Shown here: piece by piece, positions 1 through 52,022 of the stretch | Layout of the letters: every line of letters starts with the position of its first letter | Numbering within the stretch: position 1 is the stretch's first letter | IMG/VR virus record: IMGVR_UViG_3300028706_000008 | Location: 1-52,022 of that record | Source of the DNA: a virus | Length of the DNA: 52,022 bases | Reading direction: 5' to 3' (one strand) | Translations under genes and position numbers: made by a program | Notes under the pieces: model-generated | The model's input: only the letters and a program-made list of their open reading frames with translations | Databases searched by the model: none | Told to the model about the DNA's origin: nothing

Positions 1-476
1 AGATTAGCAACTTTAGTTGTAGATGTAATTGTAAGTGGTGCAGTACCATCAGCAACATCCGCTATCAGAGTACTTGCTCTAAAATTGTAAGCGCCTATGT
101 CTGTATGAGCGCCAACTCCTTCAACGATAGCAAGTTTCTGTGCTTGAGAAGTTGTTAGTGTACCACCCGATACATTGAGCGTTTTTTCACTACCTACTGT
201 AATGTCAGATGTATCAATGGTAGTACCGTCAATTGTACCACCGTTAATGTCTGTTTTAGAAATAACTACTGAGCCTATTCCATGAGGTGTAATGTTAATA
301 GCGTGGTTACCTGATAAAGTTGAAATTGTAGAACCGTTGATTTTTAACGGATTACCTGACGCTGGTGTACTCTGTAAAAATCCAGCCGTTAATAAGATAT
401 CTCCATCGGTTAATGTTAAATCGCCGTCGTCTATATCTAATCCTGTTTTTACGCTAAAGTTTCGTGCCGTACCCAT
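1..476 (-). CDS. Tail fibre protein, N-terminal part (runs off window)
   Basis: This open frame starts with ATG at 476 and has no stop before position 1, so only the first 158 residues are present. AGGTGA lies 6 bases upstream (483-488), and the preceding fibre gene ends 15 bases away. The translation begins MGTARNFSVKTGLDIDDG and continues with Gly/Thr/Ser/Ile-rich beta repeats such as INGGTIDGTTIDTSDITVG and SEKTLNVSGGTLTTSQAQK. Such repeats are characteristic of tail-fibre shafts of marine T4-like phages. Its place as the last gene of the tail block supports a fibre or tail-tip role. The receptor-binding end would lie outside the window. The fibre call rests on repeat style and context, not on a specific family match. 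Confidence 0.75.
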   Translation of the reverse strand, partial: MGTARNFSVKTGLDIDDGDLTLTDGDILLTAGFLQSTPASGNPLKINGSTISTLSGNHAINITPHGIGSVVISKTDINGGTIDGTTIDTSDITVGSEKTLNVSGGTLTTSQAQKLAIVEGVGAHTDIGAYNFRASTLIADVADGTAPLTITSTTKVAN

Positions 477-491
477 ATCATTTCACCTATA

Positions 492-2939
492 TTATATTGT
501 TAATGCTTGCCACGATACGCGCACCGTTACACTCTTGTCGGCTATCGTAGGCGTGACTTGTAATTGAATGTATTGACTATTTCCACTTCCCGTTACAACG
601 CCTTGATACACCCCTTGTTTGGCTGTTACGGTTGTCACCGTACCATATACAGACAGAAATACATCGTCTGCTATAATATCGGCTGCGGCGTTGGTTGTAC
701 CGCTATGAGTAAGCACCATTTCCGATGTCTCATACGTAGAATCAGTAGTATTTTCAACCGAGACAAGTAGTTTAGCGGCCTTAAATTCTGTTCTCTTAAA
801 CAGATTAATTGTTATTACTGATGCGCCTGAAGCGTGCCCAACGACTCCATTCCATGTACGAGTACCAGTACCGTAACCAAAGCCGAGTTCCTCTACTTGG
901 AATGGTGCATCGGGTGCTGCTTGGTTGATACCAACTCGATTATTTGCAGAGTCAGTCTTCAATAGATTCGTGTCTATTGTAAGGTTGGTGGAAACAAGTG
1001 TGTCGAGATAACCTGTGGCAAATCTAATTGTATCTGAGCCTATATTCAAAGCACTATCCGATGCGGGAAACACATGTTGATTAAATTCCCAACCATCAGT
1101 ATCGTTCATCCATAGTATACTTTTGTCGCTATCAGAAGACTTGACTATTATACCTGCACCGTCTACTGCTGCATCGTCACCCTCTGAGCCGCTAGGTGAG
1201 TGTGCTAATTCTATTTGTTTGTCGTCTATCTGTAATTCGCTGACATTCAATGTTGTAGATGCACCGCTTACAATTAAATTACCTGTTACAGTCAAGTCTT
1301 GATTCACAGTCAATGTACCTGCTGGGCCTATACTAGTGATGCCCGCTTGATTAGCGTCAACGCCGATTACAGCGCTAGATGCGGTTAAACCCGTACCTGC
1401 GAATAATGTAGCAACATCATCTATTGATTCTTTTTTAGTAACATTAGAAGCATTTGTGTCTGAAAAAGATACGAAATCACCTGATGCTAATACAGCAGCA
1501 GATAATCCGTTTATATCCATTAATCCAGCACTATCAGTAAATTGAACTGTTGATGCACCGAACTTGAGTACATCGTTACCGTCGTCATACCACAAGGTTC
1601 GCGCATCCGGTCCTGAACCAGCAGGGTTGCTTGTCACACTGGCTTTGAGTGCTATACCACTAGCATCGGTAAGAAGTCCTCCCATAATTATCGGCCCACC
1701 TACGTTGAGTGTGTTACTCGCTGTGGTAAATGTGAGTTGCGCGTCGTTGGAAAATGCACTACCGTCGCTTATTTGTATAGCGCCTGCCGAACCGCTCACG
1801 CCCGCTGCTGATGATGTTGCGAATACTTTGACCCATGCAGTACCATTGTAAACAAATATAGCAGATGAAGATGTACCTACATCTCCCACAGTAGCAGAGC
1901 CATTACTGAGTCCACTAGGGTCAAATATGACTTTATGAGTACTAGACTGAGCATTATTGACTATAATCATGTGACTTGGAGGAAAGGTACCAGTAGGTGT
2001 TATGTTAATATCACCGCTTGCTGGCGTTGCGTTAAATATATTCGGCCCGTCGAATCTAACGTTCTGTGCCGTATTCAATACACTAATTTTATTCGGACCG
2101 ATTCGATGTGTTCTTCTTGAGCCGCCTTGTTTACCGCTAAAGTACAGCACGTGGTCTCCATCTGTGCCATCGGTACCATAACTGTATGATTGCCATATAG
2201 CGCCGAAGTTGGAAGATGATAGTCCCCCTACCTCATCTCCACCGCCATGCATACCATCTAGGTCTGCTGCTGAATCAACTCTGTTGCTTTGGTTACCAAC
2301 AACGCCTGTAGTCATAGGACTAAGGTAAATAGGGCTAGGTTTTACGAATGTACGTACGTCATATACAGTATCCACTTCCATATCTAAATCCCCTGCACCT
2401 GCGTTAAAAATACATTTTACAACTGCGAGGGCTGTGCTTTGCTTAGATGCGAGATTTAGACTACCATTTAGACCACTTGTATCACTCAGGAAATTTTCAG
2501 GTGTTACAGGAAATCCTGTGGATACTGCGGTGCCCTGTTCAATGTGGATACCGTATCTTGGGGATTCTGTGTCACTACAAGCATAAACAACTAACAAACA
2601 AGATTGGCCGGTAGTTAATGCGGATGTGCTACCTTCGATAGTACTTTGTTGTAATGTTATAGTTTGTGTAGCACCTGCCGCTATGTTACCAAAAGGTATG
2701 ATTAATCCATCTAATACAGAATAACCGCCTCTTACTATAATTGAGTTAGTTCCATTGTCCGATACATATCCCGGTGTAGTTATCTTCGCATTTCTATTAC
2801 TGTCACCTGTCGCTGTATCTTCATACATCAAGATTCCATTACCATGTATACCTTCAAATATATTCGTTAAAGATGGAGAGAGAATATAATCCCCATCTGT
2901 CAATGTGCCCGTATGTCCTGAAACGACGTTTTCTACCAT
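492..2939 (-). CDS. Tail fibre protein, 815 aa
   Basis: This is a Ser/Thr/Gly/Asn-rich protein without obvious catalytic motifs. The N-terminal half is beta-rich (residues 1-330). Around residues 345-440 it has typical fibre segments such as GAIQISDGSAFSNDAQLTF. Around residues 546-625 there is a recognisable block, LTVTGNLIVSGASTTLNVSE followed by LQIDDKQIEL, then SILWMNDTDGW, which recurs in tail fibres and fibre-attached proteins of marine cyanophages. ATG at 2939 is preceded by GAGGT and GTGA elements, and the upstream gene ends only 4 bases away. The role is probably host recognition or a baseplate-attached fibre. The C-terminal about 120 residues look like a separate globular head domain. 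Whether it folds autonomously cannot be seen. Confidence 0.75.
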   Translation of the reverse strand: MVENVVSGHTGTLTDGDYILSPSLTNIFEGIHGNGILMYEDTATGDSNRNAKITTPGYVSDNGTNSIIVRGGYSVLDGLIIPFGNIAAGATQTITLQQSTIEGSTSALTTGQSCLLVVYACSDTESPRYGIHIEQGTAVSTGFPVTPENFLSDTSGLNGSLNLASKQSTALAVVKCIFNAGAGDLDMEVDTVYDVRTFVKPSPIYLSPMTTGVVGNQSNRVDSAADLDGMHGGGDEVGGLSSSNFGAIWQSYSYGTDGTDGDHVLYFSGKQGGSRRTHRIGPNKISVLNTAQNVRFDGPNIFNATPASGDINITPTGTFPPSHMIIVNNAQSSTHKVIFDPSGLSNGSATVGDVGTSSSAIFVYNGTAWVKVFATSSAAGVSGSAGAIQISDGSAFSNDAQLTFTTASNTLNVGGPIIMGGLLTDASGIALKASVTSNPAGSGPDARTLWYDDGNDVLKFGASTVQFTDSAGLMDINGLSAAVLASGDFVSFSDTNASNVTKKESIDDVATLFAGTGLTASSAVIGVDANQAGITSIGPAGTLTVNQDLTVTGNLIVSGASTTLNVSELQIDDKQIELAHSPSGSEGDDAAVDGAGIIVKSSDSDKSILWMNDTDGWEFNQHVFPASDSALNIGSDTIRFATGYLDTLVSTNLTIDTNLLKTDSANNRVGINQAAPDAPFQVEELGFGYGTGTRTWNGVVGHASGASVITINLFKRTEFKAAKLLVSVENTTDSTYETSEMVLTHSGTTNAAADIIADDVFLSVYGTVTTVTAKQGVYQGVVTGSGNSQYIQLQVTPTIADKSVTVRVSWQALTI

Positions 2940-2943
2940 AATA

Positions 2944-3288
2944 TCACTTTACCTCTATCATTAATTGGATTACTACTTCGTTTGTTGATGTTTTCTTTAT
3001 CGGATTGAAAACATGTCTTGTAATCGGGGTGAATCCGCTTGTACCCCTTAATTGCACGAATACTTCTTTGAGTGTTTCGTCGAATGTGTCTGCTGTTGTT
3101 AAACTACCCTCTACTAAAAGAGTTGAATTATCCATAATACGTACAGTAGGTATTATTGTTATCGCTGGTCTACCTGCACTTCCGTCACTACTAGTAGCAG
3201 GCGTACTATCAAATCCGATAACCATTTCATTGATGTTATCGGCTATTGTTTCTATCATCAATCGCTTCAAATGGTCGTTTGCTGGCAT
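2944..3288 (-). CDS. Small baseplate/tail protein, 114 aa, unrecognised
   Basis: This short protein starts MPANDHLKRLMIETIADNIN and has GAGGGGG 7 bases before the ATG. The start overlaps the stop of the hub gene by one base. The N-terminus is an amphipathic helix. The rest alternates beta strands with polar turns and ends in VIQLMIEVK. No family is recognised. Its place between the hub-like protein and the fibres suggests a baseplate or fibre-adaptor component. Its length and beta content would suit a small wedge or connector, but that is inference from position only. Confidence 0.7.
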   Translation of the reverse strand: MPANDHLKRLMIETIADNINEMVIGFDSTPATSSDGSAGRPAITIIPTVRIMDNSTLLVEGSLTTADTFDETLKEVFVQLRGTSGFTPITRHVFNPIKKTSTNEVVIQLMIEVK

Positions 3289-4700
3289 TATGATTCCCCC
3301 TCTATTATTATGGTTTCTTTTTCGATGAGTCCGATAGTCTCGTTGTTCCCACCGAGCACTCCCCTTTCGCTATTTCGGCCAATAAGGAAGCCCGCGTGTG
3401 ATAATTCAGTAATTGTGATTGTGGGTGTGACAATTATTTCTATATTATCGAAGAATGAAAAATTCTCAGTATGTATCTGATTTGTTTTGTCCGGCCTTCT
3501 CTTAGATGTTTCAGTAATACTACCTTGTTTTATTCCTTGTAAAACACCTTCAAGACCTGAATTTGTACTTAAGAAGGTGAAATTACTCAAAGCGTTAGAT
3601 AATCTATGTTGCGCTTTTAGTATAGTTAATCTATTACCATCATATTCTATGATATCGCCCGGTCTAACATCCCATAAGTTAGGATGTCCGTCAGACCTTA
3701 GCGAACCCGATACAGATGCATTTGCTTTTAGAATTTGACGCGCCACTGTTTTTGCACGAGATGTACTAGTGATAGATGCATCAAAAATAGGTATTGAGTT
3801 TTCCAGTATATCAGAACTGTATTTACTCTGCTGTTTACTTCTATCATCCATTGTAAGAATCAAGTTTTCATTTAATGCTATTTGTTGACCTTGAACGGTT
3901 ATACGGTTTTCTATATTGTCCATCGGACTAGAATCTTTAGAACCGAAACGAATATTTCCATCTATTTTTCTACTCACATCTGCAAAGTTAAACGGTACAT
4001 AGTTTAAGACTCCGTGTTTATTCATTATAGTTACTCGATTATCATGTCTAGTAACAAATCGTAAAGCGGTAATTAGATTAACACCATAGAAATCTGCTGC
4101 TAAAAACACGTTACTGTTTTTACGTCTATTATCGCTCATTTTAGTTACTGTTCTAGATGAGCCTAATGTTACAGCGGTAATAGCGTTAGGTACACTTTGA
4201 GATAAATTAATTGCTAAATCGGTAGTTCTGAAGCCTATGTCCATATTTTGTCCTAAATGTATGATGTCGTCATCAAAGCCTATTTCTTTGAGAGTGCGGG
4301 TTTTCATATTTCGTAAATCAATCTGTAATCCATTATCAGTTGATGTCATAGTACTTCTCATAATTCTATCTACGGGATTATCTTCACTATACAACAAATC
4401 TGTAACTGTATTTTTACCTTTACTAGACCATACATCGCTTTTCAGCGAATGACCGTCAGTTTCAGTATGCGTAATGATAATACTAGATTCAGATTCAACT
4501 AAAGAATATGTACGTTCTGTCGCTAAATCGTAATTATCAGCGTTTACCGCTTCGATAGTAACTCTAGTCTTACCTGCACTTCTAGGCTCTATCTTAGCAT
4601 AATGTACTGCGTTGTCTATGAACACAGGTTGTCTAATATCGTTCATTACATTAGTCAAAGTACTATCGAATCGACCTTTTGATGATTGAATAAGTCCCAT
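3288..4700 (-). CDS. Tail hub / baseplate hub-like protein, 470 aa
   Basis: The C-terminal third contains the motif NLWDVRPGDIIEYDGNRLTI followed by LKAQHRLSN and NFTFLS (about residues 335-385). This resembles the beta-barrel of tail-hub proteins (gp27/gpD-like), where an RPGD turn precedes strands ending in a threonine-rich 'thr-phe' strand. The middle part (residues 150-290) is a mixed alpha/beta region with VFLAADFYGVNLITALRFV. ATG at 4700 overlaps the stop of the 5613-residue gene (TAATG), with GGAGATGG upstream. A hub would close the tail tube and carry the fibres, which fits the neighbours. The tail after residue 410 is not recognised. An alternative is another baseplate protein with a similar barrel. 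Confidence 0.6.
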   Translation of the reverse strand: MGLIQSSKGRFDSTLTNVMNDIRQPVFIDNAVHYAKIEPRSAGKTRVTIEAVNADNYDLATERTYSLVESESSIIITHTETDGHSLKSDVWSSKGKNTVTDLLYSEDNPVDRIMRSTMTSTDNGLQIDLRNMKTRTLKEIGFDDDIIHLGQNMDIGFRTTDLAINLSQSVPNAITAVTLGSSRTVTKMSDNRRKNSNVFLAADFYGVNLITALRFVTRHDNRVTIMNKHGVLNYVPFNFADVSRKIDGNIRFGSKDSSPMDNIENRITVQGQQIALNENLILTMDDRSKQQSKYSSDILENSIPIFDASITSTSRAKTVARQILKANASVSGSLRSDGHPNLWDVRPGDIIEYDGNRLTILKAQHRLSNALSNFTFLSTNSGLEGVLQGIKQGSITETSKRRPDKTNQIHTENFSFFDNIEIIVTPTITITELSHAGFLIGRNSERGVLGGNNETIGLIEKETIIIEGES

Positions 4701-7700
4701 TATGCGCCATCTCCGCTATGGTCTGTAACGTTAAAATCAACATCACCCTTGTGACCTTTATTATGTAAAGATTGACTAAATCTTGGTTTTATGCTGTAAT
4801 CACTCCTTTTTAGTTCATCATCTGTATCTTTCTCTTGCCTTCTTCTAGGTGCATCGGAACGATGGTGTTGTAGCGTGTTTTCGCTTATAATGACCCTCGA
4901 TACGCTAGATTTTAGACTAGTACTATCAAATCCAGTTACACCTGTACCAAGTAATTTTGGACCATAACTTAGAGGGGTTGTGAATGCGCTTGTGTGGTCA
5001 AATACGAAGATAGGTAGGTATGGTCCATTACCATCAGGTATACTTCTACCTGTCGTGAGGTTTGCTGTTGGCGCTCTACCATTTTCCGTCTCATATGTAA
5101 ATATACCATACTTACCTCCCGAAGTCGCATGTAGGTAATTTTGAACATATTGCGGCGAACCACTATGTAGTGAATTGTGTATACGATATACTTCAGTATG
5201 TTTAGCGTCTAAGACTCTTACAGGTCTAATCATGAACTTTACAATATTATCTTCTTCATTATTTCTAACAGTATCTGTGTTATATTGGTTAACGTCTTGG
5301 TAAGGATTACTAGTATCATTACTACCAGTTAATGAGGCTACGCCCCAACCTAAGTCATTGAATAAACCAGCATAACTCTTTGTTTCAATTATGTATGAGC
5401 CACCATATGGTCTAAACACATTAGTATGTGAATATCTATGTACAGCAGAAACAGCAGAGCCAGCGCCTTGTCTATTAAATCCAATAGATGTATAATCAGC
5501 ATCTGCTAGGCTACCTTCAATTTGCATAGCGCCTTCCAATATAACTCGTTGACCTATATTTCTGTCGGTATGTAAACTGTGAGCCTCGGTATTAATTACA
5601 ACGTGGTTTTGTTCTATACCTTCTACTACTTGTGCGTCTAAACCAATCCTTGGGCTGTTTCGTGAAATAACGTCCTTATGCACGCTAGTACCTATTATTT
5701 CTTCTACTCTATCACTAACTGTTGCTTCTGATTTCAACAAACCAAAGTCATCTATACCTAGTTTAGCACTGATACCTCTCTTAACTTCATCGGCTTGCAG
5801 TACAGCGTTACGCGGGCGCAACAGGCCATCTCCAAACAACGGTTCGGCAGTATTATGACTCAGTACAATACCAGTCTTATGCACAGGAGTTGATAGTTCT
5901 GTGAGTATATCTTCATTGAATGCAGTTGGATATCTTACACCTCTTCCATTACCCATATCACCTACACGCAGTGAATGCACAGGCGCAAACACATCTACTA
6001 ATTCATTCGTGTTAGCGTTGTTAATATTATTCAACACACCACCGAATCGAGGTATTGTATAACCGTCAGTTATTGTTATATTTCCATTAGTCAAGTTGGC
6101 TATACCTTTCAGATTGAATAGAGGTTTACCACTGTTCCAAATACGCGCATGTGCAGTATTGCTACCGTTGTCATATGCGTCACCGCAATCCCATGATGGT
6201 CTAATACCGAATCCGCGCACTGGAGCACGCCTTACAGCCTCTCCACGCTCATTACCCCACCAATCTATCAGATAGTACTGAGAGGCCACAGATAGGCTTG
6301 TTTCTCCTTTACCCTCTTCATCACCCCACCAGTCTCTTTCAGTACGTGCTGGATTTCGTATTGTGCGCACTGGTGTACCGAAGGGTCTTGACATCCTTCT
6401 ACCATCGCTATATCTCACTTGCCAACCCTCTTGGTCTTGATTTAACATTCCTGTAAAGTTGCTCTGACGTTCCATAATCCCAACATACGTGGTTGGTTTA
6501 TCCACATTGTTATTTCCAGCACCACCGCCGTATGACCATTGAAGGTTAACACCATCATTCGCTTGGTTGCTGATTTTGTAGTCCTCTGTTTGTATAAGTG
6601 GACCTGCGTCGTAGTTAGTGGTATTTTGAGCAGAACCTGATGCCCCTGCTTCATACACTGCACGCACGCTGTTGATATCGTATCTTGGTCTGTTATAGGC
6701 TTGACGTACAGCGTTACGGTAACCATACGGCCTTCTTCTAAACTCATCCATGGAACCAGTCGCAATACCCGCAGATACAGCATAACTACCATCATCGTCA
6801 GAATCTATCCACTCTAAGTTGCTATTAGAGGCGAAATTAGCGCTTGTAGACGTATTATGTACATTCCAAGACGTAGAGGCCATTCCATACAAGTCTAGTT
6901 TACTTGCATGTGGACCGCCACGACTGCCACAAGGCCAAAATCCGTTTAATGTGGGTTCTGTGAACGTTAAAGCGCCATTTGTGACAGTAAGTCCACCATT
7001 CGACACAGTTGCACTTAATTCAAAAGTGGTAGAGTTAGTTATACTGGCTACTGTTGTTCCTGATGGTATCCCAGCACCAGTCACACCCATACCGACTACC
7101 AACAACGATGTACTATCCATTGCAACAGTAGCATCATTGTTTGTAAAATCACAAGTTCTATCTATGAATTGAGATAATGCACCAATTTTATTTATACTAG
7201 GTCTCTTAATTAAGTAATCAAATGGGCCTGTACTCATTGCATGTGTAAAATCGTGATAATGTATAGTTTCAAAATGTTCAGGTAATGAATTATATGCTGC
7301 TTTGTTAACTGCATTACCTTTCCAACTACGAGATGTATTATCTGAGAAGTATGTATTAGGTCTACCGAGGTTAGGATGCCACATACATAGGAATGCATCA
7401 GGTACATGATTACTATATGTATCTTGATTACCATTAATTATATCAGGTAATATATTCGCAAATACACTCTTACGTTTATTCGTAAGTAGTTCACCCGCTG
7501 GTAATGTATTGTAACTATGTGTTAAAGTAAGTATTGCATCATCATATATGTTATCCCAAAAACCATCAGCGCCTGATTTAGCACCTAATGTCAATGTTTT
7601 GGGTATATTGATTGTTGCAGCAGTATCTCCACTAACGCTCGTTAGGGTTTTAGTATAGATTGTTCCATTCTTACCAGTATACTGTATTCTTTGTTGGTAG

Positions 7701-10700
7701 TAAGGATACATCGGGAACGTATTTGCGTTATCTACAACTATTGTTCCATTAGTATTGAAAGATACAACAGTACATTTTGGATTTAGACTTATACTTTTAT
7801 TGTATTTATCATATATATCAAAGTACAAAGATGTATATCCGTTAATAGTTAACTGACTTCCTACACTTCCAAATGTACTTCTCATAAACATGTAGTAATC
7901 TTCGGGACTATATTGAGATAGTTTTCTGTAATTCGTTGCTTCTGAAAGTGCTGACCCATTATGTTTGATTGCATTCTTATGTAATATGCTCCACCAAGGT
8001 ATATGCAAAGTATGTGCAGGGGTTGCATCGCTGAACATTTTGCTATATGGGAATCCCTTTCTTGTAAATGTAGGGCTTTCTGTTAATTGTATACCTACAT
8101 GGTTATACAACATCAATGGTGGTATGTTTGTGAATTGACTTCCTTGGTCATTACTAATATCTAATATTGCTTCATTGATGAATACTTCACAACCTCGTAC
8201 ATCCGCTTGTGTGGCTTTTGCTAATACTAATGTAAGACCACCTTTAGCACCATCCACATTACCGTTACTATCCATTTTTATGCCAATAACTGTGTTTATT
8301 TGCTGACTGGTCAATGCAGCGCCTGAATTGTTGTGATAGCCTATTAATTGATTATCAAACACATTAGGCTGTATGACTATTTGGTAAGCACCCACTTCCG
8401 CAGGGTCGGGGAAGTGTCTACCTTGTGTATATTCACTAGCAGCCTCAAGTACAATACTGTGACCACCTGCTTTGTTAACCGTTGCTGCTAAAGTTGTACT
8501 TGTACCATCAGATGATGCTAATATACCGTAACCGTCATATTTCACACCACTCTCGAACATAAGGGTAAATGCACCGCCATGTACGTCGCTGGGACCGCTT
8601 GGGGCTGCATTTATCCCACTAAAGTTAATTTCAGCATCCATTGCATGAATGTTTTCAGTTATAGCGCCCGTACCTATTGCAGTACCTACCGCTGCTTTTT
8701 TATTAGTTGATGTAGCGTTATCACTAATTAGACCTGAATCAACGAAACCGTTTGTCATTTGGTAATCAATCAAATGTCTTCTGTATAGATTTTGATAAGC
8801 AGGGTGCGCCCAATGTCCGGGCAGCATAGGCATAGTGGGTGTAACGAAGTGATGTCCCATTCTTGGGAATGGCATAGGTGTCAATACAGGTTTACTGTAT
8901 GCGTCGTAGCCTACTGTCTGCCCCGATACATAATACAGAGTATTAGCCATATCAGGAGAGTTGCCGCTAACCTCTGCATGGTCTGATAAACGACGTGCTG
9001 CGAAGAACCTGTTGCTTCCCGCAGGTATGTAATACGATGGTACTACCTTTAGATTTGTAACAGTTTGACCTGCCATAAATGTAGCGAAGTTGACATCTCC
9101 AATAACATCTATTGTAGCATCGTTTTGTGCTATATATGTACACACAGCACCTTCATCGGTTGTCGGGTTGTACACACGTAGGAACTTTCGAGTATCTTCT
9201 TTAGTACCAAACCCAGCATCGAATACTTGTACATCTAATGTAGCATCTACTGTCAATACATTGGTGCTAGAATCCCATGCTGTAACAGATACTATGTCAG
9301 TCTCTACGCCACCTGCGTGTGTATACACAGTAGGATAGCGGTGTGTATGAGAATGACCCATTTTAGTGACATGGAAGAATAGTGTACGGTCATGTAATTC
9401 ATAACTAGTCTGTAATGGAGAGTTGTCATTCCACGCACCTAGTTCTGAATCGAAGGTTACTGGGTTGATACGTTCCCAGTTGTGATTCTCATATGTTGGT
9501 GCTTGACGTGGACCCGCTACGCTATTATCAAATAAATGTCCTATGTCACTCTCACTCATATCAGGATGCATCATACCACCTGAACCTATTGTTTCGTGTT
9601 GGTACGCTTGTATTGGGTCGAATCCTGAACGAACTACTATGTTGCCCGGTATGCTGTTAGGGTCAGGTAACTGTACTTTCAAGTTAGGTATCTTACCACT
9701 ATTAGCAAGTGCAGGCGCGTTACCTTTCACGCCTCTGTTTTCAGGTACACGGAATCCACGTATGATAGTCCCCAGCGGGCTACCGCCCTCTATCTTGTGT
9801 ACTTGCCCTGTTTCATCTCTAACTGTAATACTTTGGAATTGTATCTCCTCATTAGGTATATTCAGTACATTACCAATCTTGTATGGATGTTTACGCATTA
9901 ATTCAGGATGTGCTAACTCCTGTGCTTGTAGTATAGGTAACATTGCACTATTAGTTGTTTCAAAGGAGAATCTTACGTTACCGTATATCTTCTCACCAGT
10001 CTGATATGCTGTGTTACTATTCACACGTGTCATCCACGGTACTGCACCAAGACCACGTGCATTGATTGCTGGCATACTGAGGTTACCACCATCCATTCTC
10101 TTCCACACTATATTCTCTACTGAGAAGTTCTTAGCGGCTGAATCTTGATACATCTGTAATGCGTTTACATCACCCATCCAATAATTAACGGGGAAACCAC
10201 TACTATGTGCTGCTGCATATTTATCAGCAGATGTATTACGTTCTGCATCATCTGTATGTAGTAATGCAGAACCAACAGAATGGTCTAGGTCGAACAGTAA
10301 ATCACCTGTCTTATTTAGACCCGGTGTAGCGTTTTTCAATAACAAATCAGTAGGTGTGGCGCTGTGAAAATATGTTCCTGAGCCGCCTGAGAATGTTGTA
10401 TCAGCCCAATTACCACCACCATCTCCAACAGGTACTGTCGTACCTTCAACGATTAGAGCCTCTACATTCGGTCCAGCGTTTGCAGGTGCGATGAATCTAT
10501 CTTGACCGTGGAATCTTTCATCCCATTGTGTAGTACCAGCGTATGTGATTGGGTTACTACCTTGTCCTATGATTTGTAACCAATCACCGTTTGCAGTTAT
10601 TCCGTCTCTATCGAACTTTGCAATTAATGAACTCTCACATTCGTAACTGACTACTAAGAATGCACTACTGTACAACCCCTGTGGTGTTGTTAGTTCCTTA

Positions 10701-13700
10701 GGTAATGTAGTGGTGTAGTTAGTAGGTGCGACCCATTGATTATCATTTCCAGTAGCATCCGTATCTGTAAATCTATATCCTTGATTATTACTAGTATTTA
10801 CATCTGTATCTAGACTAGTATCCCAACCACCACCGCCATTAGTAATTAAGTTGTATTTTTCATAGAAGTAAGTCTTGGTAATATGTCTACCTAATGCATC
10901 TCCTATACCGTCAATCGTAGGTGTACTTTCAGGACTCCCTTGCATTGGTGCTACAACAGGTATGTTACTATGTACGTTCATTACTGTACCAGCAGTTCCG
11001 TATGGTGAGAAGTTAAGCATCTCATGGTATGCACCTAACCCAGCAGCATATCCGCTAGTTGTTGTAGAACTGGTATTCTTTGTTATAGTAGTACTTATCT
11101 TCAAACTATTCAGATAAGAGTATCTCTCACCATGCCAACCAACTGCACCTATTGGTTTTGTTCTATCAACAGCATCTACAATACCTGAGAAGTGAACTTG
11201 TGTCATGTGGTCGCGTGCTGACACATTCTCGTTATTGAAACGCATTGTACCCGCTTTGCTCCATACATAAAGGGTGTAAGAACTAGAAATTGAATCAGTA
11301 AAAGCCGTTCCATCATTATCTATGTGTTTTTCCCAAGTTTCAGGTGCTTCTATTTTATTCAAACCGTCTATTCTATTAGGCGCAAGATAGAATCTAACTT
11401 TCCAATCGCTACTATCTGCTAATACTTCCCTAGAATGATAGCAAGCGAATCTAGTGTTAGTCCCTTGATGTAATCTAATCCAACCTGATGCGGGTAATTG
11501 TTCTAATGTTGTTTGTGAACTATTTGCTGGACTATCTACGTAATTACCAGTAGCGCTATCATTCACATAATTAGATTCTCCAGCAAGCGGTATCCACCCG
11601 TATCTATCTTGACGCATTGCATTACCCATAGACGGCATATGCGTACCGCCTAGAGACTTGAGTGCCCCAGCGCCGGGGAATGCGTTTATTGCAGCACCTA
11701 GTACAGTAGCGAGTTCTTCACCGTTCTGACAACGTGTCGCATCTACTACGATGTATTCCATCTTTGCATCTGCTGTTGCTACGGCTTCACTACCATTCCC
11801 TATGTAATCTAAAATGCGACCTGTAAGCACGCCCGAAGTTCTAAACGCAGTAGGGTGTATTTGGTTTGCACGTTCCCAATTGCTACTCAATACCCTAGCG
11901 GCAGATTTACCCACGTGTGGCGGATTGAATGTAATTTGATTGTCTAACCATGAGCCGCCCGGATGGAAACCACCATCCATGTGCCATACCGTATCTGCCG
12001 CCATAGTGATACCAAATCCAATAGTAGGCGTATGTATCTTAGGATGTATATGTGTTAAGTCGTATCCTATTTGCGCTGTACCTGTTACATCGTATGGTGT
12101 GCTATCGTTGAACTGTTGACCATAATGCCTACCATGTTCAGGTCTTTGTGAGAACTTACCCTTCCAACAGTATCCAGCAGGGCTTTCCCAATTTACCATT
12201 GCTCTCCAATGGAAACCAGCAGTAGCGTCGTAGTATACCTTGCTCGGTGGCATGAAATTGTATTTCTCATTAACAATATGATTCGGGAATACGTGCCTTG
12301 AGTCTGCAATAGTTTCGTCTAATGGTATAGATGCCCACGTGTTACCGCTTACGATAACTCTGCCCGGAAATGGCTCTTTGGTATTAGCGGCATTACCACT
12401 ATCTGCATCAGCCACTTCTTGTGTAAATGGAAATGCTTGACCCGGACCAAATATTAGGTAAGTGGTCTTACTATCTGTACCATCTGCGTGGTCTTCATAT
12501 CGTGCAGTCGGATGAGCAAACCTTAGTACAAGTGGTACTGGTTTCGCTTTTATCTCACCTGTACCGTATGTTACACCACCCTTACTAGGGTCTCCACCCT
12601 TACCCAAATCAGGTGCGAGAATGTTTTGTTGATTGAATGCAGGTGGAGTAATACTACCACGATGCTGATTACACAATGCAGCGCCGGGGAAGAATGCAAA
12701 CATTGCATTTCCATCTAACATAGCGTAACTCGTAGATATTTCATTGGCATTCTGTAATCCGGTGACACCAGTTGGCCCGTTGGCGTATGGATGAGTATAG
12801 AATGATGAATAGTCATTTGTGGTTCCGTCATTAACGTCGAGAGTAACACCGCTGAATCCTCCACCAAAGAAGAGGGGAACACTGTGGTCTTTACTACTTT
12901 TTCCACCACGGAAGTAAACTATTGGTTCAGAGAATACGCTACCGATAGAGCGCAGTCCATCGAACTCTCTTGTATTGTCAGTAGATGCATATAGAGATGT
13001 TAGTAAATCTATGCTACCTTGGGCAGTAGGCCAATTTTCAGTAGCCGTATCTGCAACCCATTCTAAAGTAGTTACATCTGAACTAGTTAGCATTCCTTTA
13101 GCAGTCGCAACAATACTTTTAGTAGAAGAAATCCATATTCTTTTTCTTTCAGGTGCACTTACCAATGACGGTGTTGGGGAAGGTCTGTAATAAGGTATCA
13201 TCAAATGGTATGCTCTATGTGTTAAATCTGCTCTTAATCCAAAAGAGGCACTTTCACTAACATCAATGATTACATGAGGGTTATCTATTTTAGGTAAAAT
13301 GTGGTCTCCACAAGAACGAGTGAATTGTACGCCTCTCAATCCTTCTGACCAATTATTAATATCAACTGGTACGTTTTGTGAATCAACTAAAACTGGTGTT
13401 GCAGTATTAGCATTACTTCCCTTAGCCAAGGTATTAATTTGCAATAAAGTGTAAGGTATATAACCACAATCTACGTTTCTACTGCTATCATCTATTAATG
13501 TATCAGTTACTGCACGCGATGTACCAAAAGTCCAATCAGCAGTACCGCTAGGTCTAACTGCTTTTTCTATTTCTCCAAACTCTAAATGTGCTGCTTTAAT
13601 TCCTTGGTCTTGATGTAAAGTAGCAGTAAAACTTTTACTTAATGGTTTAATCTTATTTTTAGTATCATAACTTCTTATCTTAATTGCATTAGGGCTTACA

Positions 13701-16700
13701 CCCCATTCACCTAATGTTTTTCCATCTGCTGCATACATATTAGTACAATCGAATGTTAAACCATCTTCTGTATTTATTTCTTCACCTGCGTTAATTGCGG
13801 CTGCTGTTACGGCAGCCATAATCTCATCTGTTAACAAACAAGTCCAGTTAGCAGATGAAGATATTTGATAAAACTCATTCATAGTTGCTAATTGAGTAGA
13901 CGTTATACCTTGTACTCCATAGAATACATCTCCGTCTCTATACGTATAAGACGCGGTATATCCTAAGTTTGCAACTGCCGAAGGAGCATTAGTTTCTTTA
14001 TATCCTGAAATATGTATAACGCCATTTTCTTTAGGAAATCCATAATAACCTAATTTATCACTACCAAAAGAAGTAGTAAATGGTACTTTATGAGTTATAG
14101 TTAATTTAGTACCGCTAAGAACAATATCATCTACGAGAATAGTACAATCAGGCGACGGTACACCTCTCCACTTACCACCTAACCAATTATGTTCAGTAGT
14201 AGTAATATTTACACTAGAGCCATCTATTGTGGTAGTACTTGCAATTTCCATACGACCTGTAATATCTCCTGAACCTTGAACGTGTTTTCCAATAGTGAAT
14301 CCACCTTGTGCTACGTCTCTGTCGTCAAAGAATACACAGACTTCATCATCTATTGTATTAGGTAACGAAGTATTGTTATTAGCAAAAGCATCTCCTATTT
14401 TTTTGTAGATAAAACGAACACCCGAATCTGCACCTATATTATTCTTAAATCTAAATCCATAAATCGGCTCATTACCCACTACATCGCTAGATATATCTTT
14501 AGTAGGTATGTAACTTGAGTATGTTGTTGTAGATAAAGTCCCATATCTTTTAGTGTAAGAGTTGCTATTTTGCTCTCCACATCCCCATTTACCAGCATGG
14601 GGAGACCAACCCGGTACACCGCTTGCTACTAACCCACCAAAGTTTATTCTTCCAATAGCGTTTGTACCAGTTCTTAAACCTTTGATTAATGAAGATGATG
14701 AACCTTTAATGTCTAAAGATTCTGTATTTATTGTATTGTGGCCTTTACCGCTAATTGAGTCAGACACTGCTCTCATTACAGCATTATCATCGTAGTCTGC
14801 AACACTAATTACATCTTCACCACTATTAGACGATGTAATATATTGTTGTAGTGTAGTAATCGGTGCAAACGGTCTACCGTGTTTATTCAAAGGCATTGGA
14901 GCAGGGTGCATATTTTCTCCTTCTCTTTCATCAGGTAATGCCCAAAAGTTTCTCCATCTACCTCCATGTCCTACTAAGAATTGAGGTTGATAAGACGTTT
15001 GCCCGTTACTATTATCTAACCAAGCACAGAAGTTTCTACCACTTGCCCCCGGTACTGTACTATGAAGAACAATTGTGTAACCTACATTCCCGTTTAAATC
15101 TTGAACTTCCCTACCTATGTGAGCGCGTATATACCCCATATGTGTACCCCTGTCTCCGTTATCAGTATCCCAAAACGGTGAAGGGTCGTGCGCTGAACCA
15201 GTTTGTACTCTAGCAGTTAACGCAGCATGTTGATTAACTAAGCGAACTATTTCTTCTGCACCCGCTAAAGTGTTTACTACACTATCTTTTTGGGATACTA
15301 CACCTAAGTCAATCGTCAATCTTCTGATAAAATCCATATCTTTCCATTGAGGTAAATGCTGTAATCTAGATTCACCATGTGAAGATAAATCAAGAGTAGT
15401 ATTACGTATACCCTTTAGACACAAAAATGCAGGTATAACTCTAGTACCATCAGGAGTATCAAAGAAAGTAGACGGGTCTCTTAAAGAGCAACCAGTAGTA
15501 TCTGTTCTTAATGAAGATAGTTCTTCTACATACACACTAACATTATTATTTGGAATGCGTGAAAAAGAATGTAATGGATTAGCAATTTTGAATAATACTA
15601 CACTATCGTTAGTTCTAGGCGTAAGACTGTATCCTGTTGAAAGTCCACTAACTTCTCCACCATAGGAATATCCCGTATGTACGTGATGGCCGTGTGCCTT
15701 ACCATACAATCTAGCCCCCTCTATTTTTCTACCATCTGTCGGTAGAGCAGGTTCGCTATCAACTTCGGTTAAACTATCAATAGTGCTACTATCTAACAAA
15801 TCATTAGTATGTCTATTTGCTAAATCATGTGCGTAAGCGCTTTCTATATACTTAGATTGTTGAGTACTTCGTATGTATGGGTTCTGAGATAAAAAGCCGT
15901 TTGTAACATCTATTTGCGTAGTCCATGGACTTGGACCTGAACCGTTGTACGCAGCGTTGACTTTGTGTAATTCTGTTCTACTTGTGTCGCCGCTTTCTAC
16001 CACTTCTTTAGGCCAACCTATTTGTGTAGCCTGTGAACTAGTCTGCACTTGCATGTGTATATCTTGGAATGCGATGAACTCTTTGTCATGTGCCACATTG
16101 TATAACAACACACGTGCGTGTTCGTCGGTAGACAAGTAAGGGTCGATATAGGCTACAACGGGTGCTTGTGCCGATGTAAGTCCGAGTGCTAGATAATTTT
16201 CTTCAACTGTTCTGTTTACATGTTGCACATAATTTCTTGCAGTTTCTAAACAAGTGTTACCAATTAAAAAGTTCTCTAATGGGATGCTATCTCTAGGGTT
16301 AGTTGTGTCTAATTCACCTGCACCATTATCAAACGCATTCCACACTTGTGATTCATTCAACACACCTCTACTCTTAGCGAATAGACCTTCGACGGCATGA
16401 GGGTTATTGTATGACATATTAGCCCATACTGTATCTCCGTCACGAAGTCCACCTTGTGCATACGGATTTATCCATGTAGCGTTTAACACAGCATCTTTAT
16501 CTTCATAATCACCAATCCATACTGCAAGTTTAGCACTAGAAGGTATTACTGGTCCGGTAGCACTCAAAGTGATAGTTTGTTCATCATCACTATTTGCTTC
16601 TGTAACTTTAGTAACAGTACCTATTTTTCTGATTGTATCAGGACTTCCATCAATGTAATAATAAATAATATCATCTTTCTTTACATTTATACCATGTAAA

Positions 16701-19700
16701 TTATTTACATTCTTACCAGCCTGATTAGTGATTTCTATACTAGATGCAGCACTTGCTGCTGTAATCGCTATGTTAGTATCAATATTAAGACTGTTTTTTA
16801 ATTCACGATAGTATTGAGAGCCATCACTAACTATCGCACTTACAGAAGTACCGAGTATAGTTCTACGCTTACTTGTAAGTGTTATATCTATTCCATCAGG
16901 TAAACCATGACCGTATAGTACAGTATCATCGCCTATTGTTCCAGTAATACCCCCACCGACAGTAATAGTAGTAGAGGAGACAGCAGTGATTTCACCTCTG
17001 TTTGTACCATTCGCAATAAATATAGAATCTCCTACTGTAAAAATATTATTTGGTGTACCAACAGATGCACTCATTGCATTAGTATGACCATTACTATAAT
17101 TGCTTCCTAAAGGATTGTTAATTGTTATGCCGTATGATACAAGAGGATAGGTACTACCCGAAGATTGCAATACTAAAGTAATACTATTTTTAGGAGTAGC
17201 GACACTGTTTATTGTTTTAATATGACCATGATATTGATATTTGTAAATTGTACCATTATCGTTGTATTGTACTTCATAGCCTAAATCGCCAGTAGCAGAG
17301 GATGCATCAGCAAGTGTATCATATCCTAGATTTGGAAACTTAACGAAGTCATCGGCACTTAGTGTAACTGTAATTGCTTTATCGTTATACGCACTTAATT
17401 TTGTTACAGTAGCAGACAACACCTTACCAGTAGCACGTTTACTATCTATTCTTGCAGCATGTGGATTACTTTCAGGTCCAGCCTTAAACTCAACCGCACT
17501 AACATATTGACGTAAACCATAATCTACATTTCCACCTTGAGTTTTAACACTTGCAGCATCATAATAGTATTCATCTCTATTTTCATAATCTGATGAAGGG
17601 GTTAAAATATCTGATGATATAGCCCTTACACTATCGTCTACTACTGGACCACCAATAAATACACTAACACCGGGTTGTAAAAACTCTGTAAACTTTTCAG
17701 TCATGTTATACAAAGAATTGTTAACTAAACCAATTTGTAAATATCCATCACTAGAAGGATTATTTCTATACCAAGCCCAATCTCCACTATTTAAAAATAC
17801 TTTTCTATATCTTAATTGTGTATCTATATCTTGAAAAGTAGATGCAGACGTTGTTGCTGCTGGAAAAATACCTATATCATTGACATACAGTTTTAGGTTA
17901 GTTGCATCCCATTTTATTACAGAAGTAGAAGGTACGTGTGTATTATTAGAAATAGCAGTAGAATATGCAGAGTGTGCTTCTCTATCAGCAAGTTCATTTT
18001 CGCTTTTTTGCCTTCTACCAACTGGACTAGGATTGTACGTGTGTGCGGTATGCGTCGCATCTACATGTATTTTAAAAGCGTTATTTGGTCCTACTGAATC
18101 GTGGAAAAATTGTTCTGCAAATACAGGTATTTCTGCAAGTGCTCTAGTACTAGCATATTGAGTACCTAGTTGGTAATCATGTTGTACATCATTCATAGTT
18201 TGATGCATTCTATCGTTTACAGTAGTACCATTTTCTAAGTCAGAGTTTTCACCAAATCCTGATTCGTTATATATTGTAAAATTACCATTTATGGTTACAG
18301 TACCTGATGTCGGACCTTTCATGTAACCCAGCGCATTTAGTAATTTTGCAATAGATAAATACTCACTACCGTTATTAGAAATAAAATCTCCTGAACCTAA
18401 TGCTGCTGCTGCAAATACAAATGTAGTGCCTGTTTTACTAGTGTATTTAGCACTACTACCATCTTGTAAGTGTATTCTACCATACCTAGGAAATCCATAT
18501 GTGCCCCAACTTGCTAAGTCTTCGCTTTCATTATTTAAGGGTTTAATGTGTAATGTACCTGTGTCATTATTAGGTACTACTAGTTTAGTAGCAGTTACAG
18601 CATACGACCTGCGTGTAGAGTATGCTTCGTGCGCTAACATACTGCGTTGAAATACTGGTCTAGTATCCATAGCACCTTGACCCGGACCACCAAGTGTAAC
18701 AGTGACAACAGGCGCATTAGGCTCTATTTCCTTGACTATATGCGAGTCAGGGCTACCCTTACCAGTAAAATCAATTGAGCGGGATACTAGGCTATCTCCT
18801 ACGCCTATACAATTTAATGTGGTAAAACCACCATCCTCGCCAACACTTTCTTCAATCGACCTTACCTTAGCACGACTCAACAGATACAATATCGTAGCGC
18901 TATTAAATGTTGTAGATATATTAACGTTAGATAGTTGTAGGCTTCTTCTTCTATCTGAAGGCTGAATGAAGATTCTAAAATCACCATTGTTAGTACCTGT
19001 TAAGATATGGTTATCTATAATATCGAATGTTTCGTGTATATGTGATGATGAAGATACTGTACCTGTATCAAACTGTCCAGCAGAACCACTATCTAATACT
19101 AAATCAGGCTCAATTCTATAATAACTACCTTTATCAGTCAAGGATTTAGTTTTGTCTATCTTATTAAGATATAATTTATTAAATGAAGATTCATGCACCC
19201 CAGTTGCACTCACAGATTCAATTATGGCTTGCGGTGTACCGTTTTGTATAGAATCTGTATTATTTCTTGGAGTGTAATTAGCGGGTGTTAAACTTTCATC
19301 AATTTCCGTATCGGCTGAATATCCTTCTGATGTATCACCCACTAATCCATGCTCTGAAATTATTGGAGAATCAATACCTAATTCAGACGCATAGACATCT
19401 ATGTATCCGCCGGGTGCATGTAATGTCATACCTGAACCAATTGCATGGATTATAGAATCATAGACATACTCCGAGCCACTTACCAATGTATCTGACGATG
19501 GCACAGTTTTCTCTACCATAAGTAAAGGTTGTACTGTGCCGCTCATACTAGCGCCAGTCAAATCAATCGCATTGTAATGTATTTCCACAAATGGAGAAAG
19601 AGATGGAGTCAAGGCCGCTAATCTAGGTACATGTAATATAGCGACTCTACTTTCTTTAGATGGTGTAACGTGATAATCTCTAATGTTACTATCGTGGTGT

Positions 19701-21541
19701 GTCTCATCATTATCAGCATCATATTTATTATACTGAGGAATTGGACCTTTTAGTGCAAAAGACGTGTAGTTAAAATTAGGACCACCTATCGCAATTAACT
19801 TTCTTTTACCAGCAGGTGGACTGCTAGTACCATTGTAAGAATTATACGCTACAGTAACAGTACTAGTGTTAACAACGTTATCTATAACTATCTCATTAAA
19901 ATCTCTATACACATCTACTAGACTATTAACAGAAACTTGCTTGTCTATGCCTCTATGCATATTATTGTATATTACGTCTATAATATCAGCATAAGGACCA
20001 CCATCTGCTTCTTGGTCTATTATCTCATCAATAGCCTTAGGTAGCATTCGTAAGAAAGCGTGGCCTTCGACATGATTCTTAATATGTCTACCGCTGTGAC
20101 CTATTTGAAAATCTTCACTTATGCTAGTAGGCCACGCCACAGCAAACGGATTATTTGTATCTGATGTGGTTGTAGCAATTGCACTAGAATACACAAAACC
20201 ATGATTCTCGAAAACGCTCTCATCTAATACCATTTGTCCTGTTCTATCTATTATCTGTGAGGAATAGTGGGGCGGTTGATATGGTTTAGATGTACCACTT
20301 TCAATTAACAAGTCTGCCCCTACCACAATAAAATGATTGTCAACACCAGCACTTCTAGACGTATTCAATGCTCCTATTAACCCATTATTGCTATTACTAG
20401 TGTTTACAAAATCTAAATGAATACTAGAAACTGTTAACGTAGGATTAGCATTTTCTAGATTGTTTATAGAATGTAATCTTAGTCTTTCAGGAGGTTTTTG
20501 GTTAGGTTTACTAGTTGAAGGCGTTATACCATCAGGATTCACTAGTATATTATACGGTACATGTGAAACAGCCCTTACCACAGTAGAACCTGATGATGAA
20601 TCTAATACTTCATAATCTCCTGAACTATAAGGAGAAGACGTGAAGTCAACAGTGCCTGTTGTTACAGCATTACCTGTGAGTTTAGAAGCAAGTGATTGAG
20701 CATCTACCTTAGTCATTGTTAATGTAGATAAACCACTACTACTTGCGTGAGCGCTATAAGTAAAAACTTCTTCAATAGGTGCAATAGGCTCTTCAAATCT
20801 ATACAACAAGAGAGTATCACTATCTGCTAAGGGGGCATTTCCGTCTACCATTGAAGTTTTGAAAGATGCGTTAAGGTGAATACCTTCTAGTGTACCTCTA
20901 AATTCTCCACCTTTACCCCCAATGTATGTTTGTTTAGTGGAGATTTGTAGTGCTAAATCCCTATCTTTGATAGATTGGGATGCGACTAATTCCCCATTAA
21001 TATACAGTTGTATTGCGTTAGTTCTTACTGTCGCTATTACATGTATCAAAGGTCTATGATTTTTATTAAGTTCAGTGGCATCGTCTCTGCTACCAACGAA
21101 TCTATTGTATGAATCTTGTATGCCTTGGTATTCGATATGTGGATATACAGTACCTTCGTATCTGTCAGTATCTAATGTAGCGGTAGTTAACTCGTACCTC
21201 GCTTCTCCACCATCTCCAATCATAAAGACTTCAAACTTAGCGGGGCCGGGTGTGTCAACATGGCCGAGTGAAAGTTTGTATTGGCCTTCTTTCTCTATTA
21301 TTGTACCGCCACAATCAGGCATTACCCACGCTTCTATTGTAAGATGTTTATTGTAGATGCCTGATGTTGCACCCTCATTACGTGTAGAAGAAGGTGCGTT
21401 TTCGGAAAGAATGACTCTGACATCATCGGTGCCTCTCGTCGTCTTATGACCTAATTCGCTAAAGTCGCCTTCGGGTACAATGATACTGTCAGTAATGCCG
21501 TTAAAGAAAAACCCATGATTCTTACGGCTAATTACTGTCAA
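4700..21541 (-). CDS. Giant LamG-domain tail protein, 5613 aa
   Basis: This is a single uninterrupted frame of 16.8 kb, about a third of the window. Residues about 10-245 form a concanavalin-like LamG/jelly-roll domain: LTIEAWVMPDCGG, then IIEKEGQYKL, then HVIATVRTNAIQLYINGELV, then YIGGKGGEFRGTLEGIHL and LLLYRFEEP. A second LamG-like start (MVLDESVFENHGFV) follows near residue 430. The remaining 5000 residues are Asn/Gly/Thr/His-rich beta-type sequence with scattered Trp and no enzyme motif I can assign. A reusable beta domain lies at about residues 4797-4860. The start is TTG with GGGGGAAGG about 5 bases upstream. It sits between a tail protein and the hub, so it is probably a tail-tip or receptor-binding protein that binds glycans through LamG. 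Function is inferred from domain and position. Confidence 0.8.
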   Translation of the reverse strand: MTVISRKNHGFFFNGITDSIIVPEGDFSELGHKTTRGTDDVRVILSENAPSSTRNEGATSGIYNKHLTIEAWVMPDCGGTIIEKEGQYKLSLGHVDTPGPAKFEVFMIGDGGEARYELTTATLDTDRYEGTVYPHIEYQGIQDSYNRFVGSRDDATELNKNHRPLIHVIATVRTNAIQLYINGELVASQSIKDRDLALQISTKQTYIGGKGGEFRGTLEGIHLNASFKTSMVDGNAPLADSDTLLLYRFEEPIAPIEEVFTYSAHASSSGLSTLTMTKVDAQSLASKLTGNAVTTGTVDFTSSPYSSGDYEVLDSSSGSTVVRAVSHVPYNILVNPDGITPSTSKPNQKPPERLRLHSINNLENANPTLTVSSIHLDFVNTSNSNNGLIGALNTSRSAGVDNHFIVVGADLLIESGTSKPYQPPHYSSQIIDRTGQMVLDESVFENHGFVYSSAIATTTSDTNNPFAVAWPTSISEDFQIGHSGRHIKNHVEGHAFLRMLPKAIDEIIDQEADGGPYADIIDVIYNNMHRGIDKQVSVNSLVDVYRDFNEIVIDNVVNTSTVTVAYNSYNGTSSPPAGKRKLIAIGGPNFNYTSFALKGPIPQYNKYDADNDETHHDSNIRDYHVTPSKESRVAILHVPRLAALTPSLSPFVEIHYNAIDLTGASMSGTVQPLLMVEKTVPSSDTLVSGSEYVYDSIIHAIGSGMTLHAPGGYIDVYASELGIDSPIISEHGLVGDTSEGYSADTEIDESLTPANYTPRNNTDSIQNGTPQAIIESVSATGVHESSFNKLYLNKIDKTKSLTDKGSYYRIEPDLVLDSGSAGQFDTGTVSSSSHIHETFDIIDNHILTGTNNGDFRIFIQPSDRRRSLQLSNVNISTTFNSATILYLLSRAKVRSIEESVGEDGGFTTLNCIGVGDSLVSRSIDFTGKGSPDSHIVKEIEPNAPVVTVTLGGPGQGAMDTRPVFQRSMLAHEAYSTRRSYAVTATKLVVPNNDTGTLHIKPLNNESEDLASWGTYGFPRYGRIHLQDGSSAKYTSKTGTTFVFAAAALGSGDFISNNGSEYLSIAKLLNALGYMKGPTSGTVTINGNFTIYNESGFGENSDLENGTTVNDRMHQTMNDVQHDYQLGTQYASTRALAEIPVFAEQFFHDSVGPNNAFKIHVDATHTAHTYNPSPVGRRQKSENELADREAHSAYSTAISNNTHVPSTSVIKWDATNLKLYVNDIGIFPAATTSASTFQDIDTQLRYRKVFLNSGDWAWYRNNPSSDGYLQIGLVNNSLYNMTEKFTEFLQPGVSVFIGGPVVDDSVRAISSDILTPSSDYENRDEYYYDAASVKTQGGNVDYGLRQYVSAVEFKAGPESNPHAARIDSKRATGKVLSATVTKLSAYNDKAITVTLSADDFVKFPNLGYDTLADASSATGDLGYEVQYNDNGTIYKYQYHGHIKTINSVATPKNSITLVLQSSGSTYPLVSYGITINNPLGSNYSNGHTNAMSASVGTPNNIFTVGDSIFIANGTNRGEITAVSSTTITVGGGITGTIGDDTVLYGHGLPDGIDITLTSKRRTILGTSVSAIVSDGSQYYRELKNSLNIDTNIAITAASAASSIEITNQAGKNVNNLHGINVKKDDIIYYYIDGSPDTIRKIGTVTKVTEANSDDEQTITLSATGPVIPSSAKLAVWIGDYEDKDAVLNATWINPYAQGGLRDGDTVWANMSYNNPHAVEGLFAKSRGVLNESQVWNAFDNGAGELDTTNPRDSIPLENFLIGNTCLETARNYVQHVNRTVEENYLALGLTSAQAPVVAYIDPYLSTDEHARVLLYNVAHDKEFIAFQDIHMQVQTSSQATQIGWPKEVVESGDTSRTELHKVNAAYNGSGPSPWTTQIDVTNGFLSQNPYIRSTQQSKYIESAYAHDLANRHTNDLLDSSTIDSLTEVDSEPALPTDGRKIEGARLYGKAHGHHVHTGYSYGGEVSGLSTGYSLTPRTNDSVVLFKIANPLHSFSRIPNNNVSVYVEELSSLRTDTTGCSLRDPSTFFDTPDGTRVIPAFLCLKGIRNTTLDLSSHGESRLQHLPQWKDMDFIRRLTIDLGVVSQKDSVVNTLAGAEEIVRLVNQHAALTARVQTGSAHDPSPFWDTDNGDRGTHMGYIRAHIGREVQDLNGNVGYTIVLHSTVPGASGRNFCAWLDNSNGQTSYQPQFLVGHGGRWRNFWALPDEREGENMHPAPMPLNKHGRPFAPITTLQQYITSSNSGEDVISVADYDDNAVMRAVSDSISGKGHNTINTESLDIKGSSSSLIKGLRTGTNAIGRINFGGLVASGVPGWSPHAGKWGCGEQNSNSYTKRYGTLSTTTYSSYIPTKDISSDVVGNEPIYGFRFKNNIGADSGVRFIYKKIGDAFANNNTSLPNTIDDEVCVFFDDRDVAQGGFTIGKHVQGSGDITGRMEIASTTTIDGSSVNITTTEHNWLGGKWRGVPSPDCTILVDDIVLSGTKLTITHKVPFTTSFGSDKLGYYGFPKENGVIHISGYKETNAPSAVANLGYTASYTYRDGDVFYGVQGITSTQLATMNEFYQISSSANWTCLLTDEIMAAVTAAAINAGEEINTEDGLTFDCTNMYAADGKTLGEWGVSPNAIKIRSYDTKNKIKPLSKSFTATLHQDQGIKAAHLEFGEIEKAVRPSGTADWTFGTSRAVTDTLIDDSSRNVDCGYIPYTLLQINTLAKGSNANTATPVLVDSQNVPVDINNWSEGLRGVQFTRSCGDHILPKIDNPHVIIDVSESASFGLRADLTHRAYHLMIPYYRPSPTPSLVSAPERKRIWISSTKSIVATAKGMLTSSDVTTLEWVADTATENWPTAQGSIDLLTSLYASTDNTREFDGLRSIGSVFSEPIVYFRGGKSSKDHSVPLFFGGGFSGVTLDVNDGTTNDYSSFYTHPYANGPTGVTGLQNANEISTSYAMLDGNAMFAFFPGAALCNQHRGSITPPAFNQQNILAPDLGKGGDPSKGGVTYGTGEIKAKPVPLVLRFAHPTARYEDHADGTDSKTTYLIFGPGQAFPFTQEVADADSGNAANTKEPFPGRVIVSGNTWASIPLDETIADSRHVFPNHIVNEKYNFMPPSKVYYDATAGFHWRAMVNWESPAGYCWKGKFSQRPEHGRHYGQQFNDSTPYDVTGTAQIGYDLTHIHPKIHTPTIGFGITMAADTVWHMDGGFHPGGSWLDNQITFNPPHVGKSAARVLSSNWERANQIHPTAFRTSGVLTGRILDYIGNGSEAVATADAKMEYIVVDATRCQNGEELATVLGAAINAFPGAGALKSLGGTHMPSMGNAMRQDRYGWIPLAGESNYVNDSATGNYVDSPANSSQTTLEQLPASGWIRLHQGTNTRFACYHSREVLADSSDWKVRFYLAPNRIDGLNKIEAPETWEKHIDNDGTAFTDSISSSYTLYVWSKAGTMRFNNENVSARDHMTQVHFSGIVDAVDRTKPIGAVGWHGERYSYLNSLKISTTITKNTSSTTTSGYAAGLGAYHEMLNFSPYGTAGTVMNVHSNIPVVAPMQGSPESTPTIDGIGDALGRHITKTYFYEKYNLITNGGGGWDTSLDTDVNTSNNQGYRFTDTDATGNDNQWVAPTNYTTTLPKELTTPQGLYSSAFLVVSYECESSLIAKFDRDGITANGDWLQIIGQGSNPITYAGTTQWDERFHGQDRFIAPANAGPNVEALIVEGTTVPVGDGGGNWADTTFSGGSGTYFHSATPTDLLLKNATPGLNKTGDLLFDLDHSVGSALLHTDDAERNTSADKYAAAHSSGFPVNYWMGDVNALQMYQDSAAKNFSVENIVWKRMDGGNLSMPAINARGLGAVPWMTRVNSNTAYQTGEKIYGNVRFSFETTNSAMLPILQAQELAHPELMRKHPYKIGNVLNIPNEEIQFQSITVRDETGQVHKIEGGSPLGTIIRGFRVPENRGVKGNAPALANSGKIPNLKVQLPDPNSIPGNIVVRSGFDPIQAYQHETIGSGGMMHPDMSESDIGHLFDNSVAGPRQAPTYENHNWERINPVTFDSELGAWNDNSPLQTSYELHDRTLFFHVTKMGHSHTHRYPTVYTHAGGVETDIVSVTAWDSSTNVLTVDATLDVQVFDAGFGTKEDTRKFLRVYNPTTDEGAVCTYIAQNDATIDVIGDVNFATFMAGQTVTNLKVVPSYYIPAGSNRFFAARRLSDHAEVSGNSPDMANTLYYVSGQTVGYDAYSKPVLTPMPFPRMGHHFVTPTMPMLPGHWAHPAYQNLYRRHLIDYQMTNGFVDSGLISDNATSTNKKAAVGTAIGTGAITENIHAMDAEINFSGINAAPSGPSDVHGGAFTLMFESGVKYDGYGILASSDGTSTTLAATVNKAGGHSIVLEAASEYTQGRHFPDPAEVGAYQIVIQPNVFDNQLIGYHNNSGAALTSQQINTVIGIKMDSNGNVDGAKGGLTLVLAKATQADVRGCEVFINEAILDISNDQGSQFTNIPPLMLYNHVGIQLTESPTFTRKGFPYSKMFSDATPAHTLHIPWWSILHKNAIKHNGSALSEATNYRKLSQYSPEDYYMFMRSTFGSVGSQLTINGYTSLYFDIYDKYNKSISLNPKCTVVSFNTNGTIVVDNANTFPMYPYYQQRIQYTGKNGTIYTKTLTSVSGDTAATINIPKTLTLGAKSGADGFWDNIYDDAILTLTHSYNTLPAGELLTNKRKSVFANILPDIINGNQDTYSNHVPDAFLCMWHPNLGRPNTYFSDNTSRSWKGNAVNKAAYNSLPEHFETIHYHDFTHAMSTGPFDYLIKRPSINKIGALSQFIDRTCDFTNNDATVAMDSTSLLVVGMGVTGAGIPSGTTVASITNSTTFELSATVSNGGLTVTNGALTFTEPTLNGFWPCGSRGGPHASKLDLYGMASTSWNVHNTSTSANFASNSNLEWIDSDDDGSYAVSAGIATGSMDEFRRRPYGYRNAVRQAYNRPRYDINSVRAVYEAGASGSAQNTTNYDAGPLIQTEDYKISNQANDGVNLQWSYGGGAGNNNVDKPTTYVGIMERQSNFTGMLNQDQEGWQVRYSDGRRMSRPFGTPVRTIRNPARTERDWWGDEEGKGETSLSVASQYYLIDWWGNERGEAVRRAPVRGFGIRPSWDCGDAYDNGSNTAHARIWNSGKPLFNLKGIANLTNGNITITDGYTIPRFGGVLNNINNANTNELVDVFAPVHSLRVGDMGNGRGVRYPTAFNEDILTELSTPVHKTGIVLSHNTAEPLFGDGLLRPRNAVLQADEVKRGISAKLGIDDFGLLKSEATVSDRVEEIIGTSVHKDVISRNSPRIGLDAQVVEGIEQNHVVINTEAHSLHTDRNIGQRVILEGAMQIEGSLADADYTSIGFNRQGAGSAVSAVHRYSHTNVFRPYGGSYIIETKSYAGLFNDLGWGVASLTGSNDTSNPYQDVNQYNTDTVRNNEEDNIVKFMIRPVRVLDAKHTEVYRIHNSLHSGSPQYVQNYLHATSGGKYGIFTYETENGRAPTANLTTGRSIPDGNGPYLPIFVFDHTSAFTTPLSYGPKLLGTGVTGFDSTSLKSSVSRVIISENTLQHHRSDAPRRRQEKDTDDELKRSDYSIKPRFSQSLHNKGHKGDVDFNVTDHSGDGA
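6962..7153 (-). repeat. Reused beta-domain module, copy A (in the giant tail protein)
   Basis: This encodes about 64 residues of the form C-(D/G)-(F/Y)-N ... VGMGVTGAGIPSGTTVASIT NSTTFELS ... NGALTF. The same domain occurs twice in the tail-tube-like protein (26254-26436 and 27319-27519). Copy A shares a nearly identical run of about 30 bases with the 26254-26436 copy, encoding SITNSTTFELS, so the copies are related at DNA level. Such VGxxVxGxxIPxGTxVxxI domains are common in marine phage structural proteins. Confidence 0.75.
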
Positions 21542-21560
21542 ATGCCTTCCCCCAAGTTAT

Positions 21561-22844
21561 CTATGATAGAATCAAATTATCTATCGGTGCAAATATCATA
21601 TTGAATTTATAAACCGATTCTCCAGCATCGTATGTAATATCAAACTTTTGTACAGAACCCTGTATTCCGGTTCTTTCTTCTCCTGTGTCAAATGTTACAC
21701 TAGCGGGTAAATTATTACCTTCTGATGTTTTGTCTAATCCATCATAGTTTCCAGTAGGCATGAAGAAGTTTCTCGCAACGTATTCGTCACCACCAGTTGC
21801 TTTCAAGGTAGAGTTATATGGTATTTGTAAACCAATAATGTAATCTTTAAGTTCTTTTGTTCTACTATTTTGTAGTATGTGCTTATTGATAATCGTGGTG
21901 GTATGTCCTCTACTTTTGCTGTTGTTGATTATGCCGTATAAATCCATAGTTTTGTCACCAGCAGATTTCTTTCCACCATCAGAGCCACCTGCAAATGTTT
22001 GAGTTATTGGTTCATTCCAAAAATCTCCGCTACCCTTCCACAAAGGGGTAGTTCTAGCCATAGTAGTATTTTTGCCCAAAGTCGTCATTACTATATTGAG
22101 TATACAATTAGAAGTTACATCATTGTAGTCTACACCCGATACCGCACTAGCGGTAATAAATGATGCGTGATTTGTATTAATGTATGTAACTAAAGCCGCT
22201 ACTAATTGAGATGGTATTAACGTACTAGTGTATACTATTCTTCCAGCAGATAAAATATCAGCGGTAGTACTAGTTTGAATAACTGTTACATCATCTGCTT
22301 TAGTACCACTTACACCACTTACTCCTGTAAGTTGATTAGTACTTTTACCAGTCCATGTAAATCCATCTCCATCTATTGTACCACTACCTGATGCAGAAAA
22401 ATCAGCAGCACTAGTTAAATTCATTGTAGATGCACCACTAGATGTAACACCGTTAGATGTAGTAGTTCCAGCAGGTGTAAAAGTAATTTGTATAACACCC
22501 GATGAAATCCCTGTATCGAATTTCTGAATCTTGAGTGTTTGACCACTTAATCCGCTTAAGTTAGAAGTCGTATTCCATTGAGTTTCTTGACTGTGCGTTT
22601 TACCAAAATTAATTGTAGCGCTGTGTGCTGTACTCTTTGTACCCTCTCTATCGTCTGCAATGATGCCTTGAATGTTTATCATAGCGCTATTAATGTTCAA
22701 ATCCATACCTATGCGCTTACTACCAGTAAAAGGTATAGCCATTCCACCCACTTTTCTAGAAGTAGAAAGAGTCATAGACGTTGCGTCTAATTCTATTGTG
22801 TTGTGATTTTCTTGAACTAATCTAATCGGTATACCAGCAGCCAT
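21561..22844 (-). CDS. Tail protein downstream of the tape measure, 427 aa
   Basis: The start ATG overlaps the tape-measure stop (TGATG), with GGAAGGGG 6 bases upstream. The N-terminus (residues 1-60: IRLVQENHNTIELDATSMTL, then KRIGMDLNINSAMINIQGII) and the C-terminus (VQKFDITYDAGESVYKFNMIF) look like a split beta-sandwich. The middle (about 80-320) is an insertion rich in Ser/Thr/Gly. It includes a segment GTIDGDGFTWTGKSTNQLTG that is similar to one in the head-tail adaptor. The gene directly after a tape measure often encodes a distal tail or related baseplate protein, so a Dit-like ring role is the best guess. I do not recognise a specific family. Confidence 0.65.
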   Translation of the reverse strand: MAAGIPIRLVQENHNTIELDATSMTLSTSRKVGGMAIPFTGSKRIGMDLNINSAMINIQGIIADDREGTKSTAHSATINFGKTHSQETQWNTTSNLSGLSGQTLKIQKFDTGISSGVIQITFTPAGTTTSNGVTSSGASTMNLTSAADFSASGSGTIDGDGFTWTGKSTNQLTGVSGVSGTKADDVTVIQTSTTADILSAGRIVYTSTLIPSQLVAALVTYINTNHASFITASAVSGVDYNDVTSNCILNIVMTTLGKNTTMARTTPLWKGSGDFWNEPITQTFAGGSDGGKKSAGDKTMDLYGIINNSKSRGHTTTIINKHILQNSRTKELKDYIIGLQIPYNSTLKATGGDEYVARNFFMPTGNYDGLDKTSEGNNLPASVTFDTGEERTGIQGSVQKFDITYDAGESVYKFNMIFAPIDNLILS

Positions 22845-23773
22845 CAGTATCCCCTTCCAATTCTTCCACCGCCGCCTGAACTACGTGACAATTCTTGTTG
22901 TATCAAATCACTTATTTCTCTCGCCAATTCTCTTTTATCTGTACGGTCTGTAAGACCACTTAAATTGAATGTCATATTGAACGTGTTGCCACCCGAAGAA
23001 GGTGAATCACTATCTCCACTACCACCTGTAACGGCATTTATAGCACCACTACCTAGGTCTGCTACACCACCTACTACCGATTTACCGAAGTTAAATATAC
23101 CTTTGAGTGCACCACCTATTGCATCAAATATTCTACCTAATGTTTTATCATATATGGTAGACATAACAGATGTGACAGTATCCCATGCACTACCTATTGT
23201 ATCAAATACACCTTGTGCTGCTGATTTTAATTTATCAAATGCATTTCCAATAGTAGCATCGAATATAGTACCCATAGTACCAACTATAACACCCCATAAA
23301 GTCTTGATGCCCCCTAATGCTTTACCTGCGGCAGATTTTAACCCACTCCATAATTTACCAAATGTAGCGCCCCATATCGTTTTGACATTACCTAGGGCTT
23401 TACCCCACTCACCTGAAAATAAGTTAACCCAAAACATCATAGCAGTTTTCATTAAATCCCATATCGGCATAACGGTACTGTTCCATAAATTTTTCATCCC
23501 TTTTAATAAACTACCAAAAGCAGATTTTATAATTCCTAAAGATTCTAATGAACGTGCTTTATACCAATCCCACAAAGGACTAATTGTCTTATCCCATATA
23601 TCTTTTATAGCATCAAATGCTTGTTTTGCTTTCTTTTTTGCAAAACTAAAGGCTTTACCTAAAGCCTCACCTATCTTAGATGCGGCGCTACCTAATGAAC
23701 TCATTATGTTACCTATACTGCTTAGAGAACTAGTCATAGAAGCCAAAGAATTGAGTAATGCACCTAGAGCCAT
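22844..23773 (-). CDS. Tape measure protein, short (about 309 aa)
   Basis: The protein is helical, Ala/Gly/Lys-rich and hydrophobic. It carries spaced Trp motifs (IWDKTISPLWDWYKA, LWNSTVMPIWDLMK, GKLWSGLKSAAGKALGGIKTLW) that look like imperfect tandem repeats over residues 60-230. It ends in a Gly-rich linker and FNLSGLTDRTDKRELAREIS, a C-terminus typical of tape measures. It lies immediately after the chaperone pair, its canonical place. ATG at 23773 has AAGGAGAGG 7 bases upstream; a TTG at 23779 overlapping the chaperone stop is the alternative (311 aa). At about 1.5 angstrom per residue the tail would be near 45 nm, short for a siphovirus. Confidence 0.8.
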   Translation of the reverse strand: MALGALLNSLASMTSSLSSIGNIMSSLGSAASKIGEALGKAFSFAKKKAKQAFDAIKDIWDKTISPLWDWYKARSLESLGIIKSAFGSLLKGMKNLWNSTVMPIWDLMKTAMMFWVNLFSGEWGKALGNVKTIWGATFGKLWSGLKSAAGKALGGIKTLWGVIVGTMGTIFDATIGNAFDKLKSAAQGVFDTIGSAWDTVTSVMSTIYDKTLGRIFDAIGGALKGIFNFGKSVVGGVADLGSGAINAVTGGSGDSDSPSSGGNTFNMTFNLSGLTDRTDKRELAREISDLIQQELSRSSGGGGRIGRGY

Positions 23774-23775
23774 AA

Positions 23776-24069
23776 TCAATCCTCTCCTTCTAAAAATGTA
23801 TAATCGAAGTCTACAACATCGCTACTGTCTGTTCTATTCTCAAGGTCTTGCTTCTTCTCTGCGAGACGCTCTTCTTCATTAATAGCCAATGCCCAAGATA
23901 GGGATTGTTTGAACACGCCTTCACTCATATGGTATACCTCAGACAGCGATATGCTGTAATGTTTCGCTACGATGTAGGCGAACAACTGCATCTGCATTTC
24001 TAAATCGTCAGGATTTTTTATTACCTTTTTCTTTAGAAATTGCCGAACTCTTAGTTGCTCGCTTTCGTA
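23776..24069 (-). CDS. Tail assembly chaperone T extension (GT made by -1 frameshift)
   Basis: A frame open from the end of the upstream chaperone gene continues through ATG 23997 to the stop at 23776. From the slip site it reads YESEQLRVRQFLKKKVIKNP, DDLE, and then MQMQLFAYIVAKHYSISLSE and onward, ending in an acidic tail. Joining residues 1-115 of the upstream gene to these 97 residues gives a 212-residue GT product. No ribosome-binding site precedes ATG 23997, and the extra 24 codons look as protein-like as the rest, which argues against independent initiation. In lambda-like phages the G and GT products chaperone the tape measure, and here the tape measure follows at once. Confidence 0.75.
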   Translation of the reverse strand, partial: YESEQLRVRQFLKKKVIKNPDDLEMQMQLFAYIVAKHYSISLSEVYHMSEGVFKQSLSWALAINEEERLAEKKQDLENRTDSSDVVDFDYTFLEGED

Positions 24070-24413
24070 AAACCCCCCTGCATTGCCTCCGCCAGTTCAT
24101 CGGGCTTTGGTAATAGAGAGGCAATTTGTTGACCGACATATGCATTTAGGCTCATCATGTCATCTACGGTTAATTCAGGGTTAGTTCTAACTACCCAGTT
24201 GGAAAATGCGTAACGCCAGTATCCTTCTAGATTCAGCGATATGTCATCGCCATCCATCTGAAACATACTTTGTGCGGCTTTTTGTACATCAAAGAAAGTT
24301 AATTCTCTAACCCATACTTCCATCATTAAATCAGGATTTTCTTTGTCTACACGGATTTCGTGCCTTTGTTCACTCTTCTTCGTCAGTAAGTTCTGTTTGT
24401 CTACTATCGTCAT
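24051..24413 (-). CDS. Tail assembly chaperone G-like protein, 120 aa
   Basis: This acidic helical protein contains MEVWVRELTFFDVQKAAQSM and LEGYWRYAFSNWVVRTNPEL followed by a conserved-looking VDDMMSLNAYVGQ segment. This is the pattern of tail assembly chaperones, where the substrate is the tape measure. The gene lies just upstream of the tape measure. It overlaps the SAP-domain gene by 44 bases, so its start (ATG 24413) is inside that gene. The unshifted product ends TKASN at residue 120, and the -1 product diverges after Phe115. The family call rests on position, size and the frameshift rather than strong sequence identity. Confidence 0.75.
   Translation of the reverse strand: MTIVDKQNLLTKKSEQRHEIRVDKENPDLMMEVWVRELTFFDVQKAAQSMFQMDGDDISLNLEGYWRYAFSNWVVRTNPELTVDDMMSLNAYVGQQIASLLPKPDELAEAMQGGFTKASN
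24069..24075 (-). promoter_or_regulatory. Programmed -1 frameshift slippery site GGGTTTT
   Basis: On the minus strand the heptamer is read G GGT TTT, matching the X XXY YYZ rule with XXX=GGG and YYY=TTT. It lies 5 codons before the stop of the 120-residue chaperone gene. Slipping back one base enters the frame that carries the 73-residue ORF. The preceding base run is six consecutive G. A downstream stimulatory structure could not be judged by eye. Confidence 0.75.
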
Positions 24414-25143
24414 TTGTTGTCACTTCCTCGGTCGCAGCCTCTTGCGAGGGGGCATCCGGCGTTACGTCCGCAGCCTCTTGCGAGGGGGCATCGGTTACAC
24501 CTTGTGTCGGTTGTTCGACAATCCCTGCGTCATCGTGTCGTAGCCTTAACACTACCTCAGATTTAGTGCCACGAATAGTGATTCCACGCGCTTTACATTC
24601 TTTTTGGAGTTCTCTTATGGTGAAAGAATTGTAATCAATTTCCCCACCAAACGGATTGTCAACATCGGGGACTATCATCATTTCTTCAGTAACTTCAACA
24701 GGTCTGTCAAAAGTAAACCCAACTGTATCTTCGATAACATTTTCAATAACTTCAACAACGTCTTCTACCCTCTCTTGTATTTCTTCCGCTACGTCTTCCA
24801 CTACGTCACCTATTGCGCCTCTAGCGGATTCAACCCATGACGGCTCTATCTGCTCTATCTGCTCTTCTATTTCTTCTAGTATAGGTTCTACTATAGGTTC
24901 TACTACGGTATCTTCTGTAACATCTTCTATTTCTCGAATTATGGGCGCTAGTACAGTAGTCTCTGTAATGGTTTTACCTTCGTTTATCATTTTAACAACC
25001 ATCGCATCTACGACATTTCTAGAATTAGTCTTTAACAAAGCCTTATCGTATGGTACTTTGACAATATCAATTAGCCAATAGACATATTTTTCATGAGAAT
25101 TGCGTGAGTAGAATTGAACTCTTTTAACAGCAGTTGGTAACAC
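24370..25143 (-). CDS. SAP-domain protein with acidic repeats, 257 aa
   Basis: GTG at 25143 is preceded by GAGGTGG 4 bases upstream, which overlaps the tail-tube stop. Residues 1-65 are a compact alpha/beta part. Residues 65-150 are a low-complexity Glu/Val/Ile stretch (IEEIEEQIEQIEPSW and VEDVAEEIQERVEDVVEVIE), predicted as long acidic helices. Residues about 167-205 form a SAP-like helix-extended-helix motif (SFTIRELQKECKARGITIRG, then KSEVVLRLR). The C-terminus is a disordered Asp/Glu/Thr tail with a perfect repeated DAPSQEAA unit. SAP motifs usually bind DNA, which is unusual for a gene between tail tube and chaperones. Its role in tail assembly is unknown. Confidence 0.7.
   Translation of the reverse strand: MLPTAVKRVQFYSRNSHEKYVYWLIDIVKVPYDKALLKTNSRNVVDAMVVKMINEGKTITETTVLAPIIREIEDVTEDTVVEPIVEPILEEIEEQIEQIEPSWVESARGAIGDVVEDVAEEIQERVEDVVEVIENVIEDTVGFTFDRPVEVTEEMMIVPDVDNPFGGEIDYNSFTIRELQKECKARGITIRGTKSEVVLRLRHDDAGIVEQPTQGVTDAPSQEAADVTPDAPSQEAATEEVTTNDDSRQTELTDEEE
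24433..24492 (-). repeat. Perfect 24-bp direct repeat, two copies
   Basis: Copies at 24433-24456 and 24469-24492 are identical and start 36 bases apart, in frame, encoding DAPSQEAA twice in the disordered tail of the SAP-domain protein. Codon-level identity indicates a recent duplication. Confidence 0.85.
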
Positions 25144-25152
25144 TATACCACC

Positions 25153-27630
25153 TCAAGCGTGTATAACTGTATCAACAGCGATAACCTTTACTGATTTAGG
25201 TAGAATCTTTAGTTTTGCCCTCAATGGTCCTTTATCCTCAGGTACGGGTAGTGGTGCTTCAACGATGTAATAATCATCCATTAGTATGTCAATAGATTCT
25301 GCCGTACCGCTAGATACTTGTTTTGTGAAAGATAAACGTATCATGTCTGCATCTGTTTGCGCAGTCTCGTCTGTTTCATCAAAGTTTTCAACTGCTCTAC
25401 GCATATTGTGATAGAATAGAGGGTCGTCTACGATTATCTCCATTTCAAGGTCATACTCTGTTTTACCCTCTACTGCTAGTGTAGGGTTACGAGTACCAGC
25501 AAATGGCACTTGGTCAGTAGCACTATTCGCTATGTTAGCCGCACCAATAGTATAGTACTGCTCTACACCAGTCTTACCGTTTAATGTGAATGAAACAACT
25601 TGACCCAATGTTGTACCTAGCATAGATATAGAACCGTTGTAAAACATAAATGGTTTCTGAGTCCCTTTACCAATACCTGAAATCTTTCTCTTTACTTCTG
25701 TATTAGCAGTATCTTCAAAGAGTCTGTGTGTATTGTATCTATCTCCCTTGTTACTTGCTTCTAACCTACCAGTATCTGTGTAACACAATGCTGAATCGAA
25801 GTTTGCTGTCAATCTTAGAGCAGCGTCTGTGTCTGTGGTTAGTGAGAAATCTTTCACTTTACAGCCTCTAAAGACACGTGTTAGTTGTTTTGAATCTCCT
25901 GTACCACCATCGGTAGTACCATCGTTACTGTCTATGTCTCTTCTTCTAACACTGACTTCCATAGCAAAAGAAGGCACAGTTGTACGAGAGAAGAACAAAT
26001 GACTGACTGGTTTAGTGATTGCCCCTGTGGTCGTGTTTCTATGTGGACTACCATTGCTATCATCTGCTGCATATCTAGCAAACTCTACTACTGTATTATC
26101 TTCATACGAGAATTGTAGAGGGTCGTCTAACCAAACTTTACCAATACCACCAGTTACAGTAATGGCTACTATTCTTCTTGCTTCTTCTTTCATAGCCTTA
26201 TCAATTATTTTCGTAGCGTCTACATTCGGCCATGCAGAAATATCTCTTGGGTCAAAAGTTAGAGTACCATTAGTTACACTACCACCTGTGGTGGATGCAC
26301 TCAATTCAAAAGTAGTAGAGTTAGTTATACTAGATACTGTCGCACCACTAGGAATATCTGTACCGGACACAGACATACCAACAATTAACTTAGCGGTACT
26401 ATCCATTGTAATAGTTGGGTCATCGTTGTAGCCACAAGTAGCGTCTGTAAATACTTCCGCATTTACATTTGTATCTCTGTAACTCTGCACATCTACTTTG
26501 TCAACACCTTCTGTATTGTCACCGCCGAGTAAGAAAACGTAATCACCTACACCTACATTCACAGAATTAATTGCTGGATTAGTAGAACCGCTACTATCGA
26601 ATGTAATGTACGAGTCACCTGAATAAGCGGCTGCTGTCAATGTATATGTTTCACTTCCATGCCCATCTTGTCTAACTTCCGGTGCACTTACAACTTCATG
26701 TCCTAAACAATAATAGAACCATCGACCATTGTGTATGTTACACTCGAATGAACCACCGGTATTAGTAAATCTGCCCGGTACTTGTACTGCCACATCTCTA
26801 CCAAGTCCTACAACATGGTATCTCTTGAGGTCTACTTTAGTCTCAGGAAGTGCGACAGTGCTTACTAGTCCAACGAATTGGTCAGTCAATACACTCTCAG
26901 CAGATGTGTTTGCTGCATCAGCGTGTTGCATACCTACGTCCATCGCAGGTGTCGTAAAAGGTAAGATAGTCATTACATCATTAGCCTTAGAATCTTTGTC
27001 TACTGAACTATGGTCTGTTTTCAAAGCGGGTGTAATAGTAATTTCGGTACATCCGTTGTTATCACCACTTGTAGCAACTTCTTGTTTAATTATAGTAAAC
27101 ATCCTACCCGATACCGCATAGTCGTCTTGCGTATCCCATTCAGGACTGCCACTTGCTATTGTAAATATTACTTTACTGCCGACTAACATACCATTAGGGT
27201 ATTCAAGAATGCCTTCAAATACAGGAGTATCCGCTTGACCACCTCTAAAAGAAATTACACTAGTATCACTTACTGTATCTTTATCTCCACCACCAGCGAT
27301 AAACTTGAAATCGGGGTCAAAGGTTAGTGTACCGTTAGTTACAGCACCACCAGTAGTAGCAACAGATAAAGTAAATGAAGTCGTTGCTCCGGCAGCATTA
27401 GAACTTACTATTGAGGCAACATAAGCGTCAGTTGGAATACCTGTACCAGTCACTCGTAATCCAGTTACTATTGCAGCATTAGCATCGTTTGTTATTGTTA
27501 CAGCATTATTGTAATCACAAGTAGCATCTGTAAAAGATGTACCTGCTGCATAATCATGCTCTAATCTCACTCCTGTTTCGTGTCCGAAGGTTATCTCGGA
27601 CAAATCACCCTTGTATACTGTCGATGGCAT
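25153..27630 (-). CDS. Major tail tube-like protein with inserted beta domains, 825 aa
   Basis: ATG at 27630 follows GAGGTGAG by 8 bases. The core segments VGLVSTVALPETKVDLKRYH, then VVGLGRDVAVQVPGRFTNTG and FECNIHNGRWFYYCLGHE (residues about 240-315), and the C-terminal YDLEMEIIVDDPLFYHNMRR region resemble phage tail-tube proteins. Gene order (after the tail terminator, before chaperones and tape measure) agrees. At 825 residues it is two to four times the usual length. The excess is partly explained by two copies of a 60-67-residue beta domain (about residues 38-104 and 399-459), each with VxGxxIPxxAxV and TLTFDP, presumably displayed on the tail surface. A sheath protein is a less likely alternative, since no sheath motif is visible. 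Confidence 0.65.
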   Translation of the reverse strand: MPSTVYKGDLSEITFGHETGVRLEHDYAAGTSFTDATCDYNNAVTITNDANAAIVTGLRVTGTGIPTDAYVASIVSSNAAGATTSFTLSVATTGGAVTNGTLTFDPDFKFIAGGGDKDTVSDTSVISFRGGQADTPVFEGILEYPNGMLVGSKVIFTIASGSPEWDTQDDYAVSGRMFTIIKQEVATSGDNNGCTEITITPALKTDHSSVDKDSKANDVMTILPFTTPAMDVGMQHADAANTSAESVLTDQFVGLVSTVALPETKVDLKRYHVVGLGRDVAVQVPGRFTNTGGSFECNIHNGRWFYYCLGHEVVSAPEVRQDGHGSETYTLTAAAYSGDSYITFDSSGSTNPAINSVNVGVGDYVFLLGGDNTEGVDKVDVQSYRDTNVNAEVFTDATCGYNDDPTITMDSTAKLIVGMSVSGTDIPSGATVSSITNSTTFELSASTTGGSVTNGTLTFDPRDISAWPNVDATKIIDKAMKEEARRIVAITVTGGIGKVWLDDPLQFSYEDNTVVEFARYAADDSNGSPHRNTTTGAITKPVSHLFFSRTTVPSFAMEVSVRRRDIDSNDGTTDGGTGDSKQLTRVFRGCKVKDFSLTTDTDAALRLTANFDSALCYTDTGRLEASNKGDRYNTHRLFEDTANTEVKRKISGIGKGTQKPFMFYNGSISMLGTTLGQVVSFTLNGKTGVEQYYTIGAANIANSATDQVPFAGTRNPTLAVEGKTEYDLEMEIIVDDPLFYHNMRRAVENFDETDETAQTDADMIRLSFTKQVSSGTAESIDILMDDYYIVEAPLPVPEDKGPLRAKLKILPKSVKVIAVDTVIHA
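26254..26436 (-). repeat. Reused beta-domain module, copy B (tail tube-like protein)
   Basis: This encodes about 61 residues with VGMSVSGTDIPSGATVSSIT and NSTTFELSASTTGG, ending in NGTLTF. It is closest to copy A in the giant tail protein, including near-identity at DNA level over the strand encoding SITNSTTFELS. Confidence 0.75.
27319..27519 (-). repeat. Reused beta-domain module, copy C (tail tube-like protein)
   Basis: This encodes about 67 residues with VTGLRVTGTGIPTDAYVASI and an extended loop before SFTLSVATTGGAVTNGTLTF. It is the most diverged of the three copies, but its ends (ATC-D-YNN and NGTLTFDP) match copy B of the same gene. Confidence 0.7.
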
Positions 27631-27644
27631 GGCTCTCTCTCACC

Positions 27645-28094
27645 TCATGGGATTAACTCTGCAAAGATAACAACTTCTATCTGAAAGGTCATTCTGAACA
27701 GTTTTTTACTTCTATCTGATAAGTCGGTACGTGTTTTGTACACAAGCCTATCAAAGTTTACACCATCACCTTTCCTTTTAAGATGTATGCATCTTCTTAA
27801 TTCGTTCTCCATCTTTTTCAGTTGGTCTCTACTTCTCGTAGTACGCATATCAACTGTAATATTGATACGTGTGGTGACGAAATCATACAACATCTCAGGT
27901 AACTCTTCGTTATGTGCTGTTTCAAACACCATAATATAATCCGTTCTATCAAGGTCAAGTCTCTTACCACGTTCAGGACTTTCATCTGCTATATCAATAA
28001 TCACAGGTTTGTAATTGTTAGTGTTACCTCTAGTCCAGTTATTTTTGAGTACATCAAGTACTACATCAATACCTTCATCGAATGTCGCTACCAT
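27645..28094 (-). CDS. Tail terminator / tail completion-like protein, 149 aa
   Basis: The protein has an N-terminal helix (TFDEGIDVVLDVLKNNW), a central strand pair (DYIMVFETAHNE) and a beta-alpha-beta pattern ending in RMTFQIEVVIFAE. This alpha/beta arrangement, the length and the position between adaptor and tail tube fit gpU-like tail terminators or minor head-tail joining proteins that cap the tube and bind the head. ATG at 28094 has AAGGAG 9 bases upstream and overlaps the upstream gene by 7 bases. The family call is by fold-like pattern and gene order only. Confidence 0.55.
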   Translation of the reverse strand: MVATFDEGIDVVLDVLKNNWTRGNTNNYKPVIIDIADESPERGKRLDLDRTDYIMVFETAHNEELPEMLYDFVTTRINITVDMRTTRSRDQLKKMENELRRCIHLKRKGDGVNFDRLVYKTRTDLSDRSKKLFRMTFQIEVVIFAELIP

Positions 28095-28420
28095 TTAGCA
28101 AACTCCTTCTTACGTTTTTCACGCTCATGGGCTTTAAAATCAGGTACTAATTTACCACCATCATTCTTTAGTTTGTGTTCCATAAGACCGGGGGATTCTG
28201 TCATCATTCGTCTATTGACTCTATTTTTCATCGCAGATTCTTGCTCAATGCTCATGTTTTTGGGTTCTAGTCCTCTTTCAGAACGTTCTACAGCCTCTCT
28301 ATATTCCGCCGGACCTTCTGTGACTGCCTTTTGTAAATCTGCTTGATACTCTTTATTACTTAATTCAGCAGTTATAGTTTTCTTCCACTCATCGTAAACT
28401 ATTTTTTCTGTATCACTCAA
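28088..28420 (-). CDS. Small charged neck-region protein, 110 aa, unrecognised
   Basis: TTG at 28420 is preceded by GAGGTGG at 6 bases and overlaps the adaptor stop by 8 bases. The protein is strongly charged and probably all helical (DEWKKTITAELSNKEY; KAHEREKRKKEFAKW at the C-terminus). No domain is recognised. Its position between adaptor and tail terminator suggests a head-tail joining or head-closure component, though head-closure proteins are normally beta-barrels, so the fit is poor. Confidence 0.65.
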   Translation of the reverse strand: MSDTEKIVYDEWKKTITAELSNKEYQADLQKAVTEGPAEYREAVERSERGLEPKNMSIEQESAMKNRVNRRMMTESPGLMEHKLKNDGGKLVPDFKAHEREKRKKEFAKW

Positions 28421-29981
28421 AGGTAACCACCTCTATATAACGAGGAAATGTCTTTTCTATGTCCATTTTGTAAAGTTGAATCTTAGACGATATGTCTACA
28501 TTCTGTGTACCTTCAGGTATGAGTACGCTTCTATCGTCACTTAAGAGTAAGTCAATGGCTACCATTTTAGTACATATATCTTCAATAGCCTTGTCTACAT
28601 ATCTTTCGCCATAAATATAAGATGTTTTGATTGCATTCCATTCAAAGAAAGGGTATGAGTTGTTAAAGTAGATAATGCCCATTTCTGAATCCATCCACCA
28701 ATCGCGCAAACGACCTTTATCTCCACTAGAACTACCACCGTGTAAATCAATAACAAACTTATCTTGCTTTAATGCCCCAGCGATATCAGATAACGCAGAA
28801 CCTACAACTATCGTACAGCCCGTAAACGTAGTATCTGTTTTTCCTGTGTAACTAAATACATCCCCACTAGCGTCTACAACTACTCCAGCAGCCACAAATC
28901 CATCTGTCGTGGCTACTGTTATTGTTGTACTAGCCAAACTAGTAAATGTAGTGCTTACACTAGTAGTTTGAGAGATTTCAATATTGGTATTTGTGGTAAC
29001 TATACTAGAAGATTCTCCACCTTTTGTATCTCTCATACTTGTAATTTTTATAATCCCCGTACCATAATCCGAATTTGCAGATGCTAAAAACTCATTATGT
29101 ACAGCCACGTTAGAAGTATTACCTTCAAGAGTAAAGGCTGGTACAAATTCCACAGATGTTTTGCCTACTCTATCTTCTTTATTAATTAAATCAGCAAGAT
29201 TCTGTGCTGTTGTATTTTTATCAAAAGCAGACCTCCATTGATTAGTACCTGTACCAATTGTCATTGTCGCTGCCGTCCCATTACCCGGTGATAGGACTAT
29301 AGAACCTGTTTCTCCTTGTACCGTTTCAGGAATTAAAAGACGTGCTTCCGCTGATGCTATCTCTCTATAATCGTCTCCTTGCCATAGTTCAAGACGTAAT
29401 ATTTGCTGTACATTTCTAAATAATAGAGGCGCTGTACCTACATAATCTGTGTAGTATCTACGTCTATACGGCTTGTATGTGTCGAAATTAATGTATTCCG
29501 CTTGCACAAGATAAGGTCTCCAAGCATTATGGGTTCTATTGTCTATGTGGTCTTGCATACGTAGTATAATATCTTCAACTTTACTTTTCGTAACACCTCG
29601 TGTTCTACCATTAGAGAAAGAGGCTTGATTCTGAATGTAAGTGTTATCAGCAGTTTGATAATCTGATGCGGTAACAGTACCACTAGCAAAAGGTAATTTT
29701 ACACCATTGATGCTTGTTGTAGGTGCGCCAATTTCTTTTTCAAATCCCATTGGGTCTGCATCTGAATAAACAAGTATAACGTCTCCTGAAGAGAATCCAA
29801 TATTTCTATAATCAGCACCAGTAACATACACGCCGTTATTATCGCTATTATATGAGGCAACTACCGCTTCTTGTGGGCCTATGTCTAATAAATCAGCAAC
29901 TTTCTGTGCTGTGGTATAAACGACTGCTGTTGGGTCAAGAGGTCTTGTCTCTCCCTCACCCGGACTGAATACTTGTGGCAT
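28413..29981 (-). CDS. Head-tail adaptor-like protein with beta insertion, 522 aa
   Basis: The N-terminus has VVYTTAQKVADLLDI, and a helical segment SKVEDIILRMQDHIDNRTHN (about residues 130-150) is followed by WRPYLVQAEYINFDTYK. The C-terminus returns to helices (YVDKAIEDICTKMVAIDLLL). The helix-strand-helix frame resembles portal adaptors (gp6/gp15-like) that bind the portal and end in a helix. Residues about 200-420 are a Thr/Ser/Gly-rich beta insertion that includes VVVDASGDVFSYTGKTDTTF, similar to a segment in the 427-residue tail protein. ATG at 29981 overlaps the preceding stop (TAATG), with GAGGCGAGG upstream. Adaptors are usually 100-200 aa, so this one is expanded. Confidence 0.55.
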   Translation of the reverse strand: MPQVFSPGEGETRPLDPTAVVYTTAQKVADLLDIGPQEAVVASYNSDNNGVYVTGADYRNIGFSSGDVILVYSDADPMGFEKEIGAPTTSINGVKLPFASGTVTASDYQTADNTYIQNQASFSNGRTRGVTKSKVEDIILRMQDHIDNRTHNAWRPYLVQAEYINFDTYKPYRRRYYTDYVGTAPLLFRNVQQILRLELWQGDDYREIASAEARLLIPETVQGETGSIVLSPGNGTAATMTIGTGTNQWRSAFDKNTTAQNLADLINKEDRVGKTSVEFVPAFTLEGNTSNVAVHNEFLASANSDYGTGIIKITSMRDTKGGESSSIVTTNTNIEISQTTSVSTTFTSLASTTITVATTDGFVAAGVVVDASGDVFSYTGKTDTTFTGCTIVVGSALSDIAGALKQDKFVIDLHGGSSSGDKGRLRDWWMDSEMGIIYFNNSYPFFEWNAIKTSYIYGERYVDKAIEDICTKMVAIDLLLSDDRSVLIPEGTQNVDISSKIQLYKMDIEKTFPRYIEVVTFE

Positions 29982-30280
29982 TAGAGCCTCGCCTCCTCGT
30001 TACGGCTACCGAGGTTATACTCCATAGGTCTGTCGCATGCGCCGCAGGTTGCTCTCCATAAAAAGTGAAGCATACCACAATGAGCACAGCGTGTACCTGC
30101 TCCTATATCGAGTACATCGGAGAGTTCACTCGTTCTTGTCCTCTGTTTAGTAGTGATACCGCTCAAAGGCGAGTCTGTATTCACTGTATGAGCGTCGTAT
30201 GTAATATCTGCGCGAACTGTTTGTTTTTGTGCTCTGCTTATGTCGTCGATATCAAGCGTTTGTAACTCGAATCCTGACAT
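29981..30280 (-). CDS. Zinc-ribbon small protein, 99 aa
   Basis: Four cysteines form CAHC (65/68) and CGAC (79/82), a classic treble-clef or zinc-ribbon spacing with an aromatic-rich loop (LHFLWRAT). The first 60 residues are polar and probably extended. ATG at 30280 follows an AAGGTGGTGTGAG tract. It lies between the head accessory proteins and the adaptor. Zinc ribbons in such small virion-region proteins may stabilise a minor capsid or neck component, or bind nucleic acid. The function is unknown. Confidence 0.7.
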   Translation of the reverse strand: MSGFELQTLDIDDISRAQKQTVRADITYDAHTVNTDSPLSGITTKQRTRTSELSDVLDIGAGTRCAHCGMLHFLWRATCGACDRPMEYNLGSRNEEARL

Positions 30281-30299
30281 TCACTCACACCACCTTCTA

Positions 30300-30494
30300 T
30301 TATGCTTTCTGATATATTACTAAGAATATATTTCCTAATACTGTGGTTGGCTCGACTGAGATTATTTTAGCACTAGCATAGCCAGTTAATGCTTCGATAT
30401 CAGTAGTCATAGCGGTGCTTAACGTACCGTCATTACCTGCCCCTGAGAAATCTCTAGGGCTGTAAGGTCCAATTACTTGTATCGCTTTTACCAT
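30300..30494 (-). CDS. Small beta-type head accessory protein, 64 aa
   Basis: The translation starts MVKAIQVIGPYSPRDFSGAG and ends IISVEPTTVLGNIFLVIYQKA, an alternating hydrophobic pattern typical of a tiny beta-sandwich. GGTGA lies 5 bases before ATG 30494. It is the third of a run of short beta-rich genes after the major capsid protein (31247-31642, 30512-30790, this one). Small decoration or spike proteins with this look are common after capsid genes of marine phages. No specific family is recognised. Confidence 0.65.
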   Translation of the reverse strand: MVKAIQVIGPYSPRDFSGAGNDGTLSTAMTTDIEALTGYASAKIISVEPTTVLGNIFLVIYQKA

Positions 30495-30511
30495 TTAGGT
30501 CACCGCCTTAA

Positions 30512-30790
30512 TCAGCGCTTTCCTAATGCCCACCAAGAACCAGTGTTTCCACTGACGCAATCGACTACTAATGAGCCGGGTGCTGCGTCTGCGACGATAG
30601 CAAATGCTCCGTCTACGCCTCCACCAGTAACGTCACCAAAGGTGTCGCCCATTACTCCGCAAGCAAGAATATCTGATAGGCCCGTTACTATCGTGCCTGT
30701 TGCTACGCTCGCTGCGTTCCAATCTCCGGTAACCATCATCAGGTCGCCTAATACGTGTGTTCTGTTATCTTCTGTACTACTAAATGCCAT
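30512..30790 (-). CDS. Putative capsid decoration protein, 92 aa
   Basis: The protein starts MAFSSTEDNRTHVLGDLMMV and contains TGTIVTGLSDILACGVMG and SLVVDCVSGNTGSWWALGKR. This pattern of strands, a central Gly/Asp loop and a C-terminal W-x-ALG strand recurs in short marine-phage structural proteins near the capsid gene. AAGGAGAT lies 9 bases before ATG. A role as a surface decoration or cement protein is inferred from context and composition. Confidence 0.65.
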   Translation of the reverse strand: MAFSSTEDNRTHVLGDLMMVTGDWNAASVATGTIVTGLSDILACGVMGDTFGDVTGGGVDGAFAIVADAAPGSLVVDCVSGNTGSWWALGKR

Positions 30791-30804
30791 ATTTTTTTAT
30801 CTCC

Positions 30805-31236
30805 TTAAATTTCTTGTTCTGTTGTTTCTACTGCCTCAACAACTGCTTCTTCAATTGGAGTCTCTACGACTACAACTTCTTCGACAATTTCAGCGGCGAC
30901 TTCGACTACAACTTCTTCGACAGGGGCTGGGGTTAAAACACCATCCACCATTGATAACAATGAAGACTTAGTTTTGTATCCATTAGATACTTCTAGACCT
31001 TGTTGTTTTAACCATGTAACGATGTCTGCTTTTATCCAACCCACATCAGGTAGTCCGTCATTTAGCAAATCGTATGCTGCACCTTCTATTACAAACAATG
31101 ATGGTTTTAATTGCCTTTTATTAGCAACTAACCAATCTTCAGTAACTTCTACAGGATTACCTCTAATCCAGTCACCCATAGAGGGGTCTGTATTAGGTCT
31201 CATGTAGAGATTGCCAACAAATGTAACTATAGGCAG
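30805..31236 (-). CDS. HeH/SAP-like domain protein with acidic tail, likely CTG start, 143 aa
   Basis: The first in-frame ATG (31203) has no ribosome-binding site, but 11 codons upstream a CTG at 31236 lies 5 bases after GAGGTGG. The intervening codons read PIVTFVGNLY, which runs smoothly into MRPNTDPSMG; an in-frame TAA directly precedes the CTG. CTG initiation is therefore preferred; the ATG version would be 132 aa. Around residues 70-100 (CTG numbering) is a helix-extended-helix motif (IKADIVTWLKQQGLEVSNGY, then KTKSSLLSMV), like HeH/SAP domains. The last 40 residues are a Glu/Val repeat tail resembling that of the 257-residue SAP protein. It probably belongs to the capsid, function unknown. 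Confidence 0.65.
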   Translation of the reverse strand: MPIVTFVGNLYMRPNTDPSMGDWIRGNPVEVTEDWLVANKRQLKPSLFVIEGAAYDLLNDGLPDVGWIKADIVTWLKQQGLEVSNGYKTKSSLLSMVDGVLTPAPVEEVVVEVAAEIVEEVVVVETPIEEAVVEAVETTEQEI

Positions 31237-31241
31237 TTAAA

Positions 31242-31248
31242 CCACCTC
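31242..31248 (-). promoter_or_regulatory. Ribosome-binding site supporting the CTG start
   Basis: GAGGTGG on the minus strand overlaps the stop of the 131-residue gene and lies 5 bases before CTG 31236. No comparable site precedes ATG 31203. Confidence 0.6.
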
Positions 31249-31642
31249 AGTTGTATAGTACCATTACTGTTGTAACGTTTGCTGAACCACTTAGGTATTG
31301 CAAGGTTGCTGTTAGTCCTGTAAAGGATGCTCCAACTGCTACTGCTGCTGTACCACCATCGGTCGCCATAACGCTCAGGATTGCTGATGCTCCACCGGAG
31401 AGAATGATTGTTTCACCATCTGCTCCACCTGTTACGTTAATTAATGCCATCTTTGGTGCTGGGTCGTATCCGTTTGCTCCATCGCTATTTACTGCGCTGA
31501 ATGTACCCGGACCCCCGCCCGGATAGGATGTATCTGCTGCTCCATCTAACCATTCTGTAGTGTTATGAGAACCCGCTCTAAGTTCCCATGCTCCTACTAA
31601 TGCCGCTGTCGCTGTTCCGCCTAATGTTAATGTATCTGCCAT
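31247..31642 (-). CDS. Putative capsid decoration/accessory protein, 131 aa
   Basis: The first gene after the major capsid protein, with AAGGAGTGA 6 bases before ATG 31642. It is rich in Ala/Gly/Thr with alternating strands (TATAALVGAWELRAGSHNTT; MALINVTGGADGETIILSGG; SVMATDGGTAAVAVGASFTG). It has no catalytic or membrane motif. Position, size and beta composition fit a decoration or head-fibre protein on the capsid exterior. The Gly/Pro-rich loop around residues 42-48 may be a flexible insertion. No family match is claimed. Confidence 0.7.
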   Translation of the reverse strand: MADTLTLGGTATAALVGAWELRAGSHNTTEWLDGAADTSYPGGGPGTFSAVNSDGANGYDPAPKMALINVTGGADGETIILSGGASAILSVMATDGGTAAVAVGASFTGLTATLQYLSGSANVTTVMVLYN

Positions 31643-31676
31643 ATCTTTTCACTCCTTTATTATCTCCAAGACAACC

Positions 31677-32846
31677 TCATTTGAGGTCTCTTACGCTCCC
31701 TTGTGCTCCGAAGAAAGTTGTCCATAGTTCTCCCATAGTACGGTATAGTCCTTCTTGGCCCAGTCTGTTGATTGCGAATGGGTCACCAGTTTCTATTCCA
31801 CTCTCAAAGTATTGTGTTGGAATTGCTGTGCTGAAGTGTAAGTAATCTGTATCTAGGTAGTAAACTCTTGATAGTGTGTCTGCTGCCATGTTCTTTGTAG
31901 GAATGATTGGTACACCGTTGTATGTTGCTACGATGAAACCAGCCTCGATTCCGGGTACACCCTTTACACCGTTGTAGGTAGGGGTAACTCTCTTCTCTTC
32001 CATGAACCTCTGTTGTGATTGTAGAAGTTGCTGGATTCTCATTAGAGTATCATATCCAGTTAACATAACTTTCGGGTTTCCACCACGAATCCACATCTTT
32101 TGGAACATCTCATCTAATAAGTCTAGAGAAAGTGTTCTATCGGTTTGCGTCCCACCTACTGCGTTTACACTCATTTCAGCGTTAGACCATGTATTTGCAC
32201 TTCTGCTAATACTGTATATGTCTAGGTCACCGTTTGCGTTTATTGCATCACCGTCTGTACTTAGTCCAGTCTTAGATGCAGCACCGGCAGCGTATCCAGC
32301 AGTAACTCGGTCAAGAGACTCGAAATTATTGCCTGCTACTGTGTCAACGTCACCACACATCATCTTATTGATGACTTCTGCGTGATGTTTACCCATTTCC
32401 TCTTTCATGACTGAGCGAATATCGCCCATTCCGTCATCCTTGTCAGCAAGGAAGATAGCAGTTTCAGACATATCGAATGTGTGAGCGATAGTCTTAGGTT
32501 TTGCTGCCACATGTTGGAATGCTGGTTTAATAGTTTCAGGTAGTGTGCCGTTCTCAGCAATACCGCTACCAGCAATTGCTCCGCTGTTTGGCCTATCGGT
32601 GATAACTCGCCATCCACTTCTATCCCATGGTTTCTTTGGTAGGATAGAGAATGCGTTAAATTCTTGATTTAATTGTGACCATACTTTGCGACCATAGATT
32701 GCTTGGTATGTACCACCTGTTGTTGACAGCATAGGGCTGTCGGCCTTGAGTAATTCACTACCTGAGTATGAGTAACCCATTGCGTTACCTGCTCCATAGT
32801 AGTATCTTTCCATGTCTGTTATTGTTCGTACGTAATTTCGTGCCAT
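31677..32846 (-). CDS. Major capsid protein, HK97 fold, 389 aa
   Basis: The gene follows the prohead protease directly, the standard arrangement. The sequence has an N-terminal region with FSILPKKPWDRSGWRVITDR, an extended arm or E-loop candidate, a long helix (MKEEMGKHHAEVINKMM), a P-domain segment (LLDEMFQKMWIRGGNPKVML) and C-terminal strands (PGIEAGFIVATYNGVPIIPT, then VYYLDTDYLHF). These are typical of archaeal and bacterial HK97-fold major capsid proteins of about 390 residues. No large N-terminal delta domain is obvious, in line with scaffolding supplied separately by the protease-scaffold gene and its paralogue. GGAGATG precedes ATG 32846. Confidence 0.85.
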   Translation of the reverse strand: MARNYVRTITDMERYYYGAGNAMGYSYSGSELLKADSPMLSTTGGTYQAIYGRKVWSQLNQEFNAFSILPKKPWDRSGWRVITDRPNSGAIAGSGIAENGTLPETIKPAFQHVAAKPKTIAHTFDMSETAIFLADKDDGMGDIRSVMKEEMGKHHAEVINKMMCGDVDTVAGNNFESLDRVTAGYAAGAASKTGLSTDGDAINANGDLDIYSISRSANTWSNAEMSVNAVGGTQTDRTLSLDLLDEMFQKMWIRGGNPKVMLTGYDTLMRIQQLLQSQQRFMEEKRVTPTYNGVKGVPGIEAGFIVATYNGVPIIPTKNMAADTLSRVYYLDTDYLHFSTAIPTQYFESGIETGDPFAINRLGQEGLYRTMGELWTTFFGAQGSVRDLK

Positions 32847-32875
32847 TTTATTTCATCTCCATTTTATATTCTATA

Positions 32876-33694
32876 TCACTCAAAAGCCTTAGATGCCAAG
32901 TTATGAACTTCATCCCATGACATTTTTGCTAAATCTTCTGTTGAAGGAACTGTTAGTGTTGGTGCATCAGCATCCGATTTTGTGATTTGCTCTCCAGTTT
33001 CTGTTGGAGTGGTGATTGCTTCAATACGCTCCGAAAGTGCGCTGATTGCTTTGTTTATCTCATCTAGTGGTCCACGTGCATCATATGCTGCTGCTTCTGC
33101 TTTTGCAACTTCTGTTGTACGCTCTGACGCATATCGAGATGCGAAATCATTTTCTAGAGAGCCACGGAACTCTTCTTCAAGAGCCGCTGCTTTGTATACT
33201 TCATACGCAGACTCAATGTCTGAGTCTGTAAGTGATGCTGGGTTAATGAAATCTGATTTCTTCACTCCACCGCCTGTGGTTGCTGCGATAGCACCGGTTG
33301 ATGGGTTTCCACCTTCTTGTGTTCTACCCGGTGCTTGACCAGTTAGACCTTTGTGGTTAGCCTGAATTTCTTCAGGTGTAGAGCCTAGGTTGGCTTTCTC
33401 TAAGTCGTCGAAGTGAGTACGTGCCTCGGCAGTATTTACTCCAGCACTCTTTAGAGTGTCTTCCATCCAGTTAAGGTAATCAGAAGTAATTACATCAGAG
33501 TATTCTGACTTTTCTACTTCCTCTACTGCCGCTACTTCTTCTTTCTTCTTGTCATCTTTCTTATCGTCGTCTTTCTTCTCTTCAAGGAAAGCAGGTTTTT
33601 CGCCCTTTTCCATATCGTCAAGCCGACCTTCTAAACGCGAAAGTACGCTACCAAGTTGTTTCATCATTTCATTATCATTTTCTGTTTCTGTCAT
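32876..33694 (-). CDS. Nested scaffold protein from internal start, 272 aa (proposed)
   Basis: Inside the protease-scaffold gene, ATG 33694 (Met182) begins MTETENDNEM and is preceded by GGAAGTGA with a 5-base spacer, one mismatch from GGAGGTGA. It lies at the protease/scaffold boundary. The paralogous separate gene at 40801 starts with the same codons (ATGACAGAAACAGAA). Nested scaffolds of this kind are known, for example lambda Nu3 within C. The internal start has not been tested. Confidence 0.5.
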   Translation of the reverse strand: MTETENDNEMMKQLGSVLSRLEGRLDDMEKGEKPAFLEEKKDDDKKDDKKKEEVAAVEEVEKSEYSDVITSDYLNWMEDTLKSAGVNTAEARTHFDDLEKANLGSTPEEIQANHKGLTGQAPGRTQEGGNPSTGAIAATTGGGVKKSDFINPASLTDSDIESAYEVYKAAALEEEFRGSLENDFASRYASERTTEVAKAEAAAYDARGPLDEINKAISALSERIEAITTPTETGEQITKSDADAPTLTVPSTEDLAKMSWDEVHNLASKAFE

Positions 33695-34237
33695 TTTATT
33701 CACTTCCGTGTTGTTATCTTCTTTTAGTATGCTAAATGTTGCTTCGGGATTGATGCCTTTTTCACAAATCGTTATTTCATGAAGTTCCAGTTTGCTTATT
33801 TCTTGGTAGTCTCCTCGTTTTGGGTCTGATTTTCTGACTCTTTTAAACGCTTGACCACCGATACTGAATCCTCTGAGAACGCCTTTTCTGATTTCTGCTG
33901 AAACCTCTTTTGCTTTCTCGATGTCGTCTCGTAATTTTACAACTACAAACATTCCGACATCATCGACTTCGCTTTTCCACAACCTCCCTTCATTATCTGT
34001 GTAATTCGGTACAACGTCTCCAATTTGTATATTACTGTGAGCCAATTGAACATTTCTGTATGACGGATTTTCCATGAATTTCCGAAATGCGTGTTTCAAT
34101 GCCTCCTTTGTTATTACGTCGCCTTGCTTGTCTACAACTTCAACGCTGGCATAACCAGCAACGATGAGGTCATTAGCACCCTTGAGGATACTAATTGGGC
34201 CATCGCCGTTTCTGAATAGTTGTTGACTACCGAGCAC
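32876..34237 (-). CDS. Prohead protease-scaffold fusion, 453 aa
   Basis: GTG at 34237 has GGTGA 6 bases upstream. Residues about 20-170 match HK97-type (S78-like) prohead proteases: VAGYASVEVVDKQGDVITKE, a likely catalytic His67 in QLAHSNIQIG, Ser125 in RGFSIGGQAF, and the LELHEITICEKGINPEA end. Residues 182-453 form a scaffold-like region: coiled coil (SVLSRLEGRLDDMEKGEK), a Lys/Glu-rich linker, then helices, ending with MSWDEVHNLA in the last 15 residues. The scaffold part probably interacts with the capsid protein and is digested on maturation. Met182 has its own ribosome-binding site, and the 40445-40801 gene is a paralogue of this half. Confidence 0.85.
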   Translation of the reverse strand: MLGSQQLFRNGDGPISILKGANDLIVAGYASVEVVDKQGDVITKEALKHAFRKFMENPSYRNVQLAHSNIQIGDVVPNYTDNEGRLWKSEVDDVGMFVVVKLRDDIEKAKEVSAEIRKGVLRGFSIGGQAFKRVRKSDPKRGDYQEISKLELHEITICEKGINPEATFSILKEDNNTEVNKMTETENDNEMMKQLGSVLSRLEGRLDDMEKGEKPAFLEEKKDDDKKDDKKKEEVAAVEEVEKSEYSDVITSDYLNWMEDTLKSAGVNTAEARTHFDDLEKANLGSTPEEIQANHKGLTGQAPGRTQEGGNPSTGAIAATTGGGVKKSDFINPASLTDSDIESAYEVYKAAALEEEFRGSLENDFASRYASERTTEVAKAEAAAYDARGPLDEINKAISALSERIEAITTPTETGEQITKSDADAPTLTVPSTEDLAKMSWDEVHNLASKAFE

Positions 34238-34282
34238 ACTAATTCACCATACGTAAAACCTTACTACATATATGCTACGGGA

Positions 34283-37200
34283 CTACTCATCAAGGCTTCT
34301 TTCATTAAAAACGCTAGACTGCTCTACGGATTGCCTCTTTTTCTGTTTTCTACCCGGATAATCTTCCGGCTTCTCCAAGTCCTCAGTAGGGCGCTTCTTC
34401 ATATCCCAATCGGGCAAAGCCTGCTCTGCCGTAAGAGAAGTAGGTCCACGAGGGCTTTCAACACCGCCCCCAACATCTATTCCTAATCCTCTTCCAGCCA
34501 TGTTACTATGGCCTTTTTGCATTTTATCTAAGGCTCTTTCAATTAGTAATAGCGCCTTCGCCATATCGTTTGGCTTCATAATTAAGTTTCTATCTTTCTT
34601 AGGTTTCAAGATGCCAGCGCTTTCTTCTTCTATCTCTTCTTCGTTTAACTCAGGTTCAATCTGTGTCTCTTCCCCTACCTTCTCTTGTATTTCAATTTGC
34701 GTTTCTTCTTTTAACAATTCAATTAAACCGTCTTGCCAATAAGACTCAAGGCTTTTTGCTAACCGTATAGAGTAATCCGAATTGGTTATTTCACCGATAG
34801 CGGCTACAGGGTTCACGGCCTTCTCATCTACAATATCGTATTTCACAACATCTTCGGGTAATCTGATGATAAAGTGACTATCATCAATCTCCATAGTAAA
34901 AGGCACATGGTACAAAATATCAGATTTAGCAAGTAATACCCACTTTGGATGCTTCTCTTCTCCTTTCATGTAAGTAGACTTTGCATCACGAAGCAATAAC
35001 TTATCAGAATCTTTACCCAATTCTTTTACCGCACCTTCTAGTCCAACTTCATCTGTAATTCTAATATCAGATGGACTAGGTATGAATACAGGGTGGTAAC
35101 TCTCAAACTGCCCTCTTAAGATTTTAATGCGCTCTCTTGTAGTTAGTTCAGTAACTTCATCCTTATCATATGACAAAATGTCATTAATATAGAAATCACC
35201 ATCATCCATTATTCCGTCAACAACATAATTTTTCTTACACGCCGCTTTGAATGAATCTCTTAATTCATCACTACAAGATTGCTTCACGCCATTTTCGTCT
35301 TCTATTGCTATTCTACCATTCTTTTTACTAACTTTACATCTTGTACCATCTTTGTGAATAGACACAACCCATTCACCAGTAAAGCCTCTTAATTCAGACA
35401 TGTCTTTAAGTTCAAAGATTCTATGTAGTGGCTCTATTAGTGGTATTTCTTTAGGTAAATCTGCTTTAGATACATTCTGATAATCATCACTTGGTGTTTC
35501 ACCATCAATATTTTGAGTCATTTGTGCGGGATATTGAGCAAAGGGTTCTGCATTAGTTAACATAGATTGTATATTTTCAGGCGAATGTGAATCTCGAAGT
35601 AAAGACTGTAGATAACTAAAAGGCACAGAAGGGAAGTTCTCTTCACTCATATTAGTGCCTACAACAGAGTTACCATCAAAATCGTGTTCTGTACCAATTT
35701 CTGCTTTTTTTCCACTCCAACCCCAATCCATTAGACCGCTGGTGAACTGGTCGGTTGGAGTTGCACCCTCAAGACTTCTAAGTGGTTTTACTTGCTCATT
35801 ACCCCAACCAATGCTGTGAATTGTTTTAGGTTCAACTTTAGATTTCAAATCAATATCAGGGCTAGTGTCAAAAGAAAGAATGTTACTAGCCATATCTTTT
35901 CTTCTAGCATGGTGATACTCTAATGACTTCCGCCCTTCTCTACTTTCGTGTAATAAAGTGCCTTCATTGCTTTTATTATGAGCGTTAGTTTGTTTACTTT
36001 TTACACCTAAAGGAGTAGGTGCTTGGTGATATTGTAAACCATAATTATCTAATTTTTGTTCTTGTCTAGCATTTTGATGTAAAAAGTCTATACTGTTATA
36101 AATTTGATTATTACCTATGAACTCAGTAACTGCTCTATCGTAATCATTGTTTTTAGTTGTAGAAGCCCTCCCTGCTTTCTTATGTCCTTCGGGATATACG
36201 TTACCAGTATCTTTTCTTGCAGGTGGAAATTTTCCACGAGCCTCTCTTAATGTATTATCTAGATGAGTGTGTACATCTCCATTTCCGTCTACTCCGAACA
36301 TTTCTTTATTTTCAGGATTCCATTGTAATCCCATTGTAGCAAGTTGTCCTAAACTATACCCATGTACTGGACCGGATAAAGTATCTAAGTATCTCTGTGC
36401 GTGCTCTTTATGCGCATCATCGTTTGGTAAATCTAACATTTCTAAGACATCGTTAACATTATGTTTACTAGGGTCAATTACATTATCTGTTACTTTACCA
36501 ATCTGTTTCATCCCTTTGGCTAAATTATATTGTATATCAGATGACATATCTTCTTCTTCGGATGAGTGGGTGTGTGCACTAATCTTTACATTGTGGTCTC
36601 CATTAACATAAAGATGTCTTTGCGCATCTTTTACACCTCTCAAAATATTTAGTAAAGCCTTAGGATTATCTTCATGGAATGCGTCGGGTTTCTTTTTTAG
36701 AATTGCAGGTGCAATTACTGTTCTAAATATCTCTGCAATCCCGCCTCTATCGCTTCCGTGAGCCTCTTCCATGTATTTTCGTACATTGCCAAAGTCGCCA
36801 CGTGGTTTGGATTGCCCTCCATATTCTCTTTGTCTCTTTGTTGCAGTTGCGTATTGTTCTTGTAATGGCTGAAGCATACTTTTTAGGTATTTTATTTTTT
36901 CAGGGTCATCTGTATTTTCAAATTCTTCTTGTATAGATAGTAACTCGTCAAAGAAGCCTTTGGGTAAAGTATCTTTAGGATTTTTAATATAACTAGATGG
37001 TAATGCAGTCATAACGTCATCTATATCATCACCTGTACTCAAATAATTAGGATTATTTTCTATATCTTTGAAGTTTAAGAATCTCTGCGCTGGGTTATTA
37101 GGCGGGCTAGTACTACCATTTACTGTTGCACGATAATGCGATTCACCTGCTAAATTTCTAACAGATGATTCACCTTGAATATTATATTGTTGTTGTTGTT

Positions 37201-39892
37201 CTTTAGTCAATTTACTATATTTCTCTCTCGACATTATATTTCTAGCACTTGTCTGAGTATAAGCGTTAGATGTAAGATTGCCCGTCAAATATTTAGTAAG
37301 TGAACTATTATACTTTTTATCTAGACCGTGTTCTAACAAAGGTGCTAAACCGGGAGACCGAGTATGGTCGTGGTCACTACTGTTTGTTTTGGTGTTTCTA
37401 CCCTTACCCGTTTTAGTTCCAGTTAAATTTTGAGAGTGTGAAGTTGTATCTGTTTTTGATAAAATACCTAAAGCGGAGTAATGATTTTGTTGTTTTGTAG
37501 GTAAGTAGTCAGAATGAAGGTGACCGTAAGCCCCCACAGTAGAAGGGTTTGCATCTATCACATTGTCTGCGTCTTTAACACCAAAAGGTGATGTAGAACC
37601 TGCTTTCAAGGTACTTATTCCTTTCTCCATATTATGATTTAATTTATATTCTATAAGTGACTTCAAAGTAGGTTTTACATCACCTTTTGATGTAAGACCT
37701 TCTGATTTAAAATCATGTAAAATTTCCATAAGCGTAGTAATAGGTCTACCAACACCACCTCGATTAGTAAATGACTGAGAAAACGGATATGCTAGAGTTC
37801 TGAGTTTACCTTCATGGTCATAGTAGTTTTTTTCTTCTCCTTCTTCTAAAAGAGGATTATCTTTTCTAGGCCCGTTCGGTGCTCTAAACGTTCCCATTCC
37901 ATTCCTTATATCTTTAGATTTATTAGCAATACCTGTACTTCTATCTATATTTTTCAGAACTTCTTTCATTATATTTTTTTCTAAGAAAGGTTTTTTTTGA
38001 CCTTTAAACATAGGATGTAGTGAGTTAGTTAAATCATTTTTATTATATCCTACTAAAGTGTGTAATCCTTCAGGACTTAAAACTACATCACTACCCGCAT
38101 GTATTTTTTTACCAAATGCTTCTTTCATAGTTTTACCTTGACTAAGGCTTTTTTGATATTCTCCTATATCTCTTGCATCAAATGGTGGTAAATTACTTTT
38201 TCCGGGCGCTATTGTTGTCTCACCACTTTCTTCATCAGTCGTTAATTTCCCTTCTTCGTATTCTAGTAATTTATCCCCTTCGTGATGCTCTTCTAAATTT
38301 CTAATTAACGCTTCATGGGCAGTTTCATCAAACAATTTAGTCTTTACAAGTTTCGGTTTATATTCACCAGTTTTTTTATCTTTTACCATTCTTTCTATAT
38401 ACTTAAAACGCTCACCATGATATGGAAAATTATCTTTTATTAATGTGTCTTTTAATGCCTTAGATACCACTCCTTCAGTTCCTGTTTTTAGATTGTCAGT
38501 ATTTGCTTCTATGTGTTTAGCCTTATTTGGGCCAGCGTGCATTTGACTTCTAGTCCAATGGTCTACTTCTGCATTATTCCTCATTTGCAGATTTGCTTTT
38601 ATTCGATGCATGTGTATTCTTTGACCATCAGGTAAAGTAACTGATTGATGTGCTGGGTCATCGGTACCGTGTTCGTTTATATGCTTCATGACTAAACTTC
38701 TTTCTTTTGGATTCAAGAACTCTAAACCATGATTCCATGTATCCCAACCCATTCCATGCCCATGAGGTATTTTCTTCACATCTTCTAACGTAGATTCACC
38801 ACGTCTGTCTATATTTTCATAAACGTTAGTACTAGTCTTAGGATTTATTTTCTCTTCAAAAATATCATTACTATCTAACTTTCTCATTCTATCATTAAAA
38901 TGAGTCTCTTCTAAATCCTCACCATCTTCTTCTAATTGTTTTACACGTTCGGGGTAATCTTTTTTCCATCTTTCAAAATCTCTAATTCTTATATCATCTT
39001 GATGATTCATACTACCTTCATGACCATCGTTACCACCTAAGAAAGACATTTTGTGACTTTCAGTACCTTTATTTATACCATGATATATACCGTGTTTTAC
39101 ATTTTTTACAGTCTTAAACTCATCTTCTTTCTTACCAGTTGCTATTCCAGTTTTATCCTTAATAGCCTCTCCGACTTTAACTAACTCTCGAATATCCTGT
39201 ACGCCTGTTTTATCTTTATTAGTATGGAAAGACTTGTGTGCATTTTCTATATCTTTACCTTTCTTCGCCCATCCAAAATCAGAAAGATAATAATTTCGTA
39301 ATGTGCTTTCCCACTCAGGCATACTGGTATCTACTCTTCTTCTACGCATAGGGTGATTTTTTTCACTAAATGGATTAGCGTCTTTATAATGTTCTGTTGG
39401 CCTTAATATGGCCTCATTTGTTTCATCCTTGTGGTCAAACTCAATCGTATGAGGGTTTATTTCAGGCCACAAAGCATGTCTCATTGAATCGGGAATTAAA
39501 TTTCTTTCGTGGTAACTTAGATAATCTTCACCATCTTTTTGTGGAGAATGTAGTTTGTAATTATGTTTTTTATTATCATTTTCGTTCCATGCACGCTTTA
39601 CTCTATTTTTCCATTCATGATTACTACCATACACTTTATCCATAGCAGGTCTATGACCGTGTAAAGTACCAGTCTCTCCTTGCTTTTTCTTTGCCTTAGT
39701 CAAGACATAGTTGCTATAAGAGTCACAGACTAAATCTAGCCCTATCTTATCATAAGTTATGTCATGATTTTCTAGATTTATTTTAGAAAGTAAGTAATCA
39801 CCGACTTCTTGTTCGGGATTAGTGTTATCAAAAATTGCTTTCATCAATTCAGTACGGTGTCTGATGTATACTTCTGCGGCATCTTCTTCCAT
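34283..39892 (-). CDS. Giant head-region protein with degenerate DNA-ligase-like domain, 1869 aa
   Basis: ATG at 39892 has GAGGTGAT 3 bases upstream. Residues 1-1450 are polar, rich in Lys/His/Asn/Glu, with no domain I recognise and many helical segments. Residues 1480-1656 follow the order of ATP-dependent DNA ligase adenylation domains. These are GEWVVSIHKDGTRCKV (motif I region), VVDG and FYINDILSYD (motif III/IIIa), TTRERIKIL, GLEGAVKEL (motif IV) and KWVLLAK (motif V). The motif I lysine of KxDGxR is replaced by His1513, with Lys1514 beside it, so catalysis is doubtful. The C-terminus is acidic, then Lys/Arg-rich. It precedes the protease and capsid genes and may be an internal head protein. 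Confidence 0.75.
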   Translation of the reverse strand: MEEDAAEVYIRHRTELMKAIFDNTNPEQEVGDYLLSKINLENHDITYDKIGLDLVCDSYSNYVLTKAKKKQGETGTLHGHRPAMDKVYGSNHEWKNRVKRAWNENDNKKHNYKLHSPQKDGEDYLSYHERNLIPDSMRHALWPEINPHTIEFDHKDETNEAILRPTEHYKDANPFSEKNHPMRRRRVDTSMPEWESTLRNYYLSDFGWAKKGKDIENAHKSFHTNKDKTGVQDIRELVKVGEAIKDKTGIATGKKEDEFKTVKNVKHGIYHGINKGTESHKMSFLGGNDGHEGSMNHQDDIRIRDFERWKKDYPERVKQLEEDGEDLEETHFNDRMRKLDSNDIFEEKINPKTSTNVYENIDRRGESTLEDVKKIPHGHGMGWDTWNHGLEFLNPKERSLVMKHINEHGTDDPAHQSVTLPDGQRIHMHRIKANLQMRNNAEVDHWTRSQMHAGPNKAKHIEANTDNLKTGTEGVVSKALKDTLIKDNFPYHGERFKYIERMVKDKKTGEYKPKLVKTKLFDETAHEALIRNLEEHHEGDKLLEYEEGKLTTDEESGETTIAPGKSNLPPFDARDIGEYQKSLSQGKTMKEAFGKKIHAGSDVVLSPEGLHTLVGYNKNDLTNSLHPMFKGQKKPFLEKNIMKEVLKNIDRSTGIANKSKDIRNGMGTFRAPNGPRKDNPLLEEGEEKNYYDHEGKLRTLAYPFSQSFTNRGGVGRPITTLMEILHDFKSEGLTSKGDVKPTLKSLIEYKLNHNMEKGISTLKAGSTSPFGVKDADNVIDANPSTVGAYGHLHSDYLPTKQQNHYSALGILSKTDTTSHSQNLTGTKTGKGRNTKTNSSDHDHTRSPGLAPLLEHGLDKKYNSSLTKYLTGNLTSNAYTQTSARNIMSREKYSKLTKEQQQQYNIQGESSVRNLAGESHYRATVNGSTSPPNNPAQRFLNFKDIENNPNYLSTGDDIDDVMTALPSSYIKNPKDTLPKGFFDELLSIQEEFENTDDPEKIKYLKSMLQPLQEQYATATKRQREYGGQSKPRGDFGNVRKYMEEAHGSDRGGIAEIFRTVIAPAILKKKPDAFHEDNPKALLNILRGVKDAQRHLYVNGDHNVKISAHTHSSEEEDMSSDIQYNLAKGMKQIGKVTDNVIDPSKHNVNDVLEMLDLPNDDAHKEHAQRYLDTLSGPVHGYSLGQLATMGLQWNPENKEMFGVDGNGDVHTHLDNTLREARGKFPPARKDTGNVYPEGHKKAGRASTTKNNDYDRAVTEFIGNNQIYNSIDFLHQNARQEQKLDNYGLQYHQAPTPLGVKSKQTNAHNKSNEGTLLHESREGRKSLEYHHARRKDMASNILSFDTSPDIDLKSKVEPKTIHSIGWGNEQVKPLRSLEGATPTDQFTSGLMDWGWSGKKAEIGTEHDFDGNSVVGTNMSEENFPSVPFSYLQSLLRDSHSPENIQSMLTNAEPFAQYPAQMTQNIDGETPSDDYQNVSKADLPKEIPLIEPLHRIFELKDMSELRGFTGEWVVSIHKDGTRCKVSKKNGRIAIEDENGVKQSCSDELRDSFKAACKKNYVVDGIMDDGDFYINDILSYDKDEVTELTTRERIKILRGQFESYHPVFIPSPSDIRITDEVGLEGAVKELGKDSDKLLLRDAKSTYMKGEEKHPKWVLLAKSDILYHVPFTMEIDDSHFIIRLPEDVVKYDIVDEKAVNPVAAIGEITNSDYSIRLAKSLESYWQDGLIELLKEETQIEIQEKVGEETQIEPELNEEEIEEESAGILKPKKDRNLIMKPNDMAKALLLIERALDKMQKGHSNMAGRGLGIDVGGGVESPRGPTSLTAEQALPDWDMKKRPTEDLEKPEDYPGRKQKKRQSVEQSSVFNERSLDE
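34928..35455 (-). other. Degenerate ATP-dependent ligase (nucleotidyltransferase)-like domain
   Basis: This domain region is within the 1869-residue protein, residues 1480-1656. Motifs in order: HKDGTR 1513-1518 in place of KxDGxR, VVDG 1557-1560, FYINDILSYD 1567-1576, LTTRERIKIL 1583-1592, EGAVK 1619-1623 (lysine one position early relative to EGxVxK), WVLLAK 1651-1656. The order and spacing match the ligase family; two lysine positions deviate. Confidence 0.6.
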
Positions 39893-39901
39893 ATCATCAC
39901 C

Positions 39902-40054
39902 TCAACCCCCAAGGTTGTATTTTCGGTAATATGGACATTCGCCTAAGGAAAGCCCTTTTGCTTGTTTACAACCTTCATACGCAGTTGCTCCACACATCTT
40001 GCAGGGTTCCATTTGTGCTACGCCTTTTTTGACGTACACTTTACTCAATCTCAT
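39902..40054 (-). CDS. Four-cysteine microprotein, 50 aa
   Basis: ATG at 40054 overlaps the previous stop (ATGA) and the stop at 39902 lies 9 bases before the next start. The translation begins MRLSKVYVKKGVAQMEPCKM and contains Cys18, Cys21, Cys29 and Cys40, enough for a single zinc site (CKMC, GC, EC). The end is PYYRKYNLGG. Tight packing between two genes and the Cys pattern make it a credible gene despite its size. The CxxC-x7-C-x10-C pattern looks like a small zinc-binding fold. Function unknown; it could be a minor virion component or nucleic-acid binder. Confidence 0.65.
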   Translation of the reverse strand: MRLSKVYVKKGVAQMEPCKMCGATAYEGCKQAKGLSLGECPYYRKYNLGG

Positions 40055-40443
40055 CCCTCGACGAGACGATTTACTGTATCGTGCGTGTTTACTGGAAGAA
40101 CATCTAGATTTACACTTTCACTTGTAGCACCTTTATTTGCTACATCTGTGGAATCTAAAAGACTTTGATTTGTGTTATAGAAAGCATTACGAGTTCGACC
40201 GCCACTTTCTGCGTGGAACTCGATACCTTCAGGTTCTGTAGAAAATGTAGTAGAGTAATGATGGTCGCCTTTCGCTACGTTATTGTCACAAGGACAGATA
40301 TTCTGCGCCTTTCCACTACCGCAAGGACACATTGGCTTTGCAGAATCTTTTTCAAGAGTATCTAATCTATCTGCTAGACTGTGTGCTTTCGTTAACATGT
40401 TGTATACTTCTGTTGATGCTTCTTCGTATCTAGGTCTTACCAT
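40051..40443 (-). CDS. SEC-C-like cysteine motif protein, 130 aa
   Basis: ATG at 40443 follows AAGGAGATG. An N-terminal helix (STEVYNMLTKAHSLADRLDT) is followed by MCPCGSGKAQNICPC (Cys39, 41, 50, 52), which closely resembles the SEC-C zinc motif CPCGSGKxxxxCC found at the tails of SecA and many small proteins. The second half is Ser/Thr/Asn-rich and probably disordered. It sits between the scaffold paralogue and the 50-residue Cys protein. The SEC-C motif suggests metal-dependent protein-protein contact. The role in the head is unknown. Confidence 0.7.
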   Translation of the reverse strand: MVRPRYEEASTEVYNMLTKAHSLADRLDTLEKDSAKPMCPCGSGKAQNICPCDNNVAKGDHHYSTTFSTEPEGIEFHAESGGRTRNAFYNTNQSLLDSTDVANKGATSESVNLDVLPVNTHDTVNRLVEG

Positions 40444-40444
40444 T

Positions 40445-40801
40445 TTAGTACATCTCCTTTACTTCTTTATGTTGGTCAGCCATATCATGTATATCATCCC
40501 AACTCATTTCGTGAATTTGTTCATTAGAGTATTTGTCAGGGTTTCCTTCATCTTGCTTCATTACATTTCCTGATACAGTATCCATATCAGACCTAAAAGC
40601 ACCCGCACTTACGTCTTCTGTCATAGGCGTATTATACGGCATATAACCTGCTTTTCTTAGAATTAATTGTGGATTATCAAAGGCTTTTCTTAATACAGAA
40701 TTTTCTTCACGTACCGATTGGATATCTCTATCCATAGTTTCCATTTTAGAAATGAGAGCGTTCATCAAACGTTCTGTAACATCTACTTCTGTTTCTGTCA
40801 T
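40445..40801 (-). CDS. Scaffold-like paralogue of the protease C-terminal region, 118 aa
   Basis: The protein starts MTETEVDVTERLMNALISKM, a coiled coil, and ends with MSWDDIHDMADQHKE. The scaffold half of the protease gene starts MTETENDNEM with a coiled coil and ends MSWDEVHNLASKAFE. The opening 15 bases are identical, and the C-terminal MSWD(D/E)(I/V)H(D/N)(M/L)A motif is shared. This points to paralogy with the middle deleted. In many phages the scaffold C-terminus binds the capsid protein, so this short form may be a minor scaffold or a capsid-targeted protein. GAGGCC lies 5 bases before ATG 40801. Confidence 0.7.
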   Translation of the reverse strand: MTETEVDVTERLMNALISKMETMDRDIQSVREENSVLRKAFDNPQLILRKAGYMPYNTPMTEDVSAGAFRSDMDTVSGNVMKQDEGNPDKYSNEQIHEMSWDDIHDMADQHKEVKEMY

Positions 40802-40816
40802 ATTATGGCCTCAGTT

Positions 40817-41179
40817 TTATTTACCCGGAGAATAGCGACCAAAAGTTCCTCTTGCCGGTCGCATTGTTGTATTAGTTCTTGCAGAGATTATTGTACCTTT
40901 TAATTGTCTATCTCTCATAGAGGGGTCAAAGTTTGAACCTGTTTTATTGAACTTCAAAACAGGACTTTTGTGTTCCCAACCATTTTCAGGAGTTACTACC
41001 TCAGTTTCTGATTTTGTAACAACGAAATCTAAATCTGTTTCTAAGTTAGCAGCGTACTTTAATATTTCATTAAGGTGTTGGCGTGCATCATTAGCGTTTC
41101 CGTCTTCAATAGCCTTACCGAATGCCTCATTATGTGCGGTCATTTTTCTAGCCATTGGGTGCATTTTTATTAAGTCCAT
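40817..41179 (-). CDS. Small head-region protein, about 120 aa, unrecognised
   Basis: The N-terminal half is helical (MDLIKMHPMARKMTAHNEAF, then GKAIEDGNANDARQHLNEIL, then KYAANLETDLDFV). The C-terminus is basic and Gly/Arg-rich (SARTNTTMRPARGTFGRYSPGK). ATG 41179 has a GTGA 5 bases upstream; GTG 41188 (123 aa) is the alternative but has only AAAAGG too close to it. It directly follows the portal. The short helical body plus basic tail could bind DNA or the portal. No family recognised. Confidence 0.65.
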   Translation of the reverse strand: MDLIKMHPMARKMTAHNEAFGKAIEDGNANDARQHLNEILKYAANLETDLDFVVTKSETEVVTPENGWEHKSPVLKFNKTGSNFDPSMRDRQLKGTIISARTNTTMRPARGTFGRYSPGK

Positions 41180-41219
41180 GGTATTCACTGCCTTTTGCGT
41201 ACATGCGATGCTACTTTAA

Positions 41220-42965
41220 TTATGCGCCCTTTATTCGTCTAGAGTTCATTAAAGCGCGAGAATTGTCCTGTCCAACGGAATTTTTTGGTCCGCGTTGTTG
41301 AACGCTGCTCATAGGAGAACCCATGCCTCCACTTGTTCTGTTCTGAGGAGAGGCTGGACCTCTAGGAGTTCTAATGCCCATACCTTCTCCTCCGGGTTGT
41401 GAAGGAGGCATTGCATTAGCCAATAATCCCGGTGGTTGTGCTCCCATTTGTTGACCCATCTGACCACCCGCCATTGGGCCGCCACTTCCGGGCGACATTC
41501 CTTGTGGGGGTTGCATACCCGGAGGCATTGGAGGTGCACCATCTTGTTCTTGATTCATCTGACGATATGTAAATCTAATATCCCTATCTCCTTGTTCCAT
41601 TAATTCAGGCTTATATCCAAGCATCATCATTCTTTGTGCAAGGTTAACTTCCATCTCATCTCTTCGTAGACGCGTAATTTCATCTTCTTCTTCATTTGGA
41701 TAAAGAGTTAATTTCCAATCTGTTACCTCCATTTGCTTTAACAATCTAGGGAATAACACTTGTGTGTATACTTTCTGACCAAACTCAACAGCACGATTAG
41801 TTACAAGAATCTGCATACCTTCGTTATTCAACCCGCCACTTTTTCCGCTATCAATCATAAAGATGCTACTAACACCATAGAAAGCCGCAATTCTATTTCT
41901 TAACTCATCTCTCACAGGCATATATTGCATTTCTTCTAGAGTGTCCATGAACTTGACCCAATTGACCCCACCTCTGCCTGTAGCAGATTCGATACCAACT
42001 TTAGGTATGTAGTGTGGGTCTCTTTCCATCTTCTCATCAACGCCTTTCCAAAAGGACTTCATTGATTCTAGATTATCAGTAGTAACAGAAATAATCCCCT
42101 TAGGACTCCTTCTCTTTTGATACGACGTATACATGTAGTTGTCCATTGCAGTAAGAGTCATTGCTTGTCTCCACATTGTATTTACTGGACTTCTACCATA
42201 CAACTTAGATGGATTATATTTACTAATATGTATTACTTCACCTTCAAGGTAATATTGTGTTTTACCGCTTCCGGCCATATTAGCATAATGTGCCTCTTGC
42301 ATATTATTACCACAGACTTCACAACTGTCATCTTGACCGGGGTAAGAAATTTGGTCTCTATGTAAAGGACAAACTTTGTATCTCCCACCACGTACACCAC
42401 GCTTATCAGAAATTATTCTCATAAATATAGGGTCTCCTCTAATTACTTCTTTTACTCTATAGAATTTAATATCTGAATCTTCAGGGTCTACGAAGTATTC
42501 TTTTATACAAATTAAAAATGCGTCATCTACCACATCTAGGTCTCTTTCTATTTCTTGTAGAACGTGCATAAAATCTTGTTCCATTGAGTTTTGCTGTTCT
42601 AGTAACCATTTAGGATAGAGTAATTGTTGTACATCGGGTTGTTTTAATTGCCCTCCACATAAACTACAATCTTCTGTTTCTTGTTTGTACTCTTCTCCGC
42701 AATCCACACACTTATGTTGGAATTTCTTTTCCCAAAAGTATCCTCTTCTAAATATCTCTTGACTTAATTTAGATATTACAGTACGTAAAATTAAATTTTC
42801 TTGTGATACCGCATACAGCGCTGGAATTGTAATTCCTTGCGCTAATACAGGCTCTTGAATACCCGTCGTATACAACGGCATCTGTGGTTCAGGAGTTGTA
42901 CGACTTCTGAAAGGACTACCTAACGCAGATATCAAACGACCTATTCTTCCTTGCTCTTCTGCCAT
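41220..42965 (-). CDS. Portal protein with two zinc-ribbon insertions, 581 aa
   Basis: ATG at 42965 overlaps the LAGLIDADG-gene stop, with GGAGGCGA 6 bases upstream. Portal features: the N-terminal clip (ILRTVISKLSQEIFRRGYFW), VDDAFLICIKEYF, GEVIHISKYNPSKLYGRSPV, a long helix (NTMWRQAMTLTAMDNYMYTS), RNRIAAFYGVSSIFMIDSGKSGG and GMQILVTNRAVEFGQKVYTQ. Two zinc-ribbon-like inserts occur, Cys86/89/100/103 and Cys199/His202/Cys215/Cys218. The tail from about residue 450 is Pro/Gly/Met/Gln-rich and disordered. It follows the terminase and LAGLIDADG genes and is the dodecameric DNA gate for packaging. The portal call is by motifs and order; the zinc inserts are direct observations. Confidence 0.8.
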   Translation of the reverse strand: MAEEQGRIGRLISALGSPFRSRTTPEPQMPLYTTGIQEPVLAQGITIPALYAVSQENLILRTVISKLSQEIFRRGYFWEKKFQHKCVDCGEEYKQETEDCSLCGGQLKQPDVQQLLYPKWLLEQQNSMEQDFMHVLQEIERDLDVVDDAFLICIKEYFVDPEDSDIKFYRVKEVIRGDPIFMRIISDKRGVRGGRYKVCPLHRDQISYPGQDDSCEVCGNNMQEAHYANMAGSGKTQYYLEGEVIHISKYNPSKLYGRSPVNTMWRQAMTLTAMDNYMYTSYQKRRSPKGIISVTTDNLESMKSFWKGVDEKMERDPHYIPKVGIESATGRGGVNWVKFMDTLEEMQYMPVRDELRNRIAAFYGVSSIFMIDSGKSGGLNNEGMQILVTNRAVEFGQKVYTQVLFPRLLKQMEVTDWKLTLYPNEEEDEITRLRRDEMEVNLAQRMMMLGYKPELMEQGDRDIRFTYRQMNQEQDGAPPMPPGMQPPQGMSPGSGGPMAGGQMGQQMGAQPPGLLANAMPPSQPGGEGMGIRTPRGPASPQNRTSGGMGSPMSSVQQRGPKNSVGQDNSRALMNSRRIKGA

Positions 42966-42966
42966 A

Positions 42967-44109
42967 TTATATCGCCTCCGCCCACTTAGTTATATCGTCG
43001 GCCTGTACTCCCCATTCCGAAAGGAGAGCATTCGACTTATTGGTGTCATCGCTCCAATTGTAATATCTTACCACTTTCTTTAGTTCTTCTTTCTTTAAAC
43101 CATCGTTTTCTTCAATATATGCAAGGACTGCTTTAGCCTGCGTTTTCTTCATTTCTAAGAAAGGTAATATGCCTTTCAGTAGTTTACTGATATCTGCTTT
43201 AGAATAAAACTGTAATCTATGTTGACTTCTTTGACCATCTTTGTAAATTTTTTGGTCTAACTGTAAAATCCCACAATCTAATGTTTTTTGTAATTGCTCA
43301 CAATGTATTTTACCTCTAGTACCTGTTGCTATGAAACCAGCCCTAGGTTCACCTCTACCAGTAATAGTTATGTATCCGTCAGCATCTAAAAATCCAGCAG
43401 CATATGCCCATGGGTCTTTTATGATTAACCCAGTTCTATCCATTTTAACGAATGTGCCTCTCGATGCACCTGCAATAATATCAACTTCTTCTCCATACAT
43501 AGAAAGTAATTTTGCAAGTTTCATAGATGTCATACTTTTATGTAATATATTTCTATCATGTAAATTAGCAAATAAAGTTCTTCCACTCATAACACCTTTT
43601 TGTAATAGAACTTCAGAACTTTTATTTATTGCTTCTTGCTCTTTATCAGTTAATTTATCCATTTGATGTAACGTGGCCTTCCATATTTTCCTAGCATCTC
43701 TTTTACCATCCATAGCAGCGACCCATGCTTTCTTCTGTTCGTCTTCCCACACATCTTCATACTCTTCTAGCATTTTCAAAGCACTATCTGCTTTTTCCCA
43801 TTGATAACATGCTCTTTGTAAACTAACACCACGAGAGTCTCCAAATTTCCTTAATGCTTTCATATTATTATCTGACATTCCTAATTGTTTAATCACATCG
43901 GAATATTTACTACACCATTCATGTACATCTATTGTAGCATCTAATTCCATACTCTTCAATGTGCGTATGTCATCTATTGCTTTATCAATAAATTCTTTTT
44001 CATCTTTGTTACTTCTTCTCGCTTTCCTTAAACGATAAACTAAGTCGGATGCGGAATAGCCTAAATTAGACTCAAACCACCCATCATTGTTCTTAGAAAA
44101 AGTACTCAA
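42967..44109 (-). CDS. LAGLIDADG-domain protein between terminase and portal, 380 aa
   Basis: TTG at 44109 has GGAGGT 6 bases upstream; the stop overlaps the portal start region. Residues 1-215 are helical and charged with no recognised domain. Residues about 215-345 hold a single LAGLIDADG motif (AYAAGFLDADGYITI, about 234-248), followed by strands with RAGFIATGTRG, LQKTLDCGILQLDQKIYK and RSQHRLQFYSKADISKLLKG. This is the fold of a homing endonuclease half. No intein splice-junction blocks are visible and the domain is followed by ordinary C-terminal helices, so it is not an intein. The fused long N-terminus is unusual for free-standing homing enzymes. It may be a domesticated nuclease or a DNA-binding packaging factor; that is inference. 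Confidence 0.75.
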   Translation of the reverse strand: MSTFSKNNDGWFESNLGYSASDLVYRLRKARRSNKDEKEFIDKAIDDIRTLKSMELDATIDVHEWCSKYSDVIKQLGMSDNNMKALRKFGDSRGVSLQRACYQWEKADSALKMLEEYEDVWEDEQKKAWVAAMDGKRDARKIWKATLHQMDKLTDKEQEAINKSSEVLLQKGVMSGRTLFANLHDRNILHKSMTSMKLAKLLSMYGEEVDIIAGASRGTFVKMDRTGLIIKDPWAYAAGFLDADGYITITGRGEPRAGFIATGTRGKIHCEQLQKTLDCGILQLDQKIYKDGQRSQHRLQFYSKADISKLLKGILPFLEMKKTQAKAVLAYIEENDGLKKEELKKVVRYYNWSDDTNKSNALLSEWGVQADDITKWAEAI

Positions 44110-44113
44110 ATAA

Positions 44114-44167
44114 TTACCTCCATGTACTAGTATTCATGTCCTTTTCATCTACTATTGTATTATTCAT
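44114..44167 (-). CDS. Possible 17-codon minigene/leader between terminase and LAGLIDADG gene
   Basis: In the 68-base gap after the terminase, ATG 44167 is preceded by GGTGA with a 5-base spacer, as for real genes here. It reads MNNTIVDEKDMNTSTWR and stops at 44114. Its last codons contain the GGAGGT of the next gene. It could be a translated leader that couples or tunes the downstream gene, or simply a fortuitous start. Confidence 0.35.
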   Translation of the reverse strand: MNNTIVDEKDMNTSTWR

Positions 44168-44177
44168 TTCCATCACC

Positions 44178-45659
44178 TTAAGGTATCAATAGAGAGTCTG
44201 TTTTCTCGTCTCCCCTGAACCACTCATCAAATCCGGGCATATAATCATCTAAGAGTGTTACGCTACCCTTGAACTCTTTAGATGCCCAATTAGCAAGCGC
44301 AAGACTCATAGCCAAATCGTCATGAACGCCCACACTTTCTAACTTTCCACTTTTTTGCATACCGAATCTATTCAATTCTTGTTCCACTTTGTGAGTATAA
44401 GCCCTGCTCCTTTCATCACCGTATGGGAGTTTTATATGTCCTTGCTCAAATGCAAGAAGTAAGGACATGAAAAGAGATTCTTTCTTTGCTCTAGTAGTCA
44501 TGAAAACACGAATAGGCATATCTGCTCGTAATTCTCTCATTTCTTGTGCTAACATTCTTTGAAAGTTGTTACCTTCAAGTTCGATTAAATCAGGAGAAAA
44601 ACGACTATTTAACATGACCATCATTCTTTTTTGTGCCATAGACGACATACCTCTTTCATGTACAACATGGACAATTTCTTTTATTATTTCATCCGGTTTT
44701 TGTCTCATTACAGTCATAGCGGTAAAATCAGCATTTTTGTCAGAAGATATAGCGGGGTCATGTCCAATAAAGTGTTGACCAAATACACCATCTGCTTCAC
44801 CTTCCTCATTGTAATTTGTCTCTGCTCTATCTAAAAGAACTAATTTCGGGTCTCTACATTTTTCTAACATAGGGCCGGGAAACATACTGGCTACGTCATG
44901 TATTGGTTCACAAAGATATTCACGTGAAAATTGTATAGCGGGCATAGACATTCTTCTATGTTCTAGTGCGCCTAAATCCCATCTCTCAGGCCATAGCGCA
45001 ACACCCTCTTCATTTATCGCAGGATATGTCTCAACACGAAATGTTTCTTTCTCTTCTAATTCTGCATACAAATCATTGTAACTAAACGGAGTACCTACCA
45101 TCATCAGTTTACTGCTGTGGTGAAGTACAGGTAACAAAACCCCATAGAACCAATCTGCTGTTTTAGCAAGTTCACTGGCGGTAGTACCCCATAAAATATC
45201 ATCACACACTACTATGTCGGGGTGGAAACCACGAGTTGCACCCCCAACTGACTTCGCCATCATACGACTACCATTGGAAAACTCAAAGTAAGATTTAGCC
45301 CAAGGTTTGCCTTGGGGTTTCAAATGTCTTAATATATCGTTCCCTTCTATAATATTACGTACAAAGCGCATGTGTTCAAGAGTTTGTTCAAGAGAGTGGG
45401 AGAATATCATAACGTGGGTATTAGGTTTGTATGCCGCTAACCATAAGGCATACATCATAAAGAAAACAGATTTTCCGTGGTCTCTCGACGCTTTAACGCA
45501 AAAATACTGTGATTCTTCTAAACCTACTTTCCAAGACTCATGATGATGATTGTACAAGAAACCTAGCATATCTACAAAAAAATACTTGAATGATTTCTTA
45601 GACATCTCTTTATCCATATTAAGAATAAATGCTTCCATTTCTTCTTTACTTTTACTCAT
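44178..45659 (-). CDS. terL: Large terminase subunit (packaging ATPase/nuclease), 493 aa
   Basis: ATG at 45659 has AGGAG upstream and overlaps the preceding stop (ATGA). ATPase motifs: a Walker A-like ASRDHGKS (residues 57-64), Walker B DIVVCDDI (148-155) and a coupling GTP in MMVGTPFSY. Nuclease motifs: GHDPAISSDKNADF with a likely metal Asp, an acidic residue in DLIELEGNNFQ, and a C-terminal VGVHDDLAMSLALA pair. This is the complete two-domain plan of Caudoviricetes TerL, which pumps DNA through the portal and cuts it. Walker A lacks the usual leading Gly (deviant P-loop, common in terminases). Length is normal. Confidence 0.9.
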   Translation of the reverse strand: MSKSKEEMEAFILNMDKEMSKKSFKYFFVDMLGFLYNHHHESWKVGLEESQYFCVKASRDHGKSVFFMMYALWLAAYKPNTHVMIFSHSLEQTLEHMRFVRNIIEGNDILRHLKPQGKPWAKSYFEFSNGSRMMAKSVGGATRGFHPDIVVCDDILWGTTASELAKTADWFYGVLLPVLHHSSKLMMVGTPFSYNDLYAELEEKETFRVETYPAINEEGVALWPERWDLGALEHRRMSMPAIQFSREYLCEPIHDVASMFPGPMLEKCRDPKLVLLDRAETNYNEEGEADGVFGQHFIGHDPAISSDKNADFTAMTVMRQKPDEIIKEIVHVVHERGMSSMAQKRMMVMLNSRFSPDLIELEGNNFQRMLAQEMRELRADMPIRVFMTTRAKKESLFMSLLLAFEQGHIKLPYGDERSRAYTHKVEQELNRFGMQKSGKLESVGVHDDLAMSLALANWASKEFKGSVTLLDDYMPGFDEWFRGDEKTDSLLIP

Positions 45660-46318
45660 GGATACTCCTGTCGTAAAGCATTCATTGGATGATAATTATC
45701 ATTATTATTAAACCAATTTTGTTTTCTACTCTCCTCTCGTAAAGAATCCATTGCAGAATTAGTAGGCGACATCGCTTCTTCTTCTGTAAACTCAGCATCT
45801 ATTGTCCGAGGAGGAGGTAATTGTTTTGGAGAGGCGATTGTAGGCACAGTAGTATTATTCTCAGGTGTACCCGTTCCTCTTCCTCTTCTTACCCCGATTC
45901 GTGCTCCTAAAGTGGTAGAATACGGTTGTGCAGTCCGTCCCCCAGTATAAGCAGCAGTACCTATATTTGCCATCCCACTAAAGTCAAGCGGTTGACCGCT
46001 AGAACTCAAATTGTAAAATGCGCTAAGACCGCCTAACCCAGCACCAGCATATAGACCCGCTCTGCCTAATCCTCTAGCCCATTTCTCTGCATGTTTACCT
46101 TGTTCGCGAGTGGCAGTACCATCCGTGGGTAATGCTCCGGGCGATGTGACGTTGCCCTGTTTGTCATACGTTCCATAAACCGCTTCCTCAGGTGTAACCC
46201 AATTTGGTAGATTATACATGACGTTTCCTAAACCGCCTCCCGATTGGCCGCCGCCCATCATAAAGGCTGACGATTGATTAGCATCGGCGTCTTTTCTTAA
46301 AACATAGACCTTACCCAT
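45656..46318 (-). CDS. Gly-rich protein upstream of terminase, 220 aa, unrecognised
   Basis: ATG at 46318 overlaps the preceding stop region, with GGAGGTG 5 bases upstream. The N-terminus MGKVYVLRKDADANQ resembles the starts of the two genes before it. A Gly-rich region (residues 20-35) and a mildly hydrophobic Gly/Ala/Leu stretch (RGLGRAGLYAGAGLGGLSAF, 86-105) may insert into or lie on a membrane. The remainder is Pro/Asn/Thr-rich and disordered, with RIGVRRGRG. No domain is recognised. It may be a virion protein injected with DNA, but this is only a guess from composition and position. Confidence 0.65.
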   Translation of the reverse strand: MGKVYVLRKDADANQSSAFMMGGGQSGGGLGNVMYNLPNWVTPEEAVYGTYDKQGNVTSPGALPTDGTATREQGKHAEKWARGLGRAGLYAGAGLGGLSAFYNLSSSGQPLDFSGMANIGTAAYTGGRTAQPYSTTLGARIGVRRGRGTGTPENNTTVPTIASPKQLPPPRTIDAEFTEEEAMSPTNSAMDSLREESRKQNWFNNNDNYHPMNALRQEYP

Positions 46319-48712
46319 CTAGACACCTCCGAATGAAACCTTGACGACTTTTACTACTCTGTCAGAGTATCCGTATGTCTTAGATATTCTTTGCCAATCG
46401 CCTTTAGTGTTTAATATTGTACTAACATCCATAGATGTAATCTCTAACATTTTCGCTAAATATAGAATATCTGTAATTGAATTTACACTTAATTGTACTG
46501 AAGGCATGTGTTTGATTATTTCGTCATCGCTTCTTGCATCTTCTATTTGTAGAATTTCTACCGCTTTGATTAATCTATCCATGGCAGCATTATGTCCATC
46601 TTTACTTTTAGTAGGATAGTCAGAAAGAAAACGTTGGTAGGGGTCACCCATATTTTGTTGAAACTCTTGTTGTCTTTGCTGTTGTCTTTGAGGAGATAAT
46701 ACGCCGACTGGTGGTACTTGGGCTTCTCCGGGGTAAAGTGTCTGCGCTTGTTGAGGATGGTATTGTGATTGAGGTAATCTAGACATAACATTCTGAACTG
46801 TTTCAGGAGATGAGTTACCAAACTTTGCTCTCATTTGTTGCTCAGGGTTTAAACCCGGCGTATTCGGGTTTACTTGTAGTTGTCTGACTGGTGGTGGAGT
46901 TTGAGGTGGAGTTTGAGGTGGTGGTGCGGCATTAGTTGCAGCCGTCGCCGCCCCGCCGGTAATCGGAAGAGGTGCACCGCCTTGACCCTTTGCGTTTCCA
47001 TCTCTAGGTTTTAACGAACTTTCTTCGGGTTGCATAGATGCACCCACAGGTGTCATAGAATTAGGCATCTCTGAATATCTAATATAGTCGGGTACGCCAA
47101 GTTGAGTTCTATCTTCATGTGTTCCACCTTGAATTATATTATCTACAATAGGTTGTAGTTGTTGTAATTCTTCTTGTGTAGGTATTTCTTTTCTTTCGTG
47201 TCCACCTGCTATAGTGTGGGTGTGAAACAAATGGTCTAATATTGCTTTTATATTTGGAGCATTAGCCCTAGTTTCAGGAGTATCGTACAAATTAATATTA
47301 GCGGCCTGTAAATCCTCAGGAGATATTTCATCATCCATGTGGTTAATTCCTTGCGATGCTGCAAGCACAACATTACTCCAAGCATCTTTTGCTCTATTAT
47401 GATGGCCTATTTTACCAGTTAATTGGTGTTCAACACCAATTTTACTACTATGGCTCATAAAGTGGTCGAATCCTTTTCCTTCTTCTGCTGTATCACCATA
47501 TCTTTGACCATAAAAATGATTCATTCTTCCAACAGTTTGACCCGGTTGTTTCACACTACCGTCTTCATTAAATTTAGGATTTCTATTTTCTCCATAAACT
47601 GCTTGAAATGCTGGAAACTGAGAGAAATATTTTGCTGCCTCTAATTGTCCTTCAGGGGTTTGTAATAACGCTTTTATCGGTTTACCGTTTATTTCTCCCG
47701 GTATGTTTGCTAAATGTTTCATAGCACCTGAACTATCAACTATCAGATTACTCAGAATACCATCTCTGTCTTTCCCAGTCGTTAAAGCCATATGATGAAG
47801 AAAACTATTAATTGTTTGTGTTCTTGGTTGGCTTTTTTGTCCGGGGGCTGCGTCTCTTTGAGGAATGTAATATGTGTTTGGGTAATGATGTGCAATACCC
47901 CAAGATGATATATTTTGAAAGGCTCTACTATCAGGCATTCTACCTCCCCATTTTGCTGCTTGACTCGGTTGTATTCTCCCATCAGTTACTTTACCTGTGT
48001 CAACCGCTTGTGCGCCAAATTCCATTCCGCCCTCTCCATCAGGAACTAAATGTAATCTATGTGGTTTAACGTAAGGTTTCTTTATCCAACTATGTTGGTT
48101 AGGTGTAGGATGACCTAACTCACCCATAACTTGACCAAGTTGATTATTGAACGGTACTGCATAAGATTCTAAATAAGTACCATTTCTATGGTCATCACCA
48201 TGCATATTAGTGTATGTTGTTGTTAAATTACCATCTTGGTCATAATTACTTCTAACTCTATGGTCTTGTTCTGTTAATGGCGATAAATGTATTTTTCTCC
48301 AAGCAACGTCATCTACATTTGGTAAATGATTATTTTCTTTATGGTCTTGATTATGCATGTCTATGGCTTTTTGTATTACATCTTTAGCAGGTACTTTAAT
48401 ACCGTGTTGTAAAAGAGAATCACCAACTGCTCGTATAATGCCGTCAATACCATGCATGTGTTCTCCGCCTGATTCATCGCCGTAGACATTTTCATCATGC
48501 ATTCCTTTTTTCCATTGACCGGGGTATACGTGACCTACGCCGGGAATACCTGATTCGTTTTCACCATGTGCTCCGGTGTGTGCGAATGCTGGAATATCCA
48601 TTCTGTCAGGGTCAGGATTATGAGAATCAGGTGGAGGGTATCTCAAGGCTTGTAATTGGCCTGCAAACAGGTTGTAATTACCGTCTCCCTTTCTAAGTAA
48701 AAGAGATTTCAT
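46319..48712 (-). CDS. Large His/Gln/Pro-rich protein, about 797 aa, unrecognised
   Basis: The frame can start at TTG 48733 or ATG 48712; neither has a clear ribosome-binding site, and ATG is chosen because it gives MKSLLLRKGDG, similar to the neighbours' N-termini. Residues 20-500 are His/Asn/Asp/Gly-rich with motifs such as HNPDPDRM and GGEHMHGIDGIIRAVGDSLL. Residues 550-680 are Pro/Gln-rich low complexity (APPPQTPPQTPPPV; QRQQQRQQEFQQN). The C-terminal 80 residues are helical with an HTH-like stretch (DILYLAKMLEITSMDVSTIL). No enzyme motif is visible. Size, location upstream of terminase and composition suggest an internal virion protein; unproven. Confidence 0.65.
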   Translation of the reverse strand: MKSLLLRKGDGNYNLFAGQLQALRYPPPDSHNPDPDRMDIPAFAHTGAHGENESGIPGVGHVYPGQWKKGMHDENVYGDESGGEHMHGIDGIIRAVGDSLLQHGIKVPAKDVIQKAIDMHNQDHKENNHLPNVDDVAWRKIHLSPLTEQDHRVRSNYDQDGNLTTTYTNMHGDDHRNGTYLESYAVPFNNQLGQVMGELGHPTPNQHSWIKKPYVKPHRLHLVPDGEGGMEFGAQAVDTGKVTDGRIQPSQAAKWGGRMPDSRAFQNISSWGIAHHYPNTYYIPQRDAAPGQKSQPRTQTINSFLHHMALTTGKDRDGILSNLIVDSSGAMKHLANIPGEINGKPIKALLQTPEGQLEAAKYFSQFPAFQAVYGENRNPKFNEDGSVKQPGQTVGRMNHFYGQRYGDTAEEGKGFDHFMSHSSKIGVEHQLTGKIGHHNRAKDAWSNVVLAASQGINHMDDEISPEDLQAANINLYDTPETRANAPNIKAILDHLFHTHTIAGGHERKEIPTQEELQQLQPIVDNIIQGGTHEDRTQLGVPDYIRYSEMPNSMTPVGASMQPEESSLKPRDGNAKGQGGAPLPITGGAATAATNAAPPPQTPPQTPPPVRQLQVNPNTPGLNPEQQMRAKFGNSSPETVQNVMSRLPQSQYHPQQAQTLYPGEAQVPPVGVLSPQRQQQRQQEFQQNMGDPYQRFLSDYPTKSKDGHNAAMDRLIKAVEILQIEDARSDDEIIKHMPSVQLSVNSITDILYLAKMLEITSMDVSTILNTKGDWQRISKTYGYSDRVVKVVKVSFGGV

Positions 48713-48729
48713 TATGATGAATGAGTCAA

Positions 48730-50130
48730 TCAAGGTGTTCTACCGCCTCTACTTGTAAGATGGTCTAAAGGATTAATACCAAATGTGCGAGGCTCATTAT
48801 TTGCATCTTCTGTAGCGCCTTCAGGTCTTGTGGTCTGTTTCGGGCCTGCTTCTGTATGGGCAGGTAAATGACTAGCAGCATCTACGCTTTTCTCCCCTTT
48901 ACCTTTTTTCTTATTCTCTTTACGGTTCAAGGCTCTTTTAGCATCAAGGAGTAATTGTCTTAATTCTGTGGTGTCGTAGTATGATAGTCCCCTTTTTTGT
49001 AGTTCACTACCTTCTCCAATCTCACCAGTCATTACAGGTGCACCTTGTATCGAAGAACTAGGTAACTTAGGTCTGTAACTTGGACTTTGGCCGGCCATAC
49101 TTTGTACCCCAACTCCCATTCTTGGTTGGGACATTACAGGAGGACTCGGTATGGAAGGTGAAGGTAAAGTAGGTCTGTTTGGTGCAGTAGGTGGCATTAA
49201 TGGTGGAGGTCTAATTGACCTAAGTGATGGTCTTCTCATTTGTTGGGCTTGTCCGGGGAGTAGACTTTGTAGTGTACCACCGCCAGTTAACCCCGCTTTG
49301 TATGAACGTGCACCAAATCTAGAAGGTGTAGAAGATACAGTTCGTATGTTACCTAAACGCTTTCTTGCTTCGGACTGACCTAGGTATTGTCTATATCTCT
49401 TTACATCTTTTGACATAGGCTGTTTAGTTTTTACACCTCTGTGAGACATCTCGACAGCAAGATGTGCTCTACCTAACCCTGTTTTCTTGCTACCAGCAAT
49501 ACCTCGCATTCTTGCCTTTGCTCTTCTAGATGTAGCACTAGCAGGTGTCATACCACCCGGAGGTCTCTTGAACTCTCCAGTCGAAGGCCGCCATTTCTTC
49601 TGCCTTTCTTTATGCGCTCTTCTTGCTTTGGCACCCTTTTCCCTCTTTGGTTTTTTACCTATAAAACCGGCTCTCCCGCCTTTCAATAACTGGAAGGCTA
49701 TGTCCATTGGTTCTCCCATAGCAAAATTATGCCCACCGGCAAAACCCGGTCCTCTAGCCTGATTAGCCATACTAGTCATAGCACCGAAATTACCCGGAGT
49801 ACCGGTCATTAAAGAAGGCTCAAGTTCATTATCGAATTTTGTTGGTTCTAAGTCTTCATCTTTTTCTTCCTCGTCTTCAGGAGGTAAATCTGCTGTAGTT
49901 ACTGAAATATGTCTTAACTTATTCATTTCAGATTCTCTTTCTTTACGCTCTTTCTTTTTGCGGTCAATTCTCGCATCACGATATTCACCACCTTCTGCTC
50001 CGTAAACATCCCCTTCATCTTCATGATTACTACGGAACATGTGAGAGGATTCGCCTCTCGGTCCATACATACGAGTATCGCTACCAGTACTTGTCATACC
50101 TGACTTCAAAATCTTAACTGGCTTAGTCAT
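48730..50130 (-). CDS. Basic, proline-rich protein, 466 aa, unrecognised
   Basis: ATG 50130 has GGGGG 6 bases upstream and overlaps the preceding gene by 8 bases; TTG 50151 (473 aa) is a weaker alternative. The N-terminus MTKPVKILKSGMTS resembles the next two genes' starts. Residues 50-75 are Lys/Arg/Glu-rich (RIDRKKKERKERESEMNKL). Residues 160-260 are very basic (KKPKREKGAKARRAHKERQK; SATSRRAKARMRGIAGSKK). Residues 290-370 are Pro-rich (RPPPLMPPTAPNRPTLPSPS). The C-terminus has a helix (YYDTTELRQLLLDAKRALNR) and ends in low complexity. The basic segments could bind DNA. No family is recognised; a virion-internal DNA-binding role is a guess. Confidence 0.65.
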   Translation of the reverse strand: MTKPVKILKSGMTSTGSDTRMYGPRGESSHMFRSNHEDEGDVYGAEGGEYRDARIDRKKKERKERESEMNKLRHISVTTADLPPEDEEEKDEDLEPTKFDNELEPSLMTGTPGNFGAMTSMANQARGPGFAGGHNFAMGEPMDIAFQLLKGGRAGFIGKKPKREKGAKARRAHKERQKKWRPSTGEFKRPPGGMTPASATSRRAKARMRGIAGSKKTGLGRAHLAVEMSHRGVKTKQPMSKDVKRYRQYLGQSEARKRLGNIRTVSSTPSRFGARSYKAGLTGGGTLQSLLPGQAQQMRRPSLRSIRPPPLMPPTAPNRPTLPSPSIPSPPVMSQPRMGVGVQSMAGQSPSYRPKLPSSSIQGAPVMTGEIGEGSELQKRGLSYYDTTELRQLLLDAKRALNRKENKKKGKGEKSVDAASHLPAHTEAGPKQTTRPEGATEDANNEPRTFGINPLDHLTSRGGRTP

Positions 50131-50527
50131 GTTGTACCCCCGCAAATTCAAAAGCAGTTTGCATCACGAGTTGTCCTAACTCATTGTAGAATAAAGAAAT
50201 ACTGGTTGGGCTTTTGAATTTAGTAGACATATCATTACAATGTTCTAAGAACTCGTAACATGAATGTCTTATTTGTTCTCTTAACGGTAATACTATTTCA
50301 GGCTCATCTGTATCGTCTAATTGCTTTATACAATCTATTATGTGCATTAGACTATTTTCATTAATTAGTACATTAGCCTCTTGATATGCATAATGTCTAA
50401 ATCTTTCTGACACACATATACAATAATCAAAAAATAAAGGATAATGTATAGCAGACATATTATTAGATTGTATAAAAGTACGATAACCCGGATGTTGGAC
50501 TTGCATTAAGTCTGACACAGGTATCAT
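50123..50527 (-). CDS. Small helical protein, 134 aa, unrecognised
   Basis: ATG at 50527 follows GGAGGAA by 5 bases and overlaps the preceding stop (ATGA). The protein appears all-helical and aromatic-rich (IHYPLFFDYCICVSERFRHY, then AYQEANVLINENSLMHIIDC, then REQIRHSCYEFLEHCNDMS, then SLFYNELGQLVMQTAFEFAG). Five scattered cysteines show no zinc pattern. It lies between the TerS-like gene and the basic proline-rich gene. No function can be assigned. Confidence 0.7.
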   Translation of the reverse strand: MIPVSDLMQVQHPGYRTFIQSNNMSAIHYPLFFDYCICVSERFRHYAYQEANVLINENSLMHIIDCIKQLDDTDEPEIVLPLREQIRHSCYEFLEHCNDMSTKFKSPTSISLFYNELGQLVMQTAFEFAGVQHD

Positions 50528-51237
50528 ATAACTTCCTCCATTTCTGCCTGTAACTTACTTTTGATTCTTTTCCAACTTTCAGGACTTTCTTTTGCTAATT
50601 CTATTTTTAGTATATTGATTGTTTGATTTACCTGAGTACCGTCTATTTGTGTACCCCATTTATCTTGGAAGCCGGTTAAATCTTTTATTGATTCTCTTAC
50701 TTCTTTATGTAAAGTTACTGCATTTCTCACAAACCCTTCTTCATGTACGCTCCCTTCATCCATTAATTCTGAAAGTTTTCCGTTGAGTTTTTCGACATTA
50801 CTTCGTAATACTGTAATTTCATTTCCGACTGTAATTGCAACTTCTGTCGCTGCCGAGCGTTGAACTAACGGTTGAAAGTGATGCTTCATATGATGATATA
50901 CTGTAGTCTCCTTAATTTCTAATTCTTCTGCTATTAATTCTGATTCAGTACCATCGGTAAAGAATCTGTTTTCATAATCTGCTCTATTTTCACTTGAACA
51001 AATAGAACAAGATGGATTTGCAGCCATATGGTATTGACCCATGTGATTACGATAATGACGGTCGGCAGTATTAGACCTCCAACTCATATCTTTATCTAAT
51101 TGAGCACAAGATAATTCACCATTTTTAATGGCCTCTTCCAAACCCACTCTGTCATCGTTTTGACAGAATGCACAGGAACGTTTCATAACTGGCTCTCGCT
51201 CAACCATGTTAATGCGGAGTAAGGTGTGCTTAATCAC
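50524..51237 (-). CDS. Tandem CxxC-HTH protein, possible small terminase, 237 aa
   Basis: Residues 22-70 and 77-121 (GTG 51237 numbering) are two copies of one unit. Each starts CxxC (22/25, 77/80), continues through a predicted helix-turn-helix and ends in a His cluster (RHYRNHMGQYH; VYHHMKHHF). This matches the common phage and plasmid domain CxxC...SxxxxxRHxxxH, a zinc-supported homeodomain-like HTH. Residues 130-237 are helical with a coiled coil (EITVLRSNVEKLNGKLSEL). HTH plus oligomerisation helix, five genes before TerL, would fit a small terminase. ATG 51186 (giving MKRSCAFC) is an alternative start; no start has a strong ribosome-binding site. Confidence 0.65.
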   Translation of the reverse strand: MIKHTLLRINMVEREPVMKRSCAFCQNDDRVGLEEAIKNGELSCAQLDKDMSWRSNTADRHYRNHMGQYHMAANPSCSICSSENRADYENRFFTDGTESELIAEELEIKETTVYHHMKHHFQPLVQRSAATEVAITVGNEITVLRSNVEKLNGKLSELMDEGSVHEEGFVRNAVTLHKEVRESIKDLTGFQDKWGTQIDGTQVNQTINILKIELAKESPESWKRIKSKLQAEMEEVI

Positions 51238-51243
51238 TATTGC

Positions 51244-51513
51244 TTACACAAACCGCGTTATTCGCTGATATATAGATGTCAAGAGAATAAAGGACAAAAA
51301 GACTCCTACCAAATACATAGACATTTCTCCTTGGTTAATATCGCCATTTTTGAATATTAAAATCCCCATGAATATAAGTATAGCACTAATTAATTGTACC
51401 ATTACCATATCTACAATTACTTCTCTTTTTGGCGCAAGCATATGCATTGACATATCTGCTATTTGTCTTGGTACTGGTACACCAAAATTACTAGAGGCAT
51501 TGCCACCTAACAT
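51244..51513 (-). CDS. Two-helix membrane protein, 89 aa
   Basis: The start overlaps the previous stop (TAATG). After a short soluble N-terminus (MLGGNASSNFGVPVPRQIAD) there are two hydrophobic segments: MVMVQLISAILIFMGILIF (about 36-54) and MSMYLVGVFLSFILLTSIY (about 65-83), linked by a short polar loop (KNGDINQGE). Small two-span proteins near packaging genes can be holins or virion membrane proteins; nothing here distinguishes these, and no lysin gene lies alongside. Confidence 0.7.
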   Translation of the reverse strand: MLGGNASSNFGVPVPRQIADMSMHMLAPKREVIVDMVMVQLISAILIFMGILIFKNGDINQGEMSMYLVGVFLSFILLTSIYQRITRFV

Positions 51514-52019
51514 TATGCTCTTCCACCTGTTAAGAAACTACGGAAGAAAGTACCAGTACCTTGTGCTGCATTATTTAATATACCGGGGTCCATCAGAGCA
51601 TTAGACAATTGATTTTGTAGCATACTCTGTTGTGCATTTTGCATTGTTTGCTGTCTCTGTGTATCTGCATTTGAAACTGTTTGATTAATCATATTAGTCA
51701 TAGAGTTCATTTGTGACATTATATTTTCTGAACTCATAGTTTGTAGTTCAGTTGGTAAACTAGCAGTATCTAATGTAAAAACACCAGCCTCTTCATCAAA
51801 ATTATAACTAGCATTTTTAATTACATTTAGTAATGAAAATGTATTAATCTGACTAATAACTTCTAAAAGCATAGGAAAGATTGGGGATTGAAGAAATCTT
51901 TCTACTGGATAAGAAGTGTTTAACATGGTCATTAAAATCTCAGTCTCACTTGGTGGTAGTATGGCTTGTTGATTATACGGGTCTTGACCAGTTGCACCAG
52001 CAAACATAGAATTTAACAT
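51513..52019 (-). CDS. Met/Gln/Asn-rich protein, at least 168 aa, cut by window edge
   Basis: The frame is open to the window end. ATG 52019 is the first visible start, preceded in frame only by GGA, so the true start may be outside the window. Residues 20-75 are helical and hydrophobic (SETEILMTMLNTSYPVERFL; FPMLLEVISQINTFSLLNVI). Residues 95-145 are a Met/Gln/Asn-rich helix (NIMSQMNSMTNMINQTVSNA, then DTQRQQTMQNAQQSMLQNQL). The C-terminus is GTFFRSFLTGGRA. No domain recognised. It may partner the following membrane protein, as their stop and start overlap. Confidence 0.65.
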   Translation of the reverse strand: MLNSMFAGATGQDPYNQQAILPPSETEILMTMLNTSYPVERFLQSPIFPMLLEVISQINTFSLLNVIKNASYNFDEEAGVFTLDTASLPTELQTMSSENIMSQMNSMTNMINQTVSNADTQRQQTMQNAQQSMLQNQLSNALMDPGILNNAAQGTGTFFRSFLTGGRA

Positions 52020-52022
52020 TCC

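Follow-up and report, generated by a model that had tools for sequence, protein, structure and literature searches.

The giant protein encoded at positions 34283..39892 of the window, i.e., the 52-kb IMG/VR virus record analysed here over its full length, contains a domain with the predicted fold of ATP-dependent DNA ligases that has lost the residues needed for ligation. We consider it probable that, in magrovirus-like viruses, this inactivated ligase core now serves a giant head-morphogenesis protein as a docking or structural module. Because the catalytic residues are lost yet the domain is strongly preserved, the fold of an enzyme seems to have been given a task other than catalysis. The 1869-aa open reading frame (ORF) and its gene slot in the head module are kept in relatives; it lies on the minus strand, as do all features of the window described below.

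Predicted ligase fold of the C-terminal domain

The initial annotation had proposed a ligase-like domain in this protein, and the proposal was borne out by the AlphaFold2 fold, Foldseek and family profiles. The model of residues 1473-1734 (pLDDT 85.6, pTM 0.81) comprises a pseudo-ligase nucleotidyltransferase (NTase) domain, residues 1486-1656 (34925..35437), and after it a small beta/helix module, residues 1657-1734 (34691..34924), which was also recognised by hhalign and before which an OB fold is inserted in a sister clade. A Foldseek search revealed ATP-dependent DNA ligases in 50 of the best 50 PDB matches (best E 2.9e-8), with moderate TM-scores of 0.44-0.54, and the named viral fold matches were mostly ligases and capping enzymes. 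The ligase profile PF01068 matched the window protein weakly (E 0.17 with the full-length sequence and 0.0025 with the domain excised). It was matched by 33 of 38 family members, the NCBIfam ATP-dependent ligase model was matched by 43 of 47 relatives, and a family profile search of PDB sequences returned DNA ligases as the only matches. The PF01068 cut-off was passed in three related records, two of these matches being in the giant protein and the third in a ligase gene apart from it. The single-sequence signal is thus marginal, and the evidence for a ligase domain becomes decisive once the relatives are included. No match to the helical DNA-binding domain of ligases was found in the window protein.

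In the model, residues 41-44 (HKDG, residues 1513-1516 of the protein) form the turn joining strands 35-40 and 45-52, and this turn occupies the place of motif I in ligases; the nucleotide pocket was judged by secondary structure, profile alignment and Foldseek. The structure and profile comparison that the initial annotation had recommended therefore gave a nucleotidyltransferase match, with residues 1513-1518 at the motif I turn of the predicted fold. Model and profiles together indicate that the domain has the NTase fold of ATP-dependent DNA ligases.

Loss of the catalytic residues

Residues were counted in 102 and then in 146 non-redundant sequences, consisting of the window protein and its IMG/VR relatives. 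Motif I of the window protein reads HKDGTR (residues 1513-1518, 35339..35356), with its lysine altered as initially noted. In HMM alignments to archaeal ligases, the motif I Lys of the Thermococcus and Sulfolobus enzymes aligns with His1513. At this nucleophile position, which had been singled out for a check in homologues, none of the 146 sequences has Lys; the residue is Trp in 69, Tyr in 26, His in 14, Ile in 10, Phe in 7, Met in 7, Gln in 6, Leu in 4 and Ser in 3, i.e., aromatic or His in 116. The alignment of motif I is anchored by one subclade of 34 sequences that retains YDGxR, with Trp or Phe replacing Lys.

The initial account of catalytic decay held for motif I and was incomplete beyond it, as residues of motifs III, IV and V are lost too. 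The DGE of motif III has become DGI in the window (VVDGI, residues 1557-1561, 35210..35224, by profile alignment), and Ile, Val or Thr takes the place of the Glu in the family (Ile1561 in the window). The motif IV-V stretch LLLRDAKSTYMKGEEKHPKWVLLAK (residues 1632-1656, 34925..34999) forms the most conserved face of the domain and has lost the catalytic Glu and Lys. The Glu-Gly of motif IV is gone, and its Lys is not shifted, as had been thought, but replaced by the near-invariant Arg1635 (145/146). The two motif V lysines (W+2 and W+4) are Leu1653 and Ala1655 in the window; the family has Leu or Met at the former position and Arg, Thr, Ser or Ala at the latter. Kept instead of the catalytic residues are W1508, D1571 and RDxxSTYMxGExxHPKW, although the invariance of GExRHPKW and HRIF is partly ascertainment, because both stretches were contained in the patterns used to scan the collection, none of which included motif I.

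The suggestion that the domain could be a pseudo-enzyme is strongly supported by the combination of a ligase fold, the absence of the nucleophilic Lys throughout the 146 sequences, the loss of other catalytic residues and purifying selection. The sequences thus strongly support a pseudoenzyme without the residues needed for ligation, which most likely forms no enzyme-adenylate.

Head gene cluster, conservation and origin

The placement of the 1869-aa ORF between portal and protease genes, made in the initial annotation, agreed with the ORF calls and the profile matches of the neighbours. Upstream lie the genes for the terminase large subunit (44178..45659; phrog_38, 5e-64) and the portal protein (41220..42965; phrog_18178, 3.7e-67), the latter separated from the giant protein by three small ORFs. 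Downstream lie those for the prohead protease (32876..34237; PF04586, 4.3e-9, and synteny) and the major capsid protein (MCP; 31677..32846; phrog_24667, 1.3e-57). The order TerL-LAGLIDADG-portal-small ORFs-giant protein-protease-MCP was seen in the loci examined, and the protease was the next recognised gene downstream of the giant protein in 189 of 189 loci, which partly overlap. This gene position fits a head protein. The ORF between the terminase and portal genes (380 aa, 42967-44109) has a LAGLIDADG-like domain and occupies the same slot in loci of both clades, so that it seems to belong permanently to the head cluster, unlike a homing endonuclease of sporadic occurrence. Elsewhere, one ORF of 5613 aa (4700-21541) fills about one third of the window.

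The roughly 1450 N-terminal residues of the giant protein, to which the initial annotation could assign no kind, indeed have no annotated relative in profile searches; this fast-evolving part measures 1300-2000 aa across the family. A tblastn search of INPHARED phages with the whole giant protein gave no match, and the pseudo-ligase domain alone gave there no matches or only chance-level ones.

Among close relatives, dN/dS was 0.016-0.078 for the domain versus 0.1-0.57 for N-terminal regions; strong purifying selection acts on the pseudo-ligase domain. Within the window clade, conservation of the protein is highest in the domain region and the tail, and these are also the only parts strongly shared between the deep clades (hhalign E 8.8e-59, residues 1379-1834), with an N-terminal block at residues 295-454 (38531..39010) weakly common to the two (hhalign probability 86, E 4.9e-6). 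The C-terminal tail motif GLGID...ESPRGPT...LPDWD (about residues 1799-1829, 34406..34498), also aligned by hhalign, was present as a pattern in 184 of 191 homologous ORFs. The distance from the domain to the C-terminus is nearly fixed, the tail measuring 123-148 aa in one clade and, for most members of the other, about 240-270 aa. The C-terminal tail of the portal protein, GMGIRTPRGPAS, resembles the GLGID...ESPRGPTS of the giant protein; 52 of 135 portal ORFs have this form, which belongs to the window clade. The likeness may mark a docking or cleavage signal common to both proteins.

In the sister clade, an OB fold comes after the NTase part, the arrangement seen in true ligases (model pLDDT 91.2), and a Foldseek comparison of this NTase-OB model with the Thermococcus sibiricus ligase gave an E of 6.5e-14. 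The window clade is without the OB fold, the small beta/helix module following the NTase part directly, and appears from these comparisons to have lost it. Distances between the domains correlated with those between the capsid proteins (r 0.89; 0 of 999 permutations as high), suggesting that the domain travelled with the head genes. One related record of 102 kb, G004, has a separate small T7-like ATP-dependent ligase (L049, 1222-2361) with apparently intact KFDGVR, FDGEL and EGAMVR motifs beside the dead domain, which means that the two are distinct genes. The idea that the domain is a copy of the virus's replication ligase was unsupported, since the separate ligase of G004 differs greatly from it in sequence. 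Among the eight related records of 95-118 kb, the dead domain is the sole PF01068 match in seven, and in these seven no separate PF01068 ligase was found. No NAD-dependent ligase (PF01653) was detected in those of them other than G015, and RNA-ligase-family models had no match in any of the seven. These ligase negatives apply to records that may be incomplete and to profiles that divergent ligases may escape.

The MCP of the window is closest to those of the tailed haloviruses HVTV-1, HCTV-1 and HCTV-5, HVTV-1 and HCTV-5 being nearest. PolB, which is absent from the window itself, was found in eight related long records. One of the related records, G007, encodes PolB, a clamp-loader-like AAA protein, a PD-(D/E)XK nuclease and a Cpn60/TCP-1 chaperonin, and it is the one record with Cpn60; MCM models had no match in related records. 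Marine Group II viruses are reported to have PolB and a chaperonin (PMC5332604), and the presence of both in related records makes magrovirus-like a likely label (PMC12999244). The viruses are marine, archaeal-type tailed viruses and candidates for the order Magrovirales. GTDB genome scans revealed no relative of the pseudo-ligase domain, and a GTDB scan with the MCP gave one weak, uninformative match in a Poribacteria MAG and no link to a host genome. The domain family is found in ocean virus contigs, with 398 confirmed stretches in one scan.

Proposed role, alternatives and known systems

We propose that an ancestor of these viruses captured an archaeal-type ATP-dependent DNA ligase in the form of its catalytic core, which originally comprised an NTase part and an OB fold, and that the captured core then lost its nucleophile and other catalytic ligands and was retained as a conserved C-terminal module of the giant head-morphogenesis protein. 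The domain would most likely act in docking, as a rigid module whose conserved motif IV-V face would, with the GLGID...ESPRGPT tail, anchor the protein to a head component, i.e., the portal vertex, the protease or the prohead core, and the fast-evolving N-terminal part would fill the head or be carried inside it; the conserved tail may act together with the domain. The NTase part is acidic, with a median net charge of -5.5 in the family versus +8 for the true ligase domain of G004, which favours protein contact over DNA contact. We infer the docking role from gene position, charge and conservation, and likewise the virion location, the docking partner and the role of the N-terminal part.

Other readings were weighed against this one. 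A dead ligase core packaged at the portal vertex could clamp or bridge genome ends or nicks without catalysis, acting during packaging or after ejection and perhaps recruiting a host ligase. The NTase and OB folds of true ligases bind DNA, the sister clade retains the OB fold and the gene lies beside the portal gene. However, the OB fold is lost in the window clade, and the acidity of the family NTase part is a weak argument against simple DNA binding; we regard this reading as possible but unlikely. Slightly less likely still is the specific form in which the giant protein accompanies the genome in packaging and ejection, its dead ligase core serving at the portal vertex as a non-catalytic holder or recruiter for DNA ends or nicks; the ligase fold would then have become a component of the packaging or ejection machinery. 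It is known that snurportin-1 binds the cap through a capping-enzyme/ligase-like NTase fold without catalysis, and a sensor of a nucleotide or cap-like ligand, with an aromatic residue in place of Lys, would be comparable. The residue at that position is aromatic or His in 116/146 sequences, and the snurportin-1 cap-binding profile PF21974 was matched by 17-18 relatives, one of them (L229) above the cut-off (28.5 versus 27 bits); the window protein reached 14.3 bits. Considering that these matches may reflect the shared fold only, and that the Asp and Arg of motif I are variable, we judge a ligand sensor improbable.

Catalytic activity as a ligase or nucleotidyltransferase through some other nucleophile is far less probable than any of these. 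Lys1514, through which the initial annotation had thought ligation might proceed, lies next to the nucleophile position in the window, but only 10 of the 146 sequences have Lys at position 1514, most having Pro or Tyr. Ligation through Lys1514 is therefore not tenable as a function of the family, and this residue was rejected as a substitute nucleophile on grounds of conservation. Migrated residues are known from other pseudoenzyme families, and the SKWYDGKR subclade has a Lys one residue upstream of the nucleophile position, which leaves formal room for a migrated nucleophile there. However, the window has Ile at that place, and the motif III Glu, the motif IV Lys and the motif V lysines are all gone. 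Least credible of all is a functionless, decaying ligase relic. Lost catalytic residues would be expected of one, but the dN/dS values of the domain reject it, the reading frame is open in all relatives, and no other part of the protein is as well conserved across the deep clades.

If the docking interpretation is true, these viruses have a pseudo-ligase in the head module, widely conserved in ocean viruses, and a replication enzyme has been reused in virion assembly. In published magrovirus profiles, the replication genes include an ATP-dependent DNA ligase (PMC10160649; PMC12999244; PMC10768690). With the dead domain as the sole PF01068 match in most of the long related records, a 'DNA ligase' label could rest on a non-ligating protein, and annotators are warned that such labels in these genomes could be misleading. 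The giant, fast-evolving protein beside the portal and protease genes also offers a concrete target for the prohead biology of uncultured archaeal viruses.

The domain resembles archaeal ATP-dependent ligases (Thermococcus sibiricus, 4eq5; Pyrococcus furiosus, 2cfm; PF01068) in NTase fold and motif order, and the GxR turn of motif I and the Tyr, Gly and Trp of motifs IV-V also occur in the viral family; the likeness extends to the OB fold in the sister clade but not in the window clade. In contrast to these enzymes, the viral domain is without the nucleophilic Lys, the motif III Glu, the motif IV Glu and Lys and the motif V lysines, and it is fused to about 1450 unrelated residues in a head gene cluster. 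The m3G cap-binding domain of snurportin-1 gives weak to above-threshold Pfam matches in viral relatives, but snurportin-1 is a eukaryotic nuclear import adaptor without tail or head context. In HVTV-1, which has a related capsid protein, the 1313-aa gp115 (KC117377; L117, 6539-10480) is likewise giant, lies between head-assembly and protease genes and carries enzyme-type domains, i.e., an N-terminal zeta-toxin-type kinase and a C-terminal ADP-ribosyltransferase exoenzyme domain. These folds differ from that of the window protein, and gp115 was rejected as a homologue because a profile search found no homology; its comparable slot raises the possibility that this position more generally holds giant proteins with domains derived from enzymes. 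A literature search of open-licence papers yielded no description of a ligase-like head protein. The nearest published example that we found of a non-catalytic ligase fragment in a virus is the standalone ligase DNA-binding domain of jumbo phage subgroup 2.1, discussed among replication functions (PMC7824862). That virus, too, has kept a piece of a ligase that does not catalyse, but the piece corresponds to the helical DNA-binding domain and not to the NTase core.
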